Assembly: GCA_017545185.1 (NCBI GenBank)
Contig: JAFWQJ010000027.1
Span: 1 to 47,565 of the forward strand
Source: Oscillospiraceae bacterium
GTDB lineage: Bacteria; Bacillota; Clostridia; Oscillospirales; Ruminococcaceae
Length of the DNA: 47,565 bases
Direction of reading: 5' to 3'
The translations under genes and the position numbers were made by a program. Position 1 is the first letter of the stretch. Every line of letters starts with the position of its first letter. The notes beneath the pieces are model-generated. The model was not told where the DNA came from. It saw only the letters and a program-made list of their open reading frames with translations, and did not search any database. Below, piece by piece: positions 1-47,565 of the stretch.

Positions 1-1
1 A

Positions 2-88
2 TGGGTGTGGATCATGACAGGCATCGGCGGCGCGATTCTGTTGCTTTCTGCGATACTGATCTTCCGTAGAAAGCGAGGCGCATCATGA
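2..88 (+). CDS. C-terminal end of a membrane protein (partial)
   Basis: The frame is open from the left edge and ends in TGA at 86-88. The visible 28 residues are one hydrophobic membrane segment followed by a basic tail (FRRKRGAS), the typical end of an integral membrane protein with its C-terminus in the cytoplasm. The stop overlaps the start of the next gene as ATGA, so the two are translationally coupled and belong to one operon. Function cannot be told from this fragment. Confidence 0.6.
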   Translation, partial: WVWIMTGIGGAILLLSAILIFRRKRGAS

Positions 89-798
89 AGCTGATTCGGC
101 TCTGGCGGCAGTATGACAGCTTCAAAGCGGCGGTTCTGCTTATTGCCACAGGGCTGCTTTTGATCGGTTACTGCATTCGTGCCGCAGCAGCCTATGCAAT
201 CATTCTGCGCGCACCGGCAGAGTATGTCTGCACCGCGCCAGCCGGAATCGAACAGGTAATTCCGCAGCTTGCGAATGCAGACGGTGTTTGTGCATACAGC
301 CGGCAAAAGAAGGCATATCTTGCGCAGGAGAATCAGACGAGTTCTGTTGTCATGCTATCTGCGGGATATTTGGCAGACTGCTATGAACTGGAAGGAGATG
401 TACACACGGTTTGGATGAATGCTGAGGCATTCACAGCATGGGGGGATGCTGCATCACAAAGCGCTGCTGTTTTTCACGGAACGCTTGACGGAAAACCGTT
501 TTCTGCTCAGCTGATCTGTACGGAGAATCTGCCGCAGGGCGAACCGTATGCCGTACTGGCTGCCAGTGCTTCAGAGCTGCACGATGCAGACACGCTTCGT
601 ATCTGCGCCGCGGACAGGGATACATTTGCACCAGACAGCCTCGGCTTAACGGTTATCAATCCCGAACAGCAATGCGCCGCCGATTACGAGCAGCAGTTGG
701 TGCTGCTGCGGATTCGGTTCGGTGCGCTTTCGGCAATTCTGGCTCTGATCGGCGCAGCGGCGTTCTTTCGTGTATACCATTTTGCAGTAAAACAATAG
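85..798 (+). CDS. Two-TM protein with extracytoplasmic domain, unknown function
   Basis: A protein of 237 residues with a membrane segment near the N-terminus (about 15-40), an extracellular domain of about 165 residues, and a second membrane segment near the C-terminus (about 210-232). This topology resembles part of an FtsX/MacB-type permease or an accessory subunit of such a transporter, but no motif proves it. Its start overlaps the preceding membrane protein gene by ATGA, so the two products probably act together in the membrane. No terminator is obvious after the stop. I do not recognise the family. Confidence 0.75.
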   Translation: MKLIRLWRQYDSFKAAVLLIATGLLLIGYCIRAAAAYAIILRAPAEYVCTAPAGIEQVIPQLANADGVCAYSRQKKAYLAQENQTSSVVMLSAGYLADCYELEGDVHTVWMNAEAFTAWGDAASQSAAVFHGTLDGKPFSAQLICTENLPQGEPYAVLAASASELHDADTLRICAADRDTFAPDSLGLTVINPEQQCAADYEQQLVLLRIRFGALSAILALIGAAAFFRVYHFAVKQ

Positions 799-1258
799 CA
801 AATGCATATCAATCGTTACGGCGTTACAACCTGATAAGTTCAGTATTCCGGCTGTATTTATGCAATATTCATATGAGTGATAAAGAGTTTTTGTCCATTT
901 TTATTCATTCGCTCATATATTGACCATCTAATTTCTCATCAACAATATACTTGTTAAACACCACGCCCGCCAAGAAGTTCTTGACTGGCGCTGTGCGATA
1001 TATTCGCTTGTCTTATTCTAATTTGGACAACTTATGGTCAACTGGATTGCGAAAAAGTACACTGGATTACACCGGGCATAATTGCCATAATGCGCGGTAT
1101 TGTGCAATTCTGTGTGCTTTTCTATGGAATATGCAGCGCAGCAAAACAGTGACTTTTTAATAACATATTATCGTGTGAATTTCAATGGGAGAGCAGCAAA
1201 AAGTTTTTGCTTCGCTGTATGGGAGATAAAATGCAGGCGGGGGCTGCCCCGCTAGAGA
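799..1258. other. Gene-poor intergenic stretch
   Basis: There is no reading frame with a plausible ribosome binding site here. The sequence is more AT-rich than its surroundings. It holds three small inverted repeats: GCCAAGAAGTTCTTGACTGGC around 968-988, the palindrome GCAAAAAGTTTTTGC at 1196-1210, and a GCGGGG/CCCCGC hairpin at 1237-1252. No tRNA or rRNA signature was seen. It may be decayed sequence between two operons. Confidence 0.5.
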
Positions 1259-1291
1259 AAAAGGGATGAGTGCTGCGGCTCATCCCTTTCG
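1257..1291 (-). terminator. Intrinsic terminator of the zinc-ribbon gene
   Basis: Perfect 11-bp stem (AAAGGGATGAG at 1260-1270 and CTCATCCCTTT at 1279-1289) with an 8-nt loop. On the minus strand it is followed by a short T-rich run. It lies just downstream of the zinc-ribbon gene ending at 1309. Confidence 0.8.
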
Positions 1292-1308
1292 GCTATGCAA
1301 AGCATTCG

Positions 1309-2046
1309 TCATTTCAGCAGAGGCGCACCGCATTTTTTGCAGCGGTCAGCCTCCACAGGGTTTTCCTTCTGACAGACAACGCAGTAAAGACACGGCGCCG
1401 AGGATTTCTCATACCGCTCATAGGGAAACGCGAACTGCGGATGAAACCGGAACCGGTCCCCGATATTCAGATAATTCCATGCAAAGGCTCTGCTGCGGTC
1501 GGTCTCGACGATCGTTTTCTTCCTGCCGTCCGTGGTCTGTACGACGGTCGTGAACTCCGTAAAGGTGTCGTTCCGGTCGGAATTATGCGTCCGGACACGG
1601 CTGCGCTTATCGGTGACAACAGCCTCATAGGGCTTTTTCGCCGCTGCGGAGAGCTTACTGATAACAGCAAAAACAAGAAATACGGCAGAAACGACCGCGC
1701 CGGTCCTGACCGCCTGTGCAAGCGGCATCCTGTCACTGACAAGGCTGTAAATGACAAAGCCGATCAGCGGCAGCGGAATCACAAAGAACGACAGCACCGC
1801 GCCTGCCTTCCGGTTTTTCTTCAGCGCGTTCAGGATCTCCGGGTCATTGCAGCGCTCCGAAAAGCCCGGTGCCGGAATCCCGTTCCGCACCGCACCGCTG
1901 CCTGCATAAAAGCGGGATGCATCAAAAGCCGGAGTGGGCTCCGGCGGAACAGTCCCCGCAGTCTGTGCGGCAAGATTCGCACCGCAATACTCGCAGAATT
2001 TCTGCTGCGCACCGGCCTGTGCGCCGCAGCTCGGACAATTGCGCAT
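1309..2046 (-). CDS. Double zinc-ribbon membrane protein
   Basis: The product of 245 residues has an N-terminal zinc ribbon (CPSCGA...CEYCGAN, about residues 4-24), two membrane segments (about 81-104 and 112-132) and a C-terminal zinc ribbon (CVVCQ...CKKCGAP, about 222-242). The ATG at 2046 is chosen because the zinc ribbon begins directly after it and GGAGGGAGGG lies a few bases upstream; a longer frame to 2082 has no comparable site. It lies 38 bp after another zinc-ribbon membrane protein and probably shares its transcript. Such zinc-ribbon/TM proteins are common in Firmicutes and mostly uncharacterised; the exact role is unknown. Confidence 0.8.
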   Translation of the reverse strand: MRNCPSCGAQAGAQQKFCEYCGANLAAQTAGTVPPEPTPAFDASRFYAGSGAVRNGIPAPGFSERCNDPEILNALKKNRKAGAVLSFFVIPLPLIGFVIYSLVSDRMPLAQAVRTGAVVSAVFLVFAVISKLSAAAKKPYEAVVTDKRSRVRTHNSDRNDTFTEFTTVVQTTDGRKKTIVETDRSRAFAWNYLNIGDRFRFHPQFAFPYERYEKSSAPCLYCVVCQKENPVEADRCKKCGAPLLK

Positions 2047-2084
2047 ATTCTTCGCCCTCCCTCCGTTTGAGTCCGTGCACACAA

Positions 2085-3047
2085 CTACGGCCTGACCATT
2101 GCAATATATGCATTCGAGCCGTTCTGCAGCGTCATGGAGCCGACCGCATACTGCTTCCCGTCTCCGTTCCAGAAGTTGTCGATACTGATCAGCGCGGGGC
2201 CGTTCGCGGAAATGCCGGTATTCGTAACAGCGCCGCTGAAATCAGTGTCCTCCATGTCCTCCTCGTTCGTGATCTCGGAAAAATCCGGTGCCAGAAGATA
2301 CCAGTCGATCGTGAGCTGCACGAGATTGCTGTCATCCACTGAGATATAGATATTATCCAGCTCGCGGGTGAAATACCCGTCCGGATCGTCCGGATTATAG
2401 ATGATCATGGCCTTCCAGCCGCCGGTATAGCCCTGCACATCCGAAATCATGTCCGCACCCTCCGGCGTCTGCCTGATGAAGCCGAACTGACCGATGCACC
2501 ATTCAAACTCCTGCATGGTCGGGCGTTCATTCGTCGAGTACATCCACGGATTGTTTCCGCCGATCAGCTCCTGCGGATAATCCGGCGTGCTCTCCGGCAC
2601 GGCCGCATCATTCTGCGGAATCGGCTCCGTCTCCGCGGAAGGCGCCGTACTGCTGCCGTCCGGCTGCGAAGGTGCCGTACTGCTGCTGTCCGGCTGCGAA
2701 GGCGCCGCCGTGCTTTCCGCGGTCAGAACTTCGCTGTTCCCGCCGTCACGCTGCAGCAGATAACCGGGCTTGACAAACAGCAGGATTATGCCGATCAGCA
2801 CAAGGAGCGACAACAGCACGATAATGACGATCAGCAGGCCGTTATGCGAGCCGGACTGCTGCTGCGGGGCGGCATACACCGGCGCGGGATTCTGCCGGAA
2901 ATTCGGATTCTGATACGGCTGCTGCGGGTATCGCGGCTGCGGGTTCGGCTGCTGCGGCTGCCCGGATGCTTTCTGAGCAGCTTCTCCGCAGTTTGAGCAG
3001 AAAGAAGCACCGTCACGGATCGGCTGTCCGCAGTTTCGGCAGAACAT
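2085..3047 (-). CDS. Zinc-ribbon, single-TM protein with extracellular domain
   Basis: The 320-residue product starts with a four-Cys zinc ribbon (CRNCGQ...CSNCGE, residues 3-21). A Gln/Pro-rich cytoplasmic linker (about 28-66) and one strong membrane helix (about 70-93) follow. Then comes a low-complexity Ser/Thr/Pro segment with repeats of STAPSQPD (about 112-140), and a globular extracellular domain of about 165 residues. The start has AGGAGG about 8 bases upstream and a strong promoter further up. The build suggests a membrane sensor or scaffold with an intracellular zinc ribbon and a secreted domain. I do not recognise the C-terminal domain. Confidence 0.8.
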   Translation of the reverse strand: MFCRNCGQPIRDGASFCSNCGEAAQKASGQPQQPNPQPRYPQQPYQNPNFRQNPAPVYAAPQQQSGSHNGLLIVIIVLLSLLVLIGIILLFVKPGYLLQRDGGNSEVLTAESTAAPSQPDSSSTAPSQPDGSSTAPSAETEPIPQNDAAVPESTPDYPQELIGGNNPWMYSTNERPTMQEFEWCIGQFGFIRQTPEGADMISDVQGYTGGWKAMIIYNPDDPDGYFTRELDNIYISVDDSNLVQLTIDWYLLAPDFSEITNEEDMEDTDFSGAVTNTGISANGPALISIDNFWNGDGKQYAVGSMTLQNGSNAYIAMVRP

Positions 3048-3118
3048 AAAATCGCCTCCTGTTCATGTTCGGTTTCCCGTCGGTTTTCATACAGAGAATG
3101 ATATGATTTCTTTTTTTC

Positions 3119-3147
3119 ATTATAGCATATCAAAATGAAAAAGTCAA
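3119..3147 (-). promoter_or_regulatory. Sigma-A promoter of the zinc-ribbon pair
   Basis: On the minus strand TTGACT (3147-3142) and TATAAT (3124-3119) are separated by 17 bases. This precedes the gene starting at 3047 by about 70 bases. Confidence 0.8.
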
Positions 3148-3211
3148 TCAGAAAGCAACGGGCATTTGCCATACAATTCCGGAAAAATGTATGGATTTCA
3201 TTGAAAAAATA

Positions 3212-3240
3212 TTGACAGAAGCAAAAATATCTGTTAAAAT
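3212..3240 (+). promoter_or_regulatory. Sigma-A promoter of the small lipoprotein gene
   Basis: TTGACA (3212-3217) and TAAAAT (3235-3240) with a 17-base spacer lie about 130 bases upstream of the ATG at 3370. The promoter is divergent from the zinc-ribbon promoter at 3119-3147. The two together explain the 320-base gap between the genes. Confidence 0.8.
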
Positions 3241-3369
3241 ATAACCATATTCCAAGTGATTCTTCCGCAAAGTGCTGTCCGTGCATTTGCGTTCAGCGTT
3301 TTAACAAGATGCAGCAGGCAGCGGTTTCGTGCTGCACGGTCACAGATTCATCAGAACGGAGCTGATCTT

Positions 3370-3876
3370 ATGAAGCATATCCTGAAGCACTGCCGCCTGC
3401 CGGTCTGCGCGGCATGGATCCTCTGCACAGGCTGCGGGATCGGCAATCCCAATCCCGGCAATATGCCATACGAACCGGATACCCCGGCGCCCGCCGCGCA
3501 TGACGGCGTGTTCGTCTCCGAGCACGGCAGTATGCGGTTCAGCGGCGACGGGACCGGCGTCGAGCTTGATTATGACGCGGAGCTAGCCCGTCTGACGGGG
3601 CTGCCGGAGGGCACGCAGACGGGAAGCTATGTCTTTCTCAGCGGCGATCTCCCGCCGCACGGCAGTATGCCTGTCCGGTATGATACCGCGCACGAGCTGC
3701 AGATCGACGCCGGCGAAGCATCGGCCGTCATTGAACTGGGGATCGCAGCAGAGGACGGCAGGAGCGCACAGGCCGGCGTGAACACGGTCACCCCGGACCG
3801 GATCCCGATGCTGTTTCACGAGGACGGCAGATTCTTTGATGTGACGTTTCTCAGGGAAACATCCGAAACCGAATAA
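3370..3876 (+). CDS. Small lipoprotein of unknown function
   Basis: The 168-residue product begins with a basic N-terminus and a hydrophobic stretch ending in ILCTGCGIG, a lipobox-like site where Cys would be lipidated. The mature part is acidic and beta-rich with no recognised motif. The frame is open further upstream, but the ATG at 3370 has GGAG upstream and places the signal peptide correctly. It is transcribed on its own from the promoter at 3212-3240 and ends convergent to the corrinoid uptake operon, sharing a hairpin with it. Confidence 0.75.
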   Translation: MKHILKHCRLPVCAAWILCTGCGIGNPNPGNMPYEPDTPAPAAHDGVFVSEHGSMRFSGDGTGVELDYDAELARLTGLPEGTQTGSYVFLSGDLPPHGSMPVRYDTAHELQIDAGEASAVIELGIAAEDGRSAQAGVNTVTPDRIPMLFHEDGRFFDVTFLRETSETE

Positions 3877-3880
3877 ACAG

Positions 3881-3914
3881 CGAAGGCGCCGGCCGTCAGA
3901 GGTCAGCGCCTTCG
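3881..3914 (+). terminator. Terminator between convergent genes
   Basis: The arms CGAAGGCGC (3881-3889) and GCGCCTTCG (3906-3914) form a stem followed by TTTTCG on the plus strand. It ends the lipoprotein transcript and overlaps the last codons of the ABC ATPase gene on the other strand. On the minus strand it is followed only by the weaker CTGTTTATT, so it may act in both directions. Confidence 0.7.
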
Positions 3915-5020
3915 TTTTCGCAGCAGCGCGGAGACGGGAAATGCACAGACGCATATTCCTTCAGCCGCAGATTGCCTTTGTTCATCTCACCGAAATACTC
4001 CGTACAGCAGATCACTTCTCTGCATCGCTGCATAACGGACATTGCCCTGCTGACAGCATCCTCACTGACCGGCTCAAACGCTTTTTCCGGAATGACAACA
4101 GATGCAAGCGCCTTTGCAGCAGGATATTCCACATCATTTTCATGCAGCACGCCTGCCGCGAACGGAATACCCATGCGGTGCAGCCTGCGGTATACGGGGA
4201 TCCCTGCACCGCCGCCGCCGATCACGAAAACTTCAGGATCGCCCTGCGCCGCAGCAGGCTCCGCCGCACCGAACCGCGGATCGTATGTGCCGTTTTCGAT
4301 CTCATACAGCGATGCGATGTAATCACCGGAAAAGATCTCCTCCGGCGTACCGATGCGCTCCGCTTTGCCGCTGCGGATACAGATGACCGTATCCGAAAAC
4401 TTCTGCGCAAGGTCAAGCTCATGCAGCGACTGGATCACCGCGATCTGCCGCTCCTTCGCAAGCTGCCGGAGCAGCGAGAGAATTTGCAGCTTATGCCCGA
4501 TATCGAGAAACGAGGTCGGCTCGTCAAGCAGCATGATCTTCGGCTGCTGCGCGATCGCGCGGGCAAGCATCACGCACTGACGCTGCCCGTCGCTGATCTG
4601 CCGGAAATCGGTATCATACAGATGCGCCGCACCGACCAGCTCCATTGCCTCATGCACGATGCGCTTATCCTCCGCACTTAAAATGCCGAGCGTTCCGGTG
4701 TACGGATATCTGCCGGTTTCAGCCACATCGCCGCAGGTCATGCGCTCTGCGGTGATTTTTTGCGTCAGCAGGACGGAAATCCGCCTTGCAACGTCCTTTT
4801 CGTGCAGCGTGCTGAGATCGTCACCGCACAGCGCGACCGTTCCGGACAGGACCGGAAGCTGTGCTGCGATCGTTTTCAGCACGGTCGATTTGCCCGCGCC
4901 GTTCGGGCCGATCAGCGTGCAGATCTTACCGGCGGAAACGGAAAATGTCAGGCCGTCAACGATCACCCTGCGGCTGTATCCGGCGGAGAGTGCATTCGTT
5001 TGCAGAACTGCGTCACTCAT
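3896..5020 (-). CDS. btuD: Corrinoid/metal-chelate ABC importer ATPase with extra C-terminal domain
   Basis: FecE/BtuD-type ATPase of 374 residues that powers import through the permease encoded just upstream. Visible motifs are Walker A GPNGAGKS (about 38-45), the signature region SDGQRQC (about 143-149) and Walker B IMLLDEPTS (about 166-174). The usual domain ends near residue 255. About 110 further residues begin with VFVIGGGGAG, a Rossmann-like glycine-rich strand, and are not part of a standard BtuD. The start overlaps the permease stop by four bases. Corrinoid as substrate is inferred from the cobalamin riboswitch upstream of the operon; heme or a ferric chelate remain possible. Confidence 0.85.
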   Translation of the reverse strand: MSDAVLQTNALSAGYSRRVIVDGLTFSVSAGKICTLIGPNGAGKSTVLKTIAAQLPVLSGTVALCGDDLSTLHEKDVARRISVLLTQKITAERMTCGDVAETGRYPYTGTLGILSAEDKRIVHEAMELVGAAHLYDTDFRQISDGQRQCVMLARAIAQQPKIMLLDEPTSFLDIGHKLQILSLLRQLAKERQIAVIQSLHELDLAQKFSDTVICIRSGKAERIGTPEEIFSGDYIASLYEIENGTYDPRFGAAEPAAAQGDPEVFVIGGGGAGIPVYRRLHRMGIPFAAGVLHENDVEYPAAKALASVVIPEKAFEPVSEDAVSRAMSVMQRCREVICCTEYFGEMNKGNLRLKEYASVHFPSPRCCENEGADL

Positions 5021-6042
5021 GAGATACTCCTCTCTTTCGCGCGGTGCAGCATCATGAAAATGACGACCGGCGCGCCGAATACCGCCGTCACCGTGCTGAC
5101 GCTCAGTTCCTGCGGCGCAAACAGCGTCCTTGCGATCAGGTCGCAGCCCATGCAGAACACGCCGCCGCCCAGAAACGCTGCAGGGATCAGGATCAGGGGC
5201 TTTGCCGTCCCGAACAGCCCCTTCATCAGATGCGGCACCGCGATGCCGACAAAGGACACCGGCCCCGCAAATGCCGTCACACAGGCGGAAAGCGCGCTCG
5301 ACAGCAGGATCAGCAGCAGACGGAATACGCGGATATTGACGCCCATGTTTTCCGCATAGCTTTCGCCGAGCTGATACGCGCCGATCGGCTTGGAGAGCAG
5401 AAACGCACCCGCCAGCGATATCAGCACAAGCACCGCCATTGCGCGGATATCCTGCCAGTCCGCGCCGGAAAAGCTGCCCTTCGACCAGTTGTGCAGATTG
5501 ACAATGTTCGCGTCATCGGCAAAGGTCACGGCAAGATCGGTCAGTGCATTGCAGATATAGCCGATCATCACGCCGGCGATCACAAGCTGCGCCATGTTCT
5601 TCACTTTGCCCGAAAACAGCAGCACGGTCAGCATACAGAGCACCGCGCCGACAAATGCAGCGGCGATCATCATGCCGCTGTGCATGACAAAGCCACGCTG
5701 CAAAGCTGCGATCATCAGCAGCGCGACCGTCAGCTTTGCGCCGGACGAAATACCGAGCACAAACGGCCCCGCGATCGGATTGCGGAAGAAGCTCTGCAAT
5801 AAGAAGCCAGAAACTGACAGTCCGCCGCCGAGGATCAGCGCGGAGAGCGTCCGCGGCAGACGGATATCCGTGATGATGCGGAAAGCCGCGGCATCGGTCT
5901 GCTGCCCGGTCAGGATGTCGAATACCGTCCCCGGTGCGATCCGGCTGCTGCCGGACATCAGGCTCAGACAAAAGAGCAGCCCGGCAAGCAGGAGCAATCC
6001 GAGAAAGCAGATCAAAGCGCGCAGGATTCGCCGTTTTTCCAT
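5017..6042 (-). CDS. btuC: FecCD/BtuC-family ABC permease
   Basis: Integral membrane protein of 341 residues with about nine or ten membrane segments, the normal size for a BtuC/FecCD subunit. Family hallmarks are the early DIRLPR stretch with a Gly-rich LGGGLSVSGFLLQ (about 61-85) and the late FVGIAVPHL segment. It would form the translocation channel as a homodimer. It overlaps the ATPase gene by four bases and lies 9 bp after the binding-protein gene, so the three are co-translated. Substrate assignment to corrinoids rests on the B12 riboswitch of the operon. Confidence 0.9.
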   Translation of the reverse strand: MEKRRILRALICFLGLLLLAGLLFCLSLMSGSSRIAPGTVFDILTGQQTDAAAFRIITDIRLPRTLSALILGGGLSVSGFLLQSFFRNPIAGPFVLGISSGAKLTVALLMIAALQRGFVMHSGMMIAAAFVGAVLCMLTVLLFSGKVKNMAQLVIAGVMIGYICNALTDLAVTFADDANIVNLHNWSKGSFSGADWQDIRAMAVLVLISLAGAFLLSKPIGAYQLGESYAENMGVNIRVFRLLLILLSSALSACVTAFAGPVSFVGIAVPHLMKGLFGTAKPLILIPAAFLGGGVFCMGCDLIARTLFAPQELSVSTVTAVFGAPVVIFMMLHRAKERSIS

Positions 6043-6051
6043 AGCCCCTCC

Positions 6052-7179
6052 TCAGTGAATGCGGTGCAGATACGTGAGCTGCTCCGTGTCATCCGCCTGC
6101 CCGGAGAAAATGCGGTTCAGGTCGGTGATCATGTCGGCCGCACCGGTCGTCTGCTGATAGAAATTCTGCTCCGTACACCAGACAGCGTCATTCTGCACGG
6201 CGCGGAAATCCGCGAAAACAGGCGATTTTCCGATCAGCTGCGAAACAGAATCCAGCTGTCCCTCGATCGTGCTGTTATAGATCAGGATATCCGCATCCTT
6301 TGCCGCTGTATAAAAATTCTCCATTTGAATATTCATCGTCGAGAGCGCGTTTTCGTCAATATGCAGGTCGTCCGCGGTGAAGATATAGCGGCCGCCCGCA
6401 AGCCCGATCATCTGTGAAACATAATCGCCCGGCTTGCGGATGTTGACCGCGCCGTTTGCCGTGATGCTGAAAAATGCAGCGGTTTTCCGCTCCGCCTCCG
6501 GGATATCCGGCAGCGTCAGCGCACGGAAACCGGCGGTTTTCTCCGCAAAGCATTCCGCGGCCTCCTCCGCTTTGCCGAGCAGCAGGCCGTAAAGCTTCAT
6601 CCATTCCATGCGGCCGAGCGGGTGCTGCTCATAACTGGAACGCTCGACGATCACCGGAATGCCGAGTGCTTCGATCTGCTCCCTGACCGCCGGGCTGTGC
6701 GAGATCATCGTGTTTTCGATCGCAAGCGAACAGCCGGATTCCGTCAGTGCTTCGTAATCCGGCGCACTGTATTTGCCGATGAAAATGAGGTCGCCGCGCT
6801 GCATCGCGTCCTGCACGGCAGGGAGCGTCCAGCCGCCGGTGTCCGTTGAGTTCAGCGTGACCGCATCCAGCGCGCCGATCGCGTCAAACAGATCCATTGC
6901 CGCCGACGATGCAACGTAAATGTCCCCGTGCGGCTGGCGGATCACCGGCAGCGGATTGCCCTCCGGTTCGGTGCAGCCGTCCGGGACAAAGAGATAATCG
7001 TCCGCGGCAATGTGAATGACCGCGCAGCCGTCCGCGCAGATATCAACCGAAAACTGCGCCGCGTATTCCAGCGGCATCTGTCCGGTGATATCAAAGACGG
7101 CGCTGTCCGCAGGCGTTTGTCCGGCACATCCGGTCAGCAGCAGGACGGCTGCCGTCAGCAGAATCAGCCGCTGCTTCAT
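6052..7179 (-). CDS. btuF: Substrate-binding lipoprotein of the corrinoid/metal-chelate importer
   Basis: A 375-residue lipoprotein with signal peptide and lipobox LLTGC, Cys18 being the lipid site. The mature protein matches the class III periplasmic-binding-protein family: an early GDIYVASSAAMDLFDAIGAL segment, an ENTMISHSP region, and a YEQHPLGRMEWMKLYG stretch typical of the long connecting helix in Fe-siderophore and cobalamin binding proteins. It presents the ligand to the permease encoded 9 bp downstream. Its start overlaps the stop of the preceding lipoprotein gene by four bases. The ligand could be cobalamin, cobinamide or another tetrapyrrole. Confidence 0.85.
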   Translation of the reverse strand: MKQRLILLTAAVLLLTGCAGQTPADSAVFDITGQMPLEYAAQFSVDICADGCAVIHIAADDYLFVPDGCTEPEGNPLPVIRQPHGDIYVASSAAMDLFDAIGALDAVTLNSTDTGGWTLPAVQDAMQRGDLIFIGKYSAPDYEALTESGCSLAIENTMISHSPAVREQIEALGIPVIVERSSYEQHPLGRMEWMKLYGLLLGKAEEAAECFAEKTAGFRALTLPDIPEAERKTAAFFSITANGAVNIRKPGDYVSQMIGLAGGRYIFTADDLHIDENALSTMNIQMENFYTAAKDADILIYNSTIEGQLDSVSQLIGKSPVFADFRAVQNDAVWCTEQNFYQQTTGAADMITDLNRIFSGQADDTEQLTYLHRIH

Positions 7180-8135
7180 TTGATCGACGCCGAATCAAAA
7201 TACAGCGTGTATTCGATCTCGTGCGGCGTACTCATGGCAGTCGTATCTGCTGCGATTTTCAGCTTGCGGTCAAAGGCTGCGACCGGGATCTCAAAGACGG
7301 AGAACTCTGCCGTGTCAGTCGGGAGATATTTCTCGTCACCGATGCGCATATAGTCGTATTTGTTGCTGCTCCAGATGATCTCCGCAGCCGCCTGACCGCC
7401 TTTGACCGTCAGCTTTGCCGGAGACTGCACCGATGCTTTGCCGGAGCCGCCCTCCAGCTGTACTTCAACGGTATATTCACCGTCCGCAAGACCGAGCGTT
7501 TCCGCAGTGACCTTTTCCTGCTCCGGCAGCGCATCCTCCGGGAGCGAATCGGCGCGGAACACGAGCTTCCGGTCATACCAGAGCTGCTTTTTCCGGCTGA
7601 GTGCGGCGCAGTCGATCTCCTGATCGAGCGCCGCAACGGGAAATTCAAAAATGCAGCCGGAATCAAGCACAGTCGGCGCAATATACTGTGATGCATCCGC
7701 GGCTGCGGCCTGTTCTGCCGTACCCGCATAGAGGTATTCGTAGCTGGTGCTGTTGATCCTGATCGCGGCGGTCATTTTGCCGTCCGCGACCGTCAGCTTG
7801 CAGGACGCGATCTTGAACATCGACGAGCTGGAATCGACGGCAATGTCATATTCGCCCGGCTTGACGGATGCCGCGGGAACTGCCTCCATGCCCTCATAGC
7901 CGACGGAATTTGCCGCGATCACATCGTCACCCGATGCAACAGCCAGAGAGGATTCGTCCCCGCTGCTTTCATCGGGGGCAGTCGTTTCGGGGACGGCTTC
8001 CGTTTCCTGTCCGGCTTCCGTTGTGAGCTGTCCGGCCGGTTCGGTATCCGTCGGCTGTGTATCCGGCAGCGTACTGCCGCAGCCGGTCAGCAGGAATGCG
8101 CATAACAATGCAGATACGTAAATTTTCAGTTTCAT
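7176..8135 (-). CDS. Lipoprotein with two tandem beta-rich domains, candidate tetrapyrrole-binding
   Basis: The 319-residue product has a signal peptide with lipobox LLTGC (Cys19) and a Thr/Glu-rich linker to about residue 70. Two related domains follow (about 75-200 and 212-319). Both carry a GEY/DGEY start, a Y-x-Y-(L/M)-x-x-G motif (YEYLYAG and YDYMRIG) and an FPVAALD/IPVAAFD motif. The pattern recalls NEAT-like immunoglobulin-fold heme domains, but that is only a resemblance. It sits between the CbiK lipoprotein gene and the importer genes, so it may capture or relay the ligand at the cell surface. GGGAG lies 8 bases before the ATG. Confidence 0.75.
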   Translation of the reverse strand: MKLKIYVSALLCAFLLTGCGSTLPDTQPTDTEPAGQLTTEAGQETEAVPETTAPDESSGDESSLAVASGDDVIAANSVGYEGMEAVPAASVKPGEYDIAVDSSSSMFKIASCKLTVADGKMTAAIRINSTSYEYLYAGTAEQAAAADASQYIAPTVLDSGCIFEFPVAALDQEIDCAALSRKKQLWYDRKLVFRADSLPEDALPEQEKVTAETLGLADGEYTVEVQLEGGSGKASVQSPAKLTVKGGQAAAEIIWSSNKYDYMRIGDEKYLPTDTAEFSVFEIPVAAFDRKLKIAADTTAMSTPHEIEYTLYFDSASIK

Positions 8136-8158
8136 ATTCTTATCTCCCGATACAGAAA

Positions 8159-8180
8159 CCGGACAGCCGAAACTGTCCGG
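8159..8180 (-). promoter_or_regulatory. Intra-operon hairpin between cbiK and the tandem-domain lipoprotein gene
   Basis: Perfect 8-bp stem (CCGGACAG at 8159-8166, CTGTCCGG at 8173-8180) with a 6-base loop, in the 53-bp gap between two genes of the operon. On the minus strand it is followed by TTTCTGT, a weak U-run. It may be a partial terminator or an RNA-processing/stability element that sets the ratio of CbiK to the downstream proteins. Confidence 0.55.
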
Positions 8181-8188
8181 AATCGTTC

Positions 8189-9247
8189 TTACTGAATGGA
8201 ATCAATCGCGGCCTGTGCGTGCTCGACATAGAGCTTGCGGATCGCCTCGTTCTCACCGAGTCCGCGCACCAGACACTCGACCTTATAGCCTGCGTCCTCG
8301 AAGACGGACTTCCACGAATCCTCCTCGTCGCCGGCCATGTCATTATTTGCGTGATCGCCTGCAACGACCATGAGCGGCTCCAGAATGACGCGCTCGTAAT
8401 CGCCGGCCTGCACCTGCTTCAGCACATCGTCCACGGACGGGCTTGCCTCGACCGTGCCGACATAATAGTTTTTGAAGCCGTCCGCGGTCAGCAGATCCTG
8501 CATCTTCTGATAAACGGCATTGGACGCCGCCTCTGTGCCGTGACCCATGAAGCAGATCGCGGTCTTGCCGTCGTCATAGTCCTTCGTCCAGTCAGTGATC
8601 GCGGTCTCAACGCGCTTGAAATCGTCGTCGGAGGTCAGCAGCGGCTTGCCGAATACGACCTTGTCAAAGGCATCGGACTTTGCGCCGACCTGCTCAAGCA
8701 GATCGTTGTATTCCAGACCGTCCATGAGGTGCGTCGGCTGCACGACCAGCGTCTTGACATTGTTGTCGATCGCGCGCTGCAGGGCAGCATCCACATCGTC
8801 GATCAGAATGCCGTCACGGCGGTTCACATGGTCAATAATGATGTTCGCGGTAAAGCCGCGGCGGACACTGTAATCCGGAAATGCCTTTTCGAGATCGTTC
8901 TCGATCGCGCCGATCGTCAGGCGGCGGCTGTCATTGAAGCTCGTGCCGAAGCTCAGGACCAGCAGCTCCTTCTCACCGATCTCATCCTGATTGCGGACAT
9001 TGTCCAGCGATGCATCGCCGGTCTCGTAGTTTTCCTCGTCCTCCTCCTCGGCTTCGGTTCCGGTCTCCTCCTCAGCGGATTCCTCCGGCTCGGTCGTTTC
9101 GGCTTCTGCTTCCGTTTCTGCCGGAGCAGTCGTTTCCGCGGTGACGCTCTCCTCACTCTGCGAATCCGCAGGCGCAGCAGTCTCACCGCAGCCCGTCAGG
9201 GCAGCAAGCATCGCAATACTCATGATAACAGCAAGTTTCCTTTTCAT
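8189..9247 (-). CDS. cbiK: Lipoprotein form of sirohydrochlorin cobaltochelatase CbiK
   Basis: CbiK normally inserts cobalt into sirohydrochlorin at the start of the anaerobic B12 pathway. This 352-residue protein has the chelatase fold from about residue 90, starting LLVLSFGTSFNDSRR, with the two metal-site histidines visible in MGHGTE (His236) and AGDHANND (His299). Unlike cytosolic CbiK it starts with a lipoprotein signal peptide (LAALTGC, Cys20) and a Glu/Thr-rich linker of about 65 residues, so it should sit outside the membrane. ATG 9247 lies 9 bases after AGGA; ATG 9253 is an alternative two codons earlier, with AGGA only 3 bases away. It is the first gene after the B12 riboswitch. Confidence 0.9.
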   Translation of the reverse strand: MKRKLAVIMSIAMLAALTGCGETAAPADSQSEESVTAETTAPAETEAEAETTEPEESAEEETGTEAEEEDEENYETGDASLDNVRNQDEIGEKELLVLSFGTSFNDSRRLTIGAIENDLEKAFPDYSVRRGFTANIIIDHVNRRDGILIDDVDAALQRAIDNNVKTLVVQPTHLMDGLEYNDLLEQVGAKSDAFDKVVFGKPLLTSDDDFKRVETAITDWTKDYDDGKTAICFMGHGTEAASNAVYQKMQDLLTADGFKNYYVGTVEASPSVDDVLKQVQAGDYERVILEPLMVVAGDHANNDMAGDEEDSWKSVFEDAGYKVECLVRGLGENEAIRKLYVEHAQAAIDSIQ

Positions 9248-9289
9248 TTTCATACATCCTTTCAAATAAAAGGGGGCATGAATCGCAAT

Positions 9290-9324
9290 AAAAAATGCTC
9301 CCTTTCCGACCGGAAAGAAAGCAT
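9290..9324 (-). terminator. Riboswitch-controlled intrinsic terminator
   Basis: On the minus strand ATGCTTTCTTTCC and GGAAAGGGAGCAT form a long stem around a short GGTC-type loop, followed by TTTTTTATT. It lies between the B12 box and the cbiK start, exactly where an expression platform belongs. It implies premature transcription termination when cobalamin is bound. Confidence 0.85.
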
Positions 9325-9407
9325 CGCAAACAGACCCTCCGTGCGGAGAGCCTGTAAACAGTACGATCAATCCCTCGTGATCTGAGCCTTCCGGCTCTGT
9401 ACCGGCA

Positions 9408-9600
9408 AAACGGCAGGTTTCCTGACTCATGCATCCTTACGCTATGCCATGCCTTCCCGATCGCTCAGTGACCTTTCCGGATCCCCCGGAAAACGGCATA
9501 CCGCTCCGCAAATACAGTGACGAGATCGTGCAGGATTCTGACCTGCTTCCCTTTTACCGGCTGCATCGTATGAGCGATCAGCCGCACCGTCCGCGCATAT
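9408..9600 (-). ncRNA. Cobalamin (B12) riboswitch
   Basis: Read on the minus strand this leader contains, in order: the conserved core GGGAAGCAGGTCAGAATCC, the GTCACTGTA element, CACTGAG followed by GGGAAGGCATGGC, and the B12 box GTCAGGAAACCTGCC (9426-9412). All of these match the cobalamin riboswitch consensus in the correct order and spacing. A promoter lies upstream and a terminator hairpin downstream, so it should shut off cbiK and the importer genes when corrinoid is plentiful. The outer boundaries are approximate. Confidence 0.95.
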
Positions 9601-9625
9601 TCAGTTTTGTTCATGAACAGCCTAT

Positions 9626-9654
9626 ATTATAGCGCAATCTTCGCCAAAAAGCAA
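9626..9654 (-). promoter_or_regulatory. Promoter of the riboswitch-controlled uptake operon
   Basis: TTGCTT (9654-9649) and a perfect TATAAT (9631-9626) are 17 bases apart on the minus strand, placing the transcript start near 9619 just upstream of the riboswitch. This makes the uptake operon independent of the cob operon that ends at 9681. Confidence 0.8.
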
Positions 9655-9680
9655 GCGTTCCGCTGCTTTTCTTGCAGTTT

Positions 9681-10310
9681 TTACAGTTTTTTATCTGCCA
9701 GATACAGAAGTGCGTTGCAAATCGCCGCCGCGACATTGCTGCCGCCCTTGCGTCCGCGCGCGACAATGCACGGAATGCCGGATGCGATCAGCATTTCCTT
9801 GGACTGCACGACATTGACAAACCCGACCGGCACGCCGATCACCAGCGACGGGCGGAATGCATTTTCAGCAATCAGCTCCGACAGGCGGACAAGTGCCGTC
9901 GGCGCATTGCCGACCGCGTAAATGACCGGCTCGCCGAGCAGCGCGGCATGATCGACCGAAGCCGCTGCTCTGGTCGTGCCGTTTGCTTTCGCAGCCGCCG
10001 CGATCTCGGGGTCAGCCATGAAGCATTCGCATGAGCAGCCATGCCGTGCCAGTGCCGGCTTGTTGATCCCGGCCTTTGCCATGTTCGTATCCGTGACAAA
10101 AACCGTGCCGCTGCGGATCGTCCGCATCGCGGTCTCCATGACGTCCGGCGAAAAATAAAGCGTGTCAAGATAGTCAAAATCCGCGGTCGTATGGATCACG
10201 CGCATCACGACCGGCTTGATCTCCGGCGGGATCTCGCGGTCAAGCTCCGATGCGATGATCTCAAAGCTGCGGCGTTCGATGTCCGCAGGCAGGACGTATT
10301 CCAGATTCAT
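9681..10310 (-). CDS. cbiC: Cobalt-precorrin-8 methylmutase
   Basis: CbiC moves the C-11 methyl group to C-12, turning cobalt-precorrin-8 into cobyrinate in the cytosol. The 209 residues are the normal family length. The catalytic His lies in RVIHTTADFDY (about residue 43), and the conserved TDTNMAKAGIN, VGNAPTAL and GVPVGFVN segments are present. It is the last gene of the biosynthesis operon and overlaps cbiP by four bases. No strong terminator follows; the promoter and riboswitch of the uptake operon begin within 30 bases. Confidence 0.97.
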   Translation of the reverse strand: MNLEYVLPADIERRSFEIIASELDREIPPEIKPVVMRVIHTTADFDYLDTLYFSPDVMETAMRTIRSGTVFVTDTNMAKAGINKPALARHGCSCECFMADPEIAAAAKANGTTRAAASVDHAALLGEPVIYAVGNAPTALVRLSELIAENAFRPSLVIGVPVGFVNVVQSKEMLIASGIPCIVARGRKGGSNVAAAICNALLYLADKKL

Positions 10311-11776
10311 CCGCCGTCCTCCATGATCTGATAGATTTTCGGGATATCGAGGCTCTGCCGCACGGTATCGGCGAGCATATCAAGCTGCTGTTCCCGATGT
10401 GCGCGGCGGTCGCACGCCTCCCCCTGATACCGCAGTCCCTTTGCCGCATACAGCGCACGGATCAGCGCGCCGGAGACCTCTGCGCTGTCAAAGATCCCGT
10501 GCACATAGCAGCCCGCAATATGATCACAAAAGCAGCCGCCGCGGTCAGTCAGCGGGGCAGCCGCGGAATCCGTTGCGCCCATGTGCACCTCGTAGCCGTA
10601 AAAGCGCGTCTGCGATAAACATGAGAAAAAGCCCGTAACATCGCAGAATTTGCCCTCAGTACGCGTCTGTGTTTTCGCCATGCGGAATACCGTCCGGCAG
10701 GGCAGCAGTCCAAGCCCGCGGATGCTGCCGCCGCATTCAGTTTCATCCGGATCGGCGATCTCCGTGCCGAGCATCTGGAATCCGCCGCAGATCCCGAACA
10801 CCGGAAACCCGCGCCGTGCAAGCGCAATGGCCGCCTGCTCCATGCCCGTTTCGCGCATCCACTGCATATCCGCGATCGTGCTTTTGGTTCCCGGCAAAAT
10901 CAGCAGGTCGGGATTCCCGAGCTGTTCCGGTCTGGAAATGTAGCGGACAGATACACCGGAATACTGCGAAAATACGTCAAAATCGGAGAAATTTGAAACC
11001 TTCGGAAAACGAATCACCGCAATGTCGATGACGCCGGTATTCTGTGTCTTTTCAAGCCGATGCGAGAGGCTGTCCTCATCCTCAAGATCGTGTTTGATAT
11101 ACGGCACGACGCCGAGCACCGGCAGGCCGCTTTTCTGTTCGAGGATCGAAACGCCGTCGGCAAACAGACTGCGGTCGCCGCGGAACCGGTTGACGATCAG
11201 CCCCTTGACGAGCGCCTGCTCCTGCGGTTCGAGCAGCGAAAAAGTACCTAACAGCTGGGCAAACACGCCTCCGCAGTCGATGTCGCCGGCCAGCAGGACC
11301 GGGATCCGGAGCAACGCTGCAAGCCCCATGTTGACGATGTCGTCGCGCCTGAGATTTAGCTCGACCGGACTGCCTGCGCCCTCGACCACAAGAATGTCAT
11401 ATTTTTCAGAAAGCTGTTCGTAGGCCCGCAGGATATCCGGCAGCAACTCCTTCTTGCGCCGGAAATACTCCGCCGCGCGCATATTGCCGCGCACGCTGCC
11501 GTTGACGATCACCTGCGAGCCGACGTCCGTCGTCGGTTTCAGCAGAACCGGATTCATCAGTGCAGACGGTTCGACACCGGCCGCTTCCGCCTGCAAAGCC
11601 TGCGCTCTGCCAATCTCCAGACCGTCCGGCGTGATATACGAATTGAGCGCCATATTCTGCGACTTGAACGGCGCGACGCGGTGACCGTCCTGCCGGAAAA
11701 TGCGGCACAGTGCGGCGGTCAGCAGGCTTTTGCCGACGCCGGACATGGTGCCCTGAATCATGATCGCTTTGCTCAT
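10307..11776 (-). CDS. cbiP: Cobyric acid synthase
   Basis: CbiP (CobQ) uses ATP and glutamine to amidate the b, d, e and g side chains of adenosylcobyrinate a,c-diamide, giving adenosylcobyric acid. The 489 residues fit the family. The N-terminal half has the P-loop-like GTMSGVGKS (about 9-17) and the APFKSQNMALNS stretch. The C-terminal half is a class I glutamine amidotransferase with the nucleophile Cys in FGICGGFQML. The start overlaps the preceding aminotransferase-like gene by four bases and the stop overlaps cbiC by four. Confidence 0.97.
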   Translation of the reverse strand: MSKAIMIQGTMSGVGKSLLTAALCRIFRQDGHRVAPFKSQNMALNSYITPDGLEIGRAQALQAEAAGVEPSALMNPVLLKPTTDVGSQVIVNGSVRGNMRAAEYFRRKKELLPDILRAYEQLSEKYDILVVEGAGSPVELNLRRDDIVNMGLAALLRIPVLLAGDIDCGGVFAQLLGTFSLLEPQEQALVKGLIVNRFRGDRSLFADGVSILEQKSGLPVLGVVPYIKHDLEDEDSLSHRLEKTQNTGVIDIAVIRFPKVSNFSDFDVFSQYSGVSVRYISRPEQLGNPDLLILPGTKSTIADMQWMRETGMEQAAIALARRGFPVFGICGGFQMLGTEIADPDETECGGSIRGLGLLPCRTVFRMAKTQTRTEGKFCDVTGFFSCLSQTRFYGYEVHMGATDSAAAPLTDRGGCFCDHIAGCYVHGIFDSAEVSGALIRALYAAKGLRYQGEACDRRAHREQQLDMLADTVRQSLDIPKIYQIMEDGG

Positions 11777-12807
11777 TTGTATTCCTCTCTGACAGCCGCC
11801 GTCAGCGCATGATTCTCCGCATGAGTACGGACGGCAATGCGGAAGTGTTCATCGGTCAGACCGCTGAAATCCTCGCATCTTCGTACAATAATATTGTGTT
11901 TTTTCATTCTGTCTGCAAAATCCGCAGGTGCTTTTATCAGCAAGAAATTTGCAGAACTGTCATAGACCGTCAGCCCCGCCTGCCGCAGTTCATCTGTCAG
12001 AAACTGACGTTCCGCGGCAACATAACGCACCGTTTTGCTGACCCAGTCCGGTTCCTGCAGCGCAGCGATCCCGGCTGCCTGCGCGGGCACGGAAACGCTC
12101 CAGAACTGTCCGGTCTGACGGATGCGCTCCGCCGATCCCGCACACCCGCAGAGCGCATAGCCGAGGCGCAGTCCGGGTATCGCATAGAGCTTTGTAAATG
12201 CGTTCAAGATAATACAATTTTCGTACAGGAACGGACGCAGACTGTATCGCTCTGCATCCTCGGAAAAACGCAAAAAGCATTCGTCAGATACAAGTAAAAT
12301 GCCGTATTGTCTGCACTTATCAGCGATCATATACAGCAGCGCAGCAGGGATTCTCTGGCCTGTCGGGTTATTCGGCGTGCACAGAAACACCATGTCAAGA
12401 TCGTCCGAAATCGCAGATAAAAAGCCGTCTGTCAGCTGATAATTATGTTCCGGCGCAAGCGCAAATTCCCTGGTCTCACACCCGACACCCTGCAGCGCAT
12501 AGGCATACTCGGAAAAGGTCGGCGCACAGAACAGCGCGCGCTCCGGCCGGAACGCACGCACGATCCGGTCGATCAGGTCGGCAGCGCCGTTCCCGCAGAC
12601 GATCTGCGCGGGGGCAATATGTTCATAATCCGTGAGAGCCGTTGTCAGCTTAACGCAGTCCGGGTCGGGATAATGCACACAGTCCGCAGCGGAGCGGATG
12701 ATCGCATGATACACCGAATCCGGCATTCCGATCGGATTGATGTTCGCAGAGAAATCAAGCATTTCCGTGGAATTGTATATATTTCCGCCGTGTGTTCTCA
12801 TAGACAA
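11773..12807 (-). CDS. cobD: Threonine-phosphate decarboxylase, CobD type
   Basis: PLP-dependent class I/II aminotransferase fold of 344 residues, close to histidinol-phosphate aminotransferase. The Schiff-base Lys is in NAFTKLYAIPGLRLGY, and the N-terminal FSANINPIGMP motif is typical of CobD. In this setting it would decarboxylate L-threonine phosphate to (R)-1-amino-2-propanol phosphate, the linker of the nucleotide loop. CobD and HisC are hard to separate by eye. The assignment rests on the neighbours cbiB and cbiP, with which it overlaps by about 10 and 4 bases. Confidence 0.9.
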   Translation of the reverse strand: MSMRTHGGNIYNSTEMLDFSANINPIGMPDSVYHAIIRSAADCVHYPDPDCVKLTTALTDYEHIAPAQIVCGNGAADLIDRIVRAFRPERALFCAPTFSEYAYALQGVGCETREFALAPEHNYQLTDGFLSAISDDLDMVFLCTPNNPTGQRIPAALLYMIADKCRQYGILLVSDECFLRFSEDAERYSLRPFLYENCIILNAFTKLYAIPGLRLGYALCGCAGSAERIRQTGQFWSVSVPAQAAGIAALQEPDWVSKTVRYVAAERQFLTDELRQAGLTVYDSSANFLLIKAPADFADRMKKHNIIVRRCEDFSGLTDEHFRIAVRTHAENHALTAAVREEYK

Positions 12808-13766
12808 AATACTCCAAAAATTGCGCAGCGAACAACCGCCGCAATCAGCAGCATCAGCACAGAGGTCACGTACATCAGCCGGTTTGCGCGCCGGATATCC
12901 GCCGGCTCGATCGGGCGGTCGTCATCGCCGATGAACGGCTTTTTGTGCAGCGCCCCGAAGTACCATGCATCGCCGGCCAGCCGCAGATGCAGTGCGCCCG
13001 CGCATGCTGATTCCGTCTGTGCGGAGTTCGGACTGGCGTGTTTTCTGCGGTCGCGCCGCCAGATGCGGAATGCATTTTGCGCATCCATTCGCAAGATCGG
13101 ACAAACCGCAGTCATCAGCAGCGCAGACAGCCGCGACGGAACAAAATTCAGGACGTCGTCAAGCTTAGCCGCACATCTTCCGAGGTCTGCATACTTCTCG
13201 TTTCTGTAGCCGATCATAGAATCCATTGTATTGGCCGCCTTATAAAAAAAGCCGCCGGCCGCGCCGCCAAGCGCAATATAAAACAACGGAGCAGTTACCC
13301 CGTCAGAGGTATTTTCAGCGACCGTTTCGACCGCAGCACGAATGATGCCGTCGCGGTCAAGTGCTGCCGTATCCCGCCCGACGATCATCGAAACCGCTTT
13401 CCGCGCACCTTCCGTATCACCGTTTTCTGCCGCCCTGCAGACCTTCAAGCTTTCGTCGCGGAGATTCCGTGCCGCCAGCAGATAACAGATCAAAATGCTC
13501 TCCGCAGCAATTCCGCAAATCAGATTGATCCGATAGCAAAGCAGCAAAATCAAAAGCGGAATCAACGAAGATACAAGCAAAACGATGACCGCAAGCAGGA
13601 TCCCGCCTTTTCGCAGATCACGGCATTTTTTTCGTATAATGTGCTCCAGAGCCGCAATCATTTTCCCGATCAGACGGATCGGATGCGGAAGACTATACGG
13701 GTCGCCGATGCAGGCATCAAGCAGAAAGCCGATGAGCAGCGGCAGTGCAGGAATCAGATTTTTCAT
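12798..13766 (-). CDS. cbiB: Adenosylcobinamide-phosphate synthase
   Basis: CbiB is a polytopic membrane protein that joins adenosylcobyric acid to aminopropanol phosphate. The 322 residues show the family hallmarks: DACIGDPYSLPHPIRLIG near the N-terminus, the AENTSDGVTAPLFY motif (about 150-163) and the NTMDSMIGYRNEKY motif (about 178-191), among several hydrophobic segments. It overlaps the cobD-like gene by about ten bases and follows cobC after one base, so stoichiometric expression is likely. Confidence 0.95.
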   Translation of the reverse strand: MKNLIPALPLLIGFLLDACIGDPYSLPHPIRLIGKMIAALEHIIRKKCRDLRKGGILLAVIVLLVSSLIPLLILLLCYRINLICGIAAESILICYLLAARNLRDESLKVCRAAENGDTEGARKAVSMIVGRDTAALDRDGIIRAAVETVAENTSDGVTAPLFYIALGGAAGGFFYKAANTMDSMIGYRNEKYADLGRCAAKLDDVLNFVPSRLSALLMTAVCPILRMDAQNAFRIWRRDRRKHASPNSAQTESACAGALHLRLAGDAWYFGALHKKPFIGDDDRPIEPADIRRANRLMYVTSVLMLLIAAVVRCAIFGVFCL

Positions 13767-13767
13767 G

Positions 13768-14328
13768 TTACAGCTTCTCCGGATCGGTCAGATTTGTTCC
13801 GTCAAATGTGCACAGCCAGCCATGTGCATTGTCGGTCATCCAGTCAAAATAATCGCGGTGCGGCAGCGCAAATTGTGACAGTATCGCCATGATCGTACCG
13901 CCGTGTACAACGAACGCAATGCTCTCGGCATCAGAGAATTTGTTTACAATCGCCCGAAATCCGTCACAGCACCGTGCACGGAAATCCGTCGGTGATTCGC
14001 CGTTCGGAAACGGCATTGTTCCGCCGCTGTCGATCCATTTCTGGTACTGCAGATTGCCGCGCAGCTCCGCATAGTTTTTTTCTTCAAAATCGCCGAAATC
14101 GCATTCCAGAAAATCCTCGCAGATACATACTTTTTGCTCCGAGAACAAAATCTCTGCGGTCTGCAGGCAGCGCTTCATCGGACTGCTGACAAGGATCTCA
14201 CAAGACGGATAACTGCACTGTTTCAGTGCAGCTAGACCCGCGGCACAAAGCGGTTCATCCGTGCGCCCGATATACCGTTTTTCAAGATTCCCGGCTGTCA
14301 CCCCATGCCGGATCAGCAAGATTCTCAT
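13768..14328 (-). CDS. cobC: Alpha-ribazole phosphatase-like histidine phosphatase
   Basis: This 186-residue member of the histidine phosphatase (phosphoglycerate mutase) superfamily has the phosphate-accepting LLIRHGVTAGN motif with His8 and a second conserved His in FVVHGGTIM. In the cob operon it would remove the 5'-phosphate of alpha-ribazole-phosphate or of adenosylcobalamin-phosphate in the last steps of the nucleotide loop. It overlaps the small cobU-like gene upstream by ATGA. The family has many other substrates, so the function leans on context. Confidence 0.9.
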   Translation of the reverse strand: MRILLIRHGVTAGNLEKRYIGRTDEPLCAAGLAALKQCSYPSCEILVSSPMKRCLQTAEILFSEQKVCICEDFLECDFGDFEEKNYAELRGNLQYQKWIDSGGTMPFPNGESPTDFRARCCDGFRAIVNKFSDAESIAFVVHGGTIMAILSQFALPHRDYFDWMTDNAHGWLCTFDGTNLTDPEKL

Positions 14329-14708
14329 AGCAATTTTCCCTTAATTGCCGTCGGAATCCCGCAGACAAGACGGACCACATGATCCGCATGTTCTGCGAGA
14401 ATGCACCCGCATCTGCCGACTGTTTCGCGCCATATCCGTTCGGATTTTTTCATGGGAATGATGCCGCTGCCGATCTCGTCCAGCAGGAACATGCAGTCCG
14501 GATTCTCCCGGCAGATCATGCGCGTAAATGCCTCGGCATCTTCTCCGGATGCCGATAACCGGCGCACAAGAACGTGATAATTTTTCAGTACCTTCGCGGA
14601 TTTTGCGTCTGTAAAGGAACACACCGCACCGTCTGTTACCGAATCCGCCGAATGCGCCTGTGCATACGCTGTTTTCCCCTGAAATGCCCCGCCTGTGATC
14701 AGAATCAT
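14325..14708 (-). CDS. Short CobU-like P-loop protein
   Basis: The 127-residue product resembles a shortened CobU. It has a P-loop (ITGGAFQGKTAYA), a LLDEIGSGIIP stretch in place of the CobU LECVGN region, and the closing LVCGIPTAIKG that parallels VYGIPVTVKG of the full CobU encoded at 15480-15989. The central segment with the guanylylated His (RHRxxR) is absent, so it cannot carry out the normal guanylyltransferase step. It may be a kinase-only form, a CobU partner or a decaying duplicate. It overlaps both neighbours by four bases, arguing that it is translated. Confidence 0.75.
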   Translation of the reverse strand: MILITGGAFQGKTAYAQAHSADSVTDGAVCSFTDAKSAKVLKNYHVLVRRLSASGEDAEAFTRMICRENPDCMFLLDEIGSGIIPMKKSERIWRETVGRCGCILAEHADHVVRLVCGIPTAIKGKLL

Positions 14709-15475
14709 ATCAGCCCCTCCGTAATCAAACCGGTCAGAACCGCTGCGATAAGCATTGCGATCTCACAGAGCTGCAAAAACCAGCCGCAGAGATCGCCGGT
14801 CGTTCCGCCGAAATCCCTGTATGCAATATGCTTATAATAAAGGAAGCACAGCACCGCGCTGACAAACGCAGCGCAGCCTTGCACATAGCTTGCAAAAATC
14901 ATGAAAAAGGACGCAGCAACTGCGAATATGCTGACCATTGCGATGACCGCAGAACGGTGCGAAGGCTTTACAAAATCCTGCAGCGTTCCGTCCTTTTTGG
15001 CACAGCGGAACGTCACGGCCGAAAGCCCGCTGAATGACCGCGAGACCACGTAGCTGCAGGCAATGACTGCTGTGCTCCGGATATCTGAAACCTTCGTAAA
15101 TACGGCAGTTTGCAGAATCAAATACAGGCAGACGCGAATAACCGCAAACGACCCGATATGCGGATCAGACATAATCGCAAGGCGCTTTTCCCTATCCGCA
15201 CAGGAAGCGCGCGCATCGGTCACATCGCAGAAGCCATCGAGGTGAATGCCGCCGGTGATCAGCACGGGCAGCAGCACGGCGACCGCCGCAAACAGAAACT
15301 GCCCGCAGCAGAATTGCGTACAGAACAGCCGCCAGAGCATCAGCAGGCCGCCGATGACCGCGCCGATCAGCGGAAACCAGCCGAGCGCATAACGGCGGTT
15401 TGCCTCGTTCCATTCAACGCGCGGCATCGGGATCCGCGAGTACATCAGGAACGCAGAAGCCAAAGATCTGAGCAT
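14705..15475 (-). CDS. cobS: Adenosylcobinamide-GDP ribazoletransferase (cobalamin synthase)
   Basis: CobS is an integral membrane enzyme that joins activated cobinamide (AdoCbi-GDP) with alpha-ribazole or its phosphate. The 256 residues include the signature FLMYSRIPMP near the N-terminus and the acidic GGIHLDGFCDVTDA motif (about 75-88) that binds Mg and nucleotide, with several hydrophobic helices. It lies 4 bases after cobU and overlaps the short cobU-like gene by four bases. Confidence 0.95.
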   Translation of the reverse strand: MLRSLASAFLMYSRIPMPRVEWNEANRRYALGWFPLIGAVIGGLLMLWRLFCTQFCCGQFLFAAVAVLLPVLITGGIHLDGFCDVTDARASCADREKRLAIMSDPHIGSFAVIRVCLYLILQTAVFTKVSDIRSTAVIACSYVVSRSFSGLSAVTFRCAKKDGTLQDFVKPSHRSAVIAMVSIFAVAASFFMIFASYVQGCAAFVSAVLCFLYYKHIAYRDFGGTTGDLCGWFLQLCEIAMLIAAVLTGLITEGLI

Positions 15476-15479
15476 GGAT

Positions 15480-15989
15480 TCACCCCTTTACCGTGACCGG
15501 AATGCCGTACACGCATTCGATCACTTTGTCAGCATTTGCTGCGATTTTCTGATTGATTTTTCCAAGTGCGGCGATATATTCAGCCGTCCCTTTGTCATAT
15601 TCAATGCCGTCGCTGCCGACCTGATTCGTGACGACAACGAGCAATTTTGTCCGATTTTTCAAGCGCAGAATGTCATCAATGATCTTGTCCGTGCAGTCGA
15701 TGATCTGCTCATCGCGAAACATCTCATTTGCAAGTAAATTGCCCACGCATTCCAGCAGAACCGCAGATCCTGCCGGAACGTCGGCACGGTCAATGTCCGT
15801 ATATTGTTCAACCGTCAGAAATCCTTTATCTGCACGCATTTTACGGTGACGTTCAATCGCGGTCAAAGCCTCTGCACCGGTCGGCTGCATCGCCGCAAGA
15901 TAGTATTTTTTTCCGGATACCGCATCAAACAGCGACTCTGCGAAGCAAGATTTTCCACATTTTGAGCCGCCGGTCACAAGAATCATCAT
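15480..15989 (-). CDS. cobU: Adenosylcobinamide kinase/guanylyltransferase
   Basis: CobU phosphorylates adenosylcobinamide and then transfers GMP to it. The 169 residues contain the P-loop VTGGSKCGKSCFAE (about 5-18), the guanylylation His in AIERHRKMRA (about 47-56), the LLECVGNLLANE Walker-B-like segment and the NQVGSDGIEYD motif. Length is slightly below the usual 180. It overlaps cobT by four bases and precedes cobS by 4 bases, the classical cobTUS grouping. Confidence 0.95.
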   Translation of the reverse strand: MMILVTGGSKCGKSCFAESLFDAVSGKKYYLAAMQPTGAEALTAIERHRKMRADKGFLTVEQYTDIDRADVPAGSAVLLECVGNLLANEMFRDEQIIDCTDKIIDDILRLKNRTKLLVVVTNQVGSDGIEYDKGTAEYIAALGKINQKIAANADKVIECVYGIPVTVKG

Positions 15990-17035
15990 GACAGCTTCTG
16001 ATACCTTTCCATGTTCTCATCTTCAAATGTATGCGAGTGTCGGTACAGCGCGAGTGCACCGTCCAGCAGCGGCAGAAGCAGCAGTCCGCCGGTGCCTTCC
16101 CCGAGCCGTAGTCCGGCGTCGATCACCGGTTTCAGATGCATCATCCGCAGCAGGCCGCTGGCAGCGGGCTCACCGGAGCAGTGGCTTGCAAGCATATAGT
16201 CAGCGCAGAGCGGATTCATCCGGTAAGCGATTGCCGCCGCAGCAGCGGAGATCACGCCGTCCACGATCACCGGAATATGGTAAACCGCGCCGCCGAGGAA
16301 CAGCCCGGTCATCCCGGCGATTTCCAGACCGCCGAGTGTCTGCAGCAGGTGCAGCGGCCGATCCGGCGACGGACAGTGCAATTTTATTCCATTCTCAATT
16401 GTAATAATCTTGCGCTGCAGTCCGGTATCTGTCAGCCCGGAGCCTCTGCCCGTCACCATTTCAAGCGGCAGACCGAGCAGTACCGATGCGATCGCGGATG
16501 CAGGTGTCGTATTGCCGATTCCCATTTCACCGGACACAATGATCTGTGTGCCGGAATCTTTCAGTTTTCCGGTAATGTCCATTCCGGCTGTTATCGCCGC
16601 CGACATTTGTTCTTCGTTCATTGCCGGCTCTTTCGTAAAATCACGCGTACCGCATACAGTTTTATATCGTAATATTTTATCTGAATCTACGTCGGTTTTC
16701 ATACCGATATCAACGGCGGCTACGTCAGCATGGAATTGCTGTGCAACTGCATTGACGTTCGATGAACCCTCCGCGATCGCCTTTGCACAGACTGCTGTCA
16801 CCTCGCTGCCGCACTGGGTCACGCCTTCCGAAACAATTCCGTGATCGGCGCAGAATATGACCGAAGTCCGGTTTGAAAGATCGACGTCCGCCGTACCCTG
16901 TATGGCAGCAATTTTCTGTATCATTTCTTCCAGATCGCCGAAGCTGCCGAGCGGTTTCGCAATATGATCCCAACGATCTTTCGCGGCAAGATAAGCCGAA
17001 GAATCCGGCTTACAGATCTGCTGAATACGATGCAT
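15986..17035 (-). CDS. cobT: Nicotinate-nucleotide--dimethylbenzimidazole phosphoribosyltransferase
   Basis: CobT makes alpha-ribazole phosphate from nicotinate mononucleotide and a lower-ligand base. The 349 residues carry the family landmarks KPLGSFGDLE near the N-terminus, GEMGIGNTTPASA in the middle and the catalytic-Glu region LRLGEGTGG near the C-terminus. The frame is open upstream to 17224, but that part only shadows cbiA. The ATG at 17035 has GGAGG a few bases upstream and gives the normal length, with a 26-base overlap with the cbiA end. Confidence 0.95.
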   Translation of the reverse strand: MHRIQQICKPDSSAYLAAKDRWDHIAKPLGSFGDLEEMIQKIAAIQGTADVDLSNRTSVIFCADHGIVSEGVTQCGSEVTAVCAKAIAEGSSNVNAVAQQFHADVAAVDIGMKTDVDSDKILRYKTVCGTRDFTKEPAMNEEQMSAAITAGMDITGKLKDSGTQIIVSGEMGIGNTTPASAIASVLLGLPLEMVTGRGSGLTDTGLQRKIITIENGIKLHCPSPDRPLHLLQTLGGLEIAGMTGLFLGGAVYHIPVIVDGVISAAAAAIAYRMNPLCADYMLASHCSGEPAASGLLRMMHLKPVIDAGLRLGEGTGGLLLLPLLDGALALYRHSHTFEDENMERYQKLS

Positions 17036-18359
17036 CTTTTCCTCCGTATTTTGCACAGGCAGCTGCAAAACGCAGCGCGATCCGGATATCCGACGGGAAA
17101 TACAAATGCGGAAAGCCCGCATACATCGTGCTGCTGATATGACCGCATTCCCACGATCTGCCGTCAGTCTTTTCCGCGGTAAATCCGGCGCCGGCATCGG
17201 TGCTGTCCCAATAGTGAAATTCATGTACCTTCAGCGTTTCCGCGGCTTTGCAGAGCAAATTATCCGCGTGTGCGCGCATCGTCGCATAGCCGAAACGCTG
17301 CAGCTTTCCTGACGGGAAAACCGTCCCGTCAATAACGCCCGCCATTTCGTATTTTTTGCCTGATTCAGTCCGGAGATACGAGTGCAGATACATGAAGCCG
17401 CCGCATTCAGCGATCACCGGAATTTTGTTTGATATTGCTGCTTTTATCTCATGCCGCATTGTAACATTTTCGGAAAGCTGCCCTGCATAAAGCTCAGGAT
17501 ATCCGCCGCATAAAATCAGACCGTCAGCTGCAGGAACATGCACATCCGTAAGCGGAGAAAAGTATTTGATCTCGCATCCAATTTCACGTAAAATCGAAAG
17601 ATTCTCATTATAGAGAAAACAGAATGCGCGATCCCGTGCAACTGCAATCACAGGATGCGAACGGAGCTTCGGAAACACGGGCGGATGATAAGCCAGCAGG
17701 GAGCTGCAGCCTGTTTCCATCATCCGATCCAGAAGAATATATTGCTCTGCGAGTGCACCGAGCGCATTCATTTTTTCATGAATATCTGTGATTTCCGCGG
17801 CAGTCACAAGCCCGAGATGGCGGCTTTCCAGCGTATATTCATGCGCAGGAAGGCAGCCGAAAAAACCGGTTTTCAGCGTATCGCAAAGCTGTTCAACAAA
17901 GGGAATCAGCCGCAAGGGGAGCCGGTCAAAAATAAAACCGGCTATGCGATTTGGCAGCTGATACTGCAAAAAACCTTGCATAACAGCACCGATTGACTCC
18001 TTCATGCCGCGGCAGTTCAGCACAAGAATCACCGGAGTTTCAGTCATTTCGGAGATGCGGTAAGCCGACCCTTCTGTGCCGTCGTAAAAGCCCATGACGC
18101 CTTCAATCACAGCAATATCATTACATTCCGTCTGCGACGCGAGCAGGCTGCAAAGCATATCCCGTCCGCAGAAAAAGCTGTCCAGATTATGTGACGGCGT
18201 CCCGAGGATTTCTCGGTAAAACATCGGGTCAATATAATCCGGTCCGCATTTGAATGCCGCTGTCCTGACGCCGCGCTGACGAAGCGCGGACAGGATCGCA
18301 CAGGTTACAGTCGTTTTGCCGCAGCCGCTGCCGGTTCCGGCGATCATGATCCGCTGCAT
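17010..18359 (-). CDS. cbiA: Cobyrinate a,c-diamide synthase
   Basis: CbiA amidates the a and c carboxylates of cob(II)yrinate with glutamine and ATP. The 449 residues have the N-terminal nucleotide loop MIAGTGSGCGKTT and the FKCGPDYIDP motif. The C-terminal glutaminase domain has the nucleophile Cys in AECGGFMYLH (about residue 320). It overlaps cbiET by 16 bases at its start and cobT by 26 at its end. Confidence 0.97.
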   Translation of the reverse strand: MQRIMIAGTGSGCGKTTVTCAILSALRQRGVRTAAFKCGPDYIDPMFYREILGTPSHNLDSFFCGRDMLCSLLASQTECNDIAVIEGVMGFYDGTEGSAYRISEMTETPVILVLNCRGMKESIGAVMQGFLQYQLPNRIAGFIFDRLPLRLIPFVEQLCDTLKTGFFGCLPAHEYTLESRHLGLVTAAEITDIHEKMNALGALAEQYILLDRMMETGCSSLLAYHPPVFPKLRSHPVIAVARDRAFCFLYNENLSILREIGCEIKYFSPLTDVHVPAADGLILCGGYPELYAGQLSENVTMRHEIKAAISNKIPVIAECGGFMYLHSYLRTESGKKYEMAGVIDGTVFPSGKLQRFGYATMRAHADNLLCKAAETLKVHEFHYWDSTDAGAGFTAEKTDGRSWECGHISSTMYAGFPHLYFPSDIRIALRFAAACAKYGGKDASYSADL

Positions 18360-19546
18360 TTGAGTTCCCCCGTAAGCAGAAAAACCGGATTCTGCGCATC
18401 AAACATCGTATATGAGCCAAGTTTTTTCGTCCGGGTCACGGCGATCTGAGTGACGTCAAACGCTTCGCAATACTGTGAAAAAGCCTCCGCAGCCTGCGAC
18501 AGTGTTTCCAAAGAAACAGCCGTCAGCGATACCTTGGCGGTCGGATTTTTCAGCGCAATTTCGTCAAATATCCGGGGCAGATAACCGCCCGAGCCACCGA
18601 TAAACACAGCATCCGGCGCCGGATAATCATGCAGAATATCCGGACAGATCCCGGTAACAGTCTGAATGTTGTCGCATGAAAATTTGTGAGCATTTTGCTC
18701 TGTCAGATGCGTTGCCTCATCCTTGCGGTCAAACGCAAACACCTGACCGTCCGGACAGCAAAACGCCATCTCGACCGTCACTGAGCCGGTTCCGCAGCCG
18801 ATATCCCAGCAAATCGCATCGCGTGCGATCTTCAGCGCGGCAACCGCATTGCACCGAACTTCAGCTTTGGTCATCGGCACAGTTCCGCGGATAAAATCGG
18901 TGTCCGGAACCGCGGACGGAATGTAACATAAATGTTCCGGGTTTTCTGCAATCATAACAGTAAGTGTTTCATCAGGTAATACAAGGAAATCAGACGGTTT
19001 TCCGTGCAATATTGTTTCGTTTTTGTACCCGAGATTCATTCCGATATGCACTCGAACATCCGAAAGTCCGTAGTCGCACAGCCGCTGACAGACCCGAGCT
19101 GCGTTCATTTCTCCTCCGAGCAAGAAAAAACAATATCGGTTCATCCGAACATGGACGGCGATATTCGCATCTGCTCCGTGCAGCGAGATAAAGCGCATGT
19201 TTTCGTACGATATCCCGCACCTGGCACAGAACGCCGACACGGACGAAACGCCCGGCAATATCGTCACATCCATTCCGGTAAGATGCGGGAGCAAGCCCTT
19301 CGCGCCGCTGAAAAAGCCGCTGTCCCCCGAGAGCAAAACGGCCGCACATTGCGCACGACTGTTCCGCAGCGTTTCTGCAATCTGCTCCGCCTGATACTGA
19401 AAATGCAGTTCCTTGGCGGATTCCGCAAAGGGCTCGAGCATCCGCTTGGCGCCGATCAGCAGATCTGCCTGCGCGATCGCATCCGCTGCCTCGGCAGTCA
19501 GCGCGCGGCAGCCGTCTGTTCCGGTGCCGGCCAGATAAACCTTCAT
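18344..19546 (-). CDS. cbiET: Fused cobalt-precorrin-7 C5-methyltransferase / precorrin-6B C15-methyltransferase
   Basis: A single 400-residue polypeptide combines CbiE (about 1-195, starting MKVYLAGTGTDG with the tetrapyrrole-methylase fold) and CbiT (about 205-400, with the SAM-binding DIGCGTGSVTVEMA and the IGGSGGYLP motif). It therefore methylates C5 and C15 and decarboxylates the C12 acetate, as aerobic CobL does. Separate cbiE and cbiT genes are common in anaerobic producers; the fusion here is clean with no frameshift. The start overlaps the end of cbiJ by four bases. Confidence 0.95.
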   Translation of the reverse strand: MKVYLAGTGTDGCRALTAEAADAIAQADLLIGAKRMLEPFAESAKELHFQYQAEQIAETLRNSRAQCAAVLLSGDSGFFSGAKGLLPHLTGMDVTILPGVSSVSAFCARCGISYENMRFISLHGADANIAVHVRMNRYCFFLLGGEMNAARVCQRLCDYGLSDVRVHIGMNLGYKNETILHGKPSDFLVLPDETLTVMIAENPEHLCYIPSAVPDTDFIRGTVPMTKAEVRCNAVAALKIARDAICWDIGCGTGSVTVEMAFCCPDGQVFAFDRKDEATHLTEQNAHKFSCDNIQTVTGICPDILHDYPAPDAVFIGGSGGYLPRIFDEIALKNPTAKVSLTAVSLETLSQAAEAFSQYCEAFDVTQIAVTRTKKLGSYTMFDAQNPVFLLTGELKCSGS

Positions 19547-20301
19547 AACAATTGATTCCCCTTCATGAGCAGCAATTTTCTCATAATTTCCATTTCATCA
19601 AGCCCGTCCCCTGCTTCCGTCGGCCTGCATAGTGTAAACATGCGTATCTGCGCGATTTTCGCAGCCTCTGCTTTTTCCGGATAACCGCCGATCCTCCCGC
19701 TCTCCTTTGTCAGAAGGATCGCTGCGCGGCTCTGACGGATATGTGCGAGATTTTGCTCCGTGCTGAACGGTCCTTTCGCAAGAATCATTTTCTCCGGATC
19801 AAACCCGAGCCGCACGCAGTACGCAAGCACTGTTTCCGACGGCAGAAGCCTCAGCCAGATACGATCCTGAAAACGTCGTATCTTCGTTAATTCCAAAACA
19901 GACTTGCTACCGAGTGTACTCAGGATCAAGTCATCCGTCTGATTGAGCAGCACGACCATTTCTTCCAGCGAGCCGACCGATTCCCCTGCAACATGCATCG
20001 GTTTCCGCAGCAGCCGCCAGCACGGTACGCCCTGTGACTGGCAGGCTGAGCGGATATTTTCTGTCGCTTCCTTCGCGTAAGGGTGCGTGGCGTCAATCAC
20101 GGCAGCGTACTGTTGAGCGTGCAATAATGTACAAATTTCAGGAGCATCCATTCTGCCGGATAACCGCCCGATTTCCTCCGGCAAAAGCGACGATCCGTAT
20201 TCCGTAGCGGTCGATACATCCGCGCTGATGCCGTTTTCCACGCAAAATTCCGCGAGTTCTCTGCCTTCCGTCGTTCCTGCAAATATCAGAATTTTATCCA
20301 T
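19543..20301 (-). CDS. cbiJ: Cobalt-precorrin-6A reductase
   Basis: CbiJ reduces the macrocycle of cobalt-precorrin-6A with NAD(P)H. The 252 residues begin MDKILIFAGTTEGRELAEFC, the typical N-terminus. Further family marks are VIDATHPYAKEAT (about residue 80) and the late ILLTKESGRIGGYPEK. The ATG at 20301 gives a normal N-terminus and overlaps the end of cbiH by eight bases; a longer in-frame start at 20337 would add residues foreign to the family. Confidence 0.95.
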   Translation of the reverse strand: MDKILIFAGTTEGRELAEFCVENGISADVSTATEYGSSLLPEEIGRLSGRMDAPEICTLLHAQQYAAVIDATHPYAKEATENIRSACQSQGVPCWRLLRKPMHVAGESVGSLEEMVVLLNQTDDLILSTLGSKSVLELTKIRRFQDRIWLRLLPSETVLAYCVRLGFDPEKMILAKGPFSTEQNLAHIRQSRAAILLTKESGRIGGYPEKAEAAKIAQIRMFTLCRPTEAGDGLDEMEIMRKLLLMKGNQLL

Positions 20302-21016
20302 GGCGATACCCGCGCGGCGTGACCATTTTTCCGGCAATGATCCTTGTTTCGGAATTGCCGATATAAACCGTCGTTAACATATCCGCCTGTTCGTTTCTCA
20401 ATTCAGAAAGATTGCAGATATGTGCGTATTCGCCCTTGCGCCCGATGTTTTTCACATAGCCGCAAACAGTCTCCGGACTGCGGTGACGAAGCACAATGTC
20501 ACAGGCTTTCTGCAGATAATCCGCCCGCTGTTTCGATGACGGATTGTACAACACGATGACAAAATCGCCCTCCGCCGCACTGCGCAGACGGCGTTCGATT
20601 TTCTCCGGCGACGTCAACAGATCGGATAAACTGATGATTGCAGTATCATGCGTCAGCGGTGCGCCGAGCACTGCCCCGCCACTGAAAGCCGCCGTGATAC
20701 CCGGCACGATCTCGATCTCTGCGCCGGGATATTCCGCAAGATATTCATAAGCAAGTGCCGCCATGCCGTAGAGCTCCGGGTCGCCGCTGCAGATCAGCGA
20801 AACCGTCTGCGTCTGCGCCGATCCCAGCGCCAGCCTGACGCGCTCGGTCTCCTGCCGCATCCCGTTTTCGAGAAACTGCTTCTCCGGAAAATACGGCTTC
20901 ATCAGCGCCGTATAGGTCTTGTAGCCGATGATAAGATCGCTTTTCAGCAGCGCCTGCTCAGCGGCCGCTGTCATACAGTCCCGCGCGCCGCTGCCGAATC
21001 CTACAACATACAGCAT
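20294..21016 (-). CDS. cbiH: Cobalt-precorrin-3 C17-methyltransferase
   Basis: SAM-dependent tetrapyrrole methylase of 240 residues that methylates C17 and drives ring contraction. It begins MLYVVGFGSGARDCMT. The VSLICSGDPELYGMA motif and the EIVPGITAAFSGGAVLGAPL region are characteristic of CbiH/CobJ, as is FVIVLYNPSSKQR. Start and cbiG stop share one base (TGATG). The domain is single, unlike forms fused to CbiG or to nitrite-reductase domains. Confidence 0.95.
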   Translation of the reverse strand: MLYVVGFGSGARDCMTAAAEQALLKSDLIIGYKTYTALMKPYFPEKQFLENGMRQETERVRLALGSAQTQTVSLICSGDPELYGMAALAYEYLAEYPGAEIEIVPGITAAFSGGAVLGAPLTHDTAIISLSDLLTSPEKIERRLRSAAEGDFVIVLYNPSSKQRADYLQKACDIVLRHRSPETVCGYVKNIGRKGEYAHICNLSELRNEQADMLTTVYIGNSETRIIAGKMVTPRGYRHG

Positions 21017-22053
21017 CAGAGCAACTTCCTTTCAAAATCAATTTCGACTGGTATTTCCGCGGCCGCGACGGTCACGCCGTCCCGCGCAGTCTTGCGCAAG
21101 ATCAGACTACCGCCGCTGCACAGCACCGCGCTGCGCTCGCAGATATTATCCGCGCCGGTCACCTGTTCAGCAAAATCGGAGTGCGAAAAAGCGCCCGGTA
21201 TCTGCATCAGCTTCTCCGCTGAATATGTTTGCAGCGTTATGCCGAAATCCTCGCAGAATCGCAATAATCCAGCCTCGTTCGCTTTCAGGTCGATGCTGGC
21301 CGCTTTGCATATCCTCTCTGCTGACAGATGATGTTCTGCAAATGCCGCCCGCACTGCTTCCGTGATCTGCTGCGCCGATGTTCCCCGTTTGCACCCGATC
21401 CCGACAGCAATATTCTTCGGAATCAGATGCAGCGTGACCGGGTACGGTGTGTATTCCGCAGTCTCTGCGATCACAATGCCGTATTCCGCATCCCCGGTGA
21501 CAGTCAGTTCCGGCGGAAGATTCCGGTACGGATATGCGCAAGATAAGCCGATTTTCTCACCGTTCAGAACCGCTGCGGCGATCTCCTTCGCCGCCTTCAG
21601 ATCGCGGATCAGCAGCTGATTTGCAGCCGCGAAGCTGTCCGGCGAAAACTGCCCGCCGATGTCCGTTGCGGTCGTGATGACAGCCTGCGCGCCGACCGCA
21701 TCCGCAAGCAGATCTGCAAGTGCATTCGCGCCGCCCAGATGCCCCGACAGCAGCGGGATCACGAATCGCCCGCGGTCGTCCGCCGCGATCACGGCAGGAT
21801 CGTGTGCCTTGGATCGGATATGCGGCGCGGTCATGCGCACGGCGATCCCGCAGGCACAGACAAAAATCAGTGCGTCATAAGCCGGAAAATGCTGCTCCGT
21901 CAGCTGTGCCAGATCGTCATATTTTTCTGCATCCGCATCGGTATGCTTCTGAAAGCAGAAACGGCGGACTTCATACGCTGACAGCGCCGCCGCGATCCGC
22001 ACCGACAGTATCCTGCCGCGCTCCGTCAGCGAGATAACAGCAATATGCTTCAT
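21016..22053 (-). CDS. cbiG: Cobalt-precorrin-5A hydrolase
   Basis: CbiG opens the delta-lactone of cobalt-precorrin-5A and releases the extruded C20 fragment as acetaldehyde. The 345 residues show the N-terminal domain (MKHIAVISLTERG), the CACGIAVRMTAPHI and LLSGHLGGANALA motifs, and the C-terminal AVGIGCKRGTS domain with AASIDLKANEAGLLRF. The arrangement is the standard N, mid and C domain order. It overlaps cbiF by four bases and cbiH by one. Confidence 0.95.
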   Translation of the reverse strand: MKHIAVISLTERGRILSVRIAAALSAYEVRRFCFQKHTDADAEKYDDLAQLTEQHFPAYDALIFVCACGIAVRMTAPHIRSKAHDPAVIAADDRGRFVIPLLSGHLGGANALADLLADAVGAQAVITTATDIGGQFSPDSFAAANQLLIRDLKAAKEIAAAVLNGEKIGLSCAYPYRNLPPELTVTGDAEYGIVIAETAEYTPYPVTLHLIPKNIAVGIGCKRGTSAQQITEAVRAAFAEHHLSAERICKAASIDLKANEAGLLRFCEDFGITLQTYSAEKLMQIPGAFSHSDFAEQVTGADNICERSAVLCSGGSLILRKTARDGVTVAAAEIPVEIDFERKLL

Positions 22054-22805
22054 ATTTTCGCCTCACGGTATTCTGTTTCAAGCGCCGGGTCATAGAGCTT
22101 TGACAGCGCATAATCATCGCCGAGAAAATCCCCGACCGTAATCAGCGCCGTCTTACGGATCCCGTGATTCTGCGCGGTTTCCGCAAGTGTTCCGACCGTA
22201 CACCGGCAGACCTTTTCTTCCGGCCAGCTCGCCTTATAAACGATCGCGGCGGGCGTTTCCGGCGCGTAGCCGCCGGCGATCAGCTCCGCGGAAAGCAATT
22301 CTGTCATACCCGCGCTGAGGAAGATCACCATAGTCGCATGATGCGACGCAAGCGAACGGATCTGCTCGCGTTCCGGCACAGGCGTCCGGCCTGCCATGCG
22401 CGTCAGAATGACGGTCTGCGAGACCTCCGGCAGCGTATATTCGGCCCTGAGCGCCGCCGCCGCACCGCAGAAGGAGCTGACGCCGGGGCAGATCTCATAC
22501 GCAATATGCAACAAATCAAGTCTGTCCGCCTGCTCACGGATCGCCCCGAAAATGCTCGGATCACCGGTGTGCAGCCGGACGGTCATTCTGCCCTCCGATT
22601 CGGCTCGCTGCATCACCGCGATCACTTCATCCAGCGTCATTTCGGCGCTGTTATGGATCTCACAGCCTGCTTTCGCGTATTTGAGCAGCGCCGGATTGAC
22701 CAGCGACCCCGCATAAATGATGACATCCGCCTGCTCCAGCAGCCGCATACCGCGGACCGTGATCAGATCGGGCGCGCCGCAGCCTGCCCCGACAAAATGG
22801 ATCAT
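22050..22805 (-). CDS. cbiF: Cobalt-precorrin-4 C11-methyltransferase
   Basis: SAM-dependent methylase of 251 residues with the CbiF/CobM signature MIHFVGAGCGAPDLITVRG, IIYAGSLVNP, VRLHTGDPSIFGA and the late RTPVPE loop. It adds the C11 methyl group before lactone opening by CbiG. It overlaps cbiD and cbiG by four bases each. Confidence 0.96.
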   Translation of the reverse strand: MIHFVGAGCGAPDLITVRGMRLLEQADVIIYAGSLVNPALLKYAKAGCEIHNSAEMTLDEVIAVMQRAESEGRMTVRLHTGDPSIFGAIREQADRLDLLHIAYEICPGVSSFCGAAAALRAEYTLPEVSQTVILTRMAGRTPVPEREQIRSLASHHATMVIFLSAGMTELLSAELIAGGYAPETPAAIVYKASWPEEKVCRCTVGTLAETAQNHGIRKTALITVGDFLGDDYALSKLYDPALETEYREAKI

Positions 22806-23935
22806 ATTGCCTCCTCCGTCATTGCCGCAATGATATCGTCTGCACCGGCCGTTTTCAGCAGCAGATCATGCTGATTCGAGAAGATGACCGCGCCGGTCTG
22901 CACCTGCGATTTTACGCGGGCGTCCAGATAATACGCAATGCGGCAGGTCAGAATTCCCAGCATTTTCGTGTATTCCGGATGCTGACACAGAATATCCAGC
23001 GCCGCATCCGTCGTGACGCAATCCGGTATCCGCATCAGCATTTCACGCGGTATCCCCGCAAGCGCCCCGCAGGCGATCAGCGTTTCCATGCGCCCGTCCG
23101 CATACGATGAATGCGTATTCATGATGCCGGAGCCGAGCTTCACCAGCTTGCCGATATGCCCGATCAGCAGGATGCGCCGGAAGCCGAGCGTCACGCCGAT
23201 ATCGAGCGCATCGCCGATGAAGTTGCTGCACATGACGGCGCGTTCAGTCAGTTCCGGCCGGAAATCCTGCAAAAAAGTATCACTGTAATTGCCGACCGTG
23301 AGCAATAAATTTTCATATCCGGCAGCACGCCGCATGTTGGCCTCTGCGCGGATCGTTTCAATGATCGCCGCATTGCTCATCGGCTCGACAATGCCGGTCG
23401 TTCCGATGACCGAAATGCCGCCCGTGATCCCCATGCGCGGATTGAAGGTCTTGTTTGCCAGCACGGTACCTTCCGGCGCGGAGACTGTTACCCGAAAGCC
23501 GCCCGGATAGCCGTACCGTGCGGCAGTTTCCGTGAGCGCTTCTGTGATCATCCGGCGCGGCGTGCTGTTGATCGCAGAAGCACCGACCGGCTGATCGAGC
23601 CCGGGCTTTGTCACCGTCCCGATCCCCTCGCCGCCGGTGATCGTAATGCCGCTTTCGCATTCGGTGACCGATGCGTAGATCAGGATCCCGTTTGTGATAT
23701 CGGGATCGTCGCCGCTGTCCTTGCGAACGGCACAGGAGGCGGAATCCCCGGTTATCACCGGTTCCAGAATATCCAGCGTCAGCGGGATGCCGGCAGGCGT
23801 CATCAGCGTGATCTGTTCGGCTGTTTTGCCCGAAAGCAGCATTTCCGCCGCTGCCTTTGCCGCGCCGGCCGCACAGGAACCGGTCGTATAGCCGCAGCGG
23901 AGTTTTTTCGTTCCGCGGTAAATATAGCTGTTCAA
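22802..23935 (-). CDS. cbiD: Cobalt-precorrin-5B C1-methyltransferase
   Basis: CbiD methylates C1 of the ring. Family marks are LRCGYTTGSCAAGAAKA at the N-terminus, GGEGIGTVTKPGL, the ITGGISVIGTTGIVEPMS motif and GHIGKLVKLGSG. A TTG at 23935 is chosen as start because AAAGGA lies 8 bases upstream and the protein then begins just before the conserved LRCGYTTG. A GTG at 23989 is in frame but has no ribosome binding site and lies about ten bases from the predicted transcript start. It is the first gene of the 16-gene operon. Confidence 0.93.
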   Translation of the reverse strand: MNSYIYRGTKKLRCGYTTGSCAAGAAKAAAEMLLSGKTAEQITLMTPAGIPLTLDILEPVITGDSASCAVRKDSGDDPDITNGILIYASVTECESGITITGGEGIGTVTKPGLDQPVGASAINSTPRRMITEALTETAARYGYPGGFRVTVSAPEGTVLANKTFNPRMGITGGISVIGTTGIVEPMSNAAIIETIRAEANMRRAAGYENLLLTVGNYSDTFLQDFRPELTERAVMCSNFIGDALDIGVTLGFRRILLIGHIGKLVKLGSGIMNTHSSYADGRMETLIACGALAGIPREMLMRIPDCVTTDAALDILCQHPEYTKMLGILTCRIAYYLDARVKSQVQTGAVIFSNQHDLLLKTAGADDIIAAMTEEAI

Positions 23936-23951
23936 AATACAAATCCTTTCC

Positions 23952-24000
23952 GGTTTCTCCGGTATGGAATACAGCGCAGCCGTCTGCACTGCGTTTCTGT
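23952..24000 (-). promoter_or_regulatory. Short hairpin leader of the cob operon, without riboswitch
   Basis: The predicted leader is only about 65 bases. It forms one hairpin from TACAG-CGCAG against CTGCG-CTGTA and a small CCGG/CCGG hairpin just before AAAGGA. No B12 box or other cobalamin riboswitch element is present. The hairpins could affect translation of cbiD. Confidence 0.5.
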
Positions 24001-24006
24001 ACCTAT

Positions 24007-24035
24007 ATTATAACAGAAAAGCGCAATTTCGTCAA
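24007..24035 (-). promoter_or_regulatory. Promoter of the cobalamin biosynthesis operon
   Basis: TTGACG (24035-24030) and TATAAT (24012-24007) with a 17-base spacer on the minus strand, a near-consensus sigma-A promoter about 70 bases before the cbiD start. Confidence 0.85.
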
Positions 24036-24153
24036 ATCAATCTGACAGGACACGGCTCGGAATATAAAGCTGTGACGAAATCGCTGCGGCAGCCTGCCGG
24101 ACGGCACACACCGATCAGGCAGAGAAAGCACAAGAAAACGGAGCGTCCCCGCC

Positions 24154-24189
24154 AAAATGAAATGCCCGGCGTTTGCCGGGCATTTCATT
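24154..24189 (-). terminator. Terminator of the dockerin protease gene
   Basis: A 15-bp perfect stem AATGAAATGCCCGGC / GCCGGGCATTTCATT with a 4-base loop, followed by TT on the minus strand. The core AAATGCCCGGC stem recurs after the dockerin gene that ends at 42215. Confidence 0.8.
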
Positions 24190-24209
24190 GTTTCATCGCT
24201 TCTGCCAAA

Positions 24210-27200
24210 TCAGAACGAGATAATTTTGGCGATCGCCTGCAGCAGGAACGTCACATCGTCCGCCGTGACAAAGCCGTCATGATTGCAGTCCGCGCTGCGC
24301 CTGCCTGCATCTGTGATCTTCGCACGCGAATCTGCAACGATCAGCCTTGCGAGCAGAACGGCATCGGAGACATCCACCGCACCGTCACAGTTGACATCGC
24401 CGCGCCGGGGCTGCGGCAAAGCCCTGATGCTGCCTGTCACCGGATCCGCATAATACTTTCCGATCTCATTCTGCAGATCGTCCTGAATGATCACCATTGC
24501 ACGGCCGTCCGAAAGCAGGAACGGAATGACCTTGCTGACGCGCGGATCATCCTTGCCGAACACGCCCAGTGCAAGCTGACCGAGTTCCGGAAGCGTATAT
24601 GCAGCATTCGCAGGCATGACCGGCGGATGCAGCAGATTGCCGCGATTGCCTTCGCCGTCTGTAAAGTCCAGCGTCAGCGGATCAATGTCAAGCACATAGG
24701 GATAATACTGATCTGCGATTCGCCTGCCGTAGCGCAAAGTGCCGTGAAGCGCAGGACGATCAATATGCCTTGTACTGCTTTCGCCGGCAGATGCGTCGAT
24801 ATACGCAGTTGCAAGAGCTGCGATCTCATCAGACGACCGCAGGTTTCTGAGTTGATCCGGATCATCCGAGAACTTCTCCATGATCCAGTCAGAGAAATAA
24901 TTTTCAGGGTCGTTCGGATCAAACCGGATCCGGATACCGTCCTTCAGTTCCGCCGCACGCATCACCTTTGCGTGCAGTGTTTTTCCGGAGAAGCTGATCG
25001 TAATATCGCCGTCCCCGCTGATCGTATAGGTGAACGGCGTATCCTCGTTTGCAAGGGCCTGTTCGTATCCGTTATACATGATCATACCGGTCTTTCCGTC
25101 ATCGCGGAACAGCAGCGCCGAGTCATACTCGCACACACTCATGTAAAGTCCTGCCGGTATTTCCGCAAGAAACTGCTGACAGAGAAGAACTGTGCGGGAG
25201 CCGGCGTCAGCAAGTGTTTCCTGATCGAGATATTCGTAATAGCTGGCCATTCCGATTCCGGTATTGAAATTCAGATAGATTGATTCCTGAATCTCGTGTC
25301 CGCCTCCGCAGTCATACATCAGCCGGAAAAAGACCTGGTCGCCGTTCAGACTGACGTCAGAGATCTGCGGCTCTGCGTGCCAGTGTGCAGCCCCTTCCTC
25401 TGCTGCCGACCGCATGAGATCGTTTACAGGGATAAACTTCCGGTTTGCGTACGTCTGCGTCAGCTTTTTTTCATCATAGACCTCGCACACCTGACCGGTT
25501 TTCAGATCCGTCAGCTGATAGAAGGTGTCAGAGACATACCAGACGCTGTATTCCTTCTTCTGATTGCCGGAAACAAGCGTCAGCCTGTCACCCGCTGTGA
25601 CATAGCTGTAATCCGTCACGGAACCGTCCCAAAAGTCTGTATACCGGATCGTATCCCCGCCGAGCTGATAAAAGCCGTTCTTCCTGTCGATCCAGAACCC
25701 GTTTTCGCCGGCAAACTTTTCCGCATTGTTCTCCGCTGAACGGATCTCAACATAGTTATATGCCTCGTCCATGACCGTGAAGGAATAGTTTTTCAGATCC
25801 GTCACATCATATTTGACCGTCCATACGCCGTCCGCATCCGGATCCGGTGAAAGAACATCTGCAAAGTTGAAGCCCGGAGCATCTTCACCCCGCACTGTAT
25901 TTCCAAATAAACGAAGAACATAGGGCAGATTTTCCGCAGTTCCGTCACCGCCGCCGGCGATACCCATATCACCGGAAATATGTGCGCAAAGGATCTGCGC
26001 AAAATTGATCTGTTCGACCAGCTGCTTTTTTCCGCCCGGCTGATAGACCCCTGCTTCGCCGCCGGCACCGATCCCGATGACAGCCAGGCCCTGCAGCTGC
26101 CGTTCATCCGCTGCACGGATCACCAGATAGGTCCTGCCGTTTTCCTCAACGGTCTCATAACTGACCTTCGGGGCGGTTTTGTCAATATGGATCTTCGTTG
26201 TCATGACCTGCGGATGTTCCTTGGAGCCGGGATAGTCGATCCATCTTCTGATCGTATAGTTGTAATCGGCTTCCTCCAGTTCATTAAAATCAACATGCAG
26301 GTCCAGCGCACCCTGGCCGCGGAACAGTTCTTTTCCGTCCGCATCGGTCAGCTCCGTTTCATAATTTGCCTGCATTCTTCTGATGCCGTCATCATCAAAT
26401 ATGGTAACACTGTCAGCAATGCTGTCCTGATTCGGTGAGATCCAGCATTCATTCGGATAGTCGGTCAGCTGCCTTTTTTCACTTGCTGTTGCATAATCAT
26501 CTGCGTAAATAAATTCCTTCATCATCTCGGAATCATCAATCTCACTGAGCGGAACACGCTCAAGAATCTGCTTATAGAGCTGTCCCCTTCTGATCAGAGA
26601 GACAGGCCGGGCGTTTCTGCTGGAGCCGAACTGGATCAGGCAGTAATTCTGATCCGGATCAACGATCGGGACCTGTGCCCAGTCTCCGTGAAAGCCGAGC
26701 AGCGGGATCGAAATATCCGCGCTGTTCTCTGCACCGGAAAGCATCACATAGCCCTCCGTGAAGAAACCGTACCTGAACTTTTTTTCGAGCTGGCGGCACT
26801 GTTCCGCATCCAGACTGACACGGACAGTCACCTTCCTTGATTCCCCAGCCGCGACCGTGACCGGTCCGCGGAGATCCGCCGTGCAGTTCAGCGCCTGCTG
26901 ACCGGAGAGCAGGTCGCATTTCTGCGTGCTGTCATAGTATGTGTCGTCCGTTGTCAGAAGGACATCCGCCTGCGGGAAGGTCACATCCTCGCTGCTGTGA
27001 TTCGTGAGTGTGATATCAAAGCTGAAGCTGTCGCCGATCTTGTCAAACAGATTGATCTTTGCGTCGCCGCTTTCACCGTTCATCAGCACCTTTGCAGAGA
27101 TCGCCCGGTCAAGCGCAACCAGTCCGGCGCCCTGCCGTCTCGGCGTGACAAAGACACCGTTCTCCGTATAGGGAACTGCCGTATTCATCAGCAGTCTGCG

Positions 27201-29042
27201 GACATAGGCTGCATATTCCGAACCGGAAAGATCAATGTTCTGCTTTTCAAGATATTCCCGCAGCACCGCCGTACACCCGGCAACATACGGCGACGCCATG
27301 GATGTACCGGAAAGGATCAGCGATCCGCCGTTATAGAAAGCAGAGCGCACATGTCCGCCGATGCCCATGATATCAGGGCGCAGATCCAGAGAATATTTCA
27401 CGCCCCATGAGGTATAGGAGCTGACGCTTTCAGGCAGCTCGCGCATGATCTTTTCCCCGGTGACCGTCAGGACCTTCTTTTCCGTTTTGCGCATTGCCTG
27501 ACCGTCCTGATATGAGATCCCGCCGATCACAAAACCGGAATCGGTATTGATGTATTCCATTCCGTCCGGCCGTTCCTTGTCGATCAGGATCAGACCGCAG
27601 GCGCCCTTTCCTTCTGCGCGCTCCGCAATCTCTGAGACAGACCTGTCGGAACGCTGCACCAGCGCGATCGTGCCGGCAAGATCCTGAACACCTGCAAAAT
27701 CCCTTGCCGATCCTTCTCCGCAGTATTCAAATCCGTATTCACCCGGTTTCAGGCAGTCGGAAAGATAGCTGAGCACACCAAACGCATTCATCATCGGCAT
27801 GAGCACGATCTGTCTGCCCTCAAACAGAAACATCCCGCTCTCCGTCAGACCGGTATTGTCAGCGGAAGCAACCAGCATGATCGGCGAACCGAGCTCTGCC
27901 TTATCACAGATCATTCCGGTATCGGGATTTTCCGGAATTGCCTTTAAGCCGTATGAGTATGTGCCGTTGTCTGCATTTCCGGCAGAATTGCAGATGACCA
28001 GACCGGCACGGTCCGCGGCACTGATCGCCTCCGATATGGGGTTCGCTCCGAAATACTCCGTTCTGTCGGCGCCCCAGCTCATGTTGACCACATCGGCATG
28101 GAGCCTGACCGCATCTTCCAGCGCGGCAATTCCAGCATCCAGGTTAATGGAATTCCCGCCGCCGCTGACACAGAAAAACATCAGCTGTGCGTCCTTTGCA
28201 ATGCCGGAGAGCTCGTTGCCGTCAGAATCCGTGAAGGCATTTCCGGCAGCAATGCCGCTGACATGCGTACCGTGATAGCATTTCATATCCGAAATATGAT
28301 CATAGGGCGCATCCGGGTCGGCATAGTTCATGACAAAAGGCAGCTTGCTGCTGAGATAAGCACGCTCCGGATCGGCATTGACATGCAGTGTTCCGCTGTT
28401 GATGACCGCTGCAATGTCATCTTTGCTGACGGCTGTGTCGATATCATCCGCAAGCGCTGCAAACATCGGATGAGACGTATCCAGCTCCGAGTCAATGACC
28501 GCGATCACCTGCCCCTCGCCGGAACAGCCGGTGCGGTCAAAATAGGCAGGAAAGCCGCTGCGAGCGGCAGCACGGTCCATCTGCGGTACGTGGATGTTCT
28601 CAGAAACCGTCACGCTCAGGACATCCGGAAGCGCCTCAACGCGTCCGATCAGGTTTTCGGGCAGCTTGCAGCTGAAGCCGTTAAAGAGCGTATTGTAGCT
28701 GAATGCGACCTGCAGCGCCGGATAAAACTGCCGGATGCTGTCCTGCACGGACTGCTGCAAAGCGGTGCACTGTTCCGCGCGCTGTGTAGCCTGACCGGTA
28801 TCGAGATAATCGGTCCCCATTTCCGCCGCGTCGGGCTGCGCCATCACGGCGTCTCCCGCAACCTTGATAATGACGGAAACGGTTTCTGTACTGTCGTTCT
28901 GCAGAGCGATCTGTGCTGCGGACGCGTTCTGCGTGCCCTCTGCAGCAATGATCTGCGAAATGCCTGACCCGCTGATCATCGACCATGACAAAACTGCGGA
29001 TGCAGTAAGACAGAATGTTTTTCTGAGAATGCGGTGTTTCAT
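24210..29042 (-). CDS. Secreted subtilisin-family (S8) protease with C-terminal dockerin
   Basis: A 1610-residue serine protease resembling lactocepin/C5a-peptidase enzymes. It has a signal peptide (about 1-34) and a propeptide, then the catalytic triad: Asp184 in VIDSELD, His260 in YHGTHVSG and Ser581 in LSGTSMASP. A PA-type insert lies between His and Ser, and beta-rich modules follow. The C-terminus is a type I dockerin with two calcium loops (DVNCDGAVDVSD and DCNHDGFVTADD). No LPxTG anchor is present, so attachment would be through cohesin binding. ATG 29042 is preceded by AGGAGGG; an in-frame extension to 29096 lacks such a site. Promoter and terminator flank it as a single gene. Confidence 0.93.
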   Translation of the reverse strand: MKHRILRKTFCLTASAVLSWSMISGSGISQIIAAEGTQNASAAQIALQNDSTETVSVIIKVAGDAVMAQPDAAEMGTDYLDTGQATQRAEQCTALQQSVQDSIRQFYPALQVAFSYNTLFNGFSCKLPENLIGRVEALPDVLSVTVSENIHVPQMDRAAARSGFPAYFDRTGCSGEGQVIAVIDSELDTSHPMFAALADDIDTAVSKDDIAAVINSGTLHVNADPERAYLSSKLPFVMNYADPDAPYDHISDMKCYHGTHVSGIAAGNAFTDSDGNELSGIAKDAQLMFFCVSGGGNSINLDAGIAALEDAVRLHADVVNMSWGADRTEYFGANPISEAISAADRAGLVICNSAGNADNGTYSYGLKAIPENPDTGMICDKAELGSPIMLVASADNTGLTESGMFLFEGRQIVLMPMMNAFGVLSYLSDCLKPGEYGFEYCGEGSARDFAGVQDLAGTIALVQRSDRSVSEIAERAEGKGACGLILIDKERPDGMEYINTDSGFVIGGISYQDGQAMRKTEKKVLTVTGEKIMRELPESVSSYTSWGVKYSLDLRPDIMGIGGHVRSAFYNGGSLILSGTSMASPYVAGCTAVLREYLEKQNIDLSGSEYAAYVRRLLMNTAVPYTENGVFVTPRRQGAGLVALDRAISAKVLMNGESGDAKINLFDKIGDSFSFDITLTNHSSEDVTFPQADVLLTTDDTYYDSTQKCDLLSGQQALNCTADLRGPVTVAAGESRKVTVRVSLDAEQCRQLEKKFRYGFFTEGYVMLSGAENSADISIPLLGFHGDWAQVPIVDPDQNYCLIQFGSSRNARPVSLIRRGQLYKQILERVPLSEIDDSEMMKEFIYADDYATASEKRQLTDYPNECWISPNQDSIADSVTIFDDDGIRRMQANYETELTDADGKELFRGQGALDLHVDFNELEEADYNYTIRRWIDYPGSKEHPQVMTTKIHIDKTAPKVSYETVEENGRTYLVIRAADERQLQGLAVIGIGAGGEAGVYQPGGKKQLVEQINFAQILCAHISGDMGIAGGGDGTAENLPYVLRLFGNTVRGEDAPGFNFADVLSPDPDADGVWTVKYDVTDLKNYSFTVMDEAYNYVEIRSAENNAEKFAGENGFWIDRKNGFYQLGGDTIRYTDFWDGSVTDYSYVTAGDRLTLVSGNQKKEYSVWYVSDTFYQLTDLKTGQVCEVYDEKKLTQTYANRKFIPVNDLMRSAAEEGAAHWHAEPQISDVSLNGDQVFFRLMYDCGGGHEIQESIYLNFNTGIGMASYYEYLDQETLADAGSRTVLLCQQFLAEIPAGLYMSVCEYDSALLFRDDGKTGMIMYNGYEQALANEDTPFTYTISGDGDITISFSGKTLHAKVMRAAELKDGIRIRFDPNDPENYFSDWIMEKFSDDPDQLRNLRSSDEIAALATAYIDASAGESSTRHIDRPALHGTLRYGRRIADQYYPYVLDIDPLTLDFTDGEGNRGNLLHPPVMPANAAYTLPELGQLALGVFGKDDPRVSKVIPFLLSDGRAMVIIQDDLQNEIGKYYADPVTGSIRALPQPRRGDVNCDGAVDVSDAVLLARLIVADSRAKITDAGRRSADCNHDGFVTADDVTFLLQAIAKIISF

Positions 29043-29108
29043 TTTTATCAATCCCTCCTCAATCACGCTGAATCTTTTTCCCCCTAAACACATCAATACG
29101 ATATTATT

Positions 29109-29137
29109 ATATTACCACACTTCTTTTGAAAACGCAA
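29109..29137 (-). promoter_or_regulatory. Likely promoter of the dockerin protease gene
   Basis: TTGCGT (29137-29132) and TAATAT (29114-29109), 17-base spacer, minus strand, about 70 bases upstream of the start. A second possible -10 (TATAAT) overlaps a few bases downstream. Confidence 0.6.
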
Positions 29138-29226
29138 GCAGTTTCATTAAAATTGCGCAAACCTTAAGAATTGCTGCCGGTGCGTTTTTTCGGATCAATC
29201 TCCGTACTGCATGATTATCAATTATC

Positions 29227-29255
29227 TTGACAATTATTGTGTGCTGTGTTATAAT
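29227..29255 (+). promoter_or_regulatory. Consensus sigma-A promoter of the solitary 212-residue gene
   Basis: TTGACA (29227-29232), a 17-base spacer and TATAAT (29250-29255): a full consensus promoter about 90 bases before the ATG at 29344. Confidence 0.9.
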
Positions 29256-29343
29256 AGCAGTTTATTATCTGCCGGTCATTGCAGAAATCTGTATGATCCA
29301 TTTTGTAAAATTACTTTATTCGGAATCAAAAAGGAGAAAGAAT

Positions 29344-29982
29344 ATGCATCTGGTTATGAGACAGCAGGCGAAGGAGCTTTTTGAAGCGACCTTTGTCATC
29401 GGCGCAAATAATATGCAGATCGGTGATATGCGGATCACCAGCCAGATCTCCCGTGTCGGCGGAGACTGGACGATCAATTATTCGGGTACGCAGATCGCGT
29501 TAAAGCGCGGCAAGAACTTTGCACCGAAGGAAGACAAGCCGTTCAGACCCTATGACATCTATGTGAACAACGAGGGTGTCGGCAGTGTATACCAGAAAAT
29601 CATCAAAGAAGGCGGTCCGTTTTCCGATGAATACCCTGTGTTCGTTCTTTGGCTCAACGGGGTTTGCTATACGCTGTATCCGGTCTGCTTTGGTGAGGAA
29701 GGCGCAAAAAGCCCTGTATACTGCAACGGCGTCCAGGTCGCGGAAGTTCACAAAGCCGCTGCCATTTACGATGACCTGCATGAATACAATATCTACATGT
29801 ACGACCGGCAATACGGTCTTGCCTGTATTTTGTTATGCGCGCATTCCTACGATATCGGCTTCTATAAGAACGGCGAAAAAATCACAAAAGGCTATTATAA
29901 AAAGCTCTACACGACAACAGACAAAGAACTTCTCGAAAAATACAATCCTGCCTTTATGGCCGGCTTATACGGACAGCCGTGA
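29344..29982 (+). CDS. Cytosolic protein of unknown function, possibly LURP-one/tubby-like
   Basis: The 212-residue product has no signal peptide or membrane segment. It starts MHLVMRQQAKELFEATFVIG with AAGGAG upstream, and is rich in alternating beta-strand patterns and aromatic residues. The strand-rich layout and the opening MRQ...F..TFVI recall LURP-one-related/tubby C-terminal-like barrels, but I cannot confirm this. It is a single gene with a consensus promoter and a strong terminator, so it is probably well expressed. It separates two surface-protein units and has no functional link that I can see. Confidence 0.8.
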   Translation: MHLVMRQQAKELFEATFVIGANNMQIGDMRITSQISRVGGDWTINYSGTQIALKRGKNFAPKEDKPFRPYDIYVNNEGVGSVYQKIIKEGGPFSDEYPVFVLWLNGVCYTLYPVCFGEEGAKSPVYCNGVQVAEVHKAAAIYDDLHEYNIYMYDRQYGLACILLCAHSYDIGFYKNGEKITKGYYKKLYTTTDKELLEKYNPAFMAGLYGQP

Positions 29983-29998
29983 TCATCCGCATACAGCA

Positions 29999-30033
29999 GA
30001 GCACCGTTCCGCATGGGACGGTGCTCGTTTATT
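29999..30033 (+). terminator. Terminator of the solitary gene
   Basis: Perfect 12-bp stem GAGCACCGTTCC (29999-30010) / GGGACGGTGCTC (30015-30026) with loop GCAT, followed by GTTTATT. Confidence 0.85.
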
Positions 30034-30141
30034 GTCACGCCGGAAAACAGATACAGGTGCTTCTTTCCTGCCCCTGTGATTTGAATGGAAGGATGATCAT
30101 TCCGGCAGACTGCGGGAACAGCGCCGTATGAACCTGAGTGA

Positions 30142-30252
30142 CATGATATTCAGATTCCCGGCACTGACCTGGCATTTTGCTGTTGATATTCATCTGTTAT
30201 CGGAAAAGCGCGCGATTCGCAACTTATCTGTTTCAATTATCATCGCTTTATA
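30142..30252 (+). repeat. Dispersed non-coding repeat, copy A (short form)
   Basis: It starts CATGATATTCAGATTCCCGG and runs through GGCATTTTGCTGTT, CATCTGTTATCGGAAAAG, GATTCGCAACTTATCTGTT and CATCGCTTTATA. It aligns with copies at 39603, 42216 and, in part, 47334, all in the same orientation. It lacks the left arm of the hairpin seen in the long copies. It lies in the gap between convergent genes, where no CDS is present. Confidence 0.7.
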
Positions 30253-30260
30253 CGCAGCAG

Positions 30261-30295
30261 CCGCCGCATGACCGGAATCAGGCGGCGGTTTTTTT
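30261..30295 (+). terminator. Intrinsic terminator after repeat copy A
   Basis: The stem CCGCCGC / GCGGCGG (30261-30267 with 30282-30288) is followed by eight T on the plus strand. No plus-strand CDS precedes it after the terminator at 29999-30033, so it would end either read-through or an unannotated RNA that includes repeat copy A. Confidence 0.7.
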
Positions 30296-30330
30296 GCTGT
30301 TTATGAGGCATGACTGTTCCTGCAGGTGCT

Positions 30331-33300
30331 TCATGATGTCTCAGCTTCCGTGAGATACCTGTCAGCGTCGGTCCGAATATCCTCATGCAGTGTCAGCAGC
30401 GCCGGACGCGGTTGTGCCTGCGACTGTTTGCCGAGCAGCTGCTCCCATGTGAGCTTTTTGCCCGCAACTGAATTGTTGACGTAATAGATCAGAATATTCT
30501 GCACATCATCAACGGACAGTTCGCCGTTCTCATTGATATCCGCTGCTTTGATCTGCGTGTCAGTCAGACCTGTCTCCTTGCCTGAAATACGCATCGTGTA
30601 TGCCTTCAGTGCAAGCTGAACGTCCTCAATGCTGACTTTGCCGTCATCGTCCACATCTCCGGTCAGATATTCCGGTTCGTCTATAATCGTTTCTCCTGTC
30701 CTGGCAATCAGCATCTCGTAGTCTCCGTTTGCATCCGCATCCGCATAAACAGTGATCGTATCCTCATCTTCTTCATTCACAAACACCTTCTGAAATCCGG
30801 ATGGCAAGCACAGTTCTGCGCGATGCGCGTCATTTTCACAGGTGATGCTGACATGGTTCAGATTGCTGCCGGACAGGTACCAGCCTTTCTCTGCAGGCGT
30901 CAGGATCAATTCCGATACACGCGGCGCGTTCACAGTGATCTTATACCAGTCTGTCGGGGAATACCCGTCATCCGATACAACACGCAGCGTGATCTGCCCT
31001 TCGCCGCCTTTCAGCATGATTCTGCCGTCCGGACGCATCTCAACGGTTTTGACTGCATCGCCCTCACCTATCAGCAGCGTATGATCATAACGCATCCGCA
31101 GCACTGCTTCTTCGGGTTTGTTATACTCCAGCTGATGGCCTGCATCTGAAGTGTTCATCAGATAACTGTGGAACGATTCGTCCTTTTCGCCCTCACCGTT
31201 CAGAGCACCGATCTCAATGAGAATCGTATTATCTCCGTCATGGAAACCTTCGCTCGACTCAGCCTTCGTTTCAAATGATAATACAGGTTCCTTGGAAATA
31301 GTTTCCAGATTACAGTACTCCGCTTCATAATCGGATTTTTCGATAAACTTACTATCGCCGAGCAATCCGTAATGGTTCAGTAAATCCACATCGCTGCTGA
31401 CAAATGCAATAAAGGCATGATCATCCGACGTAACGGCAGATCTGCCGAGTTCTACCGGGTTTGATAATTCTTCTGTCCCGGGAATGCACCACGCACCCAT
31501 ATCGGCGAGACTAATAAACAGATCATCTTTCTTGGAATCAGCATCATAGATCGACTGTGGGTCATAAATCTTGACACGCATCGTATAGTTATGCTCAGAG
31601 ATCTGTTCCTGATTCTCCTTCTTTATGTTCAGCTTCATCCTGTATGTTCTTTCCTCATAGCCGTATGCAAGTACTGTATGTCCATAATGCTGGTTGTTAT
31701 AATAACAGATCAGAACCGGCTTTCCGCTTTTCACCTCATTCAGAATTTCGTTTAACTTACTCTTTTCTGTTTGGGCAGTAAAGGTGTTTTTTCTGTCAAT
31801 AATCGCGTTGGTATACTGCAGGAAGTAGTAGTAGTTGATTGCAGACTCTACAGCAGCATCCATCTTCACATCAGTCAGATAGACCGCATCCTCTGTGAAA
31901 ATATCCGGTTTGAACACATCCTGTGATTGCAGCAATGCAGTCACCACCATGCCGTAACAGGAACCCTTCCAAGTCTCTGAGAGCTTCGATCCGATGACCT
32001 CCTTCTCCAGCGGTGAAAGCTGAGACCAAAGTTGTTCGAGATCCTCCGGCAGCAGTTGATAATTCTTGCTGAAGACACTTCTTGCATTGACAAAGTTCCA
32101 GCGATCATAATCCATGCGGAAGGGCGGAAACGTGGTGGTAACAACAGTCGTTGTCATGATCGCAGTGGTGATAACTGTGGCGGCCGTTGTGGATGTGGTC
32201 GTGGTTGTTGTAGTCGTTGCGGCAGTCGTTGTCGTAGTCGTAGTCGTAGTCGTTGTCGTGGTCGTTGTAGTAGTAGTTGTTGTTGTTGTCGTGGCAGTTG
32301 TGGTCGTTGTTGTCGTAGTCGTTGTCGTTGTTGGCGCAGTCGCAGTTCGCGCCGTCGTTGCCTTTGCCGTTGTGGTCGCATTCGCAGTTGTTGTTGAAAC
32401 GGGGACAGTCGTTGCCGAAACTGCGGTCGTTGTTGCAGGACGAACAGTCGTCTTTGCAGGTGCAGAGGTCGTAGTTCCTGCGGCCGGGGCTGTCGTCACG
32501 ACCGGCTCCCAGAAGAAATCGTCCGGCAGTGTTTTACCGCGCAGACTGTCCTCAAACGAAACGCAGGTGCATGTTTTCAAATCAAGCGACTTCACATACA
32601 CCGAGCCGATAATTCCGGGTGCGTAGGTTTCAGATCTATTGATGAAACGGTCGAGGATATTCTGACGGTAGGATAAACTCCCCAACGATTGATAATCCGG
32701 CTGCATCTCAAGAGAAGAATACGGCATCAGAATATTCGTATTGAGAAATGCACCGTTCCATGCGCTGTAGGAAGCACCCTCTGCGCCGACAAGCACGGAA
32801 TTCGGAATGAGCTCAAATAAAAACTGATCCTCCTGCATCAGATCTGACCAGTGATTCGTCTGATACGGATACAGCGGATTTGAAACTAGATTCAGTACGC
32901 CGTCACAAAATGCCTGATAATATATCCCGGTTGTAAACAGCTTCATTCTGTATTTCAACTCGAATGATTCGTCAAGCTGAATGATGACATCTGCACTGCC
33001 GGGATAAAAGTCCTGTTCTGACATCAGCGTCGGATTATAGTAATCACCGGATTCCCAGAGCGTTGTATTGTTCACTATGAACAGCGGTGCCTGATCACTC
33101 ATTTCTCCTGTCAGCCTGACGACCATGGGCTTTCCGTCAGACGCCTGCCGGTTTGAATAGGGATCAATCAGAATGTTCTGATTCCATTCAACTTTGGAAA
33201 GATCAATCGTACAAGAGCGGTTCACGACCATCACATTATACAGTTCTGTCTTCTTCAAATCGCCGTTGATATCGTGCGTATAAAAATGAACATCCCTGAA

Positions 33301-34641
33301 CTGCATTCCGTCCGTCTCATACGGTTCAGCAGCGGCAGGATCAAGATTCGGATCGCTCAGCTCCCGGTACAAACTTTCCATTTCCTGCTGCTTTTTCACT
33401 GCACTGAGCGGACTGCGGACAAAGCCGCCGGAATGCAGCACCGGAACATAAACTGTTTTATCTGTGTCCGCGCTGCCCGGCTCTGCAAACTGTATCTCCG
33501 CAACTTCCAGCGAATCAAACAGGTCATCGCGGTATTCCGAAATCATCCTGTAGGCTGTGTCTTCCATCAGGAAATCCCGATCCTGCAATGCAGACGGCTC
33601 ATCCTGCCCCAAGTCTAGCCGGATATAATCATCAAACATGGTATCCGGCCGCATTGCTTCCGGGAACAACTGATAACCTGTAAGATGCGCAACAGAATCT
33701 GTATTTGCCGGAACAGAACGCCCGATCGACGGCAGCATGATCTCGGCGGATTGTGTCTGCAGCTCCGACGAAACACCCCGCGCAACATAAATTTCACCTT
33801 TGACGGTCAATTTCCATTCACCATTCAATGTGCCCGCACAGTAAACATTGCCCTCTACAGTCAGCGGAGATCTGATGTCCAGGTTACTTTCCGGATTTGT
33901 CATAATCAGATCGCCGCCGATCACGGAATCTTCCCGGCAGTCAATCCCCAGCCTCCGATTATTGCAGATCAGACTTCTGCCGGAACCGAGTGATAAATAT
34001 CCGCCATATATCTCTGATTCAAGCTCCGGATTATAGAGCAGCAGATTGGTTTGCCATGTATTATAGTTGTTAATACCGCAGCGCAAAGCACCCGCCATGA
34101 TATTGTAAGGCTGGTTCTCGCACAACAACGCCCCGGAATCGTTTTCCAGCACGGAATCGACATATAAATAGGGCAGCTCCGGATCAATCCTGACGGCAGC
34201 CGTTCCGCCGTCACCGGTCATTTCCACATCATACGGAATCGCCGAAGAAAGCGTGAGCGATCCCGAACCGAGGCTCAGATTACCGAAAACAGAAAGACCG
34301 CTCTGCTTTTTCGTCATATTCAGGTGGAGCTTGTTTATGTCTGGATCGCACGGAATCACGGTCGTATCGTTCAAGGTGACGACGTTATCCAATGCAGCAT
34401 CCTTACTTATGGAGCCGTCCGGAACACGCGGCAGACAGTGCAGTCCAAGATTGCCTCCGTTCAGAAGTTGTCCGTTATCCAGATGAAACGTGTCTGTCAC
34501 CGTAAACGGTTCAGACAGCAGATGAACCGGTAATTCCTCAATATCCAGAGCAGCCGCCGGCTGCAGACCGTTTGTCAGCACGGTAACCGCAGCATACCAT
34601 ACTGCTGTCAGGAATGCTGCTGTTCGCTTCTGTCTTTTCAA
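30331..34641 (-). CDS. Secreted papain-like (C39/transglutaminase-like) protein with poly-Thr linker and dockerin
   Basis: The product has 1436 residues. It has a signal peptide, then about 680 beta-rich residues that look like a beta-helix or adhesin body, then a Thr linker (about 720-835) with very long Thr runs. Next is a domain with GSCYGM (candidate nucleophile Cys, near 895), HYGHTVLAYGY (candidate His) and KIYDPQ (candidate Asp), the order of a papain-like cysteine peptidase. Last is a dockerin (DVDDDGKVSIED and DINENGELSVDD) with a C-terminal extension. The start is a TTG with AAAGGGTGAG 7 to 8 bases upstream, 14 bases after the kinase gene. Activity is inferred; the Cys/His set could be degenerate. 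Confidence 0.85.
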   Translation of the reverse strand: MKRQKRTAAFLTAVWYAAVTVLTNGLQPAAALDIEELPVHLLSEPFTVTDTFHLDNGQLLNGGNLGLHCLPRVPDGSISKDAALDNVVTLNDTTVIPCDPDINKLHLNMTKKQSGLSVFGNLSLGSGSLTLSSAIPYDVEMTGDGGTAAVRIDPELPYLYVDSVLENDSGALLCENQPYNIMAGALRCGINNYNTWQTNLLLYNPELESEIYGGYLSLGSGRSLICNNRRLGIDCREDSVIGGDLIMTNPESNLDIRSPLTVEGNVYCAGTLNGEWKLTVKGEIYVARGVSSELQTQSAEIMLPSIGRSVPANTDSVAHLTGYQLFPEAMRPDTMFDDYIRLDLGQDEPSALQDRDFLMEDTAYRMISEYRDDLFDSLEVAEIQFAEPGSADTDKTVYVPVLHSGGFVRSPLSAVKKQQEMESLYRELSDPNLDPAAAEPYETDGMQFRDVHFYTHDINGDLKKTELYNVMVVNRSCTIDLSKVEWNQNILIDPYSNRQASDGKPMVVRLTGEMSDQAPLFIVNNTTLWESGDYYNPTLMSEQDFYPGSADVIIQLDESFELKYRMKLFTTGIYYQAFCDGVLNLVSNPLYPYQTNHWSDLMQEDQFLFELIPNSVLVGAEGASYSAWNGAFLNTNILMPYSSLEMQPDYQSLGSLSYRQNILDRFINRSETYAPGIIGSVYVKSLDLKTCTCVSFEDSLRGKTLPDDFFWEPVVTTAPAAGTTTSAPAKTTVRPATTTAVSATTVPVSTTTANATTTAKATTARTATAPTTTTTTTTTTTTATTTTTTTTTTTTTTTTTTTTTTTAATTTTTTTTSTTAATVITTAIMTTTVVTTTFPPFRMDYDRWNFVNARSVFSKNYQLLPEDLEQLWSQLSPLEKEVIGSKLSETWKGSCYGMVVTALLQSQDVFKPDIFTEDAVYLTDVKMDAAVESAINYYYFLQYTNAIIDRKNTFTAQTEKSKLNEILNEVKSGKPVLICYYNNQHYGHTVLAYGYEERTYRMKLNIKKENQEQISEHNYTMRVKIYDPQSIYDADSKKDDLFISLADMGAWCIPGTEELSNPVELGRSAVTSDDHAFIAFVSSDVDLLNHYGLLGDSKFIEKSDYEAEYCNLETISKEPVLSFETKAESSEGFHDGDNTILIEIGALNGEGEKDESFHSYLMNTSDAGHQLEYNKPEEAVLRMRYDHTLLIGEGDAVKTVEMRPDGRIMLKGGEGQITLRVVSDDGYSPTDWYKITVNAPRVSELILTPAEKGWYLSGSNLNHVSITCENDAHRAELCLPSGFQKVFVNEEDEDTITVYADADANGDYEMLIARTGETIIDEPEYLTGDVDDDGKVSIEDVQLALKAYTMRISGKETGLTDTQIKAADINENGELSVDDVQNILIYYVNNSVAGKKLTWEQLLGKQSQAQPRPALLTLHEDIRTDADRYLTEAETS
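32128..32490 (-). repeat. Low-complexity Thr-codon array (linker)
   Basis: On the plus strand the sequence is an array of GTN/GTT/GTC/GTA triplets, which on the coding minus strand are ACN threonine codons. It includes about 25 uninterrupted Thr codons. Synonymous codons are mixed, so it is not a pure microsatellite. It encodes the O-glycosylation-prone linker before the papain-like domain. Confidence 0.9.
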
Positions 34642-34655
34642 AGTATCTCACCCTT

Positions 34656-36800
34656 TCATTCCCAGTATGCAAACTGATTATAGTACACATCATCCTCTGT
34701 GACACCGGGGAACACATTAGAGCCCCGTTGAAGTTTGCTCCAGTCAATACTGTTTCCGCCGTAATATACTTTGCAATACGGCACTGTAAAAGCATAGGCG
34801 CGAATCTCTTTCACACTGTACGGGATAAGAACCTCAATCAGCCACGGACAGTTATCAAATGCATGATCTTCAATCAGCGTGACACCGTCCGGTATCAGGA
34901 CAGATTCGAGAAGACCGCATCCGCTGAATGTATAAGGTGCAATTTCAGTCATGCCTTTTGAGAGCTTCAGCTCAGAGAGGTCGCAGTTCTGAAAGGCATG
35001 TTTCCCGACTTTCGTCACACTGTCCGGCAGGATGACCGATTGAATCCCGCTGCATCCGGAAAACGCTCCGTCCCCGATCTCAGTCAGACCGTTCGGAAAT
35101 GATACCGCAGTAAGATCGCTGTTTTCAAAAGCACGGTCTGCAATGCTGCGTACCGGTACGCTGTCGATCTCTGCGGGAATGATAAGCTCCTGCAAAGGAG
35201 CATTTGTCCCCTCAATGACCGCCGTTCCGTTTGATACAGAAAACCGGAAAATACTTGTTGTGGTTTGATTTTCCGGCTCTGCAGGCTGTGCGGGCGCATC
35301 TGTTGAGACAGGAATAGCCGGCGTTCTGTCCGGCTCACCCGGCCTCTGATTGCCTGGGGGGGCTTCTGCAGCCTGCGGATCATTCCGGACTGTATCCGTT
35401 GTTTCACCGGAAACTGTCTCAGCCGTTGTCAAGGTCTGCAATACCGTTTCCGTAACAGAATCCTCTGCTTTTTCCGGTCCGGATCCAGCATCGGATACAG
35501 CAGCAGTATCCTGTACCGCATCCGTGACAGCCATATCCGTAACAGTGTTTTCTTCCGCTTCTGACAAGATGACAGTTCCGCTGTCACGACCCTGTTCGGT
35601 ACCGCGGTGCATCACTGCATATACGCCGATCCCGGCAGCAAGGACCCCGGCGGCAATCAGTCCGAGCATTTTCAATACAAACCCCCGCTGCCCGGAAGAA
35701 CGCTGAACAGGTGCCGCTGCATTACCGGCACGCTGCTGTGCGGCTGCTGCAGACTGCGGTGCCGCATAAACTGTTGCATCGGGCGCAGGCTGCGGTGCCG
35801 CATAGACTGTTGCATCCGGATCGGACTGCGGTGCTGCATAAACCGTTGCATCCGGGTCATACGGAACAGCAGGATCGTATTCTGATTCAGGCAAGGTACG
35901 CAAAGCCGCGATCAGTTCCTCTGCACTCCGGTAACGCTCATTCACAGAATATGCACATGCACGCAGAATCACATCTCCGAACGCACCCTGCGCATCCAGC
36001 GGTTTCGGGAGCGGTGTTCCGGTGATCCGCATAACGAATGCTTCCTCCGGATTTTGGGTATCTTCAAACGGAAACAGACCGCGGTTCATCATCTGATACA
36101 GACAGATTCCGAGCGAATAAATATCCGTTTGCTCAGTATAATACTCTCCGGACGAATTTTTCGCAGTATAGACTTCCGGCGACATATAACCGGGTGTACC
36201 CGCAAAAGAACGTGTCATATCTGCCTGCTTGGCGATATTAAAATCGCCGAGCTTGAATGTTCCGTCCGCAGACATGAAGAAATTGTCCGGCTTGACATCG
36301 CGGTGAATAATACCGGCAGCATGGGCATACCGCAGTGCTTCTCCGATTTCAATCCCGAGGCGGCGAACCGTCTGCGGATTACGTTCCAGTGTTCCGTCTG
36401 CAAATAGATCGGCCGCATTCTGCATCAGCTCCATGCGGATCAGAAACACATACCCCGCAAATTTACCGTCAAGCTGAAATTCGCGGAGATCCTCGTCCTC
36501 ATACCGTACAATATGGGGGCAGTCCCGCAGCCGGAGCATCAGAGCAGATTCGTTTTCCACTGCGGCACGCCGGCGCATCAAAGCTTCCCGCGCCTGTGCT
36601 TCTTCCGCGGCAAAACGCTGCGACGGCACGATCGGCTGGATCTTCAGCGCTGAGACATCGGTCCGGGCTGCGCGTTTCGCTTCAACGCGGTAAACCGCGC
36701 TGAATGCACCCGCTCCGATTCGTTCCCGGATGTACCAGTTTTCCCAGATCGGCTGTTTAAGCTGCGGAATGATGATTTCAGCTAATTCTGTAATATTCAT
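34656..36800 (-). CDS. Membrane Ser/Thr protein kinase with extracellular BspA-type LRR domain
   Basis: The product has 714 residues. The cytosolic N-terminal Hanks-type kinase shows a Gly-rich loop GAGAFSAV (29-36), catalytic Lys53 in ALKI, HRDVKPDN (167-174), a DFN in place of DFG (186-188) and GTPGYMSPE (201-209). Three repeats of DPDATVYAAPQ-type lie in the juxtamembrane part, followed by one membrane helix, a Thr/Glu-rich stalk and an extracellular set of BspA/LRR_5 repeats (PDSVTKVGKHAFQNC, PDGVTLIEDHAFDNC). It should sense a surface ligand and phosphorylate cytosolic targets; the FHA protein of the same operon is the obvious one. ATG 36800 has AAAGGA 6 bases upstream. Confidence 0.92.
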   Translation of the reverse strand: MNITELAEIIIPQLKQPIWENWYIRERIGAGAFSAVYRVEAKRAARTDVSALKIQPIVPSQRFAAEEAQAREALMRRRAAVENESALMLRLRDCPHIVRYEDEDLREFQLDGKFAGYVFLIRMELMQNAADLFADGTLERNPQTVRRLGIEIGEALRYAHAAGIIHRDVKPDNFFMSADGTFKLGDFNIAKQADMTRSFAGTPGYMSPEVYTAKNSSGEYYTEQTDIYSLGICLYQMMNRGLFPFEDTQNPEEAFVMRITGTPLPKPLDAQGAFGDVILRACAYSVNERYRSAEELIAALRTLPESEYDPAVPYDPDATVYAAPQSDPDATVYAAPQPAPDATVYAAPQSAAAAQQRAGNAAAPVQRSSGQRGFVLKMLGLIAAGVLAAGIGVYAVMHRGTEQGRDSGTVILSEAEENTVTDMAVTDAVQDTAAVSDAGSGPEKAEDSVTETVLQTLTTAETVSGETTDTVRNDPQAAEAPPGNQRPGEPDRTPAIPVSTDAPAQPAEPENQTTTSIFRFSVSNGTAVIEGTNAPLQELIIPAEIDSVPVRSIADRAFENSDLTAVSFPNGLTEIGDGAFSGCSGIQSVILPDSVTKVGKHAFQNCDLSELKLSKGMTEIAPYTFSGCGLLESVLIPDGVTLIEDHAFDNCPWLIEVLIPYSVKEIRAYAFTVPYCKVYYGGNSIDWSKLQRGSNVFPGVTEDDVYYNQFAYWE

Positions 36801-36848
36801 AAGCAATCCTTTTCCAAAACTGCCGCAATCCAAACAGCAGCTTGATTA

Positions 36849-37682
36849 TTATGCACCTCTGTTCCGGATCTTCAGGCTGAGGATCGCAATCACCGTGCAG
36901 CCGAAACAAATCAGCAGCAGACTGCCCCATGCTGTCAGCAAGGTCTGCACGGTCGGATCATAAGCAGAATTGAACGACAGCCGGACGATCTCCGGATATG
37001 CAAGGCTCATGCCGAGCGGCAGATCCGGGTCATTCAGGTTGCCGATGCAGCCCAGTGCCGACATGCCCCATTTGCTGCATGTGATATAAGCGATGTATTT
37101 TGCCCAGCCGCTCAGCCGGAACAGCACACCGCTCATCACAAGCTGTAGAATCAGCAGAAACGGCATCGCGGTCATTGCGACATTCGGTGTTGATGACACA
37201 GATGAAACCATGAGTCCCATGATATCCGATGCCCATACGATCAGAAACAGCGTGATAAAATACTCCGGCAGTGCCGCACCGAGCAATACATGATGTGCAG
37301 GGAAATCGACCCACAAAAAGCATATTCCCGTCAGCAGTGCCGCCTGAATAAAGCAGACTGCAAACTCAAATATGATATGTGCGAGTATGTAGGCGCTGAT
37401 GTGCAGTCTGGCACGGTATTCGCTTGCAATGGTTTCATGCTCCTTGCAGACGGTCTGAATCGAATTGAAAATGCCGATCCATATCCCTGCGGAAATGATC
37501 GCGAAAAAGCCGGATTCGGTATCCTCATAGGTGCGGAACATATCGTTTCCGACTACAGCACAGACCAGAAACCCGATGACCGCTGCGATCAGAATAAACT
37601 TCCAGTCCCGCTGATTCATAAAAAGCCTGTAATTCTTCGCAAGATAAACCGGGATCTGTTTTCCGGCAGAGCTTCTAGCCAC
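36849..37682 (-). CDS. ABC-2 type permease partner of the FHA-ABC ATPase
   Basis: Integral membrane protein of 277 residues with about six membrane segments, of the ABC-2/ABCG-type transmembrane family. It lacks its own ATPase and overlaps the ATPase gene, so it should be the channel of an exporter. The frame continues upstream inside the ATPase gene, but GTG 37682 has AGGAGG exactly 5 bases upstream and gives an 8-base overlap, so it is the likely start. The kinase gene follows after 48 bases. The exported substrate is unknown. Confidence 0.88.
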   Translation of the reverse strand: MARSSAGKQIPVYLAKNYRLFMNQRDWKFILIAAVIGFLVCAVVGNDMFRTYEDTESGFFAIISAGIWIGIFNSIQTVCKEHETIASEYRARLHISAYILAHIIFEFAVCFIQAALLTGICFLWVDFPAHHVLLGAALPEYFITLFLIVWASDIMGLMVSSVSSTPNVAMTAMPFLLILQLVMSGVLFRLSGWAKYIAYITCSKWGMSALGCIGNLNDPDLPLGMSLAYPEIVRLSFNSAYDPTVQTLLTAWGSLLLICFGCTVIAILSLKIRNRGA

Positions 37683-39285
37683 GGCTTCCTCCTCTCGTCT
37701 GTGCAAAGCGGTCGATAAATTCATCTGCTCTGCCTCTGCCGCCCTCTGCATTGATCTCCATGACGATATCAGAGAGCTTCTCCACGCCGAAAAATGAAAG
37801 TGCATTCGGCACATCGCCGTAATACGCAAGATGGCCGGCATCGTCCCGGCTGCTCTTTGCGAGCACGATCACCTTTTTATACATGTGCGCAACATCATCC
37901 GGATAATGCGAGATCACCAGAACTGCATTGCCGGATTCCGCACAGGGCTTCAATTCCGCTGAATTGTCAATAGATTCCTCACGCGAAATATATCGCCTGA
38001 GCTGATCCATCTGATCTTTTCTGCCGGCAACATCCAGACCTGCATCCGGTTCGTCAAGTGTAAAAAACGCCGTATCACCGACTGCCTTGATCGCAACCTG
38101 AACACGCTTGCGCTGTCCGCCGCTGATCACGCCAAGCTTACTGTCCCGGATCGGCGTCAGCATCATTCTGCCGATCACATCTTCCACACGCGCTTCGATC
38201 TCTTTTCTGCTGTAATCCCCTGCCAGTGCAAGCTTTGCTGCATCCATGATCGTATGGTATACCGTATCGTCAAAGCGGTAATCAGGGTACTGCGGCACAA
38301 TGCCGATTCTGGATTTCAGCATTCTGAGATTCTGATAAAGGTCAAGGCCGTCGAGTTCCACATTTCCTTTCACGGAAAGCTGTGAACCGGCAGAACGAAG
38401 CTGACCTGTGATCGCCTTCACAAATGTCGATTTTCCCGCGCCTGCACCGCCGAGGATCAGAATAAAATCACCGGATTCAATATCCAGAGAAATATCGCGC
38501 AGAAGTGTTTTTTTCGGTGTGAACGGCGAGCGGGATGCCAGAACAGATTCCAGTCTGACTCTCATCAGAATGTCAGAGTGCGTCGGATCATAGACCTGTT
38601 CCTTCCGTTTCTGCCACCAGACCGTATCGCCGGAAAAAAACAGCATCGTTCTGCCGATCCGGATCGTATCAAACGGCCGAAGCATCTGCTCCCGCTCAAT
38701 ACTCCTGCGGTTGACGGCCAGACCGTTCCGGCTGCCTTTGTCCGCGATTTTCCACCCGTTCCCGGATTTTTGCAGGACTGCATGGGTGCCTGAAACCGTA
38801 AAATCATGCAGACAGATTCCGTTCTGCACGGTTCTGCCGATCAGGATTTCCTTTTTATCCGAAAGATCAAGCGCGTCCCATTTTTCATCCGCCGCAGCAC
38901 CGGTACAAAAGATCATTGCGACAGCGTCCGGGTGCTGAAGATCCGTGCTGTCGATCCGCAGAACGTCGCCGTCACGGAGACTGACCGGTTCCGAGCCGGA
39001 ATCATCTTTCGCGGGAATCCGCTCACCGTTATAATAGGTGCCGTTCAGACTGTTGAGGTCACGGTATACAAAGGATCGGGACGCTTCATCAAAGTGAAAT
39101 TCGCCGTGATGCCGTCCGGCAATCGCAGAATGCAGCGGGATCGACGGAATGTTTCCGCCGGCTGCCCGACCGACTGTCATGCTGTTTTCCAGCAGAACCG
39201 TGCGGAGCGGCTCACCGCGTTCCAGAATCAGCAGAACCGCCGGCATCGGCGGCGCAGGCGTATAGTATACGGTTCGATTTTCCAT
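37675..39285 (-). CDS. ABC transporter ATPase with two N-terminal FHA domains
   Basis: A 536-residue cytosolic protein. FHA domain 1 (about 35-95) has VGR...SRHH-like AGRHH and SLNGTYYNG. FHA domain 2 (about 147-205) has IGR, SGTHA and SRNGLAVN. The ABC domain (about 250-530) has Walker A GGAGAGKST, signature SGGQRKRVQ and Walker B FFTLDEPDAGLD, in the style of ABCG exporters. FHA domains bind phosphothreonine, so the kinase encoded in the same operon probably controls it. The domain order equals that of Mycobacterium Rv1747, except that the membrane part is a separate protein here. ATG 39285 has GAGG 8 bases upstream. Confidence 0.93.
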   Translation of the reverse strand: MENRTVYYTPAPPMPAVLLILERGEPLRTVLLENSMTVGRAAGGNIPSIPLHSAIAGRHHGEFHFDEASRSFVYRDLNSLNGTYYNGERIPAKDDSGSEPVSLRDGDVLRIDSTDLQHPDAVAMIFCTGAAADEKWDALDLSDKKEILIGRTVQNGICLHDFTVSGTHAVLQKSGNGWKIADKGSRNGLAVNRRSIEREQMLRPFDTIRIGRTMLFFSGDTVWWQKRKEQVYDPTHSDILMRVRLESVLASRSPFTPKKTLLRDISLDIESGDFILILGGAGAGKSTFVKAITGQLRSAGSQLSVKGNVELDGLDLYQNLRMLKSRIGIVPQYPDYRFDDTVYHTIMDAAKLALAGDYSRKEIEARVEDVIGRMMLTPIRDSKLGVISGGQRKRVQVAIKAVGDTAFFTLDEPDAGLDVAGRKDQMDQLRRYISREESIDNSAELKPCAESGNAVLVISHYPDDVAHMYKKVIVLAKSSRDDAGHLAYYGDVPNALSFFGVEKLSDIVMEINAEGGRGRADEFIDRFAQTRGGSRG

Positions 39286-39333
39286 TATAATACCTCGGAT
39301 AATATGTTTGATTGAGCAATAATATATATGTTT

Positions 39334-39363
39334 ATTATAACAGACTTTTTTTGTTTGTGTCAA
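39334..39363 (-). promoter_or_regulatory. Promoter of the FHA-ABC/kinase operon
   Basis: TTGACA (39363-39358) and TATAAT (39339-39334) with an 18-base spacer on the minus strand, about 50 bases upstream of the FHA-ABC start. Confidence 0.8.
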
Positions 39364-39602
39364 GGAAAAATTGTTGTTTGTGCACGATTGTATGTTGGGA
39401 TAATACAATTTGTTGTTTCAATTGCCAGCTATACTAAATGCTATGATTTCATGCGTATCTTTCCCGAACGAAAACAGACTTATCCGAAATACAAGTCCAG
39501 TTTGGAAATGATAAACGTCCACTGCAAGGAACAGGTTGTTACACGAGCGAACAAACTGACAAGTACAATCAAAAAGAGGATCTCATTCTGAAACTGAAAT
39601 AA
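39364..39602. other. AT-rich intergenic stretch
   Basis: No reading frame here has a ribosome binding site and I see no RNA-gene signature. The stretch separates the divergent promoters of the FHA-ABC operon and the LRR-dockerin gene, together with repeat copy B. It is clearly more AT-rich than the cob operon. Confidence 0.5.
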
Positions 39603-39720
39603 GTATGATACTGAAATTCCCGGCACTGACCGGGCATTTTGCTGTTTATAGGCATCTGTTATCGGAAAAGGATTTCCGGATCCGGAACTGATCTGTTAAT
39701 GTATAAAAGCATCGCAAGCA
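39603..39720 (+). repeat. Dispersed non-coding repeat, copy B (short form)
   Basis: It reads GTATGATACTGAAATTCCCG, then GGCACTGACCGGGCATTTTGC, TGTTTATAGGCATCTGTTATCGGAAAAG, and ends near TAAAAGCATCGCAAGC. It is closest to copy A and shares its missing left hairpin arm. A perfect CCGGATCCGG palindrome is embedded at about 39677-39686. It lies upstream of the LRR-dockerin gene rather than after a CDS. Confidence 0.7.
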
Positions 39721-39867
39721 CGCGGTTTCTAAGATGTCGATCCCGCTGCGTGTACGATTTCGTGAGCAGTAAAATAAGCACCTTCTAAGTCTATATGCCC
39801 GGCAAACAGCGCGAAAAAGCTTTGTAACACTTACAGCTTTGTTTTCTGAATTGAAAACTGAATCCGC

Positions 39868-39896
39868 TTGACAGCCGGGGAATAATCAGTTATAAT
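39868..39896 (+). promoter_or_regulatory. Consensus promoter of the LRR-dockerin gene
   Basis: TTGACA (39868-39873), a 17-base spacer and TATAAT (39891-39896), about 50 bases before the ATG at 39948. Confidence 0.9.
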
Positions 39897-39947
39897 AAAC
39901 ATGCTTAGTTAAAAGCACCGAACTAAAGTTCAAAAAGGAGTTTTATT

Positions 39948-42215
39948 ATGATTACAAAAAGATTATTCTCAGCAATGCTTAGTATACTTGCGATTACTTG
40001 CCCTATTTCTAACTTTCATATTTATGAAGCAACTGAATCTTCAGCAATTGAAGCAGAAGATATATCAGGAAACACCGGAACCTGCGGAGACAGTGTGACA
40101 TATTCCCTTGACGATACAGGAAAGCTGACTATCAGCGGAAAAGGTGCTGTATATGACTATGCTGATGGAGAGAACCCATTTGCCAATAATGAGCAGATCA
40201 AACAAGTCGTAATTGAAGAAGGAATAACGCATATAGGTGAATATGTATTTGCAAACTGTACTTCACTTGCCAGCATCACTATCCCCGATTCCGTAACAGG
40301 TATCGGTCAGTATGCTTTCAGCGGTTCCGCTGTTAAGTCGATCGTCATTCCCGAATCAGTGGTAACACTGGATACAAACAGTATGTTTATGGATTGTAAG
40401 GAACTTGAGTCTGTGGTTCTCCCGCAGTCTGTAACAGTGTTATACAGCAATGCTTTCAAGAATTGTATAAAGCTAAAGGAAGTTGATATTCCCGATTCCG
40501 TAACTGCAATACAGAATGATGTTTTTTCGGGTACAACATTTACGTCGCTGTTTATTCCTTCAGAAGTTGCCATGATAAACGGAAATGCTCTGAGAGGCAG
40601 CAAGATCGATACAATTTACGGATTCAAGAATTCAACTGCAGAGGCATTTGCAAAGAAAAACGGACTGAATTTCATTGAAAGAGAAGAACGAGTATGGAAA
40701 AGAACTGACAGCCTGCCCATTGCAGGTGTTTATAAGCTTGCATGTGATGCAGACGTTAAAAACTATATCACAATAAGCGAAATGCTTGATCTTGATCTGA
40801 ACGGTCATACTGTCAATATCCCTGAGATCATTTGCAGCAGCACAAGCAATGTTATAATCAGAGACAGCGATCCGCAGAAGAAAGGCACAATCATTTGTAC
40901 AGAGGATCGCAATCTGATAACATCATACAATAAACTGACCATTTATGGCGGAAACTTTTATGGCTATGATAAGAAAACGGTCTGCGCAACAGTAAGGATC
41001 AATGACGGTAGTTTTGATTGTTACGGCGGTGAGATCACCGGATACTACAGTCATGCGCTATCTGTAAGAACCAAAGACGGCATTATAAACATTATGGGCG
41101 GAAAAATGGAAGCTTCCTCTGCAGATAACGGAAAAAGCAACGTATATTCAGTATGGCTTGCTGATACATTTGCCGGTACGCTCAATATAACAGGCGGAGA
41201 GCTGCATGCAGACCTTGGTGCAGCGGTCAGCGGCTCTCCTTCGGACTGTATCGTGAATATATCCGGCGGAAAGATATTAAGTGACTATGATTATGGTTTT
41301 AAGTGCATGAAAAAAGGTACTGTAAATCTAAGCGGAAATATCTGTATGAAGGGAGAAAAGAGCGGTATTTACGTACCGGACGGAAAAACGATAAATATTA
41401 CCGGTGCTGTAACCGGTGCTGATGTAAGTGTTTATGCTGAAGCATCCGGTTTACTTACGAACGGACTCGGTAAGTATATAAGTGCTTCAACACTGAACCG
41501 ATATCTGCCTGATATAAAATCAAATGGTACTATTTCAGTAAACAATGACGGAGAACTGATCATAGATGTTCCTGTTGTTACATCAACAACAGCTGTATCA
41601 GGTTCAGTAACTTCAACAACCGCTACAACATCCGCCATGGATAAGCCGGTTACCACTACCGCAAAGGCAACCACCACAACAGTCAAGGTGACTACGACCA
41701 CCGTCATGGCTACAACAACAACCAAGGCCACTACTACAACCGCTAAGGTTACCACCACAACGGAAAAAGCTATCACCACAACAATAAAAGCTGCCACTAC
41801 AACGGCCAAGGTTACTACCACAACTGCGAGAGCAACGACTACGGCAGCACCGGTTACCGCGACGACACCGACAGAAACGACTCCGGTCGTTACGACCTCT
41901 GCCGCCCTTGTTCCGCTGCGCGGCGATGTGACCGGCGACGGTAAGGTCAGTGTTGATGATGCGCAGCTGACGCTCAAGGCATATACCGAACGCATTGCCG
42001 GAAATGACATGAAGCTGACTGATGAACAGATCAAAGCAGCGGACGTTGACGGCAACGGCGAGATCAGCGTTGAGGATGCACAGTGGCTTCTGAAGTATTA
42101 TACTGAAAAATACGTTGCCGGAAAAGATATCACATGGGATGATATCTTCGGTAAAAAAACGCAGGCATTGCCCCGATTGATCAAAAAGAGGATACCGTCT
42201 TTGAAGATGCGATAA
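39948..42215 (+). CDS. Secreted BspA-LRR / beta-helix protein with Thr linker and dockerin
   Basis: The product has 755 residues. A signal peptide (about 1-28) is followed by LRR_5/BspA repeats (about 45-245, with IPDSVTGIGQYAFSG and IPDSVTAIQNDVFSG). A beta-helix-like block (about 250-530) has recurring GG(K/N/E)-type turns such as NIMGGKMEA and NITGGELHA. The Thr linker with K(A/V)TTTT repeats covers about 540-650, and a dockerin (DVTGDGKVSVDD and DVDGNGEISVED) is followed by an AGKDITWDDIFGKKTQALPR tail. It is probably a surface adhesin or scaffold-attached binding protein; no enzyme motif is seen. AAGGAG precedes the ATG. The body is AT-richer than the dockerin segment. Confidence 0.92.
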   Translation: MITKRLFSAMLSILAITCPISNFHIYEATESSAIEAEDISGNTGTCGDSVTYSLDDTGKLTISGKGAVYDYADGENPFANNEQIKQVVIEEGITHIGEYVFANCTSLASITIPDSVTGIGQYAFSGSAVKSIVIPESVVTLDTNSMFMDCKELESVVLPQSVTVLYSNAFKNCIKLKEVDIPDSVTAIQNDVFSGTTFTSLFIPSEVAMINGNALRGSKIDTIYGFKNSTAEAFAKKNGLNFIEREERVWKRTDSLPIAGVYKLACDADVKNYITISEMLDLDLNGHTVNIPEIICSSTSNVIIRDSDPQKKGTIICTEDRNLITSYNKLTIYGGNFYGYDKKTVCATVRINDGSFDCYGGEITGYYSHALSVRTKDGIINIMGGKMEASSADNGKSNVYSVWLADTFAGTLNITGGELHADLGAAVSGSPSDCIVNISGGKILSDYDYGFKCMKKGTVNLSGNICMKGEKSGIYVPDGKTINITGAVTGADVSVYAEASGLLTNGLGKYISASTLNRYLPDIKSNGTISVNNDGELIIDVPVVTSTTAVSGSVTSTTATTSAMDKPVTTTAKATTTTVKVTTTTVMATTTTKATTTTAKVTTTTEKAITTTIKAATTTAKVTTTTARATTTAAPVTATTPTETTPVVTTSAALVPLRGDVTGDGKVSVDDAQLTLKAYTERIAGNDMKLTDEQIKAADVDGNGEISVEDAQWLLKYYTEKYVAGKDITWDDIFGKKTQALPRLIKKRIPSLKMR
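41636..41890 (+). repeat. Thr-rich linker repeats
   Basis: Degenerate 18-21-base units encoding K(A/V)TTTT-like peptides, about ten copies, within the LRR-dockerin gene. The same style of linker occurs at 45712-45850 in the metallopeptidase-like gene. Such arrays are prone to length change by recombination. Confidence 0.85.
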
Positions 42216-42385
42216 CATGATATTGAAATGCCCGGCGTTGGCCGGGCATTTCGCTTTTTATAGTCATCTATGGTCAATGATTTGGCATCGTTCATTTTTC
42301 CGATATTTGAAAAGAAACTCCGTATTCGGAAAAGTGAGCGATTCGAAAGCTCTCTAGCACGATACAAAAGCATCATAAAAGCGTA
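42216..42385 (+). repeat. Dispersed non-coding repeat, copy C (long form)
   Basis: It begins right at the stop of the LRR-dockerin gene. It contains the CCCGGC/GCCGGG terminator stem, then CATCTATGGTCAATGATTTGG and a hairpin at 42287-42342 (ATCGTTCA-TTTTTCCGATA against TATTCGGAAAAG-TGAGCGAT). It closes with ATTCGAAAGC and AAAAGCATCATAAAAGCG. It aligns with copies A, B and D. It fills the gap to the next, convergent gene and holds no CDS with a ribosome binding site. Confidence 0.75.
42227..42260 (+). terminator. Terminator of the LRR-dockerin gene
   Basis: The stem AAATGCCCGGC / GCCGGGCATTT with a small loop is followed by CGCTTTTTA on the plus strand. The stem core is the same as in the terminator at 24154-24189. 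Confidence 0.85.
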
Positions 42386-42507
42386 TGTTTCATGGCGCTT
42401 CTTTGTGGCGCGTGCGGTTCCGCGTACAGTTATTTTTTGATTTTTACGACAGTATACACGGATATCAATCCGGTTCGCTGCCCGGTTTTGCAGGTATACA
42501 CAGACTG

Positions 42508-45500
42508 TTACTGCGCATTTAACTTTGCAGTGATTTTCACAGAATCCTCGGTCTTTTTTTCCTCAAAGGATCCGATCCGGATATCCGGTGAATAGGTGCC
42601 GGGTTTTGTGAGTGTATTGACTTCCTTGCAGGTAAGCGTCGGACTCAGTACCAGTGTAATTTCATATTGCTTTGTCAGCAGCTCGCTGTACTTGAAATGC
42701 AATGTTCCGATAACATTCCCGGAAAAGCCGCCGGAAACAGAACGCTGGCTCATAACCTCCCATCTTGTAAAGTTATCAGGCGCATCTTCATAGATTTTGC
42801 CGTCCCACGACAAGTAATTGCTTGTTCCCTCGAACTGTGCCGGTGAACATTCCGTGATGATACCGTCCCAGTTTGTCGGATCAATCCCGTCATCATCGCT
42901 GTTCTGCGCCTTGCCTTTGACTGTAAACCCGGTGATGCTGCCGCCCTTTGTGACACCGCCGCTGCTCATTGTAAACGGATTGGTCGGACTGCCTGAACCG
43001 GCCTCCCATGTATGGTCGTCTATTCTCCAAAGGAACTCACCCTTCTGATTGAGCGTGAAATGCGCATTCACACTGGAAACGCCGAAATTGCCGTAGGTGA
43101 GCTGCACCTTGACATCCGTATCAATCACCGGAAATGCCGCTTCGCCGAGCGTCTGTTCAAACGGTTTGCAAGCCGCCGTCCGGACTGCGCTGCGCTGCTG
43201 ACCGGCACGGTCCGTTCCGGCATCAATCAGTTCACAGACCGTGACCTTCACGCTGTTCTTTTGATTCGGACTGAGCATCAGGCTGCCGAGCGGAATCTTC
43301 GTCTCCTCCTGCCACTTGTCATAGCCGATTGTCTGCGTATAGGTTTCTTTGCCGTTGACATTGAAAACCAGCAGGAAACGGTCGGTCAGACCGGCAGTGC
43401 CCTCTGTACTCGGCTGGCTTTTCAGCTTCACCGTTACGATCTCGGCTTCCTCGTCGATCGTCACATCCGGCGTATCCGGCGACGGGATATAATGGATCAT
43501 ATAGCCGGATTTTCCGCCTTCGCTGAAGCCCTGCAGTTCACGGTAATACATCACGGATTTCTGCGAACTGACGACCGTGCCCTTTCTGGATTCCGTTCCG
43601 CTGTATTTGTCAGCGGATTCAGCGAACAGGAACTGATGCTCCGGCTGAAGCTCACCAAAGTCCGCATCGCGTTCCAGGATCACCGACCACGGTCTGTCCT
43701 TCGCGCCCGATACGCCGACGCAGGTACAAGCCAGATCCTTTGCCTTCACGATACTGTAGCTCTGTGTTTTCTCGCTGCTGAACCTGTGCGTGATGATCAG
43801 AGACGGATAATACTGTTTTGAGTCCTCTGTATACTGGCTTTTTTCGGTGAAGAGGATCTCCATGCTTTTGAATGCATACATTTCTGTTTCTTTTTGCTTC
43901 TGATAATGCGCCCAGTAAACATTCAGCACGTCATTCTTGTTTCCCGACCTCGACATCGCAGAGGATTCCGAAAAGCCGAACAGATGGTTTACGAGTTCGG
44001 AGATCGAGCCGTACTTCTTGTAGCCGAGTATCATATCCCAGCCCTTGATCTGCTTCTTCTGGATCTTTTCAATATGCCGCCAGAAATAGGAAAGCGAATA
44101 GCCGGAAGCGGTTTGCAGATTGTGGTTTTGCTCTGTCAGTGATGCTGAAACCTGATCCATCGGCAGACCGAAGGTCTCAAAGCACTGCCCCTCATCCAGC
44201 TTATGCGTCTGAATGTATTTGTGTTCCTCCTGCATATAGTAATCCGCAGCATGGCACTCAATCGTCAGAGCAGACATCTCAAAAAATTTTGTATTGGATT
44301 CAAGTTTGCCGACAAGCTTTGTCGCCTGCACCAGATGATACAGCTCATGTGTCAGTGTGGTTAGGAGCTGGTCGCAGACTTCGGAAGGAACCGCAGTGCC
44401 GTAGAGATCCCAGTAGGATGTGTCCTTGTCAATATGCGCGTTGTCCTCCTGCACAGTACGCATGATCAGCATATAATTCTTGTAAATATAATTCAGTGAT
44501 GCCTCTCCGAGGTTTCCGAGTACCGGATTGAAGATGATATCCGGCTTTTTGAGACGCGGGCAGTTCTCCTGATAATACAGGTAGTCCATTGCAATGTCAT
44601 ACTGTCTGGCGAGCAGCACCACATCGGCAGGATGCCCGTTTTCCAGCGTCATGAGATCCTGATATTCCGTATTGTCCGCAAGCAGCTCATTCTTTTTCTT
44701 TGCGGCGGCCTTGTTGACTTCGGTGACATAATTCATGAACAGTCCTGCAATGGAACCCCAGTTGTCACCGACCTTCTCCTCTGCATACTCTCTTGCTTTC
44801 CGGGTAGCATCCGCTTCGATCTCCTGTAACCGCTTCGTTCTGGCGTCCTTTGTCTCCTGCGGCTCGTTGTCCTGATACCAGATCGTGAAGCGATCCGTTT
44901 CAAAGGAACCGACGCAGCCGTCTCCTGCTTTCAGCCATTGAATATACTCAGGTGCATTGGCGACCAGATAGATTTCAATGGCAACGAGAAGCCCCTTGCC
45001 GATCATGACCAGCACCGCGACGCTGTTCTGATCGCTCATCCATGACAGGGTATCACCCTCGATCTCAATGGGGTATTCCGTGATCGTGCCGTCGTCGTCG
45101 ATGCGGAGCAGACTGAGCTGCTCATACAGCTCCGCCGGAATCTCCAGCGCCGAAAGGTCATAGCTGCAGGTATAATACCCCGGCAGATGCTCATCCGGCT
45201 TCAGTCCGGCTTCGATATGCCATGCATCGAGCATCAGGGTGTCATACGCTGCCAGACGCTGATCAAGCGCTTTTGCCTCCTCATCGTCAAGCTCGGAGAA
45301 TTGCAACTGCCCATCATAGCTGAGGGCATTTTCATCTGCGGAGACCGTCAGCCTGCCGAGCACCTCCTCCGTGAAAGCGGCACTGTCTCCGCCCGGGTCG
45401 CGGATCCAATTGAAGCTGCTTGTATCCGGCAGCCCGAACGGGTCGGGGTCGGTTCCGTCGCTGACTGCGGCGTCCTTCGGCGGCACGATCACAGGCTTTT

Positions 45501-47115
45501 CCGTCTGCTGTTGCTGCTGCAGCAGCTTCAGAAGTAGCATTTCATCTAGTATACTTATAATGCCGTCGCGGTCAATATCCGCAGCGCGCAGTCCCGTTTC
45601 CGAGAGATTTCTTTTCAGTTCCTCTGCGAGAAACCGTGCCAGTAAAACCGCATCAGATACGGAAACTTTCCCGTCCGCATTGATATCCCCGTAAAGCAGA
45701 TCAGGATCTGCAGGCGCAGTGGTGCGAACTGTTGCGGTTGTAGTTGCAGTCGTAACGGTTGTTGTCTTTGTCGTCGTGGTAACGGCCTTTGTTGTGGTGG
45801 TAGCAACAGCTTTTGTTGTCGTGGTGATAGTCTTTGTCGTAGCTGCAGCCGGTACGGTAAGCAAATCCGCAATCTGCAGCTCAATGCCGTTCTGCATTAC
45901 ATTCAGGTGATAGGGATATTCCACGCCGTTCAAATACAGCCGGAATTCGCCGGTATAGTCAAACATATAGCCGTCCGTGCTTTCCAGCCAGACAAAATAT
46001 GTATAATTTCTGCCGCTGCGGAATGCCGTCAGCAGGCTTGCAGAATTGAGATATTCGGCTGTGTTGTATCCGGATTTGCTGAACACGGCTTCACCTTCTC
46101 CGCGCCAGCCCTCCGTAATCAGCCGGAAGCCGGAATGATCCGCAGGCCTCGCAGAAAAAACGGGCGCATCGCCGCCGGTGAAGCCGAAGCTGATGTCTTC
46201 CAGATAAATCGCATCCATGACAGTCGGTCCGGAAGCCGGTTCAAACGCGCCGAGGAAGTCGCATCGGATGACCAGCACATCCTTGGACTCATAAAGTTCT
46301 GCATCATAATCCATCATGCTGACAGGTTCACCGTCATAGAAAAGGTTGAAATCATCGGTAAAAACATAGCCTTCTTTTGCCTTTAGCTGCACGTAATAGG
46401 AATAATACTCCGGTTCTCCATTTTCCGGATACGGAATCACATCGCCGGTGCTGCGCAGAACACCGCCCTCTTTTCCGATTACAGCCCATGCTTCATTTGC
46501 AAGCGTCATCTGCCCGGCGGAATCCGGCGACAGATACGCAGTGAATGCCGGTGCTTCCCCACAGCGGAGCTGTGTGCTGATATTGTTCAGGCTGATCGTA
46601 CTGATCTCCGTTATGGTACCTGCACTGTAATCCGGACAGATCGCCCCTATGAAATCACAGCGAAGCATGATCCTGTTCCCGGAAGAATACAGCGTATAGT
46701 CATAATCCATCATACTGACTTGCATCCCGTCATAATACAAAGTAAAGGTATCCGTGAACGTATAGCCGCTGTCAGCCTGCAAAAGAACATAATAGGAATA
46801 GTACACATCTTCATCCGTTTCCGGATACGGGACGATATCGTTTGCATTTCGGTATATGCCGTCATCACTTCCGATGATCGCCCATGCTTCATCGCGGATC
46901 GACATATGCAGAGCACTGTCGGCCGAAAGATAGGTCGTAAAGGAAGGCGCAGCACCATAAGACAGATGCGTAAAGATATTGTTCAGCTCTATAACGCCAA
47001 TCGGCTCTGCTGCATCAGCAGCCGTGACAATGCTTTGCACTGGAACGGAACAAAGGAACATCACTGACGCAATCGTTCCGGACATCAGTTTCTTGACACC
47101 TTTCACATATACCAT
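42508..47115 (-). CDS. Large secreted HExxH metallopeptidase-like protein with internal dockerin
   Basis: The product has 1535 residues. A signal peptide is followed by three tandem repeats of about 125 residues (about 35-420) that share AWAIIG, YYSYYVxLxA and MMDYD motifs in the first two and a diverged third. A Thr-rich linker (about 425-468) and a type I dockerin in mid-protein (DINADGKVSVSD and DIDRDGIISILD, about 470-530) come next, then a long C-terminal part. That part carries LTTLTHELYHLVQ (HExxH, about 923-927) followed by FFEMSALTIE, the pattern of a gluzincin zinc peptidase. ATG 47115 has AGGA 4 bases upstream; GTG 47106 with AAAGGA 8 bases upstream is an equal choice. Substrate unknown. 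Confidence 0.88.
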   Translation of the reverse strand: MVYVKGVKKLMSGTIASVMFLCSVPVQSIVTAADAAEPIGVIELNNIFTHLSYGAAPSFTTYLSADSALHMSIRDEAWAIIGSDDGIYRNANDIVPYPETDEDVYYSYYVLLQADSGYTFTDTFTLYYDGMQVSMMDYDYTLYSSGNRIMLRCDFIGAICPDYSAGTITEISTISLNNISTQLRCGEAPAFTAYLSPDSAGQMTLANEAWAVIGKEGGVLRSTGDVIPYPENGEPEYYSYYVQLKAKEGYVFTDDFNLFYDGEPVSMMDYDAELYESKDVLVIRCDFLGAFEPASGPTVMDAIYLEDISFGFTGGDAPVFSARPADHSGFRLITEGWRGEGEAVFSKSGYNTAEYLNSASLLTAFRSGRNYTYFVWLESTDGYMFDYTGEFRLYLNGVEYPYHLNVMQNGIELQIADLLTVPAAATTKTITTTTKAVATTTTKAVTTTTKTTTVTTATTTATVRTTAPADPDLLYGDINADGKVSVSDAVLLARFLAEELKRNLSETGLRAADIDRDGIISILDEMLLLKLLQQQQQTEKPVIVPPKDAAVSDGTDPDPFGLPDTSSFNWIRDPGGDSAAFTEEVLGRLTVSADENALSYDGQLQFSELDDEEAKALDQRLAAYDTLMLDAWHIEAGLKPDEHLPGYYTCSYDLSALEIPAELYEQLSLLRIDDDGTITEYPIEIEGDTLSWMSDQNSVAVLVMIGKGLLVAIEIYLVANAPEYIQWLKAGDGCVGSFETDRFTIWYQDNEPQETKDARTKRLQEIEADATRKAREYAEEKVGDNWGSIAGLFMNYVTEVNKAAAKKKNELLADNTEYQDLMTLENGHPADVVLLARQYDIAMDYLYYQENCPRLKKPDIIFNPVLGNLGEASLNYIYKNYMLIMRTVQEDNAHIDKDTSYWDLYGTAVPSEVCDQLLTTLTHELYHLVQATKLVGKLESNTKFFEMSALTIECHAADYYMQEEHKYIQTHKLDEGQCFETFGLPMDQVSASLTEQNHNLQTASGYSLSYFWRHIEKIQKKQIKGWDMILGYKKYGSISELVNHLFGFSESSAMSRSGNKNDVLNVYWAHYQKQKETEMYAFKSMEILFTEKSQYTEDSKQYYPSLIITHRFSSEKTQSYSIVKAKDLACTCVGVSGAKDRPWSVILERDADFGELQPEHQFLFAESADKYSGTESRKGTVVSSQKSVMYYRELQGFSEGGKSGYMIHYIPSPDTPDVTIDEEAEIVTVKLKSQPSTEGTAGLTDRFLLVFNVNGKETYTQTIGYDKWQEETKIPLGSLMLSPNQKNSVKVTVCELIDAGTDRAGQQRSAVRTAACKPFEQTLGEAAFPVIDTDVKVQLTYGNFGVSSVNAHFTLNQKGEFLWRIDDHTWEAGSGSPTNPFTMSSGGVTKGGSITGFTVKGKAQNSDDDGIDPTNWDGIITECSPAQFEGTSNYLSWDGKIYEDAPDNFTRWEVMSQRSVSGGFSGNVIGTLHFKYSELLTKQYEITLVLSPTLTCKEVNTLTKPGTYSPDIRIGSFEEKKTEDSVKITAKLNAQ
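45712..45850 (-). repeat. Thr-rich linker repeats in the metallopeptidase-like gene
   Basis: Degenerate ACN-codon array encoding KAV(A/T)TTTTK-like units between the N-terminal repeat domains and the internal dockerin. It uses the same linker grammar as the two other Thr-linker dockerin proteins in the window. Confidence 0.8.
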
Positions 47116-47154
47116 CCTTTCCTGTTTACAGTAGTGGGCAGATATTACAATTCC

Positions 47155-47183
47155 AGTATAGCATAAATTTATTTATTTGTCAA
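47155..47183 (-). promoter_or_regulatory. Promoter of the metallopeptidase-like gene
   Basis: TTGACA (47183-47178) and TATACT (47160-47155) with a 17-base spacer on the minus strand, about 40 bases upstream of the start codon. Confidence 0.85.
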
Positions 47184-47333
47184 TCGGAATTTGAAGAAAT
47201 CCACGACGGCACTTACCTGTTTTACCCTGTAAGCCGGCTTATCTGTTTTCAAAAAACAGCGGGACTTTAACTGTACCAAGGTTTGCTTTGAACTGTTATT
47301 TCGTTTCTCCTCACACCGCATATAAGCAGCAAA

Positions 47334-47435
47334 TTTATCTATAGCCAATAAGGTAGCATCGTTCATTTTCCGATATTTGAAAAGTATTTCCGTATTCGGA
47401 AAAAAGAGTGATTCGAAACTTATCTGTGGAATTGT
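47334..47435 (+). repeat. Dispersed non-coding repeat, copy D (long-form core)
   Basis: It shares ATCTATAGCCAATAAGGTAG, a hairpin at 47358-47412 (ATCGTTC...CCGATA against TATTCGG...GAGTGAT), the TTTGAAAAG loop and GATTCGAAACTTATCTGT with the other copies. It lacks the 5' CCCGGC stem. Stem changes against copy C keep pairing (G-C in C becomes G-U in D). Confidence 0.7.
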
Positions 47436-47565
47436 CAAGAAATGTGCAGTCAGAGAATACCCAAAATCTGTAATAGACAGGTATCAGGCGGCATGGTGAG
47501 CCAGCCCGGTTGAAGACCTTAGTGCCACAGGTGGGAGGCCATCCTTGTTGAAGCTGTTGATTCTC
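47436..47565. other. Unexplained GC-rich block at the right edge
   Basis: After the AT-rich repeat copy D the sequence becomes GC-rich and rich in short inverted repeats (for example GGCGGCATGGTGAGCC and CCTTAGTGCCACAGGTGGGAGG). No frame looks coding. It could be the non-coding end of an insertion sequence or a structured RNA that continues past the window. I cannot identify it. Confidence 0.35.

Follow-up and report, generated by a model that had tools for sequence, protein, structure and literature searches.

Gene content and layout of the locus

The window, by which we mean the entire 47,565-nucleotide stretch of DNA analyzed here, contains four consecutive minus-strand genes encoding an FHA-FHA-ABC ATPase (FHA-ABC), an ABC-2 permease, a membrane Ser/Thr kinase and a secreted dockerin protein. 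An earlier note on this DNA had described four minus-strand genes with junctions of -8, 48 and 14 bases, and this placement, strand and spacing are borne out: the ATPase and permease genes overlap by 8 bases, 48 bases separate permease from kinase, and 14 bases separate kinase from dockerin gene. As read from gene content and spacing in the sequence, the four-gene operon is real. Its features are as follows.

39334..39363, minus strand: sigma-70-type promoter match (TTGACA-18-TATAAT with TG; 12/12, consensus only)
37675..39285, minus strand: FHA-FHA-ABC ATPase with an ABCG-like nucleotide-binding domain (NBD) (ATG at 39285; 536 aa)
39271..39273, minus strand: codon of ATPase Thr5, in the N-terminal MENRTVYY tag
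38953..39177, minus strand: FHA1 of the ATPase, with Gly57 at the Ser of SRxH
38653..38844, minus strand: FHA2 of the ATPase, with Arg151, Ser165, His168 and Asn187 present
36849..37682, minus strand: ABC-2 permease (GTG start, good SD; 277 aa; Pfam ABC2_membrane 8.8e-18)
34656..36800, minus strand: membrane Ser/Thr kinase with a BspA-LRR ectodomain (ATG at 36800; 714 aa)
35754..35858, minus strand: juxtamembrane linker of the kinase, with three [DA]PDATVYAAPQ copies (Thr codons 35844-35846, 35808-35810 and 35772-35774)
35610..35684, minus strand: single predicted TM helix of the kinase (hydropathy script)
34785..35147, minus strand: BspA-type LRR_5 ectodomain of the kinase (Pfam LRR_5 1.5e-33)
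30331..34641, minus strand: gene for the secreted cysteine-peptidase-like dockerin protein (TTG start at 34641; Cys895 codon 31957-31959, His988 codon 31678-31680, dockerin 30460-30660)

A scan of positions 29800-40100 returned 21 promoter-like sites against 11.6 in shuffles. Only two score 12/12, the one listed above and another on the opposite strand ahead of an LRR-dockerin gene. Two 10/12 sites (34790-34763 and 34705-34677) lie less than 150 bases from the dockerin start, so that the dockerin gene may possess a promoter of its own.

The protein assignments made previously also stand. Pfam finds two FHA domains and ABC_tran in the ATPase, and Pfam and Foldseek together place the FHA pair N-terminal to the ABCG-like NBD; the Foldseek matches of the structure model (mean pLDDT 82.5) are ABC ATPases, ABCG among them. 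Residues 1-10 average a pLDDT of 49, and the N-terminus is unstructured in the model. Measured against the consensus residues with which FHA domains contact phosphothreonine (pThr), FHA2 is intact, and FHA1 carries Gly57 in place of Ser, a replacement found likewise in 12/52 relatives. The permease is a gene of its own with an ABC2_membrane match, as claimed. The Hanks-type kinase with an LRR sensor is confirmed by Pfam Pkinase and LRR_5 matches and by the motifs HRDVKPDN, DFN and SPE, which supply the HRD, the Asp of DFG and the APE-type element; DFN is common to the window kinase and related operon kinases. This 3.6 Mb genome yields six kinase matches, and on a tree that took in three of the other five, the window kinase groups with operon kinases from three of the public loci described below (L053, L055 and L066; 97/93). 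Sensor domains vary among the operon kinases and include LRR_5, LRR_4, lectin, SH3 and DUF6273.

Recurrence of the neighborhood and the place of the dockerin gene

The gene-order comparison suggested in the earlier note was carried out on 80 public loci that encode a related permease. FHA-ABC adjoins the permease in 75 of these, with a kinase nearby in 39, a PP2C phosphatase in 49, and one or the other in 61 (same strand, within 2.5 kb); the remaining 14 of the 75 have neither close by, some of them at contig ends. Among 22 further loci that make up a second set, eight have FHA-FHA-ABC fused to the permease (L174, L175, L180-L185), and PP2C and kinase genes lie upstream on the same strand in five of the eight. 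The window operon itself has no local PP2C gene; PP2C is encoded elsewhere in the genome. A small and biased control found a kinase near 2/14 ABC genes lacking FHA. The kinase/FHA-ABC/permease arrangement is thus recurrent in Clostridia, often with PP2C, whereas the dockerin/peptidase part of the expected gene order was found in none of those operons. No conserved cargo gene was found in them either, the largest extra families occurring in 3-4 loci. Searches of whole genomes scored only the best candidates in each (13, up to 50, 5 or 3, depending on the search), and absence in these searches is therefore not proof. The best 10 of at least 5000 matches in a plasmid search are generic ABC proteins of 26-31% identity. 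A defense-system reading was dropped, as the PADLOC matches reflect plain kinase-domain and ATPase-domain similarity.

The identification of the last product as a dockerin protein holds, and its paired repeats together with the cohesins of the genome agree with the cellulosome type: two dockerin repeats can be read in the sequence, the Dockerin_1 match (Pfam) reaches 22.0 bits, just below the 22.9 cut-off, and tblastn with the whole protein matches the dockerin end at 38 other places in the genome. The peptidase call has two grounds. NCBIfam matches the protein weakly (E 0.0012; 18.8 bits, with the cut-off at 45), and the candidate catalytic residues of a papain-like peptidase are conserved, Cys895 in 16/17 and His988 in 17/17 alignment rows, which represent 14 distinct proteins, three rows being the window protein and two a single gene. 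A single-sequence fold model of the peptidase reached a pLDDT of only 37.9, and by sequence the PDB yielded a single match, with E 0.53.

It had been claimed that this protein is a regulated output or effector, in which case the four genes would be one functional unit whose kinase-controlled exporter serves, or is served by, the peptidase-dockerin protein. The 14-base same-strand gap speaks for such a unit, as do the 24 cohesin matches in the genome (18 over cut-off), which make scaffolds for the protein possible. Against this, no same-strand match to the window dockerin or peptidase models turned up within 5 kb in any of the 80 loci, although these narrow models, which derive almost entirely from window sequence, may overlook remote relatives. 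The peptidase family, detected in 7/247 genomes when the best candidates per genome were scored, also occurs independently: genome G016 has five copies and no FHA-ABC among its best candidates, and all four family genes of G206 lie on contigs other than its FHA-ABC contig. The window holds three further dockerin genes between 24210 and 47115 and lies in a patch of such genes, and a promoter near the dockerin start could serve that gene separately. The protein begins with a Sec-like signal (by eye) and on that account needs no ABC-2 exporter. Regulated output is accordingly no longer upheld, and we regard the one-unit explanation as improbable. With no counterpart found in relatives' operons and a peptidase family that occurs independently, the dockerin protein is probably an accessory extracellular neighbor that at most shares the transcript; a role as core component is rejected on neighborhood evidence.

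Threonine motifs in the ATPase and in kinase linkers

When the 80 FHA-ABC sequences are reduced to 52 non-redundant ones, the Thr5 column exceeds every other among the first 36 of the alignment in conservation, with Thr in 47/52, three gaps and two other residues. The pattern T[VIM][YFL] is found in 30/52 FHA-ABC N-terminal segments against 3.5 by shuffling, a count that none of 2000 shuffles reaches and that scores as misses at least four rows (L085, L114, L121, L124) whose segments, as cut, do not include the real N-terminus. The N-termini of PP2C (0/49) and permease (2/64) show no such excess.

For the kinase linkers, the 80 loci plus the window gave 59 kinases, comprising, with linkers of at least 25 aa, 40 adjacent ones (39 after removal of near-copies) and 12 others, and seven with shorter linkers that were dropped. 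The motif T[VIMRQ][YFL][AGVIYS], one of several patterns picked after inspection of this first set, occurs 28 times in operon-kinase linkers against 2.16 in shuffles (0/2000); it is present in 22/39 linkers and missing from 17/39. Control patterns give 3 vs 4.3 in the Ser version and 5 vs 2.8 when the order is swapped. At stricter redundancy the count is 26 vs 1.82 in 36 linkers, and 23 vs 1.74 without the window. Ten new operon kinases from the second set gave 4 vs 0.67 (22/5000) and 3 vs 0.96 (359/5000) for two patterns. One of these, L154, nearly duplicates L123 of the first set; once it is removed, the nine independent and mostly more distant linkers yield 2 vs 0.66 (700/5000) and 1 vs 0.95 (3100/5000), and the exact linker motif is therefore counted as not replicated. 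By count, T[VIM][YFL] exceeds expectation inside the homologous kinase domains as well (48 vs 16.9). A position-by-position scan of the linkers lent the motif only mild support, in the form of an aromatic signal at +2 (z 3.7, then 1.9); its top signals include tyrosines at -1 and +5, which we tentatively attribute to L075 and L077 with their repeat-rich linkers. We propose that these N-terminal and linker threonines are candidate phospho-docking tags for FHA domains.

A candidate phosphothreonine switch and its relation to known systems

Because the neighborhood recurs and the window kinase is nearest to operon kinases, pThr/FHA control appears to be the best reading of the locus. We think it fairly probable that the ATPase, permease and kinase form a kinase-switched, phospho-regulated ABC exporter module, a split counterpart of Rv1747/PknF in which the conserved and linker threonines act as tags. 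The exchangeable ectodomain of the membrane kinase, here BspA-LRR, would sense something extracellular, and the kinase would autophosphorylate at sites including the Thr of its juxtamembrane TVYA repeats. The FHA-ATPase, mainly through FHA2, would dock on the linker pThr and be phosphorylated at Thr5. Phosphorylated Thr5 may then bind an FHA domain of its own or a neighboring ATPase in competition with kinase docking, for which GarA and OdhI offer a precedent of intramolecular pThr-FHA binding. Such binding would alter assembly or activity of an exporter presumably made of two ATPases and two permeases, and PP2C, adjoining in many relatives and encoded elsewhere in this genome, would reset the switch.

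The TVYY/TVYA motifs could instead belong to autophosphorylation or to linkers in clostridial kinases generally and be no docking sites for FHA-ABC. The PASTA kinase of this genome carries KTRYY in its linker, so the tag may be unspecific to this exporter; T[VIM][YFL] also appears in the 12 linkers of non-operon kinases (5 vs 0.75, 2/2000, spread over three linkers), and the missing replication in the nine independent operon kinases points the same way. Yet a like tag stands at the N-terminus of FHA-ABC and not of permease or PP2C, and FHA is confined to two proteins of this genome. We consider the general-feature explanation rather doubtful. A kinase without any action on the exporter, its position reflecting a general clustering of signaling and membrane genes, would suit the 14 loci without kinase or PP2C and a 5.3-kb contig of genome G026 with FHA-ABC and permease and no kinase. 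With six kinase matches in 3.6 Mb, however, a coincidental pairing in roughly every second locus is very unlikely; moreover, the ATPase bears phosphate-reading domains, kinase kinship follows the operon, and PknF, the kinase of its operon, phosphorylates Rv1747 (PMC3908365). We hold this explanation to be improbable.

Returning to the kinase-switched exporter, we would tentatively extend it to a common address system, a rather doubtful scheme. A single short pThr tag, borne by the FHA-ATPase as 'xKTVYYxP' and by kinase linkers as '[DN]xxTVYA'-like repeats, would let the ATPase choose between kinase docking and fold-back onto its own FHA, with plug-in sensors (LRR, lectin, SH3, DUF6273) driving the same exporter. 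If true, widely different ectodomains would drive one exporter across Clostridia.

Three papers (PMC3908365, PMC9312465, PMC5549992) describe Rv1747 of Mycobacterium tuberculosis as an ABCG-type exporter with two N-terminal FHA domains and the PknF gene in the same operon; PknF phosphorylates it, and PstP reverses phosphorylation-driven condensates of its FHA region. The window shares the two N-terminal FHA domains, the ABCG-like NBD and, judging from gene spacing, the kinase gene in the same operon. The analogy drawn previously is thus right but incomplete. NBD and permease are separate genes here, one polypeptide in Rv1747 and fused in the eight second-set loci; the FHA1-FHA2 spacer is 36 aa between Pfam borders, without the long disordered linker described for Rv1747; and the candidate acceptor Thr, expected in such a linker, lie at the ATPase N-terminus and in the kinase linker. 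In an Rv1747-type exporter both FHA domains would be expected to keep their pThr-contact residues, whereas the window FHA1 has lost the canonical Ser; the kinase ectodomain is an LRR, and a PP2C gene is local in 49/75 relatives.

Among titles and abstract beginnings in open-access PMC, we found no paper on a clostridial FHA-ABC/kinase/PP2C operon, and mycobacterial Rv1747 was the only case of FHA-kinase control of an ABC exporter in the searched literature. New here, at the level of sequence, are the nearly invariant N-terminal Thr of the FHA-ATPase and the similar motif in kinase linkers. A clostridial family that recurs in gut and rumen and combines the exporter with a phosphatase and exchangeable sensors would open the mechanism to testing in harmless organisms, and Thr5 offers an exact residue for mutation. 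As with PpkA/PppA/Fha control of type VI secretion, a kinase, a phosphatase and an FHA protein would govern a secretion machine, although here the machine is a clostridial ABC exporter with FHA on the ATPase itself. In Agrobacterium type VI secretion, PMC3953482 reports that FHA binds an N-terminal TssL pThr14 peptide in which VV follows the Thr, the in vitro binding being weak (Kd 0.5-1.6 mM). Juxtamembrane linker pThr of Streptococcus pneumoniae StkP are discussed in PMC12077195 as sites where FHA-type readers might dock; the window linker repeats differ in resembling a tag on an FHA protein encoded two genes upstream.

The operon and its relatives

The four minus-strand genes that the earlier note described were found as claimed, their starts read with Shine-Dalgarno sequences:

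39285-37675, minus strand: FHA-FHA-ABC ATPase (FHA-ABC) gene, start chosen by Shine-Dalgarno sequence
37682-36849, minus strand: ABC-2 permease gene, GTG start, 8-base overlap with the FHA-ABC gene
36800-34656, minus strand: membrane Ser/Thr kinase gene, 48-base gap after the permease gene
34641-30331, minus strand: dockerin gene, 14-base gap after the kinase gene

Pfam confirms the operon domains, with the dockerin domain slightly under its cut-off. A promoter scan places a 12/12 match upstream of the four genes and a second 12/12 match in the opposite direction, toward an LRR-dockerin gene at 39948. The window is contig 21 of its 3.6 Mb genome, which holds six Pkinase matches, three PP2C matches and FHA domains in only two proteins, the operon FHA-ABC and one on contig C45. 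The window also carries a cobalamin riboswitch (9395-9606, minus strand; Rfam RF00174, 79.7 bits) and a CbiD gene (22802-23989).

Counting the window's genome each time, FHA-ABC is patchy in the genus (3/30 genomes at E 1e-50) and occurs in 18/297 genomes of the family at 1e-60, several copies being partial or fused, and in 9/391 genomes of the class at 1e-90. A permease profile run over named genomes yielded 136 relatives, and FHA-ABC adjoins the permease in 75 of the best 80. When same-strand genes up to 2.5 kb away are counted, 27 of these 75 FHA-ABC loci have both a kinase and a PP2C gene, 12 a kinase without PP2C, 22 a PP2C without kinase, and 14 neither; in a small, biased control of ABC genes without FHA from the same loci, a kinase was near 2/14 and PP2C near 1/14. 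Gene order varies:

FHA-ABC, permease, PP2C, kinase
kinase first
PP2C, kinase, FHA-ABC, permease
PP2C, FHA-ABC, permease, kinase
permease, FHA-ABC, kinase

In Mycobacterium, a two-gene operon encodes PknF and Rv1747; PknF phosphorylates Rv1747, and their yeast two-hybrid interaction requires both FHA domains (PMC3908365). The FHA-linker-FHA part of Rv1747 forms condensates promoted by phosphorylation and undone by PstP (PMC9312465). By analogy, the window module would operate like Rv1747/PknF; it is filed as a variant because three features of strict membership, the fused permease, the long acceptor linker and two intact FHA domains, are missing from it. The fused FHA-FHA-ABC-permease layout of Rv1747 is matched by single proteins in 8 of 22 further loci (the second set: L174, L175, L180-L185), five of which (L180-L184) have PP2C and kinase genes upstream on the same strand. 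Five other second-set loci (L172, L173, L177-L179) have an ABC gene and a permease but gave no FHA match.

A candidate phosphothreonine tag

FHA2 would be the likelier reader, over FHA1, because its contact residues are intact (Arg151, Ser165, His168, Asn187), whereas FHA1 retains Arg40, His60 and Asn81 and has Gly57 where Ser is expected. Among 52 non-redundant FHA-ABC proteins, this FHA1 position is S in 37 and G in 12.

In the same alignment, conservation of an N-terminal Thr is solid: its column reads T in 47/52, gap in 3/52 and another residue in 2/52, unequalled among the first 36 columns. Many proteins begin M(D/E)NKTVYYxPLPPKPA or a close variant. T[VIM][YFL] occurs in 30/52 N-terminal segments against 3.5 expected (0/2000 shuffles), in 0/49 PP2C and in 2/64 permease N-termini. 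Modelled by AlphaFold from 40 sequences (mean pLDDT 82.5), the window FHA-ABC shows no secondary structure in residues 1-16 and averages pLDDT 49 over residues 1-10. PMC3953482 describes a T6SS Fha protein binding an N-terminal pThr peptide of TssL.

The window kinase's juxtamembrane linker carries three similar copies (DPDATVYAAPQ twice, APDATVYAAPQ once). With patterns chosen on the first set itself (80 permease loci plus the window), T[VIMRQ][YFL][AGVIYS] has 28 copies in 39 kinase linkers against 2.16 expected (0/2000), and T[VIM][YFL] 25 against 2.89; stricter redundancy left 26 against 1.82 in 36 linkers (0/2000). Control patterns gave 3 against 4.3 (Ser version) and 5 against 2.8 (order swapped). 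For the narrower pattern, C-terminal parts gave 17 against 19.4 and kinase domains 48 against 16.9; for the longer pattern they gave 18 against 10.7 (44/2000) and 15 against 9.8 (140/2000). Twelve linkers of kinases outside the operon gave, for the narrower and longer patterns respectively, 5 against 0.75 and 5 against 0.79 (2/2000, 4/2000). The ten second-set linkers gave 4 against 0.67 (22/5000), half of that count being due to L154, a near-copy of first-set L123. The linker motif thus holds for the first set, and one tag shared by the FHA-ABC N-terminus and the kinase linker is suggestive only, because the nine independent linkers, five of them from kinases of fused transporters, gave 2 against 0.66 (700/5000; narrower pattern 1 against 0.95). 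Variant repeats seen by eye in several of these nine linkers do not count as a test of the motif; L153 has ATAYA twice and TEYA twice, and L180 has DKTTSVR twice, with DKTTYF at its FHA-ABC N-terminus.

StkP undergoes phosphorylation in its juxtamembrane domain, and FHA docking there is discussed (PMC12077195). DDGKTRYYRT stands in the juxtamembrane linker of the window genome's PASTA kinase (G000:C36:30533-31276). The C45 FHA protein (8263-8454) adjoins, by eye, an FtsW/RodA-like gene. In cell-wall control, these two may possibly work by the same reader principle.

Kinase kinship and sensors

A tree built from 52 kinase domains puts the window kinase beside operon kinases L053, L055 and L066 (support 97/93), within a larger group whose 21 rows include 16 operon kinases. 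The window kinase has its DFN variant in common with most of this larger group. Its branch is long (0.92), so its exact place is unsure. The PASTA kinase and a kinase on contig C14 fall elsewhere. Operon-kinase ectodomains are diverse: LRR_5 (window), LRR_4, Lectin_C, SH3_3, NPCBM and DUF6273. By a simple hydropathy rule, seven operon kinases lack a predicted membrane helix (L054, with DUF6273 by Pfam, and L056, L058, L061, L065, L069 and L070, similar by eye), possibly a cytoplasmic variant of the sensor. A second kinase-LRR protein (1220 aa; G000:C50:67832-71494, = L029:7833-11495), with a long EPEPEAVA repeat linker, is a long branch in the larger group; it looks like a pseudokinase, because by eye HRD reads HRG and DFG reads GGF.

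The dockerin protein

The central domain of the dockerin protein has a GSCYGM...GHxxxAY pattern, with Cys in 16/17 and His in 17/17 aligned rows (14 distinct proteins). This peptidase-like family occurs in 7/247 genomes, the window's among them. The protein belongs to a separate secreted family and probably just happens to lie downstream of this operon, because genome G016 has five copies and no FHA-ABC at 1e-50, and genome G206 has four genes of the family with FHA-ABC on a different contig. A dockerin neighbour is unsurprising, since 24210-47115 holds subtilase-dockerin, peptidase-dockerin, LRR-dockerin and 1535-aa dockerin proteins. The genome has 24 cohesin matches, 18 above cut-off, and 38 more places related to the operon protein's dockerin. 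The protein's Thr-rich linker (32143-32499, minus strand) has 73 Thr in 119 residues. An LRR_5 protein (G000:C30:34267-36834, = L030:4268-6835) includes a domain related to the cysteine-peptidase-like one (26%, E 3.8e-7), and one of its ends is dockerin-like by eye.
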